Below are positions 1-46,361 of a DNA stretch of 46,361 nucleotides, one piece after another (position 1 is the stretch's first letter; each line of letters opens with the position of its first letter). Location: positions 1-46,361 of the forward strand of contig JAFQFH010000082.1 in assembly GCA_017398685.1 (NCBI GenBank), written 5' to 3'. The translations under genes and the position numbers were made by a program. Under the pieces are notes generated by a model that was not told the origin of the DNA, did not search any database, and saw nothing but the letters and a program-made list of their open reading frames with translations. This stretch comes from Oscillospiraceae bacterium. Its GTDB lineage: Bacteria > Bacillota > Clostridia > Oscillospirales > Oscillospiraceae.

Positions 1-2538
1 GACGCCAGCCTTCTGCTCATCAACTCCGGCATGGCCCCTATGAAGCCCTACTTCAAGGGTGAGCAGGAGCCTCCCCGCAAGAGGGTATGCACCTGCCAGA
101 AGTGCATCCGTACCGGCGATATTGAAAATATCGGCAAAACCGCCCGCCACGGCACCTATTTTGAGATGCTTGGCAACTTCTCCTTTGGCGACTATTTCAA
201 GAAGGAAGCCATTGCATGGTGCTGGGAGTTTCTCACCTCTCCCCAGTGGGTGGGCATAGACCCTGACCGCCTCTATCCCTCCATCTATCAGGATGATGAC
301 GAGGCTTTTGAGATCTGGAACAAGGACATCGGCATCCCCGCCGAGCGTATCTTCCGCTTCGGCAAGGCCGACAACTTCTGGGAGCACGGCGCAGGCCCCT
401 GCGGCCCCTGCTCTGAGGTCTACTTTGACCGCGGCGAGGAATTCGGCTGCGGCAAGCCTGACTGCACTGTGGGCTGCGACTGCGACCGTTACATGGAAGT
501 CTGGAACAACGTCTTCTCCCAGTTTGACAATGACGGCAACAATAACTACACCGAGCTCAGCCAGAAGAATATCGACACCGGCATGGGCCTTGAACGTCTT
601 GCAGTTGTCTGCCAGGGCGTAAACTCCCTTTTCGATGTAGACACCGTCATGAACATCACAAACCGTGTCAGCGAGCTGACCGGTGCCTACTACGGAAAGA
701 GCACCAATATGGACGTGTCCCTGCGCGTCATTACCGACCATATCCGCTCCGCCACCTTTATGATCTGTGACGGCGTTCTCCCCTCCAACGAGGGCAGGGG
801 TTATGTCCTCCGCCGTCTTCTGCGCCGCGCTGCCCGCCACGGTAAGCTCCTTGGCGTAAACGAGCCCTTCCTCTACAAGGTCATTGATACCGTTGTCAAG
901 GAAAACGAGGGCCAGTACCCCGAGGTACGCGAAAAGCAGGGTTATATCACTAAGGTCGTCAAGACCGAGGAAGAAAACTTTGCCAAGACCATTGATGCCG
1001 GTATGCGCATCTTTGCCGAGCGTCTTGATGAGCATAAGGCCAAGGGTGAAACCGTTTTCTCCGGCGCCGATGCTTTCAAGCTCTACGATACCTATGGCTT
1101 CCCCATAGACCTGACCATTGAGATGTGCGCAGATGAGAACATGAGCGTGGATCAGGCTGGCTTCAAGGCTCTCATGGAAGAGCAGCGCGTCCGCGCCCGC
1201 AAGGCCCGTGAGGCGCTGGGCGATCTGGGCTGGGCCGGTCTTGAGTTCGGCAAGGAAATTCCTGACACCGCATTTGTGGGCTATGACGCCAACGAGTGTG
1301 AGAGTAAGGTTCTGGCAATAGTGGTTGACGGTGAGATGAGAGCTGCTGCACTTCAGGGTGAGGATGCCATCATCGTTCTCGACCAGACCGTCATGTACGC
1401 CGAGATGGGCGGACAGGTTGCAGACCACGGCATGATCTGCGCCGATGACACCTGCTTTGAGGTCAACAATGTCCTTAAAAATAAGGGCGGCAAGTTCATG
1501 CATTACGGCAAGGTAAATGCAGGCCAGATAAGCCTTGGCGACAGCGTGAAAGTCAGCATCGACACTACCCGCCGCGCCGCCATCCGCCGCGCCCACAGCG
1601 CCACCCATCTTCTCCACCACGCTCTGCGTGAGGTACTGGGTGAGCATGTAAATCAGGCCGGTTCTCTTGTTGAGCCTGATTTCCTCCGCTTTGACTTCAC
1701 TCACTTCTCCGCCGTTGAGCCTGAGCAGCTCAGGCGCGTTGAGGAGCTTGTGAATACCGCTATTCTCGCAGGCAATACCGTTGATGTGCGCGAAATGAGC
1801 ATGGACGATGCCAAAAAGTCCGGCGCTACCGCACTTTTCGGTGAAAAATACGGTGATGTTGTCCGCGTGGTGCGCATGGGAGACAGCATGGAGCTTTGCG
1901 GCGGCACCCACCTTGACAATACCGCAAAGGCCGGCACCTTCCACATCATCTCCGAAGGCTCTGTTGCTTCCGGCGTACGCCGTATCGAAGCCAGCACCGG
2001 CCTTAACACCATCTCCGCTCTCCGCGAAAATGAGCGCATCCTCAATACTCTCTCCGCCATGTTCAAGGCAAGCCCTGCCGACCTCTTCAACCGCGTAGAG
2101 CAGCTCAATACCGAGCTGAAAGAGGCAAAGCGCGTGATCGACCAGTTCAAGGCCAAGGAGTCTGCCAGCGGTGCCGATGATATCATCAAAAACGCAAAGG
2201 ACATCAAGGGCCTGCACGTTGCTACCGCCAAGATGGACTGCTGCGATGCCAACGCCCTCAGACAGCTGGGCGACCTTATCCGTGACAAGGACAGCTCCTG
2301 TGTTGCAGTTATCTCCACCGTCAATAACGGCAAGATAAGCTTCCAGTGCGTGTGCAGCAAGGCAGCCATTGAAAAGGGCGTCAAGGCCGGCGATGTCATA
2401 AAGAACATCACCGCCATAGTCGGCGGTAAGGGCGGCGGCAAGCCTGACTCCGCAATGGGCGGCGGCAGTGACGTAAGCAAGCTGGACGAGGCTCTCAAGG
2501 CTGTTGAGGCCTATGTAAACGAAAAGGTAAAGGAGTAA
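1..2538 (+). CDS. alaS: Alanyl-tRNA synthetase, 5'-truncated by window edge
   Basis: Charges tRNA-Ala with alanine in the cytoplasm and edits mischarged tRNA. The reading frame is open from base 1. The first visible residues (DASLLLINSGMAPMKPYF) are the class II catalytic core near the normal N terminus, so roughly 30-40 residues probably lie off the window. The order is aminoacylation domain, tRNA-recognition region, then the editing domain with the zinc-type HSATHLLHH motif (near base 1597) and the CGGTH motif (near base 1898). A C-Ala domain with the Gly-rich GGKGGGKPDSAMGGG stretch follows near the end. The stop is 1-4 bases before the HIT gene, suggesting co-transcription. Identity is very secure. 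Confidence 0.98.
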   Translation, partial: DASLLLINSGMAPMKPYFKGEQEPPRKRVCTCQKCIRTGDIENIGKTARHGTYFEMLGNFSFGDYFKKEAIAWCWEFLTSPQWVGIDPDRLYPSIYQDDDEAFEIWNKDIGIPAERIFRFGKADNFWEHGAGPCGPCSEVYFDRGEEFGCGKPDCTVGCDCDRYMEVWNNVFSQFDNDGNNNYTELSQKNIDTGMGLERLAVVCQGVNSLFDVDTVMNITNRVSELTGAYYGKSTNMDVSLRVITDHIRSATFMICDGVLPSNEGRGYVLRRLLRRAARHGKLLGVNEPFLYKVIDTVVKENEGQYPEVREKQGYITKVVKTEEENFAKTIDAGMRIFAERLDEHKAKGETVFSGADAFKLYDTYGFPIDLTIEMCADENMSVDQAGFKALMEEQRVRARKAREALGDLGWAGLEFGKEIPDTAFVGYDANECESKVLAIVVDGEMRAAALQGEDAIIVLDQTVMYAEMGGQVADHGMICADDTCFEVNNVLKNKGGKFMHYGKVNAGQISLGDSVKVSIDTTRRAAIRRAHSATHLLHHALREVLGEHVNQAGSLVEPDFLRFDFTHFSAVEPEQLRRVEELVNTAILAGNTVDVREMSMDDAKKSGATALFGEKYGDVVRVVRMGDSMELCGGTHLDNTAKAGTFHIISEGSVASGVRRIEASTGLNTISALRENERILNTLSAMFKASPADLFNRVEQLNTELKEAKRVIDQFKAKESASGADDIIKNAKDIKGLHVATAKMDCCDANALRQLGDLIRDKDSSCVAVISTVNNGKISFQCVCSKAAIEKGVKAGDVIKNITAIVGGKGGGKPDSAMGGGSDVSKLDEALKAVEAYVNEKVKE

Positions 2539-2542
2539 TATG

Positions 2543-2890
2543 ATGAAAGACGCAAACTGCATTTTCTGCAAGATCATTGACGGCGCTATCCCCAGCACCA
2601 AGGTGTACGAGGACGAATATGTCTTCGCCATGCGTGACATCAATCCTCAGGCTCCCGTTCATATCCTTGTGCTCCCCAAGGAGCATATCTGCTGTGCTGA
2701 CGCTATAGACGAAAGCAACAGCGTTTACGTTGCCAAGATTTTTGAAGCCATCGCAAAGATAGCCAAGGCCGAGGGCCTTGAAAAGGGCTACAGAGTCATC
2801 AACAACTGCGGTGAAGACGGCGGACAGACCGTTATGCACCTGCACTATCACATCCTCGGCGGCGTTAAGCTCTCCGAGAAGATAATCTGA
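2543..2890 (+). CDS. HIT (histidine triad) family hydrolase
   Basis: Small HIT protein of about 115 residues, the usual HinT length. This family hydrolyses nucleoside phosphoramidates and related AMP conjugates. The N terminus has the Cys pair of many bacterial HIT proteins (CIFCKII), and the C terminus has the catalytic triad motif HLHYHILGG. Two ATGs are adjacent. An AGGAG at 2531-2535 favours the second (7-base spacing) over the one at 2540. It directly follows alaS, and HIT enzymes can act on aminoacyl-AMP leaving synthetases, so the pairing is functionally sensible, but that link is inference. Confidence 0.93.
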   Translation: MKDANCIFCKIIDGAIPSTKVYEDEYVFAMRDINPQAPVHILVLPKEHICCADAIDESNSVYVAKIFEAIAKIAKAEGLEKGYRVINNCGEDGGQTVMHLHYHILGGVKLSEKII

Positions 2891-2900
2891 CATGAAATAA

Positions 2901-2940
2901 GGCCGCGCGGGTCACTGGCACTGCCATGGGCTCACGCGGT
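2901..2940 (+). other. Imperfect hairpin between HIT gene and comEC
   Basis: CCGCG (2903-2907) can pair with CGCGG (2935-2939) around an inner TGGC-ACT-GCCA stem. There is no following T-run, so it is not a standard intrinsic terminator. It may be a processing or attenuating structure in the leader of comEC. The rest of this 75-base gap shows nothing else. Confidence 0.3.
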
Positions 2941-2965
2941 CAATTTAATTTGGCTGGGTATAAGT

Positions 2966-5239
2966 ATGAGAAAGCTTGCCTGTGGCGCACTGGCCTTTTC
3001 GGCTGCAATATTTGCTGCAAATTACATATTGCCTTTCAGCTGGCTGCCTTTATTGGCCTCCGCGCTTGCCATTTTGGGTCTGAGTCTGGTATTATTAAGG
3101 CGAAAATGGCTTTTGGGTTTTGAGATAGCCATTATATCCGCAGCCGTTGGCTTGGCTGTATTCTGCCTGCACAGCGCCGTAACTTCCATAGCGGCGGAAA
3201 AATTCTCCGGAAGTAAACTTGAAATAAGCGCGGTTATAAGAGATTATCCTCGTGTATACGAGGACTATTGCAGTGTGGAGCTGCATTTGACAGGGGAGAA
3301 TACACCCAGGCTCAAAGCGCTTTTGTATGACAGCGAAAAGGTTCTTGATGGGGCTTTGCCGGGTCAGCGCATACGGCTGACTGCCACACTTCGCTCAGCA
3401 GACAGCCGCTACGGCGAGGACTACGATTATTACTATTCAAAAGGCATATATCTCATAGCAAACTCTAACTCTGAAGCGGAGCTTTTATCCCGTGCACCGG
3501 CCATTTTTTACTTTCCGGCTTATTTTAAACACGGTATTACAAACCTTCTGGACAGACTCTTCCCTGAAGATACCGCCGCCTTCATGCGCTCACTGATGCT
3601 GGGTGACAAGAGCAGGCTTTATGATGACGTGGAGCTTTATACCGCACTCAGCCGGGCGGGACTCATGCATATTGCAGCAGTTTCCGGTATGCATATGGCC
3701 TTTCTTGCTCTTTTTATCCGGGGCATATTTGGCCGTGGCAGGAGAGGAAATATGGTCTGCATTCCGCTTTTGTGGATTTTTGCCTTCATCACCGGAGCAA
3801 CTCCATCGGCAATGAGAGCAGCTTTTATGCTGACTGTACTGCTTATGGCACCCATACTTCGCCGTGAAAACGATACGCTTACCTCGCTGTCGGCGGCTCT
3901 TGCATTGATTTTACTTGCGAACCCCTATGCCGCAGCCAGCGTCAGCCTACAGCTTTCTTTCGCGGCCATTGCGGGGCTTATGTGCTTTTCCGGCTGGATA
4001 GAAAAGAGTGTCCTTTCCCTTATCCACAGCGATAAAGTAAAAAATCTTCTTGCACTGCCCATAAAAGTCAGCTCCGCTTCACTTGCGGTAATGCCTTTCA
4101 CCGTGCCTCTTATGGCTGTGCATTTTGGCTACATATCGCTGCTTTCGCCTTTGAGCAATGTGCTTGCATTGTGGGCGGTGCCGATTGTTTTCTGCGGCGG
4201 TTTTGTGTGCTGCGGCCTTGGTGCGGTAATTCCGGCGCTGGGTGTGGCAGCTGCGTGGCTTTTGTCCTGGGTGGCCCGCTGGATTTTCCTTGTGGCAAAG
4301 CTTGTCTCCGGTATCAGCTTTGCTGTGGCCTATCTGGACAGTTCCTTTATGTGGATGTGGCTATTTGCGAGTGCGGCTGCATTCGTGGCGGCTCTTTTTA
4401 TAAAAGGCAGACCCATTGTGAAGCTTCTGTATCCCGCTATGCTTTGCGTAATTCTCTTTGCTCAGGCGAATGCACTTGCCCGTTGGTACTATTCCTCCGG
4501 AAGCGGTACCATGGCAGCGCTGGATGTGGGACAGGGACAGAGCCTTGCCTTCATCGGAAATGAGGCAGCGGCAGTGGTGGATTGCGGCAGCACCGCAACA
4601 GCGGACAATGCTGGTGAACTGACGGCGGCCTATCTTAAAAGCCGGGGTATACATACGCTTGACGCGCTTATTCTCACGCATCTGCACAGCGACCATGTAA
4701 ACGGTGTTTTGATGCTGATGGAGCTTGTGGATGTTAAGGATATCTATATACCCATTTCTCCACAGGATGATGAGGGCTATCTTCCACTGATAGAGAAAAG
4801 CGCTGCAAGACACGGCAGCAGCATCAATTTTGTATCGGAAGATACCAAGCTCCGCTTGGGAAATCTGCACATTATGCTCTATGAACCGGCTGCAAAGGGC
4901 GATGCCAACGAAAGATGCGTTATGTGCAAAGCGGAACTGGATGACTACAGTATGCTTATAACCGCAGACGGGGATATAGGCGCTGAAAACGAGCTGACAG
5001 CGGAGCATGAGCTGAGCGATGTGGATGTGCTCATTGCAGGCCACCACGGCTCAAGGTATTCTCTGGGCAGGGCGCTACTGGATGAGCTTTGTGCAGATAC
5101 GGCAATAATAAGCGTAGGCTACAATAACTACGGGCATCCCACGTATGAGGTGCTTGAAAGACTTGCAGCATACGGATATGATATATACAGAACTGACCTG
5201 AACGGCACTGTGGAGATAAGACCGCAGAGACAGGATTGA
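2966..5239 (+). CDS. comEC: ComEC/Rec2-type DNA uptake channel protein
   Basis: Integral membrane protein of 757 residues, typical ComEC size, which forms the channel for single-stranded DNA in natural transformation. An N-terminal membrane anchor and OB-like region come first. The Competence domain follows, starting near DRLFPEDTAAFMRSLMLGDK, with many hydrophobic helices and the typical AAVSGMHMA motif. The C-terminal part is a metallo-beta-lactamase-like domain with DVGQGQ, THLHSDHVNG (metal-binding HxHxDH) and GHHGSRYS. The ribosome binding site is weak. The stop at 5237-5239 abuts holA, an arrangement common in Firmicutes. No other competence genes are in the window, so whether the cell is transformable is unknown. 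Confidence 0.95.
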   Translation: MRKLACGALAFSAAIFAANYILPFSWLPLLASALAILGLSLVLLRRKWLLGFEIAIISAAVGLAVFCLHSAVTSIAAEKFSGSKLEISAVIRDYPRVYEDYCSVELHLTGENTPRLKALLYDSEKVLDGALPGQRIRLTATLRSADSRYGEDYDYYYSKGIYLIANSNSEAELLSRAPAIFYFPAYFKHGITNLLDRLFPEDTAAFMRSLMLGDKSRLYDDVELYTALSRAGLMHIAAVSGMHMAFLALFIRGIFGRGRRGNMVCIPLLWIFAFITGATPSAMRAAFMLTVLLMAPILRRENDTLTSLSAALALILLANPYAAASVSLQLSFAAIAGLMCFSGWIEKSVLSLIHSDKVKNLLALPIKVSSASLAVMPFTVPLMAVHFGYISLLSPLSNVLALWAVPIVFCGGFVCCGLGAVIPALGVAAAWLLSWVARWIFLVAKLVSGISFAVAYLDSSFMWMWLFASAAAFVAALFIKGRPIVKLLYPAMLCVILFAQANALARWYYSSGSGTMAALDVGQGQSLAFIGNEAAAVVDCGSTATADNAGELTAAYLKSRGIHTLDALILTHLHSDHVNGVLMLMELVDVKDIYIPISPQDDEGYLPLIEKSAARHGSSINFVSEDTKLRLGNLHIMLYEPAAKGDANERCVMCKAELDDYSMLITADGDIGAENELTAEHELSDVDVLIAGHHGSRYSLGRALLDELCADTAIISVGYNNYGHPTYEVLERLAAYGYDIYRTDLNGTVEIRPQRQD

Positions 5240-5241
5240 CC

Positions 5242-6282
5242 ATGGCAAAGAAAAGCAGCAAAGACGAGAAAAAACTCAATTACGTGGCTGAGATAAAGAA
5301 ACTCGAGGAGGAGGGCCCCCGGAATTTGTACCTTATGTATGGCCCGGAGGACTATCTGAGAGAGCAGTATCTTATCCGCCTTAAAAAGCTCTGCCTTCCT
5401 GACGGGGAGGATGGCTTCAGCTACCGGCGCATAAACGGTCCGGAGCTGGATGCGGTTGAGCTTGCGCAGGCCATTGATGCAGTGCCATTCATGTCCGAGC
5501 GCACATTTATAGAGCTTCGTGATGTGGATATAAACAAGCTCAGACAGGCGGAAGAAATTGTAAAGCTGCTGGCGGACATCCCGGAGTACTGCACTATTGC
5601 CTTTGTACAGCCCGGCGGCTATGAGCCCGACAACCGGCTCAAGCAGGTAAAGGCCATCCGTGAGCATGGCTACAGCATGAACTTTGTCCAGCAGTCCCAA
5701 AGTCAGCTCTATGGCTGGGTGGGGAGGCGCTTTGCGGCGGCAGGTAAGAGCGTGGATTTTGACGCGGTGCAGCGGCTTATCTTCATAAGCGGTGACCTTA
5801 TGAACCGCCTCATCCCTGAAATTGAGAAGATAGCGGCCTATGCAAAGGGCGAGCGGGTCACGGTTTCCGATGTGGATGCGGTGGCCCACCATATCCCCGA
5901 TGCGGACATTTTCAGCATCACCGAGTTCATTGCAAAAAAAGAGTATAACAACGCTGTTGAGATACTTTCCGAGCTTCTTGCCGACAAAAGCAACGAGCCT
6001 ATTTTTATCCTTGCCATACTTGGCAAGCAGATGCGCCAGCTGTATGCTGCAAAGCTTGCCCTTGAGCAGGGGATGGACATCTCAAAGCTCATGGAGAAAT
6101 GCAAAATAAAGTATGAATTTGTCGCAAAGAAGCTGGTTTCGGCAGCCAGAGCCTATGAGCTTGAACAGCTCAGGACCTCCCTTGAACTTTGCGCCGAGGC
6201 GGACTATAAAATGAAAAGCAGCTCCGTGGACGACAGGGAGCTGCTTAAGGAGCTTGTTATCAGGATAGCGGCGGGGGCGTAA
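5242..6282 (+). CDS. holA: DNA polymerase III, delta subunit
   Basis: Delta subunit of the clamp loader, which opens the DnaN sliding clamp. About 346 residues, normal length. The N-terminal domain begins with a family-like LYLMYGPEDYLREQYL segment. Typical delta features follow, such as the FMSERTFIELRDVD stretch and the C-terminal helical collar domain with many Leu/Ala helices. An in-frame TTG at 5236 overlaps the comEC stop; the ATG at 5242 with an AGG about 7 bases upstream is preferred. It ends directly against rnmV. Confidence 0.93.
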   Translation: MAKKSSKDEKKLNYVAEIKKLEEEGPRNLYLMYGPEDYLREQYLIRLKKLCLPDGEDGFSYRRINGPELDAVELAQAIDAVPFMSERTFIELRDVDINKLRQAEEIVKLLADIPEYCTIAFVQPGGYEPDNRLKQVKAIREHGYSMNFVQQSQSQLYGWVGRRFAAAGKSVDFDAVQRLIFISGDLMNRLIPEIEKIAAYAKGERVTVSDVDAVAHHIPDADIFSITEFIAKKEYNNAVEILSELLADKSNEPIFILAILGKQMRQLYAAKLALEQGMDISKLMEKCKIKYEFVAKKLVSAARAYELEQLRTSLELCAEADYKMKSSSVDDRELLKELVIRIAAGA

Positions 6283-6864
6283 ATGGAAAAGGTCAAAGAA
6301 GTGATCGTGGTTGAGGGGCGCTACGACAAAAATACCCTCAGTCAGGTAGTTGACGCACACATAATAGAGACTTCGGGCTTCGGTATATTCAACGACAGGG
6401 AAAAACAGCGGCTTCTTACAAAACTGGCTGAAAGCCGCGGCCTCATCGTCCTCACCGACTCTGATGGTGCGGGTTTTGTCATCCGCAACTTTATAAAAGG
6501 CTGCGTTGACCCCAAATTTGTAAAGCACGCCTATATCCCGGAGATAGAAGGCAAGGAGCGGCGCAAGAGCAAAGCTTCCAAAGAAGGACAGCTTGGCGTT
6601 GAGGGTATGCGTCCGCAGGTGCTTCTGGATGCGCTGAAAAGGGCAAAAGCCACCTTTGATGACAGTGCGGATACTGCAAGGCCTGTCCTCATAAGCAAGG
6701 CAGATATGTATAAAATGGGCCTTTCCGGCGGAGAGGGCAGCCGTGCAAAGCGGCAGGAGCTTCTCAAGAAGCTGGATTTACCCCAAAAACTCAGTGCTGA
6801 CGCTCTTTTGGACGTGTTGAACGCTCTTATGACAAGGGAGGAGTTTTTCGCCCTTCAGCTTTGA
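6283..6864 (+). CDS. rnmV: RNase M5-like TOPRIM protein (DUF4093)
   Basis: A 193-residue TOPRIM nuclease of the RNase M5 type, which in Bacillus matures 5S rRNA. The N-terminal TOPRIM motifs are VVEGRYD (catalytic Glu) and LTDSDGAG (DxD). A VKHAYIPEIEG segment and the helical C-terminal DUF4093-like part (MGLSGGEGSRAKRQELL) follow. The ATG starts immediately after the holA stop with GGGGGCG upstream, so translation is probably coupled. Its last 10 bases overlap the end of a convergent small gene. In other Firmicutes rnmV often precedes ksgA/rsmA; that gene is not here. Confidence 0.88.
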   Translation: MEKVKEVIVVEGRYDKNTLSQVVDAHIIETSGFGIFNDREKQRLLTKLAESRGLIVLTDSDGAGFVIRNFIKGCVDPKFVKHAYIPEIEGKERRKSKASKEGQLGVEGMRPQVLLDALKRAKATFDDSADTARPVLISKADMYKMGLSGGEGSRAKRQELLKKLDLPQKLSADALLDVLNALMTREEFFALQL

Positions 6865-7103
6865 GCATCCTCAATAAATACAGAACCCAGAACCGCAATG
6901 AGCAGCAGGGCCTGACAAGTCTCGTTGAGAGCGCTTGCCGTCATAAAGAGGGTATAGCCCTCCATCATGCTGCCGTTCCATTCAAGCAGCAGCACAAAGC
7001 AGCATAGAAGCAGAAAGACGCAGAGCTGTATTGTCCTTAAAAATATGTACCATGCCTCCGGACACATGCTGAGCATCCGGTGAAAAACGCGCAAAAGCTT
7101 CAT
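6855..7103 (-). CDS. Small two-helix membrane protein, unknown
   Basis: 82 residues. I do not recognise the family. Two hydrophobic segments are visible: one around LCVFLLLCCFVLLLEW and one near the C terminus (LLLIAVLGSVFI). The first residues are basic (MKLLRVFHR), fitting an N-in topology. The start is fixed by a strong GGAGGTG 8-9 bases upstream on the minus strand; a longer reading frame to 7169 lacks such a site. It is convergent with rnmV and overlaps its last 10 bases. No terminator is visible between them. Confidence 0.6.
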   Translation of the reverse strand: MKLLRVFHRMLSMCPEAWYIFLRTIQLCVFLLLCCFVLLLEWNGSMMEGYTLFMTASALNETCQALLLIAVLGSVFIEDAQS

Positions 7104-7274
7104 AAAAAACACCTCCGCTATATTGTATCGGCGGAGGCGACTTGTTTCAATGTAAAATATCTGGCGCATATGGCATAATATAGCTGTGCGTTAAATGAAC
7201 AAGAGTTGATAAACTGTTCATAGAATATTATTGAAAATGCGGTGAAAGAGTTTTAGAATAAGCTGGATAGATTA

Positions 7275-7302
7275 AGTCCGCCGGCTGCAAAGCCGGCGGA
7301 CT
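7275..7302 (-). terminator. Hairpin terminator of tRNA-Arg
   Basis: A 12-bp perfect stem (AGTCCGCCGGCT / AGCCGGCGGACT) with a four-base loop lies immediately downstream of the tRNA CCA end on the minus strand and is followed by TTAATCT. The stem is strong but the T-run is weak. Confidence 0.65.
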
Positions 7303-7378
7303 GGCACCCCTGGCGTGACTCGAACACACTACATTCCGCTTAGGAGGCGGACCCTCTATCCTGGTGAGGTACAGGGGC
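7302..7378 (-). tRNA. tRNA-Arg (anticodon CCT)
   Basis: 77 nt read on the minus strand. The acceptor stem is GCCCCTG/CAGGGGT (first pair G-U), D stem CCTC/GAGG, anticodon stem TCCGC/GCGGA with loop CTCCTAA giving anticodon CCT (reads AGG), a 5-base variable region, T arm GTGTG-TTCGAGT-CACGC, discriminator G and an encoded CCA. All arms fold in a cloverleaf. A near-consensus promoter lies just upstream and a hairpin follows. Confidence 0.95.
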
Positions 7379-7399
7379 AAATTTGAATTTAGCCTATCT

Positions 7400-7428
7400 A
7401 TTCTAACTCCAAACCACATCAATGTCAA
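7400..7428 (-). promoter_or_regulatory. Sigma-A-type promoter of tRNA-Arg
   Basis: On the minus strand: TTGACA (7423-7428), a 17-base spacer, TAGAAT (7400-7405), about 22 bases upstream of the tRNA 5' end. It lies in the 5' region of the oppositely oriented ABC transporter gene. Confidence 0.8.
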
Positions 7429-7447
7429 CCGTAAAGGGAACAGGAAG

Positions 7448-10366
7448 ATGCTTAAATTAAAGGATATCAAAAAAGACTATGTTGCCGGTGATTCTCTTGT
7501 GCACGCCCTCAAGGGGGTAAGTCTGGAGTTTCGCAAGAACGAGTTTGTAGCCATTCTTGGCCACTCCGGCTGCGGTAAGACCACTCTTTTGAACATAATC
7601 GGCGGTCTTGACCAATATACCTCCGGTGACCTTGTGATAAACGGACGCTCCACCAAAAACTTTAAGGACGGGGATTGGGACGTATACAGAAACCACTCCA
7701 TCGGCTTTGTTTTCCAGTCCTACAACCTTATCCCGCACCAGAGTGTTTTGTCCAATGTTGAGCTTGCCCTGACCCTCTCCGGTGTTTCCCGCTCGGAGCG
7801 CAGGAGAAGAGCCAAGGATGCGCTTGAAAAGGTAGGTCTGGGCGACCAGCTCCACAAAAAGCCCAACCAGATGTCCGGCGGCCAGATGCAGCGTGTTGCC
7901 ATAGCCCGCGCCTTGGTCAACGACCCGGACATCCTTCTTGCCGACGAGCCTACCGGCGCACTGGATACCGATACTTCCGTGCAGATAATGGATATCCTTA
8001 AGGAGATATCCCACAACAAGCTCATCATAATGGTCACCCATAACCCGGAGCTTGCAAGTGATTATGCCAGCCGCATAATTCGCCTTAAGGACGGCCTCAT
8101 AACCGATGACAGCATGCCCTATGATTCGGGTATCGAGGAACAGAAAAAGTTCAGGCGCACAAGAAAGCCCTCAATGAGCTTTTTTACAGCCCTTTCTCTT
8201 TCTACCAACAATCTTCTCACCAAAAAGGCCAGAACCCTGCTTACATCCTTTGCAGGCAGTATCGGCATCATTGGTATAGCCCTTATCATGTCCCTTGCCA
8301 ACGGCATACAGATATATATCGACAAGGTGCAGGAAAATACCCTTGCCAGCTACCCCATAACCATCGAGGCGGAGAGCTACGATATGTCCAGTATGATGAG
8401 CTCCATGATGGGTGTACAGGCAGCGGCGGAGGAAAATCAGCACGACAAGGACGCTGTATACTCCAGTACGATTCTGTACGACATGATGAATTCCATGCTC
8501 TCTGCCGACAAGCAGGTGAATAACCTTAAAGCTTTCAAAGCCTTTCTTGAGGACGAGAGCAACGACATAAAAAACCACATAAGCTCGCTCCAGTACTCCT
8601 ACGATCTGGATATGAACATCTACGCTGAGGACGTGGATAGAAATATTGTAAAAACCAATATAACCGAGCTTATGCAAAGCGCCATGAGCCTCACCTTCGG
8701 CGGGGACTACAGCACCTATTTTTCCACCTTTGGTCAGATGTACTCCATGGCTGATGCATGGCAGGAGATGCTGCCTGATGAAAACGGCGACCTGATAAAT
8801 CCGCTTTTGAAGGAGCAGTACGACGTTATTCACGGCAGATGGCCCGAAAAGTTTGACGAGGTCGTGCTGGTGGTGGATAAGAATAACGAGGTTTCCGACC
8901 TTGTGCTCTATGCACTGGGCCTTAAGTCCAACAGCACCCTTGCCGATGATATGCAGGCATTTATGGATCAGGAAAATCTGCGCACTGAGGTGGAGAGCTG
9001 GAGCTACGAGGATGTGTGCAGCAGAACCTTCAAGTATATTTATCCCGCTGATGAATACAGCTATGATCTTGAAAACGGCGAGTTTGTCCATGTCATTGAG
9101 GAAGAGCTGGGCCTGAAGAGCCTTTTCAAGGATGGGCTTGATATCCGTATCGTGGGCATTATCCGCCAGAATGAGGACGCACTCTCCGGTATGATGACAG
9201 GTTCCGTGGGCTACACGCATGCTCTGGTTGAATATGTGGTTTCCCATGCAGCAGAAAAGGACCTTGTAAAGCGTCAGCTGGCCGATCCCAAAATCGACGT
9301 ATTCAACGGCCTGCCCTTTATAGATACCGAGGACGATGCCTTCTCCGACAAAAAGAAGACGGAGGCAGCAAAGGATTACTGTGCCAATGCCACAGAAGAA
9401 CAGCTTGCCGAGCTTTATGTCGAGTATATGTGCATCCCCGAGGACGACTATGTGCAGGAGCTTATTGACGAGGAGCTTGAAGGCACTACCCGCGCGGATA
9501 TAGAGGACATGATACTCGACTATTATCCTGAGTATTCTTCCATGCTTGAGGACATGGACGATGAGACTCTCTTTGAGTACATGGAGAAGATGATAGCCGA
9601 TCAGGTGAAGGATGCCTATGCCGTTGAGATGGAAAAGCTCTACAGCAGCCTCAGTGACAAGAAGCTGGCCAGCGAGTTTGAGCTTTTGTACCTTGAAGAT
9701 GAGGACTATCTCTGGCTCTATGAGCACGCAATGCCCCCGGTATATTCTGAAAGCAATTTCAAGGACAATCTCCAGAAGCTGGGCTATGTGGATCTTGAAA
9801 GCCCCAGCGTCATAAATATCTATGCACCCACCTTTGAGGACAAGGACGTCATAGCCGATGCCATATCTGCCTATAATGACTCGGTGTCCGAGGATGATGA
9901 GATAAGCTACACCGACTATGTGGCAATACTCATGAGCTCAATAACCTCTATCATAAATGCCATAAGCTACGTGCTCATTGCCTTCGTGGCTATTTCACTG
10001 GTTGTTTCGTCCATTATGATAGGCATTATCACCTATATAAGTGTACTTGAGCGCACCAAGGAGATAGGTATACTCCGTGCCATAGGCGCATCCAAAAAGG
10101 ATGTATCCCGCGTGTTCAATGCAGAGACCTTTATTATCGGCCTTGGAGCGGGTCTGATCGGCATAGGAGTTACCCTTGCCCTCAATGTGCCGATAAATAT
10201 AATTGTCCACGATCTTACAGGCATAATGACCCTCAATGCGGAACTGCCCACTGCGGGCGCCGTTAGCCTTGTGGTAATAAGCGTTGTGCTCACCTATATT
10301 GCAGGTCTTATCCCCTCCGGTCTTGCCGCCAAGAAGGATCCTGTTGAGGCGCTCAGAACCGAATAA
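7448..10366 (+). CDS. Fused ABC transporter ATPase-permease (MacB-like layout)
   Basis: About 972 residues. The N-terminal ATPase domain has Walker [10 protein letters not shown] (near residue 38), signature MSGGQMQR and Walker [13 protein letters not shown], like the LolD/MacB/BceA group. A FtsX-type permease follows: first membrane helix near residues 265-287, a very large acidic region of about 530 residues (about 290-820), then three C-terminal helices with the [18 protein letters not shown] motif typical of FtsX proteins. Substrate unknown; such mechanotransmission transporters export peptides, lipoproteins or antibiotics. An open frame to 7364 crosses the tRNA gene. The ATG at 7448 is chosen because the Walker domain begins normally there and AAAGGG/AGGAAG lie upstream. 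It is followed by a strong terminator. Confidence 0.88.
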
Positions 10367-10374
10367 AAGCATAC

Positions 10375-10416
10375 CGGGGTACCCGTAGCCAACCGCATAG
10401 GGTACCCCGTTTGTTT
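10375..10416 (+). terminator. Terminator after ABC transporter
   Basis: 10-bp stem CGGGGTACCC / GGGTACCCCG with a 15-base loop followed by TTTGTTT, 8 bases after the ABC transporter stop. Confidence 0.9.
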
Positions 10417-10483
10417 AAAAATGACCATTTAAAACACAGAATAAGGGTAAAATGTTTATATAAACTTTGTTTTTGAGGTTTTT

Positions 10484-11212
10484 ATGGAAATACATCAATA
10501 CACTCTCAAAGGAAAAGTAAATAAAACACGCCGGATTGCACTGGTTGCAGACCTTCACGACAGGGACGCAGAACTGCTCCTCATGTCCCTGCGGGCGAGA
10601 CGGCCGGATATCATCGCCATCGCCGGTGACCTGACCAATAACCGGATAAGTGAAGCTGAACAACTGCGGGAAACCCTTTCATCCATGGCAGCTGTAGCTC
10701 CCACCTTTTATTCACTCGGCAACCACGAGTATGATTTTACTGAGAAAAGCGCTCAGATGGTGGCGGAGTGCGGAGTTAAACTGCTGCTTGATGAATATAC
10801 TGACTGGAACGAGCTTTGCATAGGCGGCCTTCGTTCCCGCTCAAAGTACAGACCATTCCCAAAAGGCAGGAGTACGGCAGTACCCCGCCTTGGATGGCTG
10901 GATGAGTATGAAAAACAGCCCGGCTACAAGATACTTTTAAGCCACCATCCCGAGTATTATGAGCCATATCTGAAAGAAAGGAAAATTGACCTTGTGCTCT
11001 CCGGTCATGCCCACGGCGGACAGATGCGGCTTTTTGACCACGGTCTTTTCGCACCGGGCCAGGGCGTGTGGCCCCGATATACCAAGGGACTCCATGACGG
11101 ACGCTTTATTGTCAGCGCGGGCCTTGCCAATACGGAGCCTATGATACCAAGACTCTTCAATCCCACCGAGCTTGTTATAATTGATATTGAAAAAGAAAGT
11201 CCCGCAGTTTGA
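10484..11212 (+). CDS. Calcineurin-like metallophosphoesterase
   Basis: 242 residues with the complete metallophosphoesterase motif series: ADLHD, GDLTNN, GNHEYD, SHHPEY and SGHAHGGQ. These residues coordinate two metal ions. Overall it resembles the YkuE/YaeI group, which hydrolyse lipid-linked or other phosphoesters, but there is no N-terminal membrane anchor, so it is predicted cytoplasmic. The substrate is unknown. GAGG lies 6-10 bases before the ATG. It forms its own unit after the ABC transporter terminator, and its stop codon sits inside a hairpin shared with the convergent pdaB. Confidence 0.88.
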   Translation: MEIHQYTLKGKVNKTRRIALVADLHDRDAELLLMSLRARRPDIIAIAGDLTNNRISEAEQLRETLSSMAAVAPTFYSLGNHEYDFTEKSAQMVAECGVKLLLDEYTDWNELCIGGLRSRSKYRPFPKGRSTAVPRLGWLDEYEKQPGYKILLSHHPEYYEPYLKERKIDLVLSGHAHGGQMRLFDHGLFAPGQGVWPRYTKGLHDGRFIVSAGLANTEPMIPRLFNPTELVIIDIEKESPAV

Positions 11213-11225
11213 TGAAAACTGCGGG
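11201..11225. terminator. Shared hairpin between convergent phosphoesterase and pdaB
   Basis: Perfect 10-bp stem CCCGCAGTTT / AAACTGCGGG with a 5-base loop. The phosphoesterase stop codon is within it. T-rich sequence follows on the minus side (ACTTTCTTTTTC), so it probably ends pdaB; termination on the plus side is weaker. Confidence 0.7.
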
Positions 11226-11231
11226 ATAATC

Positions 11232-11999
11232 TTATACGGGGCATTGTTTCCCCGTGTGGTCAATGGTGTAGTCACCATCCAGAAGTATCTGTGATATGGG
11301 GACTATTGTATAACCCTCCGCCAGAAGCCCCTCGATTATCCCCGGCAGGGCCTGCGGGGTGTTCTCGGCGGCGTTATGGAATAAAACTATACTCCCCGGT
11401 TTTATGTTTTTCAGCACCCGGCTTTTTATTTCCTCAGCGGAGATACCCTTCCAGTCGAGACTGTCCACATCCCATTGCACCGCCGTCATGCCCATGCTGT
11501 TCACAGCATTTATCACATGGTCATCGTATTCCCCGTAGGGGCAGCGGAAAAGGCTGGGTGTAACACCTGTAATGGCGGCTATCTTTTCGTTGCAGCGGCT
11601 GATGTCCGCCACTATTTCGTCCTCTGAGAGCTTTGAAAAGTGCGCGTGGTCTGAGGAGTGGTTCATAATCTCGTTCCCCGCATCGTGCAATGCCTTTACC
11701 GACTCCGGAAACTTATCCACCCAGTCACCCACGAGGAAAAAAGTGGTGTTTACATTGTATTTGTTGAGGATATCAATAAGCATCTGGGTGTCCTCGTTTC
11801 CCCATGCCGCATCGAAGGACAGAGCAACCACCTTGTCATCTCTCTGTACACTGTACACCGGCAGCAGTCTTGTACTGGCGGAGGCGCCGACTATGGCCGG
11901 GTTATTCACCGTCCAGAACATAAGCACTATCACAAGTACAAAGCCAAGGGTGGAAAGCAAGCTCCCGTTTTTTTTGATAATGGCCCTCAGGTCAATCAT
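11232..11999 (-). CDS. pdaB: PdaB-type polysaccharide deacetylase (sporulation)
   Basis: About 255 residues. A single N-terminal membrane helix (near residues 16-33) anchors a NodB-type deacetylase domain outside the membrane. Motif 1 is LSFDAAWG, keeping the first Asp but not the second Asp of the usual TFDDGP; this is also how PdaB proteins look. Motif 2 HSSDHAHF and motif 3 RCPYGEYDD are present. PdaB is needed for late spore stability and probably acts on spore peptidoglycan. Start choice: AAAAGGAG ends at 12008, giving proper spacing to the ATG at 11999, whereas upstream GTG/ATG codons are too close. Confidence 0.85.
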   Translation of the reverse strand: MIDLRAIIKKNGSLLSTLGFVLVIVLMFWTVNNPAIVGASASTRLLPVYSVQRDDKVVALSFDAAWGNEDTQMLIDILNKYNVNTTFFLVGDWVDKFPESVKALHDAGNEIMNHSSDHAHFSKLSEDEIVADISRCNEKIAAITGVTPSLFRCPYGEYDDHVINAVNSMGMTAVQWDVDSLDWKGISAEEIKSRVLKNIKPGSIVLFHNAAENTPQALPGIIEGLLAEGYTIVPISQILLDGDYTIDHTGKQCPV

Positions 12000-12053
12000 G
12001 TTCATCACTCCTTTTGGTACATGGTATGATGAACTATCTTAAGTTATTTGCCG

Positions 12054-12089
12054 AAAAACACACGCGGAAAGCTCGGCTTTCCGCGTGTG
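12054..12089 (-). terminator. Terminator of NimA-like gene
   Basis: 14-bp perfect stem (12059-12072 with 12076-12089) and a 3-base loop, followed on the minus strand by TTTTT. It lies just after the NimA-like stop and upstream of pdaB. Confidence 0.92.
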
Positions 12090-12095
12090 CCATTA

Positions 12096-12590
12096 TTATT
12101 TATTTCTGAGGATTTTAAGCTCTCTGGCTTCTTTTCCTGTAATATGCTCGATTTTCATTTCAAGCATTGTGAGTGCGTCCCACTCCTTATTTATCATACC
12201 ATCCCGCCGTTCCTTTGTGTCATGGGGGACATATTTTTCTGCCAGCTTTCGTATGGCAAAAAGCTTTTGCACCTGATCCTCCATTATGCTTATTCTGCCG
12301 AAAACTATGACGCTTTGATAATGGGTGGTGTACTCCTCAGGAGAGATCTTGTCCTGAGCAATAACGCAGAAGGAAGCTTTGTCGTTTCTCTTTATGGCAT
12401 CTATCTTGTGCCCGGTTTTAGCACAGTGAAAATAAATCCTGTCCCCGTCATACACATAGGATATGGGCAGGGCGTAGGGATAGTCATCGTCCCCGGAAAG
12501 GGCCAGAATGCCTGAAGTTCCGCCATACAGTATCTCTTTTGCCTCAGCTTCTGTTAGAGCCTGTTTGCCGCGCCGCATCTCTCTGAACAT
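12096..12590 (-). CDS. Pyridoxamine 5'-phosphate oxidase-like flavoprotein (NimA-like)
   Basis: 164 residues, the size of NimA/5-nitroimidazole reductase relatives. It contains the flavin-binding split beta-barrel signature: LPISYVYDGDRIYFHCAKTG followed by K-x4-KR and ASFCVIA. These proteins bind FMN or haem; some reduce 5-nitroimidazoles to amines, but most members have no proven substrate. The start is supported by GGAGGTAAC 5 bases upstream. A possible promoter TTGCTG-16-TAAAAT lies in the gap towards hypA. Likely monocistronic, with its own terminator. Confidence 0.82.
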   Translation of the reverse strand: MFREMRRGKQALTEAEAKEILYGGTSGILALSGDDDYPYALPISYVYDGDRIYFHCAKTGHKIDAIKRNDKASFCVIAQDKISPEEYTTHYQSVIVFGRISIMEDQVQKLFAIRKLAEKYVPHDTKERRDGMINKEWDALTMLEMKIEHITGKEARELKILRNK

Positions 12591-12632
12591 ATCGTTACCT
12601 CCACAATTTTATGGCAATATTAAAGCACAGCA

Positions 12633-12662
12633 AAACGGCATGGTCAAGTGACCATGCCGTTT
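12633..12662 (-). terminator. Palindromic terminator after hypA
   Basis: 14-bp perfect stem (AAACGGCATGGTCA with its complement) and a 2-base loop just after the hypA stop on the minus strand; the stem ends in T residues followed by TGCTG. Confidence 0.8.
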
Positions 12663-12669
12663 AAATAAC

Positions 12670-13023
12670 TTACGCTGTTTCAGGGATGTGTATTTCCTTG
12701 ATGTTGAAATCCCTGCCGCTGAGCACTTCCTTTTCAAAGCTGCCGCAGTTGGGACAGTAGCCCTGATTTTCTATGACATTGAATATTTCGTCGCAGTCCT
12801 CGCACTCTGCGAGACCGGGAACTGTCTCAAGTATCAGCTTTGCGTCCTTCAAAAGCGGAATATCCGCTACCACCACCGGGTAAATCTCCTCAAGATACTG
12901 GGGGATGACCAGTGAAAGCTCGCCAACCTGACACACGACTTCTTCAATGCGCTCGATTTTGTTTTCAGCGGCGTAATCCATAAGGGTTTTGCACATGCTC
13001 CTGACTATGCCGATCTCATGCAT
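12670..13023 (-). CDS. hypA: HypA-type nickel metallochaperone
   Basis: 117 residues, standard HypA length. It starts MHEIGI, which supplies the His2-Glu3 nickel site. The zinc ribbon is formed by CEDC and CPNC. HypA delivers nickel to [NiFe]-hydrogenase or urease. Neither enzyme nor any other hyp gene is present in the window. Instead hypA lies 15 bases downstream of a large Fe-S/FAD oxidoreductase and is probably co-transcribed with it. The ribosome binding site is weak (GGTGACGGA), consistent with coupling. Confidence 0.92.
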   Translation of the reverse strand: MHEIGIVRSMCKTLMDYAAENKIERIEEVVCQVGELSLVIPQYLEEIYPVVVADIPLLKDAKLILETVPGLAECEDCDEIFNVIENQGYCPNCGSFEKEVLSGRDFNIKEIHIPETA

Positions 13024-13038
13024 ATTCCGTCACCAGCT

Positions 13039-15720
13039 TTACTTTTTGCCCAGCTTTTTCTTTGCAAGGCGGCCTACGGCGTGAGGTGCGTTGCTCACTG
13101 CGGTCAGAAGGGTGCGGAAGTAGGGAGTGCCAACATTGTCTATGGTCTTTTCAAGCTTGATAGCGTCGAACTTGCAGTGGGTTGTGCATATGCCGCAGCC
13201 AACGCACAGGTCTTCGTCGATGACCACGCAGCCGCAGCCAAGGCAGCGGTCGGCTTCCTTCTTTATCTGCTCCTCGGTGAGAGTGCCGCGCAGATCCTTG
13301 AAGGTCTTCTTTGCTTCGGCAGCGGAGCCGCCTGCGGCCTTCTGTCTGGGAGCGGTGTCAAAGGAGCCGACGGAGATAGCGATGGTGGAGGTATCCAGAG
13401 ACTTGTATTCGCGCTTATCGCGGCCGTAGAACTGGGTCTGACCCTCGTGTACGTAGCGGTGGATGGAGATGGAGCCTTCTTTACCGGCTGCAATTGCATC
13501 AATGGCGAACTTGGGACCGGTTACCACATCGCCGCCTGCGAATACATCGGGAATGGAGGTCTGATAGCTGATATCGGCCACTGCCACGGTGCCGTCGGGG
13601 TTGAGACGGAAGTTTGCAATGCCGGAAAGGTCTATCTTCTGACCGATTGCGGAGATAACGCAGTCCACAGGAATGGTCTCGAACTTGCCGGTGCCAACGG
13701 GCTTTCTGCGGCCCTTTGCATCAGCTTCACCCAGCTCCATAAGCTCGACCTTGAGCTGCTCTGCCTTGCCTTCGCCCAGAATTTCCACGGGAGCGGACAG
13801 GAAGCGGAACTTCACGCCCTCGGCCTCAGCCTCGGCCACTTCTTCTGCATCGGCGGGCATCTCATCTCTGCCGCGGCGGTAGATTATGCTCACGTCCTCA
13901 GCGCCGAGACGGACTGCGGTACGTGCAACGTCGATTGCCACATTGCCGCCGCCGATAACGGCAACAGCCTTACCAACGGAAACTTCCTTGCCCAGATTGA
14001 CGTCTCTCAGGAAATCAACGCCGGTGAGTACGCCGGGGAGATTGTCACCGGTGCAGCCGATGGCAGCGCCCTTGGATGCGCCTATGCCAAGATAGAAGGC
14101 CTTGTAGCCCTCGGCACGAAGCTGGTCAAGAGTCACATCCTTGCCAACCTCGACACCGCACTTGAACTCAACACCCAGTTCCTTGAGAATATCAATCTCA
14201 GCGTTTACAACGTCCTTGTCCAGACGGAAGGAGGGAATGCCCAGAGTCAGCATACCACCAAGCTTCTCTTCCTTTTCAAACACGGTCACAGGATATCCCT
14301 TTACTGCCAGATAGTAAGCGCAGCTCATGCCGGCGGGGCCTGCGCCGATGACGGCGATCTTCTCGGGATAGGGTCTGCCGGTCTGGTTGAGCATCTTGGG
14401 CACGTAGCGGGTCTCGCTGTCCAGATCCTTCTCGGCTATGAACTTCTTTATATCGTCGATTGCCACGGAGGAGTCGATTATGCCACGGGTGCAGGCTTCC
14501 TCACAGGCCTTGTTGCAGATACGTCCGCAAACAGCGGGGAAGGGGTTTTCCTTCTTGATAAGCTCAAGAGCTTCCTTGTAGCGGCCCATGGAGGCAAGCT
14601 TGATATAACCCTGAACGGGGATGTGAGCAGGGCAGGTAGCCTTACAGGGAGCAGTACCGCTTTCCATGACATCTTCTCTGTTGGTGCGGTACTCCACATT
14701 GTAGCTCTTCTTGTCCCAGGGGATAGCTCTGTCAGAGTCATAGGCATCGGAAATGCAGGGATTGTCTATGCAGTTTTTCTGGCCCAGCTTCAGTGCGTTG
14801 GTCTGGCAGTGCTCCACACACTGACCGCAAGCCACACAGTTTTCCTTGTTGACACGGGCAACATAGTTGGAGCGGATAGCATTCTTGGAGCGGAACAGCT
14901 CGGCTATACGCAGGGCGTAGCAGGAGCAGCCGCAGCAGTTGCATATTGCGGTGGCATCCTCAAAGCCGGGAGTCTGGTTGATCTCGTGTACAAGGCCGTT
15001 TTCCTCGGCGCGCTTGAGTATCTCGTACACTTCTTCCTTGGTGATGGCGCGGTGTGCACCGGACTTGACGAAGTTGACGGCATTATCGTTGAGATAGATG
15101 CACATATCATCCTCAAGGTGTCCGCAGCCTTCACCGATAAGGCGGCGGGAGCGGCGGCAGGAGCAGGGGCCTACGGAGAAAGCGAAGGACTTTTCGATAA
15201 GTGTGCTCAGCTCGTCGTAGGATGCAGTGCGGGAGTTATTTTCAACTGCGGTCATAACAGGCATGACGCGCATAAAGCTCATGCCGGCCTTGCCGGAGTT
15301 GAGAGTGGGTACCAGCACTTCAAGTCTGCGGCGGGTGTATTCCTCAAAGCAGGCACCGAGATCAGGATATCTGTCGCACTGCTCACGGTTGGAGAGAATA
15401 CCTTCCATAATGCCGGGTACCCAGATGGGATAGTAGTAGTTGAGGACACCGTCAACCATGCGGCCGCGGACAATACCTGCAACAACCAGCTTGTCGATCT
15501 GCTGCTGAACAAAGGCTACGTCCTTTTTGCAGCGCTTTGCCAGCTCCTCGGGGGTGCGGTCTTTTTCAAGGCGCATGTGCATCATGACTTCGCACATGTC
15601 GTCGTCCACGATGGGGGCGAGGATCCTGTATTCAGGGTCTTTGTAGGTGATGCCGGTGTAGGTGAGAGATTCAAGGCTTATTTTAGTAGCCAGCTTCAGT
15701 ATGTTTGGCCTGTTTGCCAT
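13039..15720 (-). CDS. Multi-cluster Fe-S / FAD pyridine-nucleotide oxidoreductase (GltD-like)
   Basis: 893 residues. Residues 1-180 form a winged-helix-like, cluster-free N-terminal region. Residues 185-270 are Cys-rich (CSC near 186, then CNCCGCSC near 260). A ferredoxin motif CVACGQCVEHC is at about 295. The GltD-like module starts near 355 with CKATCPAHIPVQ and CGRICNKACEEAC, the FAD site GAGPAG near 458 and the NAD(P) site GGGNVAID near 591. It ends with a second ferredoxin domain (CLGCGC, CVGCGICTTHC). Such modules transfer electrons between NAD(P)H and ferredoxin-like partners; the partner is unknown. The start is supported by AAGGGG before 15720; a frame to 15813 has no site. A palindrome lies in its promoter region, and hypA follows. 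Confidence 0.85.
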   Translation of the reverse strand: MANRPNILKLATKISLESLTYTGITYKDPEYRILAPIVDDDMCEVMMHMRLEKDRTPEELAKRCKKDVAFVQQQIDKLVVAGIVRGRMVDGVLNYYYPIWVPGIMEGILSNREQCDRYPDLGACFEEYTRRRLEVLVPTLNSGKAGMSFMRVMPVMTAVENNSRTASYDELSTLIEKSFAFSVGPCSCRRSRRLIGEGCGHLEDDMCIYLNDNAVNFVKSGAHRAITKEEVYEILKRAEENGLVHEINQTPGFEDATAICNCCGCSCYALRIAELFRSKNAIRSNYVARVNKENCVACGQCVEHCQTNALKLGQKNCIDNPCISDAYDSDRAIPWDKKSYNVEYRTNREDVMESGTAPCKATCPAHIPVQGYIKLASMGRYKEALELIKKENPFPAVCGRICNKACEEACTRGIIDSSVAIDDIKKFIAEKDLDSETRYVPKMLNQTGRPYPEKIAVIGAGPAGMSCAYYLAVKGYPVTVFEKEEKLGGMLTLGIPSFRLDKDVVNAEIDILKELGVEFKCGVEVGKDVTLDQLRAEGYKAFYLGIGASKGAAIGCTGDNLPGVLTGVDFLRDVNLGKEVSVGKAVAVIGGGNVAIDVARTAVRLGAEDVSIIYRRGRDEMPADAEEVAEAEAEGVKFRFLSAPVEILGEGKAEQLKVELMELGEADAKGRRKPVGTGKFETIPVDCVISAIGQKIDLSGIANFRLNPDGTVAVADISYQTSIPDVFAGGDVVTGPKFAIDAIAAGKEGSISIHRYVHEGQTQFYGRDKREYKSLDTSTIAISVGSFDTAPRQKAAGGSAAEAKKTFKDLRGTLTEEQIKKEADRCLGCGCVVIDEDLCVGCGICTTHCKFDAIKLEKTIDNVGTPYFRTLLTAVSNAPHAVGRLAKKKLGKK

Positions 15721-15784
15721 GTTTTTACCCCTTTCTTTATGCCAGTGATAACTGTTGTGTCTAGACAAACTGCTTTTACTTGTT

Positions 15785-15813
15785 AAATTATTATTATTGT
15801 GGTTGTACCACAA
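15785..15813 (-). promoter_or_regulatory. Palindromic operator overlapping candidate promoter
   Basis: Perfect inverted repeat TTGTGGT-tgt-ACCACAA at 15797-15813. Read on the minus strand, its outer half supplies a -35-like TTGTGG, followed after 17 bases by TAATTT (15785-15790). This is upstream of the Fe-S/FAD oxidoreductase. The TTGTG...CACAA half-sites resemble Rex or CRP/FNR-type operators, but the spacing does not match the textbook 18-bp Rex site, so the regulator is not named. Confidence 0.55.
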
Positions 15814-15916
15814 GATATTTTACACCAATTCCAGAACTGACGCAAGGATGTAATGAATGTTTTGCGACAAATTTTTGCAGTCAATTTTGTGCATGTACTC
15901 CAAAAACCGGCTCTGC

Positions 15917-15945
15917 TTGATTTTTAAACCGCTAAAATATATAAT
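15917..15945 (+). promoter_or_regulatory. Sigma-A-type promoter of CYTH gene
   Basis: TTGATT (15917-15922), 17-base spacer, TATAAT (15940-15945), 30 bases before the CYTH start. Confidence 0.75.
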
Positions 15946-15974
15946 GACAGCAGCAATATATGGAGCCTGATTTT

Positions 15975-16478
15975 ATGTCTTGTAAGAATGAATTTGAGAT
16001 AGAGCGGAAGTTCCTCATCCGTATGCCTGACATTGAGTATCTTCGCAGCGTAGCTGAGATGTGCCATATTGAGCAGACCTATCTGAAAACCGATGAGAGC
16101 AGTGCAAGGGTGCGAAAGCGGGGCAGGGAAGGAAAATATGTATATACCCATACCGTGAAAAAAAGGCTTTCAGACCTGCGCCGTATTGAGCATGAGCGGG
16201 AGATAGCAGAGGAAGAATATGTCAGACTCCTTTGCTTTGCCGATCCTAAAATGAACGTAATTTTCAAGGACAGATACTGCGTAGATTATATGGGGCAAAT
16301 GCTTGAAATAGATGTTTTTCCCTTTTATCCGGACAGGGCTTTTCTTGAAATAGAGCTTGATGATGAAGCGCAGCGGTTTTTTATTCCGCCCTGGCTTGAG
16401 GTGATAAAGGAAGTTACAGGCGACAGACGCTACACCAACGCTGCCCTTGCCGTAGATATACCCTATGACCCAATCTGA
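15975..16478 (+). CDS. CYTH domain protein (triphosphatase family)
   Basis: 167 residues, one complete CYTH fold. The hallmark EIERKFLI is at residues 7-14, followed by basic and acidic strands (ARVRKRG, EHEREI, EIDVFPFYPDRAFLEIEL) that line the triphosphate tunnel. The family hydrolyses inorganic triphosphate or related substrates in a metal-dependent way. A GGAG at 15962-15965 sits 9 bases before the ATG at 15975, so that start is preferred to an in-frame ATG at 15960. It is monocistronic with its own promoter and terminator. Confidence 0.87.
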   Translation: MSCKNEFEIERKFLIRMPDIEYLRSVAEMCHIEQTYLKTDESSARVRKRGREGKYVYTHTVKKRLSDLRRIEHEREIAEEEYVRLLCFADPKMNVIFKDRYCVDYMGQMLEIDVFPFYPDRAFLEIELDDEAQRFFIPPWLEVIKEVTGDRRYTNAALAVDIPYDPI

Positions 16479-16485
16479 GCTGGAA

Positions 16486-16532
16486 ACTTTTATGGATTCT
16501 CAGCGTCAGAATTTCCATGAAAGTGTTTTTTT
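16486..16532 (+). terminator. Terminator after CYTH gene
   Basis: Interrupted stem of about 15 bp (ACTTTTATGGA with TCCATGAAAGT) followed by a run of seven T. Confidence 0.75.
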
Positions 16533-16583
16533 GACTTTTGCCTTGCCGCAAAAACTGCTTTGCGGCGGAAAGGAGCAGATTAT

Positions 16584-17906
16584 ATGAAGAAAACTATGTG
16601 CCTTGTGCTCGTTTTGCTTATTGGCATCTCACTTTGCGGCTGTTCGAGGCTGGCAGAGCTTGACCTGCCTCCTTTGCCCGATGTGGACAGTATCAGAGAG
16701 CAGCAGCAAGCAAGCCAGACAGCTCCGCCTGCCCCTGTTGAGACTATGCTGCCTCTGCCCAGTCCCGCACCTCTGGCAGCGGAACATGTTATTGTGAATA
16801 TAAGCCCGTACAGCGAGACATTTATGGATCCACAGCACGGCACCGAAGCTATACTGGACTATCATTATGAGCTGCCCGTCGTGTACGTGGAAGGCCGGGA
16901 TCAGGTAAGTAACGCCATCAATGAGCATCTTGCCGCGCTCAACGAAACCTTCCACACCGGCAATGACTATGGCTACGGCACGATGAGCGGCCTTAACATG
17001 TATCTGGAAATGGCAACCGACAACTATACCTATATGGTGAATACCGGCGATACCGCATCCGCCAGCCTGCCTTATTATTACGGACAGGACGTGAAGGCAG
17101 TACCCAGAGCCGATGAAAATGTGCTCAGCGTCCTTTACAGCACCAATTCCTTCTCCGGCGGTGCCCACGGCACATATGTGGACAGGGCATATTGCTTTGA
17201 CACCCGTACCGGTGAGCGCATAACATTGGATATGCTCACTCCTGACAGCGAGGCCTTGAAAAGCTTTCTGCAAGGCTATATGCTCTCCCTTTACGAAGCT
17301 GACGAAGGCGCTTACTATTCCGAAAGAATATTTGATGAAAACTTCCTTGGCGCTCCCGTTTCCGAGGCTGTAGCAACACTTATCAGGGAAGGCAGCTGGT
17401 ATCTTGGCGACAGCGGCATGGTAATTTTCTCCGACGTATATGAACTTGGCCCCTATGCTGCCGGAATATGCGAATTTGTCGTTCCCTACACCGAGCTTGC
17501 AGCTATCATTGATGCCAGATGGATGCCTACGGAAAGAAGCGGTGAGGGCAGCTTCAGCGTCCTTCCCCAGAGCGCGGTTGCCGAGGGAACAGCCCAGATA
17601 ATTGACCGCGTAACGGTTGACGCTGAGGGTGAGCAGCTCTGCCTTGTTGCAGAAGGCAGGGTTTATGACGTGCGCATTTCGGAAGTGAGCTATGCCGATA
17701 AATTTTACGAAACAGCCCAGCTCTGGGCGTGCAGCTATATGGAAAACTGCCTTTTGCAGCTGGATGTGACCGTGCCCGAGGGAATACCCAACCTGATGCT
17801 CAGATATACTGACGGTACAGGCGCAAAATATTCTCTTCTTCTCAGCCGCAGCGGTGTGGACGGAGGCTATACTCTGGTTAACGATGATATTGAGGCTGTG
17901 GGCTGA
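16584..17906 (+). CDS. Secreted lipoprotein with DUF3298 (RsiV-like) domain
   Basis: 440 residues. The signal peptide MKKTMCLVLVLLIGISLCGC ends in a lipobox (LCGC), so it is predicted to be lipid-anchored on the outer face of the membrane. A Pro-rich linker follows (about residues 45-70). Then comes a domain with the DUF4163/DUF3298 pattern, including FSGGAHGTYVDRAYCFD and TGERITLDML, as in RsiV and PdaC. DUF3298 of RsiV binds lysozyme, but here there is no sigma-factor partner or deacetylase domain. The last 130 residues are a further beta-rich region with no recognised match. AAGGAG lies 9 bases before the ATG. Confidence 0.75.
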   Translation: MKKTMCLVLVLLIGISLCGCSRLAELDLPPLPDVDSIREQQQASQTAPPAPVETMLPLPSPAPLAAEHVIVNISPYSETFMDPQHGTEAILDYHYELPVVYVEGRDQVSNAINEHLAALNETFHTGNDYGYGTMSGLNMYLEMATDNYTYMVNTGDTASASLPYYYGQDVKAVPRADENVLSVLYSTNSFSGGAHGTYVDRAYCFDTRTGERITLDMLTPDSEALKSFLQGYMLSLYEADEGAYYSERIFDENFLGAPVSEAVATLIREGSWYLGDSGMVIFSDVYELGPYAAGICEFVVPYTELAAIIDARWMPTERSGEGSFSVLPQSAVAEGTAQIIDRVTVDAEGEQLCLVAEGRVYDVRISEVSYADKFYETAQLWACSYMENCLLQLDVTVPEGIPNLMLRYTDGTGAKYSLLLSRSGVDGGYTLVNDDIEAVG

Positions 17907-17945
17907 AAAAGTCGATAAATACAACAAAATATAGTACAAAAACTG

Positions 17946-17974
17946 TTGACAGAACAAGCTTTTCATGTTATTCT
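17946..17974 (+). promoter_or_regulatory. Strong promoter of rplU-rpmA
   Basis: TTGACA (17946-17951), 17-base spacer, TATTCT (17969-17974), directly upstream of the L21 leader. Confidence 0.88.
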
Positions 17975-17980
17975 CTTAAG

Positions 17981-18049
17981 GCCGCATTGAAGGGGTAGAC
18001 AAGCCGGGATGCTCCCGCACCTCAAGAGCGAGACCTGAAAAGAGGGAGG
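17981..18049 (+). ncRNA. Ribosomal protein L21 leader
   Basis: Region of about 70 nt between the promoter and rplU in the position of the Firmicute L21 leader. It can form a structured RNA (for example GCCGGGATGCTCCCGC and a purine-rich 3' part before the GGGAGG site). In other Firmicutes this leader is an autoregulatory element for the rplU operon. I infer it from position, length and pairing; no covariance search was possible. Confidence 0.65.
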
Positions 18050-18058
18050 AAAATGTAC

Positions 18059-18373
18059 ATGAAGCATGCTATCATCGTTACCGGTGGCAAGCAGTACCGC
18101 GTTGCAGAGGGCGACGTTATCTTCGTTGAGAAGATGGACGCAGCCGCAGGCGAGACTGTCAAGTTCGAGCAGGTTCTGGCCGTTATCGACGGTGAGACCG
18201 CAGTGTTCGGCGCACCCGTTGTTGAAGGCGCAAGCGTTACCGCAAATGTTGTGAAGAACGGCAAGAGCGCAAAGGTCCGCGTCTACAAGATGAAGCCCAA
18301 AAAGGGCTACCGCAGAACTCAGGGCCACAGACAGCCCTACACCAAGGTCCAGATCGAAGCTATCAACGGCTGA
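18059..18373 (+). CDS. rplU: 50S ribosomal protein L21
   Basis: 104 residues, full-length L21. It shows [12 protein letters not shown] at the N terminus and the conserved [20 protein letters not shown]-terminal segment that contacts 23S rRNA. GGGAGG (18044-18049) is 9 bases before the ATG at 18059 and only 3 before the in-frame ATG at 18053, so the later start is preferred. First gene of the L21-L27 unit. No gene intervenes before rpmA, where many Firmicutes carry prp (ysxB). Confidence 0.95.
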
Positions 18374-18411
18374 TTTGTTCCGCAAAATATGACTAATGGA
18401 GGATAACCTTA

Positions 18412-18675
18412 ATGGCACATAAAAAAGGTATGGGTTCTACCAAGAACGGCCGCGACAGTGAGTCTAAGCGCCTTGGCGCAAAGAGAGCCGATGGTCAGTT
18501 CGTTCTCGCCGGCAATATCCTTGTCAGACAGCGCGGAACCAAGATCCACCCCGGTACCAACGTGGGCAAGGGTAAGGACGACACTCTGTTCGCTCTGATC
18601 GACGGCAAGGTGAAGTTCGAGCGCATGGGCAAGGACCGCAAGAAGGTCTCTGTTTACGAAGAAATCGCTCAGTAA
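18412..18675 (+). CDS. rpmA: 50S ribosomal protein L27, no N-terminal extension
   Basis: 87 residues. It begins [16 protein letters not shown], the mature L27 start seen in E. coli, instead of the cleavable extension (about 9 residues ending near FFA) found in Bacillus and Staphylococcus. The remaining sequence ([26 protein letters not shown]) is canonical. The N-terminal tail reaches the peptidyl transferase centre. GGAGG lies 9-10 bases upstream of the ATG, so the start is well set. The gap from rplU is only 38 bases. Confidence 0.96.
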
Positions 18676-18682
18676 AAGACCA

Positions 18683-18717
18683 AAACAGGCCGGACAGTTA
18701 TGCCCGGCCTGTTTTTT
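18683..18717 (+). terminator. Terminator after rpmA
   Basis: 10-bp stem AACAGGCCGG / CCGGCCTGTT, then a run of six T. Confidence 0.92.
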
Positions 18718-18748
18718 AGTTTCAATCAGACTTTAAGGAGGAGTGCTC

Positions 18749-20032
18749 ATGGCATCTTCTTTTGTGGATAAAGCCAGAATAAGTGTTCACGCCGGAAAAG
18801 GCGGTGACGGTGCGGTTTCTTTCCACCGTGAAAAGTACGTGGCCGCAGGCGGCCCGGACGGCGGTGACGGAGGTCGCGGCGGCAGCGTGATTTTTGTGGT
18901 GGACGATCATATGTCCACTCTCATGGACTTTCGCTATAAGCGCAAGTATGTTGCAGGCAACGGCAATAACGGCGGCGCCAAGCGTTGTTACGGCAGAGAC
19001 GGGGAGAACCTTTATATTAAAGTTCCCCGGGGTACAATTGTCCGCGATACCGAAACCGGAGCTATCATGCACGATATGTCCACCGGTGAGAATTTCACCG
19101 TGGCAAAAGGCGGCCGCGGCGGCTGGGGCAATATGCACTTTGCCACGCCCACCCGTCAGGTTCCCCGATTTGCAAAGCCCGGCCTGCCCGGTGAGAGCCA
19201 TGATATCACTCTGGAGCTCAAGCTTCTGGCAGATGTGGGTCTTGTGGGCTTTCCCAATGTGGGTAAATCCACCCTGCTCTCCGTTGTAAGCCGCGCTCAT
19301 CCCAAAATTGCAAACTATCACTTCACCACGCTTTTCCCCAATCTGGGCGTTGTGTACGTGGATGAGGGCGTGTCCTTCGTCATGGCGGATATCCCCGGCA
19401 TTATTGAGGGCGCATCTGAGGGCGCGGGCCTTGGCCACGATTTTCTCCGGCATATTGACCGCTGCCGCCTTTTGGTGCATCTGGTGGATGTTTCCGGCAG
19501 TGAGGGCCGTGATCCCGTTGAAGATTTTGACGCCATCAATGCCGAGCTTGCCGAATACAGCCCCGGGCTTGCAAGCCGTCCTCAGCTGGTTGCCGCCAAC
19601 AAGTGCGACATTCTGGGTGATGACAGGGAGAATATCGAGCGCCTCAGAGCCCATGTTGAGGAGCTTGGCTATCAGTTTTTTGAGATGAGTGCCGCCGCTC
19701 ACATGGGAACAAAGGAGCTTGTGAAGGCATGCTCCGGTCTTCTGGATACTCTGCCTCCCGTAGCAAGCTATGAGGCGGACTATGTTCCCCCCGAACCTGT
19801 GGTGGACACTTCCGAGGACATCACCATCGAGCACTTTGACGATATGTGGATCGTGGAAGGCCCCTGGCTTCAGCGCCTTGTGGCCCGCATCAATTTTGAG
19901 GACTACGAAAGCCGTATGTACTTTGACCGCATCCTGCGCGAAGCCGGTGTGTACGAGCGCATGGAACAGATGGGCGTCAAGGACGGCGACACTGTCAGCA
20001 TGTACGATCTGATGTTTGAATATAAGGATTAA
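18749..20032 (+). CDS. obgE: Obg GTPase
   Basis: 427 residues with the three Obg domains in order. The Gly-rich Obg fold has KGGDGAVSFHREKYV and GGPDGGDGGRGG. The GTPase domain has G1 GFPNVGKST, G3 DIPGIIEG and G4 NKCD. A C-terminal OCT domain ends near DLMFEYKD. It acts in 50S ribosome assembly and stringent and sporulation signalling. AAGGAGG ends 6 bases before the ATG at 18749; an in-frame GTG at 18743 is too close. It follows rplU-rpmA as in most bacteria, but behind a terminator. Confidence 0.96.
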   Translation: MASSFVDKARISVHAGKGGDGAVSFHREKYVAAGGPDGGDGGRGGSVIFVVDDHMSTLMDFRYKRKYVAGNGNNGGAKRCYGRDGENLYIKVPRGTIVRDTETGAIMHDMSTGENFTVAKGGRGGWGNMHFATPTRQVPRFAKPGLPGESHDITLELKLLADVGLVGFPNVGKSTLLSVVSRAHPKIANYHFTTLFPNLGVVYVDEGVSFVMADIPGIIEGASEGAGLGHDFLRHIDRCRLLVHLVDVSGSEGRDPVEDFDAINAELAEYSPGLASRPQLVAANKCDILGDDRENIERLRAHVEELGYQFFEMSAAAHMGTKELVKACSGLLDTLPPVASYEADYVPPEPVVDTSEDITIEHFDDMWIVEGPWLQRLVARINFEDYESRMYFDRILREAGVYERMEQMGVKDGDTVSMYDLMFEYKD

Positions 20033-20067
20033 AAAAATCCGGAAAGCCTGCGCTTTCCGGATTTTTT
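20031..20067 (+). terminator. Terminator after obgE
   Basis: Stem AAAATCCGGAAAGC / GCTTTCCGGATTTT with a 4-base loop and T-run; overlaps the obgE stop codon. Confidence 0.92.
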
Positions 20068-20115
20068 GCGGGGATTTGCTGAAAGGTAAGAATGAAAGGA
20101 AAAGCTTTTCGGTAA

Positions 20116-22263
20116 TTAGAAACCGAAGAATATTTCAGCAAAGGTGGTTCCTGCATATGCAAAGTTGATGCCTGTGCTGGAAACGAGGAACCATGCAGCC
20201 ATGAAGCTGTTTACAAAGGTGCCGAGCCATACGCTGTTTGTCAGCTTGTAGAACTTTCGGCTTATAAATACAGTGATGGGCACGTAGAGAAGGGCGTAGT
20301 AGTAGGTGATGAAGGATGCGAAGAACTGTGCTTCTCCGACAGGGGACTGCATCATCACAAGCTGATTTATAAGGCAGCACAGCCAGACACCCAGGGAATT
20401 AATTACTATGGTATTGAGCGTATCTCTCCATTCGGGGATATCATCACGGACGTTATAGTTGCATGCCATGCCGAGGATGAGGAAGCAGGGAACGAAGGTA
20501 ACAAAGTAACGGGGGAGAATACCCCAGTATTCCAGCTTCATCTCTGTGAACATAGTCTGCCACAGGCGATAATCCTGCTTGAACAGATATTCGATCACAG
20601 CAAGGCTCAGGTATGCCACAGCCAGCAGTATAGCGCCAAGAAGCAGTGCCTTCATGATATTGCCGAACTTCTGACCTACATTAAGTACGCGCATATCTGT
20701 GTCGCCGTATTTCTTCTTGTTGAAAATACCCCAGCATATAAGGCAGATAATTGCGAGCACGCTCATGTAAGAGAGAAGCTGGGTGGCAGACCAGCCGCTT
20801 ATGTACAGGGGGAAGAAGCGGTTTGTGGGAAGGTTGATAAACCCGAAGTATTTGAACACAGGGCTGTTGGACTGGCAGGGGTAGTAAATGCACCAGAATG
20901 TGCCAAAAGCAATGAATGCAGACCAGAGCCAGTAACTCTTTTTGTTGAAGGGGGTAAGGCGCTTTTTCTCAGGAACTACAAGGCTTGCAAAGAATTCGCC
21001 CTTCATCAGCAGTGAAGCAAGAGGCACGAGCATCGCTATCATTGCCAGCATTGCGATTGCGCTGCAGGCTCTGCCCCAACCCCAGATCTGATTTTCCGGT
21101 GCAAGGGGAACCGTGGCTGCATCTGTCAGTTCACCGCGGTTGTAGTTAAACATTGCAGTGAAGAATGCGCAGGCATTTGCATTTGTCTTGTTGGACAGGA
21201 AATTCTTGGAGTGGGTTTCGGGGGGCTGAGTGACCATTCTCAGCGTTCTGTCGGCGAGAGCGGCTTTGAATGTGTCGCTTTCGTATACACTGCTGTCGCC
21301 CCAGTCACCGATGATGGTGCTTGTCTCGGCAGCATCATCAAGGACGTACCATTTATCGATTTCTATGGTCTCTCCCTTTGTAAACCAGCTGTCCTTGGCG
21401 TTGTCCTGGGTTATAATGTTGCAGTAGCTGTCCCACTGACCGATGTTGAAGCCGATGTTGACCTGTCCGTTTCTCATTACGGTATAACCGCCTACTTCAA
21501 CTTCGGCGCGGGTGAGCAGCAGGTCTTCTCTCATGCCGAGGGAAAGGAAAGCCTTTACACTGTTGTCAATGGTCTCTCTTACTCCCTCAGCCAGGTAATT
21601 ATAAAATTCGAGCTCATCGTCAGTGAGTCTTTCGGCTGCAAGAGCATCAGCATCCATGTCGATTTCCTCACGGGTGAAGCTCTGGGAGAAGGTGTCGCAG
21701 AGGATGTTGATCATCTGGTCGTTGTAGCTGAGTCTGCCGCAGTCAAGATCAACTGCATAGTTTGAACGGCGGCTGCCGGCTGAGTGGCCGGTAATACCTA
21801 TTCTCGTAGTGTCAACGAATTTCAGGGATTTGACAAAGTCAATGGAGTCCTTAAGACCGTGTGCTGCGGTACCGCGTCCGCTGACCCCGTTTATACCTTC
21901 GTCGGATTCATCGAAAATTGGCTGTTCGCTCAATCCGGAACCGTATGCGCTGACATTGAAAACAACAAAGCCGCGCCTTGCCAGTTCCTCAGCCAGACCT
22001 CTTACAACTCCGTACGCACAGCCACCACCGTGGGCGACAATTACCGCAGGCAGCTTATCCTCATCGGATGTTGCTGCCGGATAGTAAAGCTCGCCGTTCA
22101 GCGTGGCACCACGTGCATCCGTGGTTATGTGTTCGATTTTTACTGTAAATCCATTTGATGAAAAGATGCAGGCAATAAAACTGAAAATCAGAATTATTGC
22201 AACGCATGCGGCAAACAGTCTTGCCGAGCCTGATTTGGTGTGGAGAGTAAATTTCTTCTCCAT
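20116..22263 (-). CDS. Membrane protein with alpha/beta-hydrolase domain and about ten-helix C-terminal part
   Basis: 715 residues. An N-terminal membrane helix (about residues 15-36) is followed by an extracytoplasmic alpha/beta-hydrolase-like domain. It has an oxyanion-hole strand VIVAHGGG, a RGFVVFNVSAYGSG segment, the nucleophile elbow GHSAG and a late ETHSKNF His. From about residue 385 there are about ten hydrophobic helices (for example MLAMIAMLVPLASLL, LLGAILLAVAYLSLA, FLILGMACNY), with no transporter family recognised. AAAAGGAGG lies before the ATG. It is divergent from a MarR gene, which probably controls it. Substrate unknown; hydrolysis or remodelling of a lipid or envelope ester is possible. 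Confidence 0.7.
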   Translation of the reverse strand: MEKKFTLHTKSGSARLFAACVAIILIFSFIACIFSSNGFTVKIEHITTDARGATLNGELYYPAATSDEDKLPAVIVAHGGGCAYGVVRGLAEELARRGFVVFNVSAYGSGLSEQPIFDESDEGINGVSGRGTAAHGLKDSIDFVKSLKFVDTTRIGITGHSAGSRRSNYAVDLDCGRLSYNDQMINILCDTFSQSFTREEIDMDADALAAERLTDDELEFYNYLAEGVRETIDNSVKAFLSLGMREDLLLTRAEVEVGGYTVMRNGQVNIGFNIGQWDSYCNIITQDNAKDSWFTKGETIEIDKWYVLDDAAETSTIIGDWGDSSVYESDTFKAALADRTLRMVTQPPETHSKNFLSNKTNANACAFFTAMFNYNRGELTDAATVPLAPENQIWGWGRACSAIAMLAMIAMLVPLASLLMKGEFFASLVVPEKKRLTPFNKKSYWLWSAFIAFGTFWCIYYPCQSNSPVFKYFGFINLPTNRFFPLYISGWSATQLLSYMSVLAIICLICWGIFNKKKYGDTDMRVLNVGQKFGNIMKALLLGAILLAVAYLSLAVIEYLFKQDYRLWQTMFTEMKLEYWGILPRYFVTFVPCFLILGMACNYNVRDDIPEWRDTLNTIVINSLGVWLCCLINQLVMMQSPVGEAQFFASFITYYYALLYVPITVFISRKFYKLTNSVWLGTFVNSFMAAWFLVSSTGINFAYAGTTFAEIFFGF

Positions 22264-22483
22264 TTTTTATCCTCCTTTTACAAAATAAATTCTGCAAGAA
22301 TGTATTTTGATGATAACAGAATACTAAAACATCTTCAAGGGATTAAAATACATGAAAATTTTGCGGTTGTTTTGTCGAAATTTTACAATCATTATAATTT
22401 ATTTTAATTCTGCAAAATATAAGTGGATTTCAAAATGGTGGTATGGTATACTGATTTTTGGAAATATTTTATGGAGGTAAGCT

Positions 22484-22990
22484 ATGGTCGATTGGATGGG
22501 GAGGTACAGAAACCTTGTTGCTGCCATCGTTCAGCATACCAATGTAATTACCAAAGCCGGTAATGTAAGCCATTTTATGTACGACGGAATTTATATGACC
22601 TCAAATGAATGGCAGGTCATGGAATATATAGTGGAACACCGGGACGATGATGAAAAGATGATACTCATGTCGGAGGCTCTAGGCATTCCGCAAAGTTCTT
22701 TTTCAAAGATAATTAAACGTATGAGCGCTTTGGGACTGGTTGAACGTTACCGCAGCATTGATAATAAAAAGAATATTATCCTAAAGCCCACAGCCCTCGC
22801 GATGGAAGTTTATAATTTTCATGCAGAGCAGTCGTATAACGAAGTTTTTAAGCCTTTTTTTGATGCCTTGGAAGGAATAAGCGATGATGATCTTGAAACA
22901 GTCACTAATGCTATTTCGCTGCTGTCCTCCAATATTATCGGAAGTCAGAAGGAGCCGGAAGAAAAAAGCAAGCTTATAAAAATAGATTAA
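22484..22990 (+). CDS. MarR family transcriptional regulator
   Basis: 168 residues, winged-helix MarR fold: TSNEWQVMEYI, the recognition region LGIPQSSFSKIIKRMSALGLVER and a wing with DNKKN. A helical dimerisation C terminus follows. MarR proteins usually repress a neighbour and release DNA on binding a small ligand. The divergent hydrolase-membrane gene is the likely target through the 220-base shared promoter region. ATGGAGG precedes the start, and a TGGTATACT extended -10 lies about 36 bases upstream. Confidence 0.88.
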   Translation: MVDWMGRYRNLVAAIVQHTNVITKAGNVSHFMYDGIYMTSNEWQVMEYIVEHRDDDEKMILMSEALGIPQSSFSKIIKRMSALGLVERYRSIDNKKNIILKPTALAMEVYNFHAEQSYNEVFKPFFDALEGISDDDLETVTNAISLLSSNIIGSQKEPEEKSKLIKID

Positions 22991-22995
22991 AAAGT

Positions 22996-23030
22996 TGCCC
23001 TTGCGGATTTTGGTCCGCAAGGGCATTTTT
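22996..23030. terminator. Bidirectional terminator (MarR gene / MFS gene)
   Basis: 12-bp stem TGCCCTTGCGGA / TCCGCAAGGGCA, T-run on the plus side and TTTTT on the minus side, between convergent genes. Confidence 0.9.
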
Positions 23031-23059
23031 ACTATGACACTTGTTTTTCTGACTCTGGA

Positions 23060-24271
23060 CTAATTATTCTGCCTTGGTTTTTTCCTATTCAACAAACAAA
23101 CAAGACAGATTGCCGTCCCCAAAATTGCAAGAAGCATTGTAAAAGGAAGAACGTGTGATACACTGAATTTATCAAGAAGAAAGCCGAATACAACGGTGCT
23201 GATGAAAGAAAATAAAAGCGGGAGCCCAGTCATAAGACTTTGAGCCAGCGCTGTACTGTTATATGGAATGTTTTCGCGCACATATTCCACCGCGCTTGGC
23301 TGGTATATTCCCGTGGAGAACGCCTGAAGGCTGGACGCTGCAATAAGTACGCCAAAACTTCCGGCAAAGGTATAGCCCGTTATTTTCAGCGTGTAAAAGA
23401 CCATGCTGAAAAACAGTAACAGCGAAACGGAATATCGCTTTTTAAGATTGCTGAATAAAAAGCTGACTGGTACCTCAATAAGTGCAAGATATGCGCTGAT
23501 TATCCCAAAATGTCTTGCATTGCCACCTACACCGTCCACAATGTTCACAAGAAAAACAGTGAGTGTCTTATTAGATGCAGAGACGAGAGAAATGCCAATT
23601 ACCAGAAATACAAAGCTTTTGTATGACATGATAAAGTTTGACAAAGATAATCCATCTGCCCTTTTTACACATCCTGGTGCAGATATAATATTATATTGTG
23701 CAAGTGCATTTTTTCTTATGTATAATGATATGGACAACAGTATTAAAAAGAGACAAAGACAAATGAAAAGCATAAAAATGGGGTGTATGCTCATGAGCAG
23801 TGACCCTGCAAAAATTGAGGTCATCGCATAACCCAGAGAGCCGAGACCTCTTGCTATTCCAAAATTGATCTCAAATCCAATTTCTTTAAGATCCATATAC
23901 AGCTTGCTTATCAAAGTGTTTATAATATGTGTGATAGACATAAACACAATGTACGATATAGACACAGCAATACAAGGAATTCTTATTATAAAAACCAACA
24001 GCAGCGCCGCAGCCTGAACTGATATGCCTGTCATCAACGAAGAGTAAACTGCATGTCCACCGTTCTTATCAACATGCTGTGAAACAGACAGCATCAATAT
24101 GAAACCCAGAACGGAGGATATGGCGCTGATAAGTCCAATGCTGGAGTTGGAATATCCGATTTTGCCGAGAAAAGCAGAAGCAAAGCCGATGGCGATACAT
24201 CCACAAGTCCAGTATATAAACTGAATGAGACAGTAAGCAATATTTAATGAAGGCGATTTAATACTGTTCAT
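23060..24271 (-). CDS. MFS transporter (MFS_1-like)
   Basis: 403 residues with about 12 hydrophobic helices. The GIARGLGSLGYA segment near the middle resembles the sugar/nucleoside proton symporter branch (LacY-like, MFS_1_like), not the drug exporters. A HVDKNGG loop lies between helices 2 and 3. Substrate unknown. The sequence looks more AT-rich than the housekeeping genes, suggesting transfer. The start at 24271 follows AGGATG. An open frame continues to 24361 but reads non-conserved residues. Convergent with MarR. Confidence 0.8.
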   Translation of the reverse strand: MNSIKSPSLNIAYCLIQFIYWTCGCIAIGFASAFLGKIGYSNSSIGLISAISSVLGFILMLSVSQHVDKNGGHAVYSSLMTGISVQAAALLLVFIIRIPCIAVSISYIVFMSITHIINTLISKLYMDLKEIGFEINFGIARGLGSLGYAMTSIFAGSLLMSIHPIFMLFICLCLFLILLSISLYIRKNALAQYNIISAPGCVKRADGLSLSNFIMSYKSFVFLVIGISLVSASNKTLTVFLVNIVDGVGGNARHFGIISAYLALIEVPVSFLFSNLKKRYSVSLLLFFSMVFYTLKITGYTFAGSFGVLIAASSLQAFSTGIYQPSAVEYVRENIPYNSTALAQSLMTGLPLLFSFISTVVFGFLLDKFSVSHVLPFTMLLAILGTAICLVCLLNRKKPRQNN

Positions 24272-24396
24272 ATTTACATCCTGTTTTTCAAGTTTCAAAC
24301 TTTCTGTATGATACAAATTGATTATAACAGAATTAATATTAAAATGAAAGACGGAATACAAAATTTGAGAACTACTTTGATCAAAAATCGGGTGAC

Positions 24397-24433
24397 AAAA
24401 AATCAGTAGAGCATAAAGCTCTCCTGATTTTTT
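24397..24433. terminator. Orphan terminator resembling the SASP terminator
   Basis: AAATCAG-T-AGAGC / GCTCT-C-CTGATTT stem, flanked by A and T runs. No gene ends here on either strand (the MFS gene reads away). Its sequence matches the SASP terminator at 24844-24882 closely (acaaaaaa, tcag, agagcata, ctcctga), suggesting a relic of a deleted SASP copy. Confidence 0.6.
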
Positions 24434-24526
24434 GCGTGTGAAAGTATGAACTTGTATTTATACGAAAGTATGAATAGCTTTTGGATTGAAATCAGTCTTT
24501 TACAACAGGTATTTTTCATATTTTTA

Positions 24527-24557
24527 TGAAAAATTTACATCTCCGTATTCCGTATAT
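24527..24557 (+). promoter_or_regulatory. Candidate forespore (sigma-G/F-like) promoter of SASP
   Basis: TGAAAA (24527-24532), 18-base spacer, CGTATAT (24551-24557), loosely like the sigma-G pattern TGAATA/CATACTA. A similar pair at the same spacing lies upstream of the truncated SASP copy at 29.1 kb, which supports conservation. The start site is unproven. Confidence 0.4.
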
Positions 24558-24570
24558 CTTCAAGCATAAA

Positions 24571-24709
24571 GCAAAAGATATTCTCGGGCAAAAACCCAAA
24601 TGAGAAAAAGGAGATGAAAGAATATGTCTAACAATTCTTCCAGTAATCGTCTTGTTGTTCCCGCTGCCCGCGAGGCAATGGAGAAGTTCAAGATGGAGGC
24701 CGCTTCTGA
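24571..24709 (+). repeat. 139-bp inverted repeat, left copy (SASP 5' half)
   Basis: Matches the reverse complement of 28974-29112 at 133 of 139 positions with no gap (counted by eye). It spans the SASP leader, ribosome binding site and the first 29 codons. Confidence 0.9.
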
Positions 24710-24827
24710 AGTCGGCGTCAACCTGAAGAACGGTTACAACGGCGACCTTACCAGTCGTCAGGCCGGTTCCGTCGGTGGCCAGATGGTCAAGAAGATGATC
24801 GAGGCTTACGAGAACGGCATCAAGTAA
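24624..24827 (+). CDS. Alpha/beta-type small acid-soluble spore protein
   Basis: 67 residues, standard SASP length. It binds and protects spore DNA in the forespore and is degraded by the GPR protease on germination. It shows the N-terminal AREAMEKFKMEAASEVGV block with a GPR-type cleavage site (E-A-A-S-E) and the C-terminal DNA-binding block SRQAGSVGGQMVKKMIEA. AAAAAGGAG lies about 10 bases upstream of the ATG. Its 5' half is duplicated in inverted orientation at 29 kb. Its presence is direct evidence that the organism forms endospores or descends from one that did. Confidence 0.94.
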   Translation: MSNNSSSNRLVVPAAREAMEKFKMEAASEVGVNLKNGYNGDLTSRQAGSVGGQMVKKMIEAYENGIK

Positions 24828-24843
24828 GAGCGAATATCCGTAC

Positions 24844-24882
24844 AAAAAATTCAGGAGAGCATAATGCCCTCCTGAATTTTTC
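24844..24882 (+). terminator. Terminator after SASP gene
   Basis: 14-bp stem AAAAATTCAGGAG / CTCCTGAATTTTT followed by a T-rich run. Confidence 0.9.
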
Positions 24883-24970
24883 TTTTTTACCGTATAAGCT
24901 TGTATTGTTGTTATTCCCAATGATGTGTTAGAATACGTTTCAGGCTATTACACTTTCTGAGGTGAGAATT

Positions 24971-25285
24971 ATGGCAACGGGCAAAGAGTATCTCAGCTTC
25001 ATTCTGGAGCAGCTTTCGGAAATTGATGGTATTACATACAGGCGCATGATGGGGGAGTATATCATTTACCATCACGGGAAAATCGCGGCCTATCTCTGCG
25101 ATGACCGCCTTTTGGTGAAGATACTTCCAAGCAGCGAAGCTCTTATGCCGGAGGCTGTCAGAGAGCCGCCCTATGAGGGCGCGAAGGATATGCTTCTTGT
25201 GGACAATGTGGACGACAGGAGCTATCTTAAAAACCTCTTTGAGGCCATGTACCCGGAGCTGCCAGAGCCTGGAAAGAAAAAATAA
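24971..25285 (+). CDS. TfoX N-terminal domain protein
   Basis: 104 residues made up of a TfoX/Sxy N-terminal domain: ITYRRMMGEYIIYHHGK, then DDRLLVKI and a C-terminal YLKNLFEAMYPELP helix. In gamma-proteobacteria TfoX activates competence genes. In Firmicutes the stand-alone domain has no assigned role, and no link to comEC at 3 kb is implied. The ATG at 24971 follows GAGGTGAG; the in-frame GTG at 24962 is within that site. Confidence 0.82.
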   Translation: MATGKEYLSFILEQLSEIDGITYRRMMGEYIIYHHGKIAAYLCDDRLLVKILPSSEALMPEAVREPPYEGAKDMLLVDNVDDRSYLKNLFEAMYPELPEPGKKK

Positions 25286-25307
25286 ATCTTTTTCTGAAAT
25301 ATTATAG

Positions 25308-25346
25308 AAAACACAGTGAGCTACAATAAAACTCACTGTGTTTTTT
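25308..25346. terminator. Bidirectional terminator (TfoX-like / XRE gene)
   Basis: 11-bp stem AACACAGTGAG / CTCACTGTGTT with T-run on the plus side and TTTTC on the minus side, between convergent genes. Confidence 0.9.
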
Positions 25347-25347
25347 G

Positions 25348-26112
25348 CTATCGCTTTTTGTAGACAAGAAGCTGGGGATTTTCTCCGTCTTCTCCGTAAG
25401 TGCATATGAGAATAAAGTCCATATTGGCAGCTATTCCAAAGCACACGCTTTTGTCAAATTCACATTCCAGCTGATTACCTAAGTACGTCGCCCCATCATC
25501 CAGAAATTTTACGGTTTTTCCGTTGGGAAGCCGATACTCCATGTTGATGTAGCCGCCTACTAGAGCGTTCAGCTTTTCAAGCTTTGGCATGCCATCAATG
25601 TTCAGAGCGTTTATTTCATCAATAAGTTTGTGCTTGAATTCCTCAAACTTTTCTGCTCCATCCAGATTCTTATATCTCTTCCAATAATCAAGTTTAGGCA
25701 GTAAATCCTTCATATATGCCCGTGCCTGCTCAGCGGAGATGCTGTCGTTTGCCATATTATTTACGCAGACCTCGATCAGATCATCCATGTCGTGATACAT
25801 ATATTCGCCATCTGCATAACACCATTTGCAGTAGTCTTCATTAAAGAAACCGTCTGTTTCCTTGCTGATATTGGAGTCCTCAAGGGGCATACCACAGCAC
25901 TGGCAGATGAGCTGCCTTGGAGCGCCGAGAAGGGTATTGATAGAAACATCAAAGAGTTTTGAGAGCAGTTTCAGCGTCTCGGTGTTCGGTGTGGTTTCAC
26001 CGTTTTCCCAGCGGGACACCGCCTGGCGGGTTACGAATACTTTTTCTGCAAGGTCTTCCTGTGACATGCCTTTTTTTGTTCTAAGCTCAAGAATTATATC
26101 CTTTGTGTCCAT
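25348..26112 (-). CDS. XRE family regulator with zinc-ribbon and C-terminal sensor-like domain
   Basis: 254 residues. Residues 5-62 are a Cro/C1-type helix-turn-helix (KGMSQEDLAEKVFVTRQAVSRWENGE). Residues about 69-100 are a Cys-rich putative zinc ribbon: CQCCGMPL and CKWCYADG. A helical segment follows (about 110-170), then a beta-rich C-terminal part ending ICTYGEDGENPQLLVYKK. The architecture is common in Clostridia, where the zinc ribbon resembles proteins annotated as quorum or stress regulators; the target is unknown. GAGGTGAG precedes the start. Confidence 0.85.
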   Translation of the reverse strand: MDTKDIILELRTKKGMSQEDLAEKVFVTRQAVSRWENGETTPNTETLKLLSKLFDVSINTLLGAPRQLICQCCGMPLEDSNISKETDGFFNEDYCKWCYADGEYMYHDMDDLIEVCVNNMANDSISAEQARAYMKDLLPKLDYWKRYKNLDGAEKFEEFKHKLIDEINALNIDGMPKLEKLNALVGGYINMEYRLPNGKTVKFLDDGATYLGNQLECEFDKSVCFGIAANMDFILICTYGEDGENPQLLVYKKR

Positions 26113-26244
26113 AAAATGCTCACCTCGTACATCAGTATAAATTGTGGAGTGCGAATTGGCAAGAAACTCCCTGTTGCTGTACGTCAGCCATATAGTAAGC
26201 CGACAAAACCGCGACTCGTTACCGAACCGCAGTCTTTGCGTGAT

Positions 26245-26511
26245 TTATCTATCATTCAAGATGTCATCAAGGAAGCTACCCAACTCATCAATTGAACAGC
26301 CTTTGCGACCAATAGCGCGATCTTCTTCCACAGCGAGAAGGTTTTCTCTCAGTTGAAGCATCTTTTCACACCGTGTGAAGCTTTTAATATCCATGACGAC
26401 GGTGTCATTCATGCCGTCTACCGTGAGGTACACCGGACTTTGGGTCTGGCGACATATGTCTGCGATTTCATTATAATTTTGCTGAAGGGTAGTAAAGGGA
26501 TAGACGTTCAT
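26245..26511 (-). CDS. Phd/YefM-type antitoxin, no toxin partner
   Basis: 88 residues. The N-terminal part fits the Phd/YefM DNA-binding fold (LQQNYNEIADICRQTQSPVYLT, then DTVVMDIKSF). The C-terminal toxin-binding tail contains IGRKGCSIDEL. Such antitoxins neutralise a RelE/ParE or Doc toxin encoded just downstream. Here the 132 bases after the stop carry no reading frame with RelE/ParE character. The start overlaps the stop of the esterase gene by ATGA, so translation is coupled to an enzyme gene. Confidence 0.82.
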   Translation of the reverse strand: MNVYPFTTLQQNYNEIADICRQTQSPVYLTVDGMNDTVVMDIKSFTRCEKMLQLRENLLAVEEDRAIGRKGCSIDELGSFLDDILNDR

Positions 26512-27266
26512 ATTTGTTCCTCCCAGAACTCCACGGCCTTCTCAATCCAACCCTGGCAGGGGAGGCCTTCGCCAAGGCCGACGCCGTGGTCAACATTATC
26601 ATAGGAAACAAAACGGTGGGGGACAGCTGCTGCCTTGAGCGCATCGGCCATCATGCGGCTGTTGTCCGGGTCAACCACTTGATCTGCCAGACCGCACCAT
26701 ACAAAGGTGGGTGGATAGTCGGAAGTAACCTGCTTTTCAACGCTGGCAAGCTCTATCATGTCCGCCGAAGGATTTTTACCCAACAGCAGCTCCCGGGTGA
26801 GGGGGTGGGTTTTCTCACCCATGCTGATAACGGGGTAGCTGAGGATAATCGCACCGGGCTTGGGAACATCATAGAGCGGATATCCCATAGACGTGGTACC
26901 AAAGCTGGCTGCCAGATGACCACCGGCGGATGCGCCCCAAAGGGAGTAGCCCTCCATGTCCAGATTCCACTCCTCGCTGTGTGCGGCTATATCCTTGATT
27001 GCCCGGGCCACATCACGCTGCGGCGCGGGGTAGCCCGCATTCTTGCCACATGCATAGTGCACCACAAAAGCAGAATAGCCTCTTTTGTTCAGCCGACGGG
27101 CGTAGGGCATACCTTCAACAAAGCTGGCCACAAATCGGTATGCCCCGCCGGGACAGATTATAGCCACCGGGTGTTTCTTCCCATCGTTGATGATATACTT
27201 TTCAAGATAATACCCGCCCTTGTGCAGGTTATCTTTGATTTTTCGTATGAGCAGTTCAAGTTTCAT
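26508..27266 (-). CDS. Alpha/beta-hydrolase, acetyl-esterase/lipase type
   Basis: 252 residues, no signal peptide, so cytoplasmic. It has the oxyanion hole ICPGGAY, the nucleophile elbow WGASAGGHLA, an acid near WCGLADQVVDPDNS and the final His in NVDHGVG. This pattern fits BD-FAE/acetyl-xylan esterase-like enzymes. Substrate unknown. The start follows a GGATAAAG-like site. The gene ends in an ATGA overlap with the Phd antitoxin, forming a two-gene unit on the minus strand. Confidence 0.85.
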   Translation of the reverse strand: MKLELLIRKIKDNLHKGGYYLEKYIINDGKKHPVAIICPGGAYRFVASFVEGMPYARRLNKRGYSAFVVHYACGKNAGYPAPQRDVARAIKDIAAHSEEWNLDMEGYSLWGASAGGHLAASFGTTSMGYPLYDVPKPGAIILSYPVISMGEKTHPLTRELLLGKNPSADMIELASVEKQVTSDYPPTFVWCGLADQVVDPDNSRMMADALKAAAVPHRFVSYDNVDHGVGLGEGLPCQGWIEKAVEFWEEQI

Positions 27267-27294
27267 ACTTTATCCTCGAAACTCCGATTGAAAA

Positions 27295-27816
27295 TTAAGG
27301 TTTGCATCGGCCGCAAGGGTCATAACCCCTTGCTATTACATCGCTGCGATCACCTACAAACTCTGCTTTGTTTGATTCTTTCATGTCATCTACACTTGAG
27401 CAAGATGGCTTATGGAACTTTTTGGTGTTTGTGTTGAGGATATATGTTGTGCCGGTTGGAGCAGAACTGGAGTCTTCCTGAACGTTTGCAAGGCCTCTGA
27501 CTGGCTGGTCACTGTCAGAGTAGTCTCCGAGAGAAAGAATATTAAGCAATTCGCCATCGTTGTACTTGTCTTCAATTGTGGAGATTAATTTATAGTACAG
27601 GAAAAGCACATCTTCTCCGGAGATAGCTCCATTATAAAAGGCGTCCTTAACATCGTCCTTGTTATAGGGAATTTCATTGAGAAGTTCTTCGAGCACGGCT
27701 TTTCTTCCGTCAGTCAGTCCGCTTTCATAGCTTCCGTCGGCGTAAGATACCACAGGCAAGGAGAGCATAAAGAGTACGCACAGGAAGATACATATCAAAG
27801 TTTTTGCCTTTTTCAT
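27295..27816 (-). CDS. Secreted protein with C-terminal Cys/His motif
   Basis: 173 residues. A signal peptide (MKKAKTLICIFLCVLFMLSLPVVSYA) is followed by an acidic helical middle (about residues 30-110). The C terminus has YILNTNTKKFHKPSCSSVDD and GYDPCGRCKP, a compact His/Cys arrangement like the metal-binding tail found after some secreted nucleases and in Ada-like motifs. It is probably exported; function unknown. Two Cys plus one His in the tail and CGRC could bind a metal ion. Located between the esterase unit and the toxin-antitoxin pair. Confidence 0.65.
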   Translation of the reverse strand: MKKAKTLICIFLCVLFMLSLPVVSYADGSYESGLTDGRKAVLEELLNEIPYNKDDVKDAFYNGAISGEDVLFLYYKLISTIEDKYNDGELLNILSLGDYSDSDQPVRGLANVQEDSSSAPTGTTYILNTNTKKFHKPSCSSVDDMKESNKAEFVGDRSDVIARGYDPCGRCKP

Positions 27817-27960
27817 AATAACACCTGACTTTTATCATTATTTTGTTTTTATTTTGAGTATATACCCGATTATATTGCATTTCAACTGATTTCAAGGGAT
27901 TAGTTATCCCGAACTGGCACTTTTGCAAAAAAGATTAAGTCAAATTAAAACATTGTTTTC

Positions 27961-27989
27961 TTGTTTTACACTGAAGAATATGATAAAAT
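27961..27989 (+). promoter_or_regulatory. Promoter of MNT-HEPN pair
   Basis: TTGTTT (27961-27966), 17-base spacer, TAAAAT (27984-27989), 27 bases before the MNT start. Confidence 0.7.
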
Positions 27990-28015
27990 ATTGAAAAATG
28001 AGAGGAGGGCTAAAT

Positions 28016-28357
28016 ATGTGCACTAATCAACAAGTAAATAGTATTATCAGCCAGTTGTGCTCTGGATTAAAGCCCTTGTTCCCTCAGAGTTCAATGGAAG
28101 CGATTTTATTTGGTTCATATGCCAGAGGCGAAGCAGAGTCAGATTCCGATATTGATGTAATGGTTTTAGTTGACTCTTCCCGTCAGGAGATATCGAGCAA
28201 GATGTGGCAGATTGGAGATGTAGCAGCAGAGATTCTTTTGAACAGCGGTATCGTAGTCTCACCAATCGTTGAGAACCGCAGCTATTTTCAGCAAAATGCA
28301 TCGTTTTTCCCCTTGTACAAGAATATCGTTCGCGAGGGAGTAAGATATAATGCTTGA
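28016..28357 (+). CDS. MNT nucleotidyltransferase antitoxin (MntA-like)
   Basis: 113 residues, minimal nucleotidyltransferase. It has the exact GSX10DXD motif (GSYARG...SDIDV). In characterised MntA-HepT systems this enzyme adds AMPs to a Tyr of the HEPN toxin and so silences it. GAGGAGG lies before the ATG at 28016. It overlaps the HEPN gene by 8 bases, the usual arrangement. The codons look more AT-rich than in neighbouring housekeeping genes. Confidence 0.88.
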   Translation: MCTNQQVNSIISQLCSGLKPLFPQSSMEAILFGSYARGEAESDSDIDVMVLVDSSRQEISSKMWQIGDVAAEILLNSGIVVSPIVENRSYFQQNASFFPLYKNIVREGVRYNA

Positions 28358-28751
28358 TGAAAAATATATAGAATTATCTAAATACCGCTTAGAGCGGGCA
28401 GAGGAAATGCTGAAAACGGCCAAACGAGATTTAGCAGCCGGGGACTATGCCTCTGCTAATAATAGGGCATACTACTGTGTTTTTCATGCTATGCGTGCGA
28501 TGCTTGCCCTTACGGGAGAGGATTATAAAAAGCATTCAGGGGTAATTTCCAGTTTCTCCGAGCAATACTTGAAAACTAAGCTCCTTCCAATTGAGTTGAG
28601 CAAAGTCATATCAACGGCATCCATTATTCGAAATAGGAGTGACTATGAAGACTTTTATATTTGCTCTATTCAGGATACCAATAAACTTGTTGCGGATGCA
28701 CAGATGCTTGAACAAGTCAGTGCTTTTTTAAAAATTAAATATGAATCTTGA
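28350..28751 (+). CDS. HEPN domain toxin-like protein (HepT-like)
   Basis: 133 residues, all-helical HEPN fold with the ANNRAYYCVFHAMRAML helix. In HepT toxins the catalytic site is R-x4-H-x-Y. Here the matching segment is R96-S-D-Y-E-D101-F-Y103, so Arg and the modifiable Tyr are kept but the His is replaced by Asp. It may therefore be a weak or altered RNase, or belong to the HEPN branch with an R...DY signature. Cotranslated with the MNT gene by an 8-base overlap. A strong hairpin follows 66 bases later. Confidence 0.85.
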   Translation: MLDEKYIELSKYRLERAEEMLKTAKRDLAAGDYASANNRAYYCVFHAMRAMLALTGEDYKKHSGVISSFSEQYLKTKLLPIELSKVISTASIIRNRSDYEDFYICSIQDTNKLVADAQMLEQVSAFLKIKYES

Positions 28752-28817
28752 TTATCAAAAAGCAAGAGTGTATAGTAATACAAAATTCGCCAAAATAATG
28801 AAAATATATCCAGAACA

Positions 28818-28855
28818 AAACCCGCAGCTGATGTCGAAAAATCAGCTGCGGGTTT
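28818..28855. terminator. Hairpin between MNT-HEPN pair and truncated SASP
   Basis: 15-bp perfect stem AAACCCGCAGCTGAT / ATCAGCTGCGGGTTT with an 8-base loop. The T-run is short in both directions. Probably ends the MNT-HEPN transcript. Confidence 0.75.
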
Positions 28856-28948
28856 AAATATGTAACATTACAAAAAGTGCTACAAAAATTTTGAATATAA
28901 GACAAAATCTGCGCAAAATATGCTGAATTTGATGCAAAAATGGCTGTG

Positions 28949-29059
28949 TTAATATGGTTGGGATACAGCCCCATCAGAAGCGGCATCCATCTTGAACTTC
29001 TCCATGGCCTCACGGGCAGCGGGAACAACAAGACGATTACTGGAAGAATTGTTAGACAT
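28949..29059 (-). pseudogene. Truncated SASP gene copy
   Basis: 36 codons read on the minus strand. The first 29 match the intact SASP at 24624 (MSNNSSSNRLVVPAAREA... to AAS) with one difference, Glu to Asp at residue 25. After AAS-D the frame runs into unrelated residues (GAVSQPY) and a stop. The C-terminal GSVGG block, needed for DNA binding, is missing. The leader, ribosome binding site and upstream promoter-like sequence are kept, so a short peptide could still be made in the forespore. Confidence 0.9.
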
Positions 29060-29112
29060 ATTCTTTCATCTCCTTTTTCTCAATTGGACTTTTGCCCGAG
29101 AATATCTTTTGC
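28974..29112 (-). repeat. 139-bp inverted repeat, right copy
   Basis: Reverse complement of 24571-24709 with 6 mismatches and no gap (by eye). Three mismatches are in the leader and three are in the coding part. Confidence 0.9.
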
Positions 29113-29517
29113 GTAAAGTAAAGATATATGCGGAAAAAGAAAGTGTAATTTTTTCATGTTTTGGATAGCTTTATGAGAGGCTGAAATATAATTCATGGAA
29201 TGTTCTGCACAAGAGGTTTGCAGCAGAGCTGGGGACACACCTCTGGGCCGTGTTTTCACCGACGACTCTGAATCCTCCAATAAAATCCGCCATTGTATCA
29301 ACAGCGTGTCCTTGAGAATTGTTCCCCTATGAGCATCTGGAGCAGGAGGGCGGCGGGGATTTTATAGAAATCTTTTCATATTGCACATTTTCCCCGCCAG
29401 AATTATTTCCCGTCTTGGTCTTGCCGCTTATTATTGTCATAGCTATGGACAATTTCTGCTGATTTATAAATTCGATTTATGTGATATAATTTATAAAAAA
29501 CAACAGGAGGCAACAAC
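29113..29517. other. Gene-free stretch before nitroreductases
   Basis: About 400 bases without a supported gene. It contains the upstream region of the truncated SASP (to about 29150), a GC-richer, possibly decayed coding stretch at 29196-29420 that I could not identify, a near-palindrome TTGTCATAG-CTATG-GACAA (29434-29452) and a TATAAT -10 at 29485-29490 for the nitroreductase genes. Confidence 0.5.
29434..29490 (+). promoter_or_regulatory. Nitroreductase promoter region with near-palindrome
   Basis: TATAAT at 29485-29490, 28 bases before the start, with no good -35. A near-perfect palindrome (29434-29452) 33 bases upstream could be an operator or activator site. Confidence 0.45.
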
Positions 29518-30048
29518 ATGAATACTCTGGATGCCATCAAGGCAAGACACAGCTACAGAGGAAAATACCTGCCCACGGCGATTCCCAGAGAGGACCTTGT
29601 TGCCATAATGGAAGCCGGACTTGCAGCCCCTTCCGGCTGCAATACCCAGACCACAAGCCTCATCGCAGTAGATGATTATGAAGTTTTGAAGAAGCTCCAT
29701 AGCGTCATGGACCCTCCGGTGGGTGAAACTGCTCCAGCAGCAATATGTGTGCTGACACAGCGGATAAATGCCTATAGAGATAAGTGCTATGCCGTGCAGG
29801 ATTATTCAGCCGCTATTGAAAATATGCTTATTGCCATTGTGGAGCTGGGTTATCAAAGCTGCTGGTACGAAGGGCATATCTGCGACGAAGATAATATTGC
29901 AGGCAAAATGGCGAAGGTTCTTGGCGTTCCGGAGGGCTATGAGCTGGTGTGTTATTTACCCGTAGGCATTCCGGCGGCAGAGGTGAAAGGACCCGGGAAA
30001 AAGCCCTTTGATGAGAGAGCGTGGTTTAATTGTTTTGGTGGAAGGTGA
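29518..30048 (+). CDS. Nitroreductase family flavoprotein
   Basis: 176 residues, nitroreductase fold. It starts TLDAIKARHSYRGKY, the usual flavin phosphate-binding RxSxR-like segment. GLAAPSGCNTQTTSLIAVDD follows, then a helical core (IENMLIAIVELGYQSCWYEG) and GYELVCYLPVGIPA. It binds FMN and reduces quinones, nitro compounds or enones with NAD(P)H; the true substrate is unknown. CAGGAGG precedes the ATG. Six bases separate it from a second nitroreductase, so the two are one operon. Confidence 0.9.
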   Translation: MNTLDAIKARHSYRGKYLPTAIPREDLVAIMEAGLAAPSGCNTQTTSLIAVDDYEVLKKLHSVMDPPVGETAPAAICVLTQRINAYRDKCYAVQDYSAAIENMLIAIVELGYQSCWYEGHICDEDNIAGKMAKVLGVPEGYELVCYLPVGIPAAEVKGPGKKPFDERAWFNCFGGR

Positions 30049-30054
30049 GAATGT

Positions 30055-30888
30055 ATGAGTCTTGATTTTAATGTAAAAAATGCCGTAACGCGCCGTTACA
30101 GTGTCCGAACCTATGAAAAGTGTCTGCCGGACGGAGAGCTTTTGAAAAAGCTTCTGGACTATGCCGCAGGCCTTCAAAATCCCTTTGGCCCTAAAATAAG
30201 AGTACAGCTTATTGAAAAGGAAACTGCTGCAAATGGTGAAAAACTGGGCACCTACGGAGTCATAAAGGGAGCAAAGCTCTTCCTTGGAGTTACGGTTGCC
30301 GATAAGCCCTATGCAATGGAGGCAGTGGGCTATGACTTTGAAAAACTGGTGCTTTATGCTGCCAGTCTCGGCCTTGGAACCTGCTGGCTGGGTGGAACTT
30401 TCAACAGAAGCGCCTTCGCAGAGGCAATGGAGATAAAGGAAGGCGAGCTCTTCCCCATCCTCTCACCTCTGGGCTATACTTCGGAGAAAAAAAGCCTTAC
30501 GGAGAAAATAATGCGAAAGACGGTGAAGGCCGATACACGGCTTGACTGGCAGGATATTTTCTATGAAGGCGATTTCTCAAACTCGCTGACTCAGGGCAGC
30601 ACTGACTATGCCTACGCCCTTGAAATGCTGCGTCTTGCGCCCTCTGCGGTCAATAAACAGCCCTGGCGGGTAGTGGTCTGCGGCGATAAAGTTCACTTCT
30701 ATAAGAAAGCTATGGCAGGAGCAGAAATTTCAGCCGTTGATATGCAGCGCATCGACCTTGGCATTGCCATGTGTCACTTTGACCTTGCCATGCAGGAGCA
30801 GGGGATGGCAGGACATTTTGAAATAGCAAAGCCTGAAATCAATGCCCCTGATGGACTTGAATATATTGCAAGCTTTATAATGAACTGA
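30055..30888 (+). CDS. Nitroreductase-like protein (TM1586 type)
   Basis: 277 residues, an internally doubled nitroreductase of the TM1586 type. The N-terminal half has VTRRYSVRTYEKCLPD and YDFEKLVLYAASLGLGTCWLGGTFNRSAF. The second half has LEMLRLAPSAVNKQPWRVVV and QRIDLGIAMCHFDLAMQEQGM. Single chains of this kind mimic the usual nitroreductase dimer. Substrate unknown. It is translated directly after the first nitroreductase (GGAAGGTGAGA before the ATG), and the stop codon is the first base pair of a strong terminator. Confidence 0.85.
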   Translation: MSLDFNVKNAVTRRYSVRTYEKCLPDGELLKKLLDYAAGLQNPFGPKIRVQLIEKETAANGEKLGTYGVIKGAKLFLGVTVADKPYAMEAVGYDFEKLVLYAASLGLGTCWLGGTFNRSAFAEAMEIKEGELFPILSPLGYTSEKKSLTEKIMRKTVKADTRLDWQDIFYEGDFSNSLTQGSTDYAYALEMLRLAPSAVNKQPWRVVVCGDKVHFYKKAMAGAEISAVDMQRIDLGIAMCHFDLAMQEQGMAGHFEIAKPEINAPDGLEYIASFIMN

Positions 30889-30919
30889 AAAATCCGGGTC
30901 ATAAGACCCGGATTTTTCA
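30886..30919. terminator. Bidirectional terminator (nitroreductase / GH2)
   Basis: 15-bp perfect stem TGAAAAATCCGGGTC with its complement, 4-base loop, A/T runs on both sides; lies between convergent genes. Confidence 0.95.
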
Positions 30920-30924
30920 GTATA

Positions 30925-33183
30925 TCAGTCTTTTTTCTTGATTTTGTTGAGCTTGGCGTTCATGTCCAGAAGCTGTTCCTTGGTGAGCTTTATACCGGTC
31001 ATGCCTATCATGCTTGCCATGCGCAGCACGGTGAAGCCGCCCATCATCTGCATGATGCCGCTGTCGGGCTTGAGGTCGATCTGGAAACCGGAGTTGCCCT
31101 CTTCCTTGCTCTTCTTCATTTCCTTCATCATGGTGCCCATAAGCCCCATGAAGAACATCTTGCCCTTGACGGTGGCCATAATGTCGCTGATCTTGTCGTT
31201 GAGAGAGAAGTATCCTTCAGGCTCGGTAATGTCAAACCAGTTGAGGATAGCGCCCTTTTCCTTGAGACGGTAGTCCTCGTTGAATACCTCCACCTTGCGG
31301 ATGAGGCTCTCATCGCTCAGCTCGCCTGCTTTGGCAACGAGCTTGGTCTCACCAACATTGGGTACATCAAAGTAGAAGAAGTGAACGTCGCTGGTCTTTT
31401 TGCCCAGGCTCACGCCGTTGGCGAAAAGCTCAACCTCAGGGAGATTGGAGTACACAGTGACCTTGGTCACATCCTCAACGCGGTCAATATAGCGCTTGGA
31501 GCAAAGATGCACGAAAGGCTCGTCGGAAAGCCATGCCTTGTATGCATAGAAGGAGTCCTTCTTGTAGGAACGGTCGAAGGTTACAAGACCCTTGTGGTTC
31601 TGGCCGTTCTCGCCGCCCTCGGCTCTTGCATCTGCGGCAAAGTCAAACATGTTCCACACGTGGGTGGACCAGATATACTTGCGGGTGAAAAGCTGCTTGA
31701 TAAGCTCTTCATGGTAGTATGCCTGATACTCTTCGGTGTAGTCACCCTGAGTGGGCTTGGAAGTGTGCCAGTTGAGACCCTCACAGCCGTACTCGCTGAC
31801 GCCAACGGGAATGTTGGGGTGCTTTGCGTGGAAATTATCAAACCAGGGACCGTTCATGGAAGTGTCACCGCCATACCATCCAAAGTAGTGGTTGTAGGAG
31901 ATGACATCGGGAATGGTCAGATACTCAGCATCAATGGGGCACATGGAGATTGCGGCGATGGTGGTAAGACGGGTCTTGTCCATCTCGTGTGCCAGATCAT
32001 TGAGGATGCGGTGGTTTTCCAGCAGGTCGGGGTCACCCTCGCCCTTCATGGTGATCTCATTGGAAAGGCCCCATACAACGATGGAGGGATGGTTATAGTT
32101 CTGAACGATAAGTTCCTTCATCTGGGAAATGGTGTTTTCACGACCGGTGGGCATGTGCTGGGAGATATAGGGGATTTCGGCCCAGATGACCATGCCGCGC
32201 TCGTCGCACAGGTCGTAGAAATACTGGTCGTGCTGATAGTGAGCAAGGCGTATGGTGTTTGCACCCACCTCACAGATAAGGTCCATATCCTCGTCGTGGT
32301 GCTCGGGCAGCAGTGCGTTGCCTATGCCCCAGCGGTCCTGATGGCGGGAAACGCCGTGCAGGGGATACTCCTCACCGTTGAGGATGAAGCCGCGCTCAGG
32401 GCTGATCTCAAAGCTGCGGCAGCCAAAACGGGTTGCAACAGTGTCAATTTCTTCACCGTTTTCAATAAGGCTCAGCTTTGCGCTGTAGAGATAGGGGTCC
32501 TTGCGGCCGTGCCAGAGGTGTGCGTTTTCGATAACAAAGTCAAAGCAGCCTTCAGCATTCTCAGCCTCGGCAACTGTATTGCCCTCAGCATCAAGGATGA
32601 GGCATTTTACATTCTGGCCGTCTTTGCGGTTGGTGATATATCCGCTTACTGCGACCTTTGCGTCTTTGCCGTCCATAACGGGGGTCACAGCCAGACCGGG
32701 GCCGCCGTAGTAGTCCAGGCAGAAGTGGGAATTGTTGACGCAGATGATATTTACATCGCGGTAAAGACCGCCGTAGAAGGTGAAGTCAGCCATCTGGGGG
32801 TAAACAGTCTCATTGACGGAGTTGTCTATTTCCACCACCAGAAGATTGTTAAGCTCCAGCGCCTCGGTGATGTTTACGCGCCAGGTGGAGTAACCACCGT
32901 CATGCTCTGCCAGCTTTTTGCCGTTGAGATAGACCTTGGCGGAGGCGTTTGCGCCTTCAAACTCGAGATAGTACTGCTCGCTTTCGGGCAGCTCCATCTT
33001 GTCTATGCTCTTTGCATAGTAGCAGGTGCCGCGGTAATAGTCGGCACCGCCGTCCTGACCGTCAATATTGTTCCAGGTATGAGGGAGATTTACCCAGTTC
33101 CAGTTCATGGGCATCTGGCTGGGTACAGCATCCGCCTGCTTGGTGAATGCCCATTTGTAGTTAAGATTATAAACAGTTCTCAC
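30925..33183 (-). CDS. Glycoside hydrolase family 2 enzyme (beta-galactosidase-like) with Met-rich C-terminal tail
   Basis: 752 residues, no signal peptide, so intracellular. Order: sugar-binding jelly-roll (about 1-150), Ig-like domain (to about 255), TIM-barrel catalytic domain (about 256-550), then C-terminal beta domain. The acid/base is Glu376 in WGLSNEI and the nucleophile Glu464 in SEYGCEG. HGVSRHQD (276-283) is typical. The last 90 residues (about 660-752) form an unusual tail with many Met/Gly (KMFFMGLMGTMM, IMQMMGGFTVLRM) not known from standard GH2 enzymes. GGATTCC-like spacing precedes the start. It is followed by a GPH transporter, so it likely works on an imported glycoside. Exact substrate not determinable. 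Confidence 0.88.
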   Translation of the reverse strand: MRTVYNLNYKWAFTKQADAVPSQMPMNWNWVNLPHTWNNIDGQDGGADYYRGTCYYAKSIDKMELPESEQYYLEFEGANASAKVYLNGKKLAEHDGGYSTWRVNITEALELNNLLVVEIDNSVNETVYPQMADFTFYGGLYRDVNIICVNNSHFCLDYYGGPGLAVTPVMDGKDAKVAVSGYITNRKDGQNVKCLILDAEGNTVAEAENAEGCFDFVIENAHLWHGRKDPYLYSAKLSLIENGEEIDTVATRFGCRSFEISPERGFILNGEEYPLHGVSRHQDRWGIGNALLPEHHDEDMDLICEVGANTIRLAHYQHDQYFYDLCDERGMVIWAEIPYISQHMPTGRENTISQMKELIVQNYNHPSIVVWGLSNEITMKGEGDPDLLENHRILNDLAHEMDKTRLTTIAAISMCPIDAEYLTIPDVISYNHYFGWYGGDTSMNGPWFDNFHAKHPNIPVGVSEYGCEGLNWHTSKPTQGDYTEEYQAYYHEELIKQLFTRKYIWSTHVWNMFDFAADARAEGGENGQNHKGLVTFDRSYKKDSFYAYKAWLSDEPFVHLCSKRYIDRVEDVTKVTVYSNLPEVELFANGVSLGKKTSDVHFFYFDVPNVGETKLVAKAGELSDESLIRKVEVFNEDYRLKEKGAILNWFDITEPEGYFSLNDKISDIMATVKGKMFFMGLMGTMMKEMKKSKEEGNSGFQIDLKPDSGIMQMMGGFTVLRMASMIGMTGIKLTKEQLLDMNAKLNKIKKKD

Positions 33184-33256
33184 AGGAATCCTCCATATAC
33201 TGAATTAAAAATACGGCAGGCAGATGCAGACCTGTCCTGCCGTAATGATTTAGTGT

Positions 33257-34714
33257 TTAGAAGAGGTCGTCCACATCGTCCTGAGTACCGGCAAGGGACT
33301 TTTCTTCAAAGACCTCGGTGCGGCCGAGATCAGCATTCATCTGAGCGAGTGTGGTCTTGTCCAGATTGTAGATAAGACCAAGACCAATCAGCTCAAGAGC
33401 TGCGCTGATGGTGTAGAGAGCGGCAACGAGATAACGCATACGCAGAGCAACTTCGGGGGCCTGGTTGCCGCCGTCGGCACCAATGTAGCCCAGAGACACC
33501 ATGATAACCAAAGCCAGAGCAGGGCCGAGACCCTGAGCCAGCTTACGGAAGAAGGAGTGCAGTGCATACACGGTACCCTCTTCACGCTTGCCGGTCTTCC
33601 ACTCGTTGTAGTCGATGGCGTCACCCATCATTGCCCAGGAAACAGTGGAGTAGATGCCCAGACCAAGGCTGTTGACCAGCTGACACACAACGTAGATAAC
33701 GATACCCTTACCATCGGGAGTGATGGGCAGGATAATCATTGCGGCGGAGGCTACGAGGCTGAAAATAGCACCAAAGGTGGCCAGTTCCTTTTTGCCGTAC
33801 TTTACAACCATCTTACGTGCCAGGGGAGTGAACACCATGACAGGGATCATTGCAAACATCTGTACAATACCGGAGACCTGGACATTGTGGAAGTAGGACT
33901 GGAAAAGAACGGTAACGGCGGTGGCAGCACCCTGCATGCCAAGGAACATACCCATTGCAGCGAGAGTTGCACCCACGGCAGGGCGGTTTTTGAGGAAGTT
34001 GCCCATAGCTGCCATAACATTGAACTTGGGCTGCTCCTCATTGAGACGCACACTCAGATCAACACGGATCTCGGTGTTGCGGATCATGAACTGGAAGCAG
34101 ATGAAGCCGAAGAAGCCCATCAGAAGAGCTGCAAAGAAAACTCTCTCGCCGATAAGTTCGTTGTTGGCATCGTAAATGATGAAGGGGAGGATAATCATGG
34201 GCAGCATATTGCCGACGATGGAGCCGACAGAACGCCATGCGGAAAGGGAGGCGCGGTCAGCAGGTTCGCTGGAGATAAGGCTCAGCAGAGAACCGTAAGG
34301 TACGTTTGCAATAGTGTAGAAAGCATCCCACACTATGTAGCCTGCCACAAAAATGATCATCTGCGCCCACAGGGGAGCATTGGGAGCGGGGATAAAGCAG
34401 CATGCGCCGCCGATTATAAGGCCGATGGAGCCTGCCCAGATATAGGTGAGGAACTTATTGCGCTTGTACTGACGCCTGTCAGCGTCAATGATGGAGCCTA
34501 TCAGGGGGTCATTGATTGCGTCCCAGACCTGAACGATGACCAGAAGCAGGGAGTACCAAAGCTCCAGTCCCATAAACTGAGTCCAGAAAATTGCCATAGT
34601 GCCCTTGAGGGCGAAGCTCATGTTGCAGCCAAGGTCACCTGCTGCGTATGCAAGACAGTCACGTATACTGAACTTGCGGTATCCGTTTTCGTCTAACTGT
34701 ACCTGTTTTGCCAT
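33257..34714 (-). CDS. GPH family sugar:cation symporter
   Basis: 485 residues with about 12 hydrophobic helices. It fits the glycoside-pentoside-hexuronide:cation symporter family (MelB-like): YAAGDLGCNMSFALKG near the N terminus, VQVWDAINDPLIGSIID (the GPH cation-site signature) and the NVPYGSLLSLI segment. It imports glycosides with Na+ or H+. Located 73 bases upstream of the GH2 gene on the same strand, so the two are probably one unit. GAGAGGT precedes the ATG. It is divergent from the AraC regulator. Confidence 0.92.
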   Translation of the reverse strand: MAKQVQLDENGYRKFSIRDCLAYAAGDLGCNMSFALKGTMAIFWTQFMGLELWYSLLLVIVQVWDAINDPLIGSIIDADRRQYKRNKFLTYIWAGSIGLIIGGACCFIPAPNAPLWAQMIIFVAGYIVWDAFYTIANVPYGSLLSLISSEPADRASLSAWRSVGSIVGNMLPMIILPFIIYDANNELIGERVFFAALLMGFFGFICFQFMIRNTEIRVDLSVRLNEEQPKFNVMAAMGNFLKNRPAVGATLAAMGMFLGMQGAATAVTVLFQSYFHNVQVSGIVQMFAMIPVMVFTPLARKMVVKYGKKELATFGAIFSLVASAAMIILPITPDGKGIVIYVVCQLVNSLGLGIYSTVSWAMMGDAIDYNEWKTGKREEGTVYALHSFFRKLAQGLGPALALVIMVSLGYIGADGGNQAPEVALRMRYLVAALYTISAALELIGLGLIYNLDKTTLAQMNADLGRTEVFEEKSLAGTQDDVDDLF

Positions 34715-34916
34715 TTGTCAAACCTCTCATTTTCTGTTTTTGCCATAATTAGGGCATTGCTAAGTGTATCCGCCATAATAATAACAATAAAAAACCGGGA
34801 GCGGGAGTAAAATTTTTGGCGTTATAGAAAAATTTTTGAAAAAACTATTGAAATAGACAATATTTTATATTATATATAAATTACACCATGTTTTTTTGTG
34901 AATGATGCACATTGAG

Positions 34917-34936
34917 AGTCCGACCCACGTTGGACT
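34917..34936. promoter_or_regulatory. Inverted repeat upstream of AraC gene
   Basis: AGTCCGA-n6-TTGGACT (7-bp arms, one G-T pair) 21 bases upstream of the AraC start, within the 243-base divergent region between it and the symporter gene. It is a possible regulator site or leader hairpin. Confidence 0.4.
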
Positions 34937-34957
34937 AAGAAAAGGGGACTGCACTTT

Positions 34958-36190
34958 ATGGATTACCTGTCAGAACTTGAGTTTATAAAAAATGTTCTGC
35001 GTAAGCAGCGAGTCTCGGTACATCTGCTTGATGCCAATAATATCACGGGAGACAGTTTGGATTTTGGGCTGAGGCGTATTTCAGGCCATGAGCTTATGGA
35101 TATGTCTCAATTTGTAAGAAGCTTCGGAGATATCCGTGAGCGGGTGATATATAAGATGATGGATATTTTTTCCTGCTCGTACATAATGCTGCTCATGCAT
35201 CAGGCCGACTCCCAGATACTTATGATAGGTCCGTACACCGGCATGCAGATCACCGGGGAGCAGGTAATGGAGTGTGCAGCGCGTCTTTCTGTTTCGCCCA
35301 GAAAGGTAAAAGCTCTGGAAGAGTGTTATGCCAATATCCCTGTAATAAAAAATGACAGCATTATCTTTTCCATGGTGTACAGCTATGCAGATCTTATTTG
35401 GGGCGGCAGCGGAGCCTATGAGGTAATGGACCTTAATGAAGTGCTTTCAGAGCAGCAAACACCTATGGACACACGGCAGGACAGAGCGGAACCCGAGGAT
35501 ATGGTAGTGGCTATGCAGATAATGGAGCAGCGTTATGCCTGGGAAAATGAGCTTATGCTGATGGTTTCACGCGGCCAGACCAGCCGTGCGGAAAAAATGC
35601 TGCCGGATATGGCAAATATATCCTTCAGACAGCGGCTGACAGATCCCGTACGTAATATGAAAAACTACTGTATAATCTGCAATACCCTTATGAGAAAGGC
35701 TGCACAGCAAGGTGGTGTCCATCCCATGTATCTGGACAGTGTGTCTTCGGAATATGCACTGAGGATAGAAAGTCTGACGGATATAAATTCAATTACGTCT
35801 CTTGTGGGTGAAATGATCCGCAATTATTGCCGGCTTGTAAAAAAACATTCCATGAAGGACTATTCAAATTATGTGCGCCGTGCCATTTTGCTCATTGACT
35901 CTCAGCTTACGGAAGAGCTTTGCCTCAGCCGGATATCTGCGGTTCTTGAAGTAAACTCAAGTTATCTCTCCACGCTTTTCAAAAAAGAAACCGGAAGCAC
36001 CATAACGGCATATATAACAAAACGCCGCATGGAGCAGGCAAAAAATCTTTTGAGAAACACAGGCATGCAGGTACAGAATGTGGCAATATACTGCGGCATA
36101 CCCGATGCCAATTACTTTTCAAAGCTTTTCAGAAAGGAAACAGGGTTCAGCCCGTTGGAATACAGAAATCTCCCCAGAATAGACCTTTAG
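34958..36190 (+). CDS. AraC family transcriptional regulator
   Basis: 410 residues. The last 100 form the double helix-turn-helix: LCLSRISAVLEVNSSYLSTLFKKETGSTITAYI and the second motif VAIYCGIPDANYFSKLFRKETGFSPLEYR. The long N-terminal part (1-300) lacks membrane segments, so it is probably a cytoplasmic sensor domain for a sugar or metabolite; I did not recognise a named domain. AAAAGGGG precedes the start. Its position opposite the GPH-GH2 unit makes that unit the likely target. Confidence 0.92.
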   Translation: MDYLSELEFIKNVLRKQRVSVHLLDANNITGDSLDFGLRRISGHELMDMSQFVRSFGDIRERVIYKMMDIFSCSYIMLLMHQADSQILMIGPYTGMQITGEQVMECAARLSVSPRKVKALEECYANIPVIKNDSIIFSMVYSYADLIWGGSGAYEVMDLNEVLSEQQTPMDTRQDRAEPEDMVVAMQIMEQRYAWENELMLMVSRGQTSRAEKMLPDMANISFRQRLTDPVRNMKNYCIICNTLMRKAAQQGGVHPMYLDSVSSEYALRIESLTDINSITSLVGEMIRNYCRLVKKHSMKDYSNYVRRAILLIDSQLTEELCLSRISAVLEVNSSYLSTLFKKETGSTITAYITKRRMEQAKNLLRNTGMQVQNVAIYCGIPDANYFSKLFRKETGFSPLEYRNLPRIDL

Positions 36191-36198
36191 TTATCGGC

Positions 36199-36227
36199 TT
36201 GATAAAGCTTGAAATTTTTGATATATT
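36199..36227 (+). promoter_or_regulatory. Promoter of GntR-thioesterase-YfhO unit
   Basis: TTGATA (36199-36204), 17-base spacer, TATATT (36222-36227). The direct repeat GATAAAGC occurs at 36201-36208 (over the -35) and 36232-36239 (after the -10), a plausible autoregulatory site. Confidence 0.7.
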
Positions 36228-36268
36228 AAAGCTGATAAAGCAAACAATACATCAGCTTGAGGTACACA

Positions 36269-36976
36269 ATGAATTTATACGAAAAACCGGGCGCCGAATC
36301 TTTGGGAGAAAGCGTTCTCCACAGCCTGCAAAGAAAGATAATATCCGGTGAGCTTAAAAGCGGGGACTGGCTTCCGCCGGAAAGAGAGATGGCAGAGCAG
36401 ATGGGCATATCCCGCGGCTCCCTTCATCAGGCTATTCTGGCACTGGAGTATCAGGGCTTTGTGTCAATTATTCCCAGAAAGGGAACCGTGGTCTGTGACT
36501 ACAGAAAACACCCCACACCTCAGTCTCTGGCTGTATTGATGAGCTACAGCTCAGCAGAGCTTGATAAAAGCATATTTATTGACATGATGGACTACAGGAT
36601 ATGGATGGAGCGTGAATGCGCCAGACTTGCCTGTACCAATATATACGACAGCACACTTCTCGAGATGGGCACCATCGCATCGAGCCTTTGCGGAGTGGAG
36701 GTGGACGTGGTGGAGCTTATTTTCCGCTTTCACTATCTTCTTACCCAGGCTTCGGGAAACAGTATATTCAGCATGATTTTCAGAGGCTTTGAGCCCGCTG
36801 TGCGCAGTCTAACCCAGCAGAGCTTCCAAACCATGGGTACAGACCTGAAGGAGACGGCACAGCTTATGAAGGAGCTTGTGCATTGCATAGAGATTAAGGA
36901 TGAGGCCGCTGCCGAAACAACGGTGGTCAGGCTTCTCAGCCATGGTATTGATCAACTTAAATCACGGTATATATGA
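36269..36976 (+). CDS. GntR family regulator (FadR/FCD-like)
   Basis: 235 residues. The N-terminal GntR winged helix is LQRKIISGELKSGDWLPPEREMAEQMGISRGSLHQAILALEYQGFV. The C-terminal two-thirds is all-helical, of FCD/FadR type (CVARL-like helices, FHYLLTQASGN near the expected ligand-binding His). It likely senses an acidic metabolite or acyl-type ligand. GAGGT precedes the ATG at 36269; an in-frame TTG at 36257 is the alternative. Twelve bases separate it from the thioesterase gene, so it is probably autoregulated and controls the operon. Confidence 0.88.
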   Translation: MNLYEKPGAESLGESVLHSLQRKIISGELKSGDWLPPEREMAEQMGISRGSLHQAILALEYQGFVSIIPRKGTVVCDYRKHPTPQSLAVLMSYSSAELDKSIFIDMMDYRIWMERECARLACTNIYDSTLLEMGTIASSLCGVEVDVVELIFRFHYLLTQASGNSIFSMIFRGFEPAVRSLTQQSFQTMGTDLKETAQLMKELVHCIEIKDEAAAETTVVRLLSHGIDQLKSRYI

Positions 36977-36988
36977 AGGAGAAATGAT

Positions 36989-37375
36989 ATGGAAACAGGA
37001 ATAAAAGGACGCGCTGAAGTACTTGTAAGCTATGAGAATACCGCAGCCAAGGCTGGTTCGGGCGATCAGCTTGTATTTGCCACACCATGGATGATCGGCC
37101 TCATGGAGGAGGCAGCGCAGACTTCGGTGCTGCCCTATTTGGAAGAGGGACAGGCCACTGTCGGGACGCATCTTGACGTAAGTCATGATGCCGCCACCCC
37201 CATCGGCATGAAGGTATGGGCGGAGAGCGAGCTTATTGCTGTGGAAGGGCGAAAGCTTGTATTCAATGTTTCGGCCTATGATGAGTGCGGCCTGATCGGA
37301 AAGGGCACACATGAGCGCTTCATCATAAACAAGGAAAAATTTATGGCACGGGTCGAGGCGAAAAAAGCAAAGTAA
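36989..37375 (+). CDS. Hot-dog thioesterase, FlK-like
   Basis: 128 residues, single hot-dog domain of the fluoroacetyl-CoA thioesterase (FlK) family. It has TPWMIGLMEEAAQ (active Glu-helix), ATVGTHLDVSHDAATPIGMKV and AYDECGLIGKGTHERFIIN. FlK-like proteins cleave short acyl-CoAs and are often of unknown physiological use. GAAGGAG precedes the ATG. Placement between a GntR regulator and a YfhO membrane protein is unusual. Confidence 0.85.
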   Translation: METGIKGRAEVLVSYENTAAKAGSGDQLVFATPWMIGLMEEAAQTSVLPYLEEGQATVGTHLDVSHDAATPIGMKVWAESELIAVEGRKLVFNVSAYDECGLIGKGTHERFIINKEKFMARVEAKKAK

Positions 37376-37391
37376 AGCGGAGATACGGAAT

Positions 37392-39980
37392 ATGACAAAA
37401 GCACAGCTGCAAGTGAATAAAAGAAAGCCGGGGCTGATATATTTTTCAGCCTTTGCTTTGCCTGTTATTATGTTTATGCTGCTGTGCGCGGCAAACGGTA
37501 AGCTGCCCTTTGGCGATTCCAGTTATCTGGGCGGCGATATGGTAAATCAGTACATAAAGTATTTCAGTTATCTCCAATCCATTGCCGCCGGAGAAAATGA
37601 TGTTTTTTATACCTATTCCAAGACTCTTGGCGGAGACATGACAGGGATATGGGCCTATTATCTGCTCAGCCCCTTCAATGTAATTTTCTTTTTTGTGCCG
37701 AAGGCGGCTTTTCCCGTGGCTATAACGTGGCTTATAGCCATAAAGCTGGGGCTTTGCGGGCTGACTATGGCAATTTTGCTCACACAGCACCGGAGAAACT
37801 GCGCTTCTGTGCTTATCTTTTCCACCGCCTACGCATTTATGTCCTACAATCTGGCCTATTTCAACAACATCATGTGGCTGGACGGGGTTTATATGCTGCC
37901 TCTTGCAGTGCTGGGGCTTGAGCGGGTAATTGCAGGCAAAAGCGCGGCATTCTACACCGTCAGTCTCGCCCTTGCGCTTATATTCAATTACTACATTGCA
38001 TATATGATCTGCATTTTCATGGTGCTTTTCTTTATTTACAGAATGGCAGTTGATATCATATGCAATGGAGCCGGGCTTAAAAAGCCGCTGCTTCACTTTG
38101 TTGCAGGCTCTCTCCTTGCAGGTGCCATTGCAGCCTTTGTGCTTGTCCCCACGGCGCTCTCCCTTGGCGGAACAAAAGCCGGATTTGATACTGCAAAGCT
38201 TTCCATGTATCCCATGTATACACTGTCCCAGCAGCTTTCAAAGCTTGTCTGCTCTGCCATGCCTACGGGCTTTGTGGAGGGCGATGAGCTTATGCGCGAG
38301 CTGCCCTTTGTGTACTGCGGTGCAGTTACTACGGCCTTTGCACTCATGTACTTTTTCAATACCGGCATTAAACGGTCTGAGAGGGCCGTATCCGCTTTGT
38401 TCCTTTTGCTGCTGTATCTCAGCTTTAACATGAACGGAAGCTATGTTATATGGCACGCCTTCAACTACACTGCGCTGTTTCCGTACAGGAATGCGTTTCT
38501 TATCAGCTTTGTGATGATCTTCTTTGCATGGCGCAGCTATCTTGGTAAGGACAGTATCAGCATAAAAACAGCTCTCTTTTCCGCTTTGGTGGCGGCCGGG
38601 GCTGTATTTGTGATAGACCCGCTGAACAATCTGATGATACCGCGCAAGATGCTTTTGTTGGATCTGGGAGTAATTGCTGTTTGTGCAGCTCTATCTCTGT
38701 GGAAGGGAAAAAGAAAAAAAGAGCGGCTTTGCGCTCTTTTGATTGCAGCCATGCAGTTTACCATGCTTTTTATAAATGGGGACTGTTATGCCAGCGGCGG
38801 ATTGAACAAAGATGAGTATGCAGCCTATGTTGGGCAAAAAGGGGCAGAAATTGAAAAGATAAAGGAACTGGACAATGGCTTTTACCGTGTGGGCAGCACC
38901 GGTGACGAGTTCAATGAAAATATGCTTTTTGCATATAACGGGCTTTCTCACTTCAGCTCCACGGAAAAGACCGATACCAAGAATTTTGCCGTCAACTTCG
39001 GCTTCTGTCATTTTGCGGATGTATGGGCCAAGTACAGGGACGGATCAACATCCTCGGCAGATGCTTTTCTGGGCATGAAATACATAAACGGTCATGTTCC
39101 CGAATATAAGGGCTATAAGGAATTATCCGCCGGAGAAAACGGCAGCCTGTATCAGAATGTAAATGCACTGGACATTGCTATGCTGGCGAACGTGGACGTG
39201 CTGAATCAAGAGCTTGATGTGGACGATATCTTCCTCTGGCAGGAGCGGGTTTTCTCTGCGGCTCTGGGTAGAGAAGCCGGAATTTTCAAGGCTCAGGAGA
39301 AAGTGGAGTTTGAGGCTGTCAACATGAAGGCCAGACCCTACGGTGACGGCGCTACCGAGTATTTGCAGATTGAGCCTGACAGGGAACATTCCCTTGTGTA
39401 CCGCTTCACTGTCACGGATGATGCGCCCCTTTATATGTATACCACCGAGCCTCTTGTTGAGGGTGAGGTGCGTGGCACCTTGTTTGTCAACGGCGAGGAC
39501 AGGGGTCCATATATGGGCTCTTTTGACTGGCGGGCAGTATATCTTGGCTGTTTTGAGCCGGGAGAAGAAATTGAGGTCGTGATAAGGCCGGATGCTCAGT
39601 TCTATCTTCTCTACAATACCTACTTCGCCTATGAAGACCAGCAGGCGCTTGCGCAGGTCTGCGATGAGATAAGAACAAGGACAGAGCCTGCCACGTTTGA
39701 AAAGCTGAGAAACTCTCAGCTTCGCTGGCAAGGTACGGTCGGAGAAGAAAACACTGTGCTGCTTTTGACTGTGCCAGATGACAAGGGCTGGCGTGCAGAG
39801 GTTGACGGAAAAGCTGCTGAGATTTTAACTGCGCTGGATACCCTTATCGCTATTGAGCTTGAGGCCGGCGAGCACACAGTGGAGCTTCGTTTCACACCGC
39901 CGGGACTCTATGCAGGCCTTGGAATTACGCTTGCAGCGCTTTTGATATTTGCTGTGCTTGCAAAAAAGAAGATAATATGA
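37392..39980 (+). CDS. YfhO family multi-pass membrane protein
   Basis: 862 residues. There are about 12 hydrophobic helices up to residue 460, then an extracytoplasmic beta-rich domain (about 470-830), and a last helix (GLYAGLGITLAALLIFAVLA). The N-terminal GGDMVNQYIKYF and TLGGDMTGIWAYYLLSPFN segments are YfhO hallmarks. The fold is GT-C-like. In Bacillus YfhO and in Listeria a relative glycosylates teichoic acids. A sugar transferase role at the cell surface is inferred. GGAGATAC lies just before the ATG. Last gene of the GntR-thioesterase-YfhO unit. Confidence 0.88.
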   Translation: MTKAQLQVNKRKPGLIYFSAFALPVIMFMLLCAANGKLPFGDSSYLGGDMVNQYIKYFSYLQSIAAGENDVFYTYSKTLGGDMTGIWAYYLLSPFNVIFFFVPKAAFPVAITWLIAIKLGLCGLTMAILLTQHRRNCASVLIFSTAYAFMSYNLAYFNNIMWLDGVYMLPLAVLGLERVIAGKSAAFYTVSLALALIFNYYIAYMICIFMVLFFIYRMAVDIICNGAGLKKPLLHFVAGSLLAGAIAAFVLVPTALSLGGTKAGFDTAKLSMYPMYTLSQQLSKLVCSAMPTGFVEGDELMRELPFVYCGAVTTAFALMYFFNTGIKRSERAVSALFLLLLYLSFNMNGSYVIWHAFNYTALFPYRNAFLISFVMIFFAWRSYLGKDSISIKTALFSALVAAGAVFVIDPLNNLMIPRKMLLLDLGVIAVCAALSLWKGKRKKERLCALLIAAMQFTMLFINGDCYASGGLNKDEYAAYVGQKGAEIEKIKELDNGFYRVGSTGDEFNENMLFAYNGLSHFSSTEKTDTKNFAVNFGFCHFADVWAKYRDGSTSSADAFLGMKYINGHVPEYKGYKELSAGENGSLYQNVNALDIAMLANVDVLNQELDVDDIFLWQERVFSAALGREAGIFKAQEKVEFEAVNMKARPYGDGATEYLQIEPDREHSLVYRFTVTDDAPLYMYTTEPLVEGEVRGTLFVNGEDRGPYMGSFDWRAVYLGCFEPGEEIEVVIRPDAQFYLLYNTYFAYEDQQALAQVCDEIRTRTEPATFEKLRNSQLRWQGTVGEENTVLLLTVPDDKGWRAEVDGKAAEILTALDTLIAIELEAGEHTVELRFTPPGLYAGLGITLAALLIFAVLAKKKII

Positions 39981-39985
39981 AAAAC

Positions 39986-40020
39986 TGCCGCTGAGTGAAA
40001 AACTCAGCGGCAATTATTTT
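39986..40020. terminator. Terminator between YfhO and pyridoxamine kinase
   Basis: 11-bp stem TGCCGCTGAGT / ACTCAGCGGCA, then AATTATTTTC; A/T-rich on both sides of convergent genes. Confidence 0.85.
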
Positions 40021-40025
40021 CAGCT

Positions 40026-40859
40026 TTATCTGTTTACGGCTTCTATAAGCCTTCCCAACACAGGTTCAAACTTGGCGCCATACCAGTGGGAAGGATCGTC
40101 TGCGGTGTATCTTATGCACTCGAGGGTATAGTCTGCAGCAAGCTTTGCGCTTTCAAAGGCATCCTTGCCGCGGATCAGTGCGCCGGTAAAGGCAGAGGCA
40201 TAGATGTCGCCGGTACCGTGGCAGCTGTTGGGAAGAAATTCATGCTCATAATACTCAAGGGCTGCATTGCGGTACACAGCAATACCGGTTTTGCCGGGGG
40301 AGTAGGATACGCCAGTGAGAATCACGTTTTTCACGCCCATTTCGGCCAGCGCTTTCACAAGGGTCAGAATATATGCTTCATCGTATTCTGCTTTGTACTC
40401 CATCCCACAGAGGAAGCAGGCCTCGGTGATGTTGGGAAGAAGATAATCCGCTGCACCGCAAAGCTTTTTCATAGCTTCCACATATGCCATGTCAAAAGCA
40501 GGATAGAGCTTGCCGTGGTCTGCCATTGCAGGGTCAACTATAAGAGCAAATTCATCTCTTGCACAGTCACGCGCAATGTCCAGCACATAGTCCACCTGTT
40601 CGGAAGAACCGAGATAACCTGTATATACAGCGTCAAATCTGATGCCTTCCTTTACCCAGTGTTCTCTTATACCGGGCATATCACCGGCCAGATCACGTAC
40701 GGTAAAGCCGGTAAATCCAGCGGTATGGGTGGAGAGAACGGCGGAGGGTAAAACGGCAGTCTCAATGCCGCAGGCGGAAATAATAGGGAGAGCAACAGTC
40801 ATGGAGCACTGCCCCAGGCAGGATATATCCTGAATTGTCAGAACTCTTTTATATTCCAT
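40026..40859 (-). CDS. pdxY: Pyridoxamine/pyridoxal kinase
   Basis: 277 residues of the PdxY/PdxK family in the ribokinase fold. It starts RVLTIQDISCLGQCSM, and has DPAMADHGKLYP, the TPNI-like LLPNITEACFLCG (N-E for Mg-ATP) and the phosphate loop SCHGTGDIYASAF with the catalytic Asp. It phosphorylates vitamin B6 vitamers for PLP salvage. AAGAGGT precedes the ATG at 40859; a longer frame to 40928 lacks a site. Divergent from a PdxR-like regulator gene, 93 bases apart. Confidence 0.9.
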   Translation of the reverse strand: MEYKRVLTIQDISCLGQCSMTVALPIISACGIETAVLPSAVLSTHTAGFTGFTVRDLAGDMPGIREHWVKEGIRFDAVYTGYLGSSEQVDYVLDIARDCARDEFALIVDPAMADHGKLYPAFDMAYVEAMKKLCGAADYLLPNITEACFLCGMEYKAEYDEAYILTLVKALAEMGVKNVILTGVSYSPGKTGIAVYRNAALEYYEHEFLPNSCHGTGDIYASAFTGALIRGKDAFESAKLAADYTLECIRYTADDPSHWYGAKFEPVLGRLIEAVNR

Positions 40860-40952
40860 GTTAATTACCTCTTTTTTATTTGTTGTGTAGACATTGTAAT
40901 ATAAAACTGATAATATATAAATAATCAAAACAGGAGTTTTTTATAATACCAG

Positions 40953-42005
40953 ATGAAAGATAAAAAATATTATACACTGTACAATCAAATCAGAAATCAT
41001 ATTATTGTCGGCAAATATTCCGCCGGAGAAAAACTGCCCTCAAAAAGAACCATGGCTGATCTTTTCGGATGCAGTGTCATAACCGTAGCCGCGGCATATG
41101 AACTATTGGAACAGGAGGGCTATATATCTGCCAGACAGCGCAGCGGCTACTATGTATGCCGTATAGAGGGCGCAATTGCCAATGAGGAAAGCAAGCCGGC
41201 GCTGATAAGGCATCTCCCGGCTGATGCGCCAGACTCAAATGACGGTCTGGAACACTCTCTCTGGTTCAAGACTGTACGCAAGGTCATGAGCGAGAGAGGG
41301 GGAGAGCTTTTTACAAAGTCACCAAATAAGGGCTGCGCGGTACTCAGAAATGCTATTTCGGACTATTTGAACCGATACAGAGGAATGCTTGCCCAGCCGG
41401 AGCAGATAATAATAGGCTCCGGGGCAGAGCAGCTTTACGAAACGGTTATAAAAATATTGGGCAGAGAAAAAGTATATGCAGTTGAAGACCCATGTTATGA
41501 ACAGATAAGAGAGGTCTATTCCGGCTTGGATGTAAAGCTTTGCCCGCTGACAATGGGCCCGGACGGCATCCTTTCCCGTGAGCTTGCCCAAAAAGGCTTT
41601 GATGTTTTGCACGTTACACCCTTCAACAGCTATCCGTCCGGTATAACCGCCAGTATCTCCAAGCGCTGGGAATATCTGAGCTGGGCGGAGAAAAGCCGGG
41701 GCTATATTGTAGAGGATGACTTTGCCAGTGAATTTTTCCTGCCGGGACATCCCATACAGTCCCTTTATTCACTGGATGTGAATAATTCCGTGATATACAT
41801 AAATACCTTCTCAAAAAGCCTTTCGCCTTCAATGCGCATGGGCTATATGATATTGCCGGCCAAGCTTCTTGATGCCTATGAGAGAAAGCTTGGCGCGTAT
41901 TCATGCTCTGTGCCCACTTTTGAACAGTACGTACTGGCTGAATTTATATCAGGAGGACATTTTGAAAGACATCTGAACCGGGTCCGCCGCCAGATGAAAG
42001 AATAA
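40953..42005 (+). CDS. MocR/PdxR-like regulator with truncated aminotransferase domain
   Basis: 350 residues, about 100 fewer than usual for MocR proteins. The N-terminal GntR winged helix (residues 1-67: KLPSKRTMADLFGCSVITVAAAYELLEQEGY) is followed by a type I aminotransferase-like domain with the PLP Lys288 in TFSKSLSPSMR and Asp255 nearby. It stops at HLNRVRRQMKE, so the C-terminal small domain is missing. The only AGGAG is 16 bases from the ATG, which is weak. The neighbour pdxY suggests it controls vitamin B6 salvage, with PLP as ligand. It may be a functional short form or a degraded copy. Confidence 0.78.
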   Translation: MKDKKYYTLYNQIRNHIIVGKYSAGEKLPSKRTMADLFGCSVITVAAAYELLEQEGYISARQRSGYYVCRIEGAIANEESKPALIRHLPADAPDSNDGLEHSLWFKTVRKVMSERGGELFTKSPNKGCAVLRNAISDYLNRYRGMLAQPEQIIIGSGAEQLYETVIKILGREKVYAVEDPCYEQIREVYSGLDVKLCPLTMGPDGILSRELAQKGFDVLHVTPFNSYPSGITASISKRWEYLSWAEKSRGYIVEDDFASEFFLPGHPIQSLYSLDVNNSVIYINTFSKSLSPSMRMGYMILPAKLLDAYERKLGAYSCSVPTFEQYVLAEFISGGHFERHLNRVRRQMKE

Positions 42006-42045
42006 ACATAATACGGTACACATATTATAGTTTACATAAGTTATA

Positions 42046-42089
42046 AAAACAGTCCGGAGACATAAAACTGTCTCCGGACTGTTTTTTTT
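42046..42089. terminator. Terminator between MocR and trigger-factor-like gene
   Basis: 13-bp perfect stem CAGTCCGGAGACA / TGTCTCCGGACTG with a six-base loop, T-run of about 8 on the plus side and A-run before the stem, so both convergent genes can use it. Confidence 0.92.
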
Positions 42090-43047
42090 ATCCTTTTGCG
42101 GACTCGACGATCAGCTTCACTGCCTTTTGCTGGGAAAGCTGGGCGCGGATACCGTCCTCACCCACATAGGAGAGGAATTCATCCACATTCATCCCGTAGG
42201 AACAGGCCAGTTCATAGGCATACTGCTGTATCTCCATTGCGTTTGGACATATGCCCTCGGCCTTTATCACGGCCTTGAGCATAAGCTCCTCCCGGCACCG
42301 CATTTCTGCAAGCTCTCTGCGCTCGTTGCGCCATGCATCCAGGCTTTTTTTCTCGGTGCGAAGGTACGCTTCAAAGACCTGCGCGGCAATTTCATCGGCT
42401 GTGAGCTTGCTGCGCTCCTGAGCTCTGGTGACAATACCGCGGAATATGCGCTCCTCCTTGGCATTGCAGACCTCCTTGATCGAGGAAACCATAAGCTCGA
42501 CTTCCTGAGCGTTCTGATCGATGTAGTTCTCGGCTGCCTTCATAGCCTGTTCCCAGACCTCATCAATACTTTTATCATCCTTCAGCTCAATGTTAAGGCG
42601 GGAAATGATGCTGTATATGTCTGCAAGGGTGTGCAGTGCGGTACTCTGAAGCACCTCGCTTTTAGCCTCATTTTCAATAGCATCCAGCTGCCTGTCAATG
42701 ATAAGCTCCGGTATCTCAACGCTTATATTGTCCGCAGCGGCGCGCAAAACTGCCTTTTCAAAGTCTTCGTTGTGCCCGATTTTGATCTTGAGTCCCTTGT
42801 ATTGGCCCAGTGTGACCTGGGGACTTACGGCGGCTTCAAGAACAATTTCAAGGTCTCCGTTGTCTGTCTCGGTCATTTCATTTACACTGGCATAGTGTAC
42901 ATCGCTTACACCAAGGCTTTCCGACAGCTCAACGATTGCCTGCTGCACGGCTGCCTGCTGACCTGCTGCCATAACTATATCGTCATATTCAATTAAGAGA
43001 CGGGCGCTTATCATCCCGTTATCAAGCTTGGAACTGATTATCTGCAT
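42088..43047 (-). CDS. Trigger factor-related protein without evident PPIase domain
   Basis: 319 residues. Trigger factor is about 430. The N-terminal half shows the trigger-factor strands before the PPIase domain: LEIVLEAAVSPQVTLGQYKGLKIKI. Directly after comes the C-terminal chaperone arm: IPELIIDRQLDAIENEAKSE and further helices to YVGEDGIRAQLSQQKAVKLIVESAKG. The FKBP-type segment between these two parts is missing, and the ribosome-binding GFRxGxxP motif is not visible. It may be a cytoplasmic chaperone paralog. GGAGGG precedes the start. It is divergent from the DUF1015 gene. Confidence 0.7.
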   Translation of the reverse strand: MQIISSKLDNGMISARLLIEYDDIVMAAGQQAAVQQAIVELSESLGVSDVHYASVNEMTETDNGDLEIVLEAAVSPQVTLGQYKGLKIKIGHNEDFEKAVLRAAADNISVEIPELIIDRQLDAIENEAKSEVLQSTALHTLADIYSIISRLNIELKDDKSIDEVWEQAMKAAENYIDQNAQEVELMVSSIKEVCNAKEERIFRGIVTRAQERSKLTADEIAAQVFEAYLRTEKKSLDAWRNERRELAEMRCREELMLKAVIKAEGICPNAMEIQQYAYELACSYGMNVDEFLSYVGEDGIRAQLSQQKAVKLIVESAKG

Positions 43048-43148
43048 ACTGTCCCTCCGTGTACTTTATTGGCTTCATTTTATACCCGCGTCAGTTCAGC
43101 GTCAATAAGCGATTTGGGCAAAATTGTATGAGAGAGCAGGCAGCTGCG

Positions 43149-43177
43149 TTGACGAAAAAGGAAGCAGGTGCTATATT
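43149..43177 (+). promoter_or_regulatory. Promoter of DUF1015 gene
   Basis: TTGACG (43149-43154), 17-base spacer, TATATT (43172-43177), 37 bases before the start. Confidence 0.75.
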
Positions 43178-43214
43178 CTCATATAGAAACTATCTGAGTT
43201 TTCAGGAGATAAGC

Positions 43215-44405
43215 ATGAATAACAAAGTTCCATTCCACAGTGCGGATATTCTTCTGCCCAAAAGCGGCTTTGAGAAATGGGCCTGTATTGCCTGCGACCA
43301 GTTTACATCACAGCGGGAATACTGGGAACGCGCCTATGAAATCGTGGGTGATGCACCCTCTGCGCTCAAGCTTGTTTTTCCCGAGGTATATCTTGAGGAC
43401 GGTGATGCGCCATCGCGCATTGCTAAAATAAACCGCAGTATGGAGCAATACCTGAATGATGACCTTTTCCGGGAGTACAGGGATGCTATGGTGCTTGTAG
43501 AGCGCAGGCTTTCCGACGGCAGAGTGCGCCGGGGGCTGGTGGGTGCGTTCCGGCTGGAAGATTACAGCTTTGAAAAGGGCGCAAAGCCTCTGATACGCCC
43601 TACCGAGGGCACGGTTCTCTCGCGCATACCGCCAAGGGTCAATATCCGCCGTGACGCAGCTCTGGAGCTGCCCCATATCATGGTACTAATGGACGACAGG
43701 GACAGGGAAATAATAGAGAAAATAGATACGGCAAAGCTTGAAAAGCTCTATGACTTTGAACTGATGCTGGGCGGCGGGCATATTGCTGGCTGGCTTCTGG
43801 ATAAAAATAGTCAGAGCCTTGTAATGACAAAGCTTGAAAAGCTTTACGAAAAGAGTGGAGTGGATGGGGACAGGCTGCTTTTTGCCGTGGGTGACGGCAA
43901 CCATTCTCTCGCCACAGCCAAGGCGGCGGCAGAGATTAGCGGCACAGAGCAGAGCCGTTTTGCCCTTGCAGAGCTTGTGAATATACACGATGAGGCCATA
44001 GATTTTGAGCCTATCTACAGGGTGCTGTTCAATGTGGATGTGAGGGACTTTCTTGCAAAGCTTAAAGCTGCCTTTACTTTTGCTGAGGGCAAGCGTGTAG
44101 ATTATATGAGTCTTGAAGAAGAGGGCAGTGTGTATGTAAATGGTCTGGAGTCTGATGTGCTGCAGCAGTTTATTGATGACTACATTGAAGCAAATCCCAC
44201 GGCTCAGGTAGACTACATACATGGCATTGAAGCGACAAAAAAACTGGCAATGAGCCCCAATGCCATTGGTTTTATCTATGGCGGTATAAGCAAGTCGGAG
44301 CTGTTTGACTATGTGCGCGAAAACGGCATTCTCCCCAGAAAGACTTTCTCAATAGGACACGCCGAGGATAAGCGTTATTATGTGGAAGCGAGAAAAATCA
44401 GATAA
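43215..44405 (+). CDS. DUF1015 family protein
   Basis: 396 residues, the usual DUF1015 length. Recognised by the DQFTSQREYWERA start segment, the LFAVGDGNHSLATAKA motif and the C-terminal ADVRE-like YVRENGILPRKTFSIGHAEDKRYY. Some DUF1015 members from archaea are free-serine kinases (SerK), but Firmicute members are not characterised. The ATG at 43215 follows AGGAG; the longer frame to 43059 is not used. Own promoter and terminator. Confidence 0.82.
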   Translation: MNNKVPFHSADILLPKSGFEKWACIACDQFTSQREYWERAYEIVGDAPSALKLVFPEVYLEDGDAPSRIAKINRSMEQYLNDDLFREYRDAMVLVERRLSDGRVRRGLVGAFRLEDYSFEKGAKPLIRPTEGTVLSRIPPRVNIRRDAALELPHIMVLMDDRDREIIEKIDTAKLEKLYDFELMLGGGHIAGWLLDKNSQSLVMTKLEKLYEKSGVDGDRLLFAVGDGNHSLATAKAAAEISGTEQSRFALAELVNIHDEAIDFEPIYRVLFNVDVRDFLAKLKAAFTFAEGKRVDYMSLEEEGSVYVNGLESDVLQQFIDDYIEANPTAQVDYIHGIEATKKLAMSPNAIGFIYGGISKSELFDYVRENGILPRKTFSIGHAEDKRYYVEARKIR

Positions 44406-44420
44406 ATAGGTAAATAGTAT

Positions 44421-44456
44421 AACTCCGTGTATCGAGCCGATACACGGAGTTTTTGT
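44421..44456. terminator. Terminator between DUF1015 and TRIC gene
   Basis: 14-bp perfect stem AACTCCGTGTATCG / CGATACACGGAGTT, 3-base loop, T-run on plus side, between convergent genes. Confidence 0.93.
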
Positions 44457-44460
44457 TGGT

Positions 44461-45102
44461 CTATTCGGTCATATCTTCCGCTTTGGGCAGGCTCCAATGG
44501 TATCTTGCAGCCAGAAAACGAAGAATTACAACCACAGACGAGCATATTACTATACAAAATCCTGAGAAAAACCGTCCCCACATCAAAGAGCATATCACAG
44601 CCCCGATTATTGAGGCGCTGGCATAGAAGTGCTTCACGAATATATATGGCATATCCCCGGCCAGAACATCGCGTAAAACGCCGCCGCCCACTCCGGTCAT
44701 GACACCCACGAACACGGCAAGGAAAATACCGGCTTCAGGGACCGTCTCAAAGCAGCGTTGAACCCCGATAGCCGTAAAGATACCAAGGCCGATGGAGTCC
44801 ATCCAGAACATGCTCAGTCCATAGGCATAGTCGTGAAGTGAAACAAAGCGGCGTACCTTGGGAAGAAAAAGTATTATGGCCACGCTGATGGCGCACAGAG
44901 CATAAATGGGATTTTGGAACGTGACAGGCGGTGTGCTGCCAAGAAGAAGATCACGTATAACACCACCGCCCACAGCAACACAGAGGGCCAGAACGCAGAT
45001 GCCGAGGATATCCATTTTCTTGCGGATACCCACCATGGCACCGGAGGCCGCGAAAGCTACAGTGCCGAGTAGCTCTATAATAAGAGTAAGATTAATATGC
45101 AT
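44461..45102 (-). CDS. TRIC-type cation channel (YadS/UPF0126)
   Basis: 213 residues, seven hydrophobic helices in two internal repeats. Each repeat carries a glycine-rich GGG-R-D motif: GGGVIRDLLLGSTPP and GGGVLRDVLAGDMPYIF, the TRIC/YadS hallmark. It forms a trimeric K+/anion channel or a Gly-type transporter in the membrane. AAGGTGATA precedes the ATG, 9 bases after the prmA stop, so it is in one unit with prmA. Confidence 0.88.
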   Translation of the reverse strand: MHINLTLIIELLGTVAFAASGAMVGIRKKMDILGICVLALCVAVGGGVIRDLLLGSTPPVTFQNPIYALCAISVAIILFLPKVRRFVSLHDYAYGLSMFWMDSIGLGIFTAIGVQRCFETVPEAGIFLAVFVGVMTGVGGGVLRDVLAGDMPYIFVKHFYASASIIGAVICSLMWGRFFSGFCIVICSSVVVILRFLAARYHWSLPKAEDMTE

Positions 45103-45111
45103 ATTATCACC

Positions 45112-46029
45112 TTATCTGCACACAAAGCAGTGCCATTCTTCCTCCTGAGTATGAGAAACAATTTCAAATCCGTTTTCAAGAAGCTTATGACGCACCTCGT
45201 CGCACCTGTTATCAATGATACCGGAGCAGATGAAAATACCGTCTTTGGCCATAAAACTGCGTGCAATAGGGGAGAGGGAGATAATAACATCAGCCACAAT
45301 GTTAGCAAGAACAAGATCATAGCCGCAGCCCAGCCTGTGGCGAAGAGATGCGTCCTTGATAATATCGCCAATATGTATATCAAGTCTGTCTGAGCCTATA
45401 GCATTCAGGGATGCGTTGGACATGGCGGCCTCAGAAGCCATGGGGTCTATATCGCAGCCGAGAGCCGTGTCAGCTCCCAGAATAAGCGCACCTATACCCA
45501 GTATACCGCTGCCGCAGCCAAGATCCAGCACCTTTGTACCCGGTTTTGCGTAGGGCTCGAGTGCAGCAAGGGAAAGCTTTGTGGTGGGATGACTGCCGGT
45601 ACCAAAGGCAATTCCCGGATCAAGCCGGAGGGGCAGGCGCTCACCTTTGGGAGCATCCATCCACTCAGGGACCACAACAAGCCTTTCACCGACTTCTATT
45701 GGCTCATAATAATCCCGCCAGCTGTTTTCCCAGTCCTGATCTGCGGTGTAACCGTGCTTTGCCTCAGGAAAGGCAGCCAGAATGGAGGAAAGAACGGCCT
45801 CGCCCTGCTCATCGTCCATAAGATACAGCTTTATTCTGCTTACGCCGCTGTATGCATTTTCAAGCTGCTCATCAACATAGTCCCAGTACTGCTGATTGTT
45901 TTCAAGAAAATCCTTGAAATCATCCTCGTTTTCAATTACAAATCCTTCAGCGCCAAGAGCGGCCAGCTCCTCACAGCGACTATCAATAAGCTGGGCGGGG
46001 GTATCTATGGATACTTCAATATAACGCAT
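45112..46029 (-). CDS. prmA: Ribosomal protein L11 methyltransferase
   Basis: 305 residues, standard PrmA length. The N-terminal L11-binding domain (about 1-90) is followed by the linker AFPEAKHGYTADQDWENSWRDYYEP. Then comes the SAM-dependent methyltransferase domain with PGIAFGTGSHPTT, motif I VLDLGCGSGILGIGA and the LANIVADVI motif. It trimethylates L11 in the cytoplasm. GGAGG precedes the ATG. First gene of the prmA-TRIC unit. Confidence 0.95.
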   Translation of the reverse strand: MRYIEVSIDTPAQLIDSRCEELAALGAEGFVIENEDDFKDFLENNQQYWDYVDEQLENAYSGVSRIKLYLMDDEQGEAVLSSILAAFPEAKHGYTADQDWENSWRDYYEPIEVGERLVVVPEWMDAPKGERLPLRLDPGIAFGTGSHPTTKLSLAALEPYAKPGTKVLDLGCGSGILGIGALILGADTALGCDIDPMASEAAMSNASLNAIGSDRLDIHIGDIIKDASLRHRLGCGYDLVLANIVADVIISLSPIARSFMAKDGIFICSGIIDNRCDEVRHKLLENGFEIVSHTQEEEWHCFVCR

Positions 46030-46158
46030 AAGCGCCTCCGAAACTATTATTCTGACCCTATTGTATCGCTAATAGTCATTTTGCGCAATAGACAGAATGA
46101 GAAATAAAAATTTGTGCAATATTGCCATAAAAATTGACAAAAAAATCGCAAAATAAGC

Positions 46159-46187
46159 TTGACAAAAGCCTGACAACATACTATAAT
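46159..46187 (+). promoter_or_regulatory. Consensus promoter before zinc-ribbon gene
   Basis: TTGACA (46159-46164), 17-base spacer, TATAAT (46182-46187), exact match to the sigma-A consensus, about 73 bases before the start. Confidence 0.9.
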
Positions 46188-46260
46188 CCACCTGACAGTT
46201 AAAAAACAAACAAATATATGCACACCTTGCATCCCAATATATTATCAGGAGGAATTGTGT

Positions 46261-46361
46261 ATGAAGTGCCCCCGCTGCGGTCATGAAATGGTTATGGACG
46301 GTCACAGAAAGATAGATATGCTCATGTGCTATGACTGTGGCTACATTGAAGGCCGTAACAC
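46261..46361 (+). CDS. Zinc-ribbon protein, 3' end off the window
   Basis: The first 33 codons of a gene. The visible peptide has two CxxC pairs (CPRCG and CYDCG), a zinc-ribbon pattern, and the start is supported by AGGAGG 8-9 bases upstream. A perfect consensus promoter precedes it. The rest lies beyond the window, so length and role cannot be stated. Confidence 0.75.
   Translation, partial: MKCPRCGHEMVMDGHRKIDMLMCYDCGYIEGRN

Follow-up and report, generated by a model that had tools for sequence, protein, structure and literature searches.

SASPs coat and protect spore DNA. They are made in the forespore, in general under the control of sigma-G. Genes of the sporulation programme are known targets of intervening elements, among them skin in sigK, SP-beta in spsM, vfbin in spoVFB, gin in gerE and yin in yabG, with phi3T in kamA alongside. 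The accessible text of PMC10747680 deals with the elements in sigK, spsM, spoVFB and gerE, with yabG in its title; that of PMC8270828 treats spsM, kamA and sspC and states sigma-G control for sspC. SASPs are not mentioned in the accessible part of PMC5595907, nor does the term occur in that of PMC10294663, and a full-text literature search (main texts, with a minority of subscription papers) found no element that interrupts a SASP gene. The stretch of DNA analysed here (the window; 46,361 nucleotides) carries an intact SASP gene and half of another. The half gene is very probably an attL scar, left by an integrative element (phage or island) with a large serine integrase whose attB lies inside the alpha/beta-type SASP gene. 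On this reading half-SASP genes are explained as attachment scars rather than as switches.

The two copies lie in inverted repeats of 139 bp (Table 1), ungapped and identical at 133 positions, with six differences; a repeat search returned them within a 184-nt match at 88%. Upstream of the arms 29 of 45 nt agree, after which similarity is gone (25/100), and past the break the arms are unrelated (10/30). Both copies face inward and only the left extends into a full alpha/beta-type SASP, matching PF00269 over residues 8–65 (E 4.8e-30). The right fragment (E 1.9e-5) encodes residues 1–28 and breaks off after the second base of codon 29, where other sequence begins. Searched at E up to 1, PF00269 matches the 85-contig assembly at these two places only. 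The SASP homology of the repeat is not due to chance, because 45 of the 60 genomes searched, that of the window included, have SASP sequence that aligns to the region. The initial annotation had reported the repeat, the inward reading with an intact 3' half on the left only, and the enclosed genes: the repeat gave identical values when remeasured, the PF00269 matches agree with the reading of the copies, and domain matches bear out the gene descriptions, the Phd-like protein falling below the Pfam cut-off. The GC content is 0.39 at 22–25 kb and 28–29 kb against 0.50–0.57 at 17–20 kb, and the A+T-rich stretches within 20000–29000 are as in acquired DNA. The nucleotidyltransferase–HEPN pair was considered as cargo of the element; this is unsupported, homologous pairs being present at four other loci of the genus.

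Table 1. Features of the window around the two SASP copies
Feature	Position	Strand	Remark
obg	18743..20032	+	anchor gene; in sister genome G061 a SASP 3' half lies 7 bases on, on the opposite strand
Second SASP-type terminator copy (T')	24397..24433		between divergent genes
Promoter-side upstream part of left arm	24526..24570	+	29/45 identical to right
Left inverted repeat arm	24571..24709	+	leader and 5' half of intact SASP
Intact alpha/beta-type SASP gene, 67 aa	24624..24827	+	codon 29 uninterrupted (attB-like)
SASP terminator (T)	24845..24881	+	
TfoX_N protein	24962..25285	+	within segment
XRE regulator with zinc ribbon	25348..26112	-	
Phd/YefM-like antitoxin	26245..26511	-	below Pfam cut-off
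Esterase-like alpha/beta hydrolase	26508..27266	-	
Secreted protein	27295..27816	-	Ada-like zinc-binding match
Nucleotidyltransferase, MntA-like	27998..28357	+	PADLOC PDC-S09
HEPN protein, HepT-like	28350..28751	+	
Element end (attP half) of putative attL scar	28949..28973	-	top matrix score of window
SASP 5' half broken inside codon 29	28974..29046	-	
Right inverted repeat arm	28974..29112	-	
Promoter-side upstream part of right arm	29113..29157	-	

That annotation had also proposed a recombination-mediated switch of SASP expression, in which homologous recombination of the 139-bp arms would flip 24571–29112 and swap the promoter of the intact gene. Inverted arms with an exact run of 70 nt, their longest, and promoter-side similarity kept by both speak for such a switch, but the arms are imperfect, no recombinase was seen among the eight proteins scanned from the intact SASP to the HEPN protein (host recombination would need none), and the break is accounted for by an attachment site. 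A flip modelled with whole arms exchanged does keep a full gene, as had been claimed, but leaves the SASP protein unchanged and puts its gene under a related promoter. The switch is very unlikely, and the segment probably does not flip today. Gene conversion between the arms was considered as well, as the identities of core (0.957) and upstream part (0.696) resembled a conversion tract; it was rejected, as 30 pairs from the genus with a core identity of at least 0.9 average 0.717 upstream (34 of 39 sequences were usable).

The position of the break is shared with relatives (G and L numbers are our handles for genomes and loci). PF00269 was surveyed in 102 genomes of the genus at a cut-off of E 0.01; 69 gave a match and 33 none. 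By best coverage 58 of the 69 have a full SASP, including the genome of the window and G027, each with an extra 5' half. In three the match stops at profile position 50–51, six have split halves only (G066, G061, G077, G380, G004 and G394), and two have other fragments (G014, G035). G061 and G004 gave a 3' half alone, but at 71% and 80% completeness these drafts could lack an intact copy that the genomes have. Outside the genus, G205, G139, G051, G267 and G315 (91–99% complete) have two halves and no intact copy, with two further matches below the cut-off in G051. SASP halves with no intact SASP were thus found in 11 relatives, six within the genus and five outside. Both halves share a contig and a strand in G205 (about 23 kb apart), G139 (about 13 kb), G051 (about 36 kb) and G394 (about 12 kb).

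The 5' halves of the window, G027, G077, G066, G394, G205, G139, G267, G315 and G051 all stop at the GA homologous to that of codon 29. The SASP 5' half of phage clone MT836041 has the same end, making ten besides the window; the 5' half detected in G380 stands outside this count. The 3' halves of eleven genomes and of G566, 12 relatives in all, start at the same codon. In G066 and G139 the element arm is SASP-like next to the cut, which places the break only to about 10 and 5 bases. As would be expected of an attL, the cut in the host gene falls where independent insertions have it too. In G027 a similar scar lies beside chromosomal genes, with the intact SASP on another contig. A phage collection searched with the SASP region returned five records, in all of which the match spans codon 29, with no half gene cut there; the SASP protein matched three loci of viral contigs (residues 1–67, 1–67 and 8–60), and the SASP attL pattern matched none.

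Two copies 96% identical in one contig might also stem from an inverted duplication of the SASP gene and a later chance truncation. This is highly improbable, as the truncation falls at the codon cut in other genomes and is followed by element-end sequence; the matrix described below disfavours it. The second suggestion of the initial annotation, an insertion scar between duplicated SASP genes, is close as regards the scar, but the cut at a shared codon points to an attachment site used by a SASP-specific serine integrase and not to a random insertion. The window is a whole contig of a metagenome-type draft, and an artefact of assembly or binning has to be weighed too, but the six differences between the arms and the scar beside chromosomal genes in G027 make it scarcely credible.

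A second SASP insertion site lies near codon 57 (L138 1662–1934, L139 11773–13521 and L233 near 12890). G018 and G394 have identical junction sequence at this site, and the integrase of G018, a different one (24% identical), runs in frame into the tail of SASP. In G080 and G068 the SASP match breaks off close to the same profile position, and G394 appears to have been hit at both sites.

A large serine integrase lies at most about 110 bases before the 3' half in 11 of the 12 relatives; in G394 and MT836041 the integrase adjoins the 5' half instead. The integrase of G051 was compared with 295 genomes of the order, scoring the best four candidates at most per genome. The clade members of this search are those of G051 (the query), G267, G315, G139, G205, G184 and G004, the last added from a separate search, and six of the seven abut a 3' half; none of 24 further loci at 32–37% identity and none of eight general PF07508 loci does so. 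The exception, in G184, has no adjacent SASP half, and that genome has an intact SASP; a palindrome-like stretch follows this integrase. Further pairs of integrase and 3' half were found in G061, G380, G077, G066 and G566, the last being the one match at E 1e-140 in a class-wide profile search (391 genomes, best three candidates at most in each). In a tree of 39 integrases, built without that of G315, which is broken over contigs, the 14 clade members form one group with support of 100/100: 12 from beside a SASP half, one on a phage contig and one in G184. No SASP half was found in 80 viral loci (L256 among them being the phage contig itself), and the G051 integrase had no plasmid match at 1e-90. 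Viral contig L257, 41% identical to the integrase profile, gave no SASP half by tblastn and no attP recognised by eye.

The phage contig, IMG/VR 3300013383_000024 (L244; 99 kb), combines the clade integrase with matches to endolysin, dUTPase and nucleotide kinase. Behind the integrase, a stretch of 56 bp is palindromic at 46 of its positions. At its centre stands GA, which is also the crossover dinucleotide deduced from the split SASP genes, and the stretch is read as an intact attP, predicted to target SASP. In the window, the sequence past the break was compared with single element arms, agreeing at 19 of 25 positions with G394, 18 with G051, G267 and G315, 17 with G077 and 16 with G139, then 14 with the phage, 13 with G066, 10 with G205 and 7 with G027. 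The unevenness of these matches (19/25 to 7/25) counts against the attL reading. A matrix built from eight distinct arms of other elements, with the window left out, scored 23.2 at 28973 on the minus strand, the first of 92,674 window positions, the next reaching 12.5. By this measure the bases beyond the cut look like an attP half as found in related elements. The common cut point, the integrase clade, the attP and the matrix rank together mean that the right half reads as an attL scar. The assembly holds no separate 3' half, and no clade integrase was found in the genome among the best four of 12 candidates in the order search or the best three of 12 in the class-wide search; the right half would therefore be a scar and not one end of an intact element, and, as the window holds neither integrase nor attR, the element itself is inferred.

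In the mechanism proposed, the integrase would cross over at the GA dinucleotide of codon 29 in the SASP attB, and integration would split the gene into a 5' half at attL and a 3' half at attR. Such an element would have integrated into SASP in the lineage of the window, and its body, with integrase and attR, would later have been lost. A rearrangement may then have placed the intact SASP 4.1 kb away in the opposite orientation.

The neighbourhood of obg bears on this history. The sister genome G061 is collinear with window positions 2897–20033 (84% over 17 kb), and there, 7 bases past the end of obg, come a SASP terminator and 3' half that lie on the other strand, with the integrase next; the flanks of G061 past the halves differ from the window. 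SASP and obg converge closely at L011, L040, L050, L051 (L061 is a record of the same locus), L060, L067, L204 and L210, and with a gap at L049. Judged by G061, the older strand is that of the right half, and it is the intact copy, 4.5 kb from obg, that is inverted. At L022 and L043 SASP lies behind obg on the same strand, so that the strand of the intact copy is not unique to the window. The halves in G066 (L231 9685–9783 and L232 13973–14095, contig C1) lie on opposite strands 48 kb apart, which implies an inversion after integration; rearrangement of this kind is therefore not unique to the window either. The single SASP gene varies in place and strand within the genus (L022 1504–1692, L043 6908–7093, L041 6543–6740, L038 7168–7365), being found on the same strand behind obg, behind genes homologous to window 31–6864, or near a DNA-ligase-like gene (by eye). 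T', the sole other SASP-type terminator match in the assembly at the search threshold, lies between divergent genes. Its two orientations agree with the G061 terminator at 24 (+) and 27 (-) of 31 positions and with the window terminator at 26 and 25, and it hints at the remains of another SASP copy.

The intact SASP could instead be cargo of this or another element, the disrupted copy being the host's own gene. SP-beta offers a precedent in carrying the alpha/beta SASP gene sspC (PMC8270828, accessible text), and the position of the intact gene, in A+T-rich DNA on the same side of attL as the element, would fit. Against this, the intact gene and G061 share 92% identity over 3' half and terminator, a weak point as G380 and G077 reach 93–94% over a shorter 3' half, and the 99-kb phage contig of the clade, which may be a fragment, has no PF00269 match. 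A cargo origin is unlikely; it would leave the attL reading untouched and change only where the intact copy came from.

The gene for the SASP protease, gpr, is present in 16 of 16 genomes tested, namely all 11 with split SASP only and five others. The window has no free 3' half. Both halves were recovered from seven relatives, and in silico they rejoin in frame in all seven pairs (a count without G394 and G380, in which G066 is bookkeeping, its halves being on opposite strands). Retention of gpr and in-frame rejoining suggest that the hosts still use SASP and that the gene would be made whole by excision. Among the cargo proteins tested, those of G205 and G051 have matches to reverse transcriptases, a GajB-like helicase, GmrSD, AbiEi/AbiEii and an N6 methylase, which gives some elements the look of defence islands. 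The tested proteins of G139 yielded LuxR-type, S-layer and Schlafen-type matches, and one G394 protein a Band-7 match.

We tentatively suggest that integration may be coupled to the spore cycle: the clade uses SASP as attB, the sole SASP gene is split in at least 11 genomes, and excision would have to rebuild it before the spore is protected. If this is true, excision in the forespore would remove the element from the germ line, unless the spore carries it along as a circle that re-integrates once germination has taken place. With an integrase clade directed at SASP, mobile elements, including some that carry defence genes, become linked to the fitness of the spore, and the question arises whether the elements leave the spore chromosome or the hosts live with a broken SASP. 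The question is testable because SASP is a forespore gene.

Among described systems, invertible DNA switches likewise have a segment between inverted repeats; unlike them, this locus has imperfect arms, no invertase was seen in the segment, and no change of output is expected. The sites of large serine integrases are closer, with a palindromic attP, a central dinucleotide, hybrid sites once integrated and the integrase at one end. They differ in target; the literature searched gave no example of SASP as the target of a large serine integrase, and the accessible part of PMC10083194 names other targets. The intervening elements of sporulation genes share with the elements described here a site-specific recombinase, a fixed site in a sporulation gene and a reading frame restored on removal, here in silico. 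The target here is an alpha/beta-type SASP gene that acts in the forespore, and the window holds only the scar.
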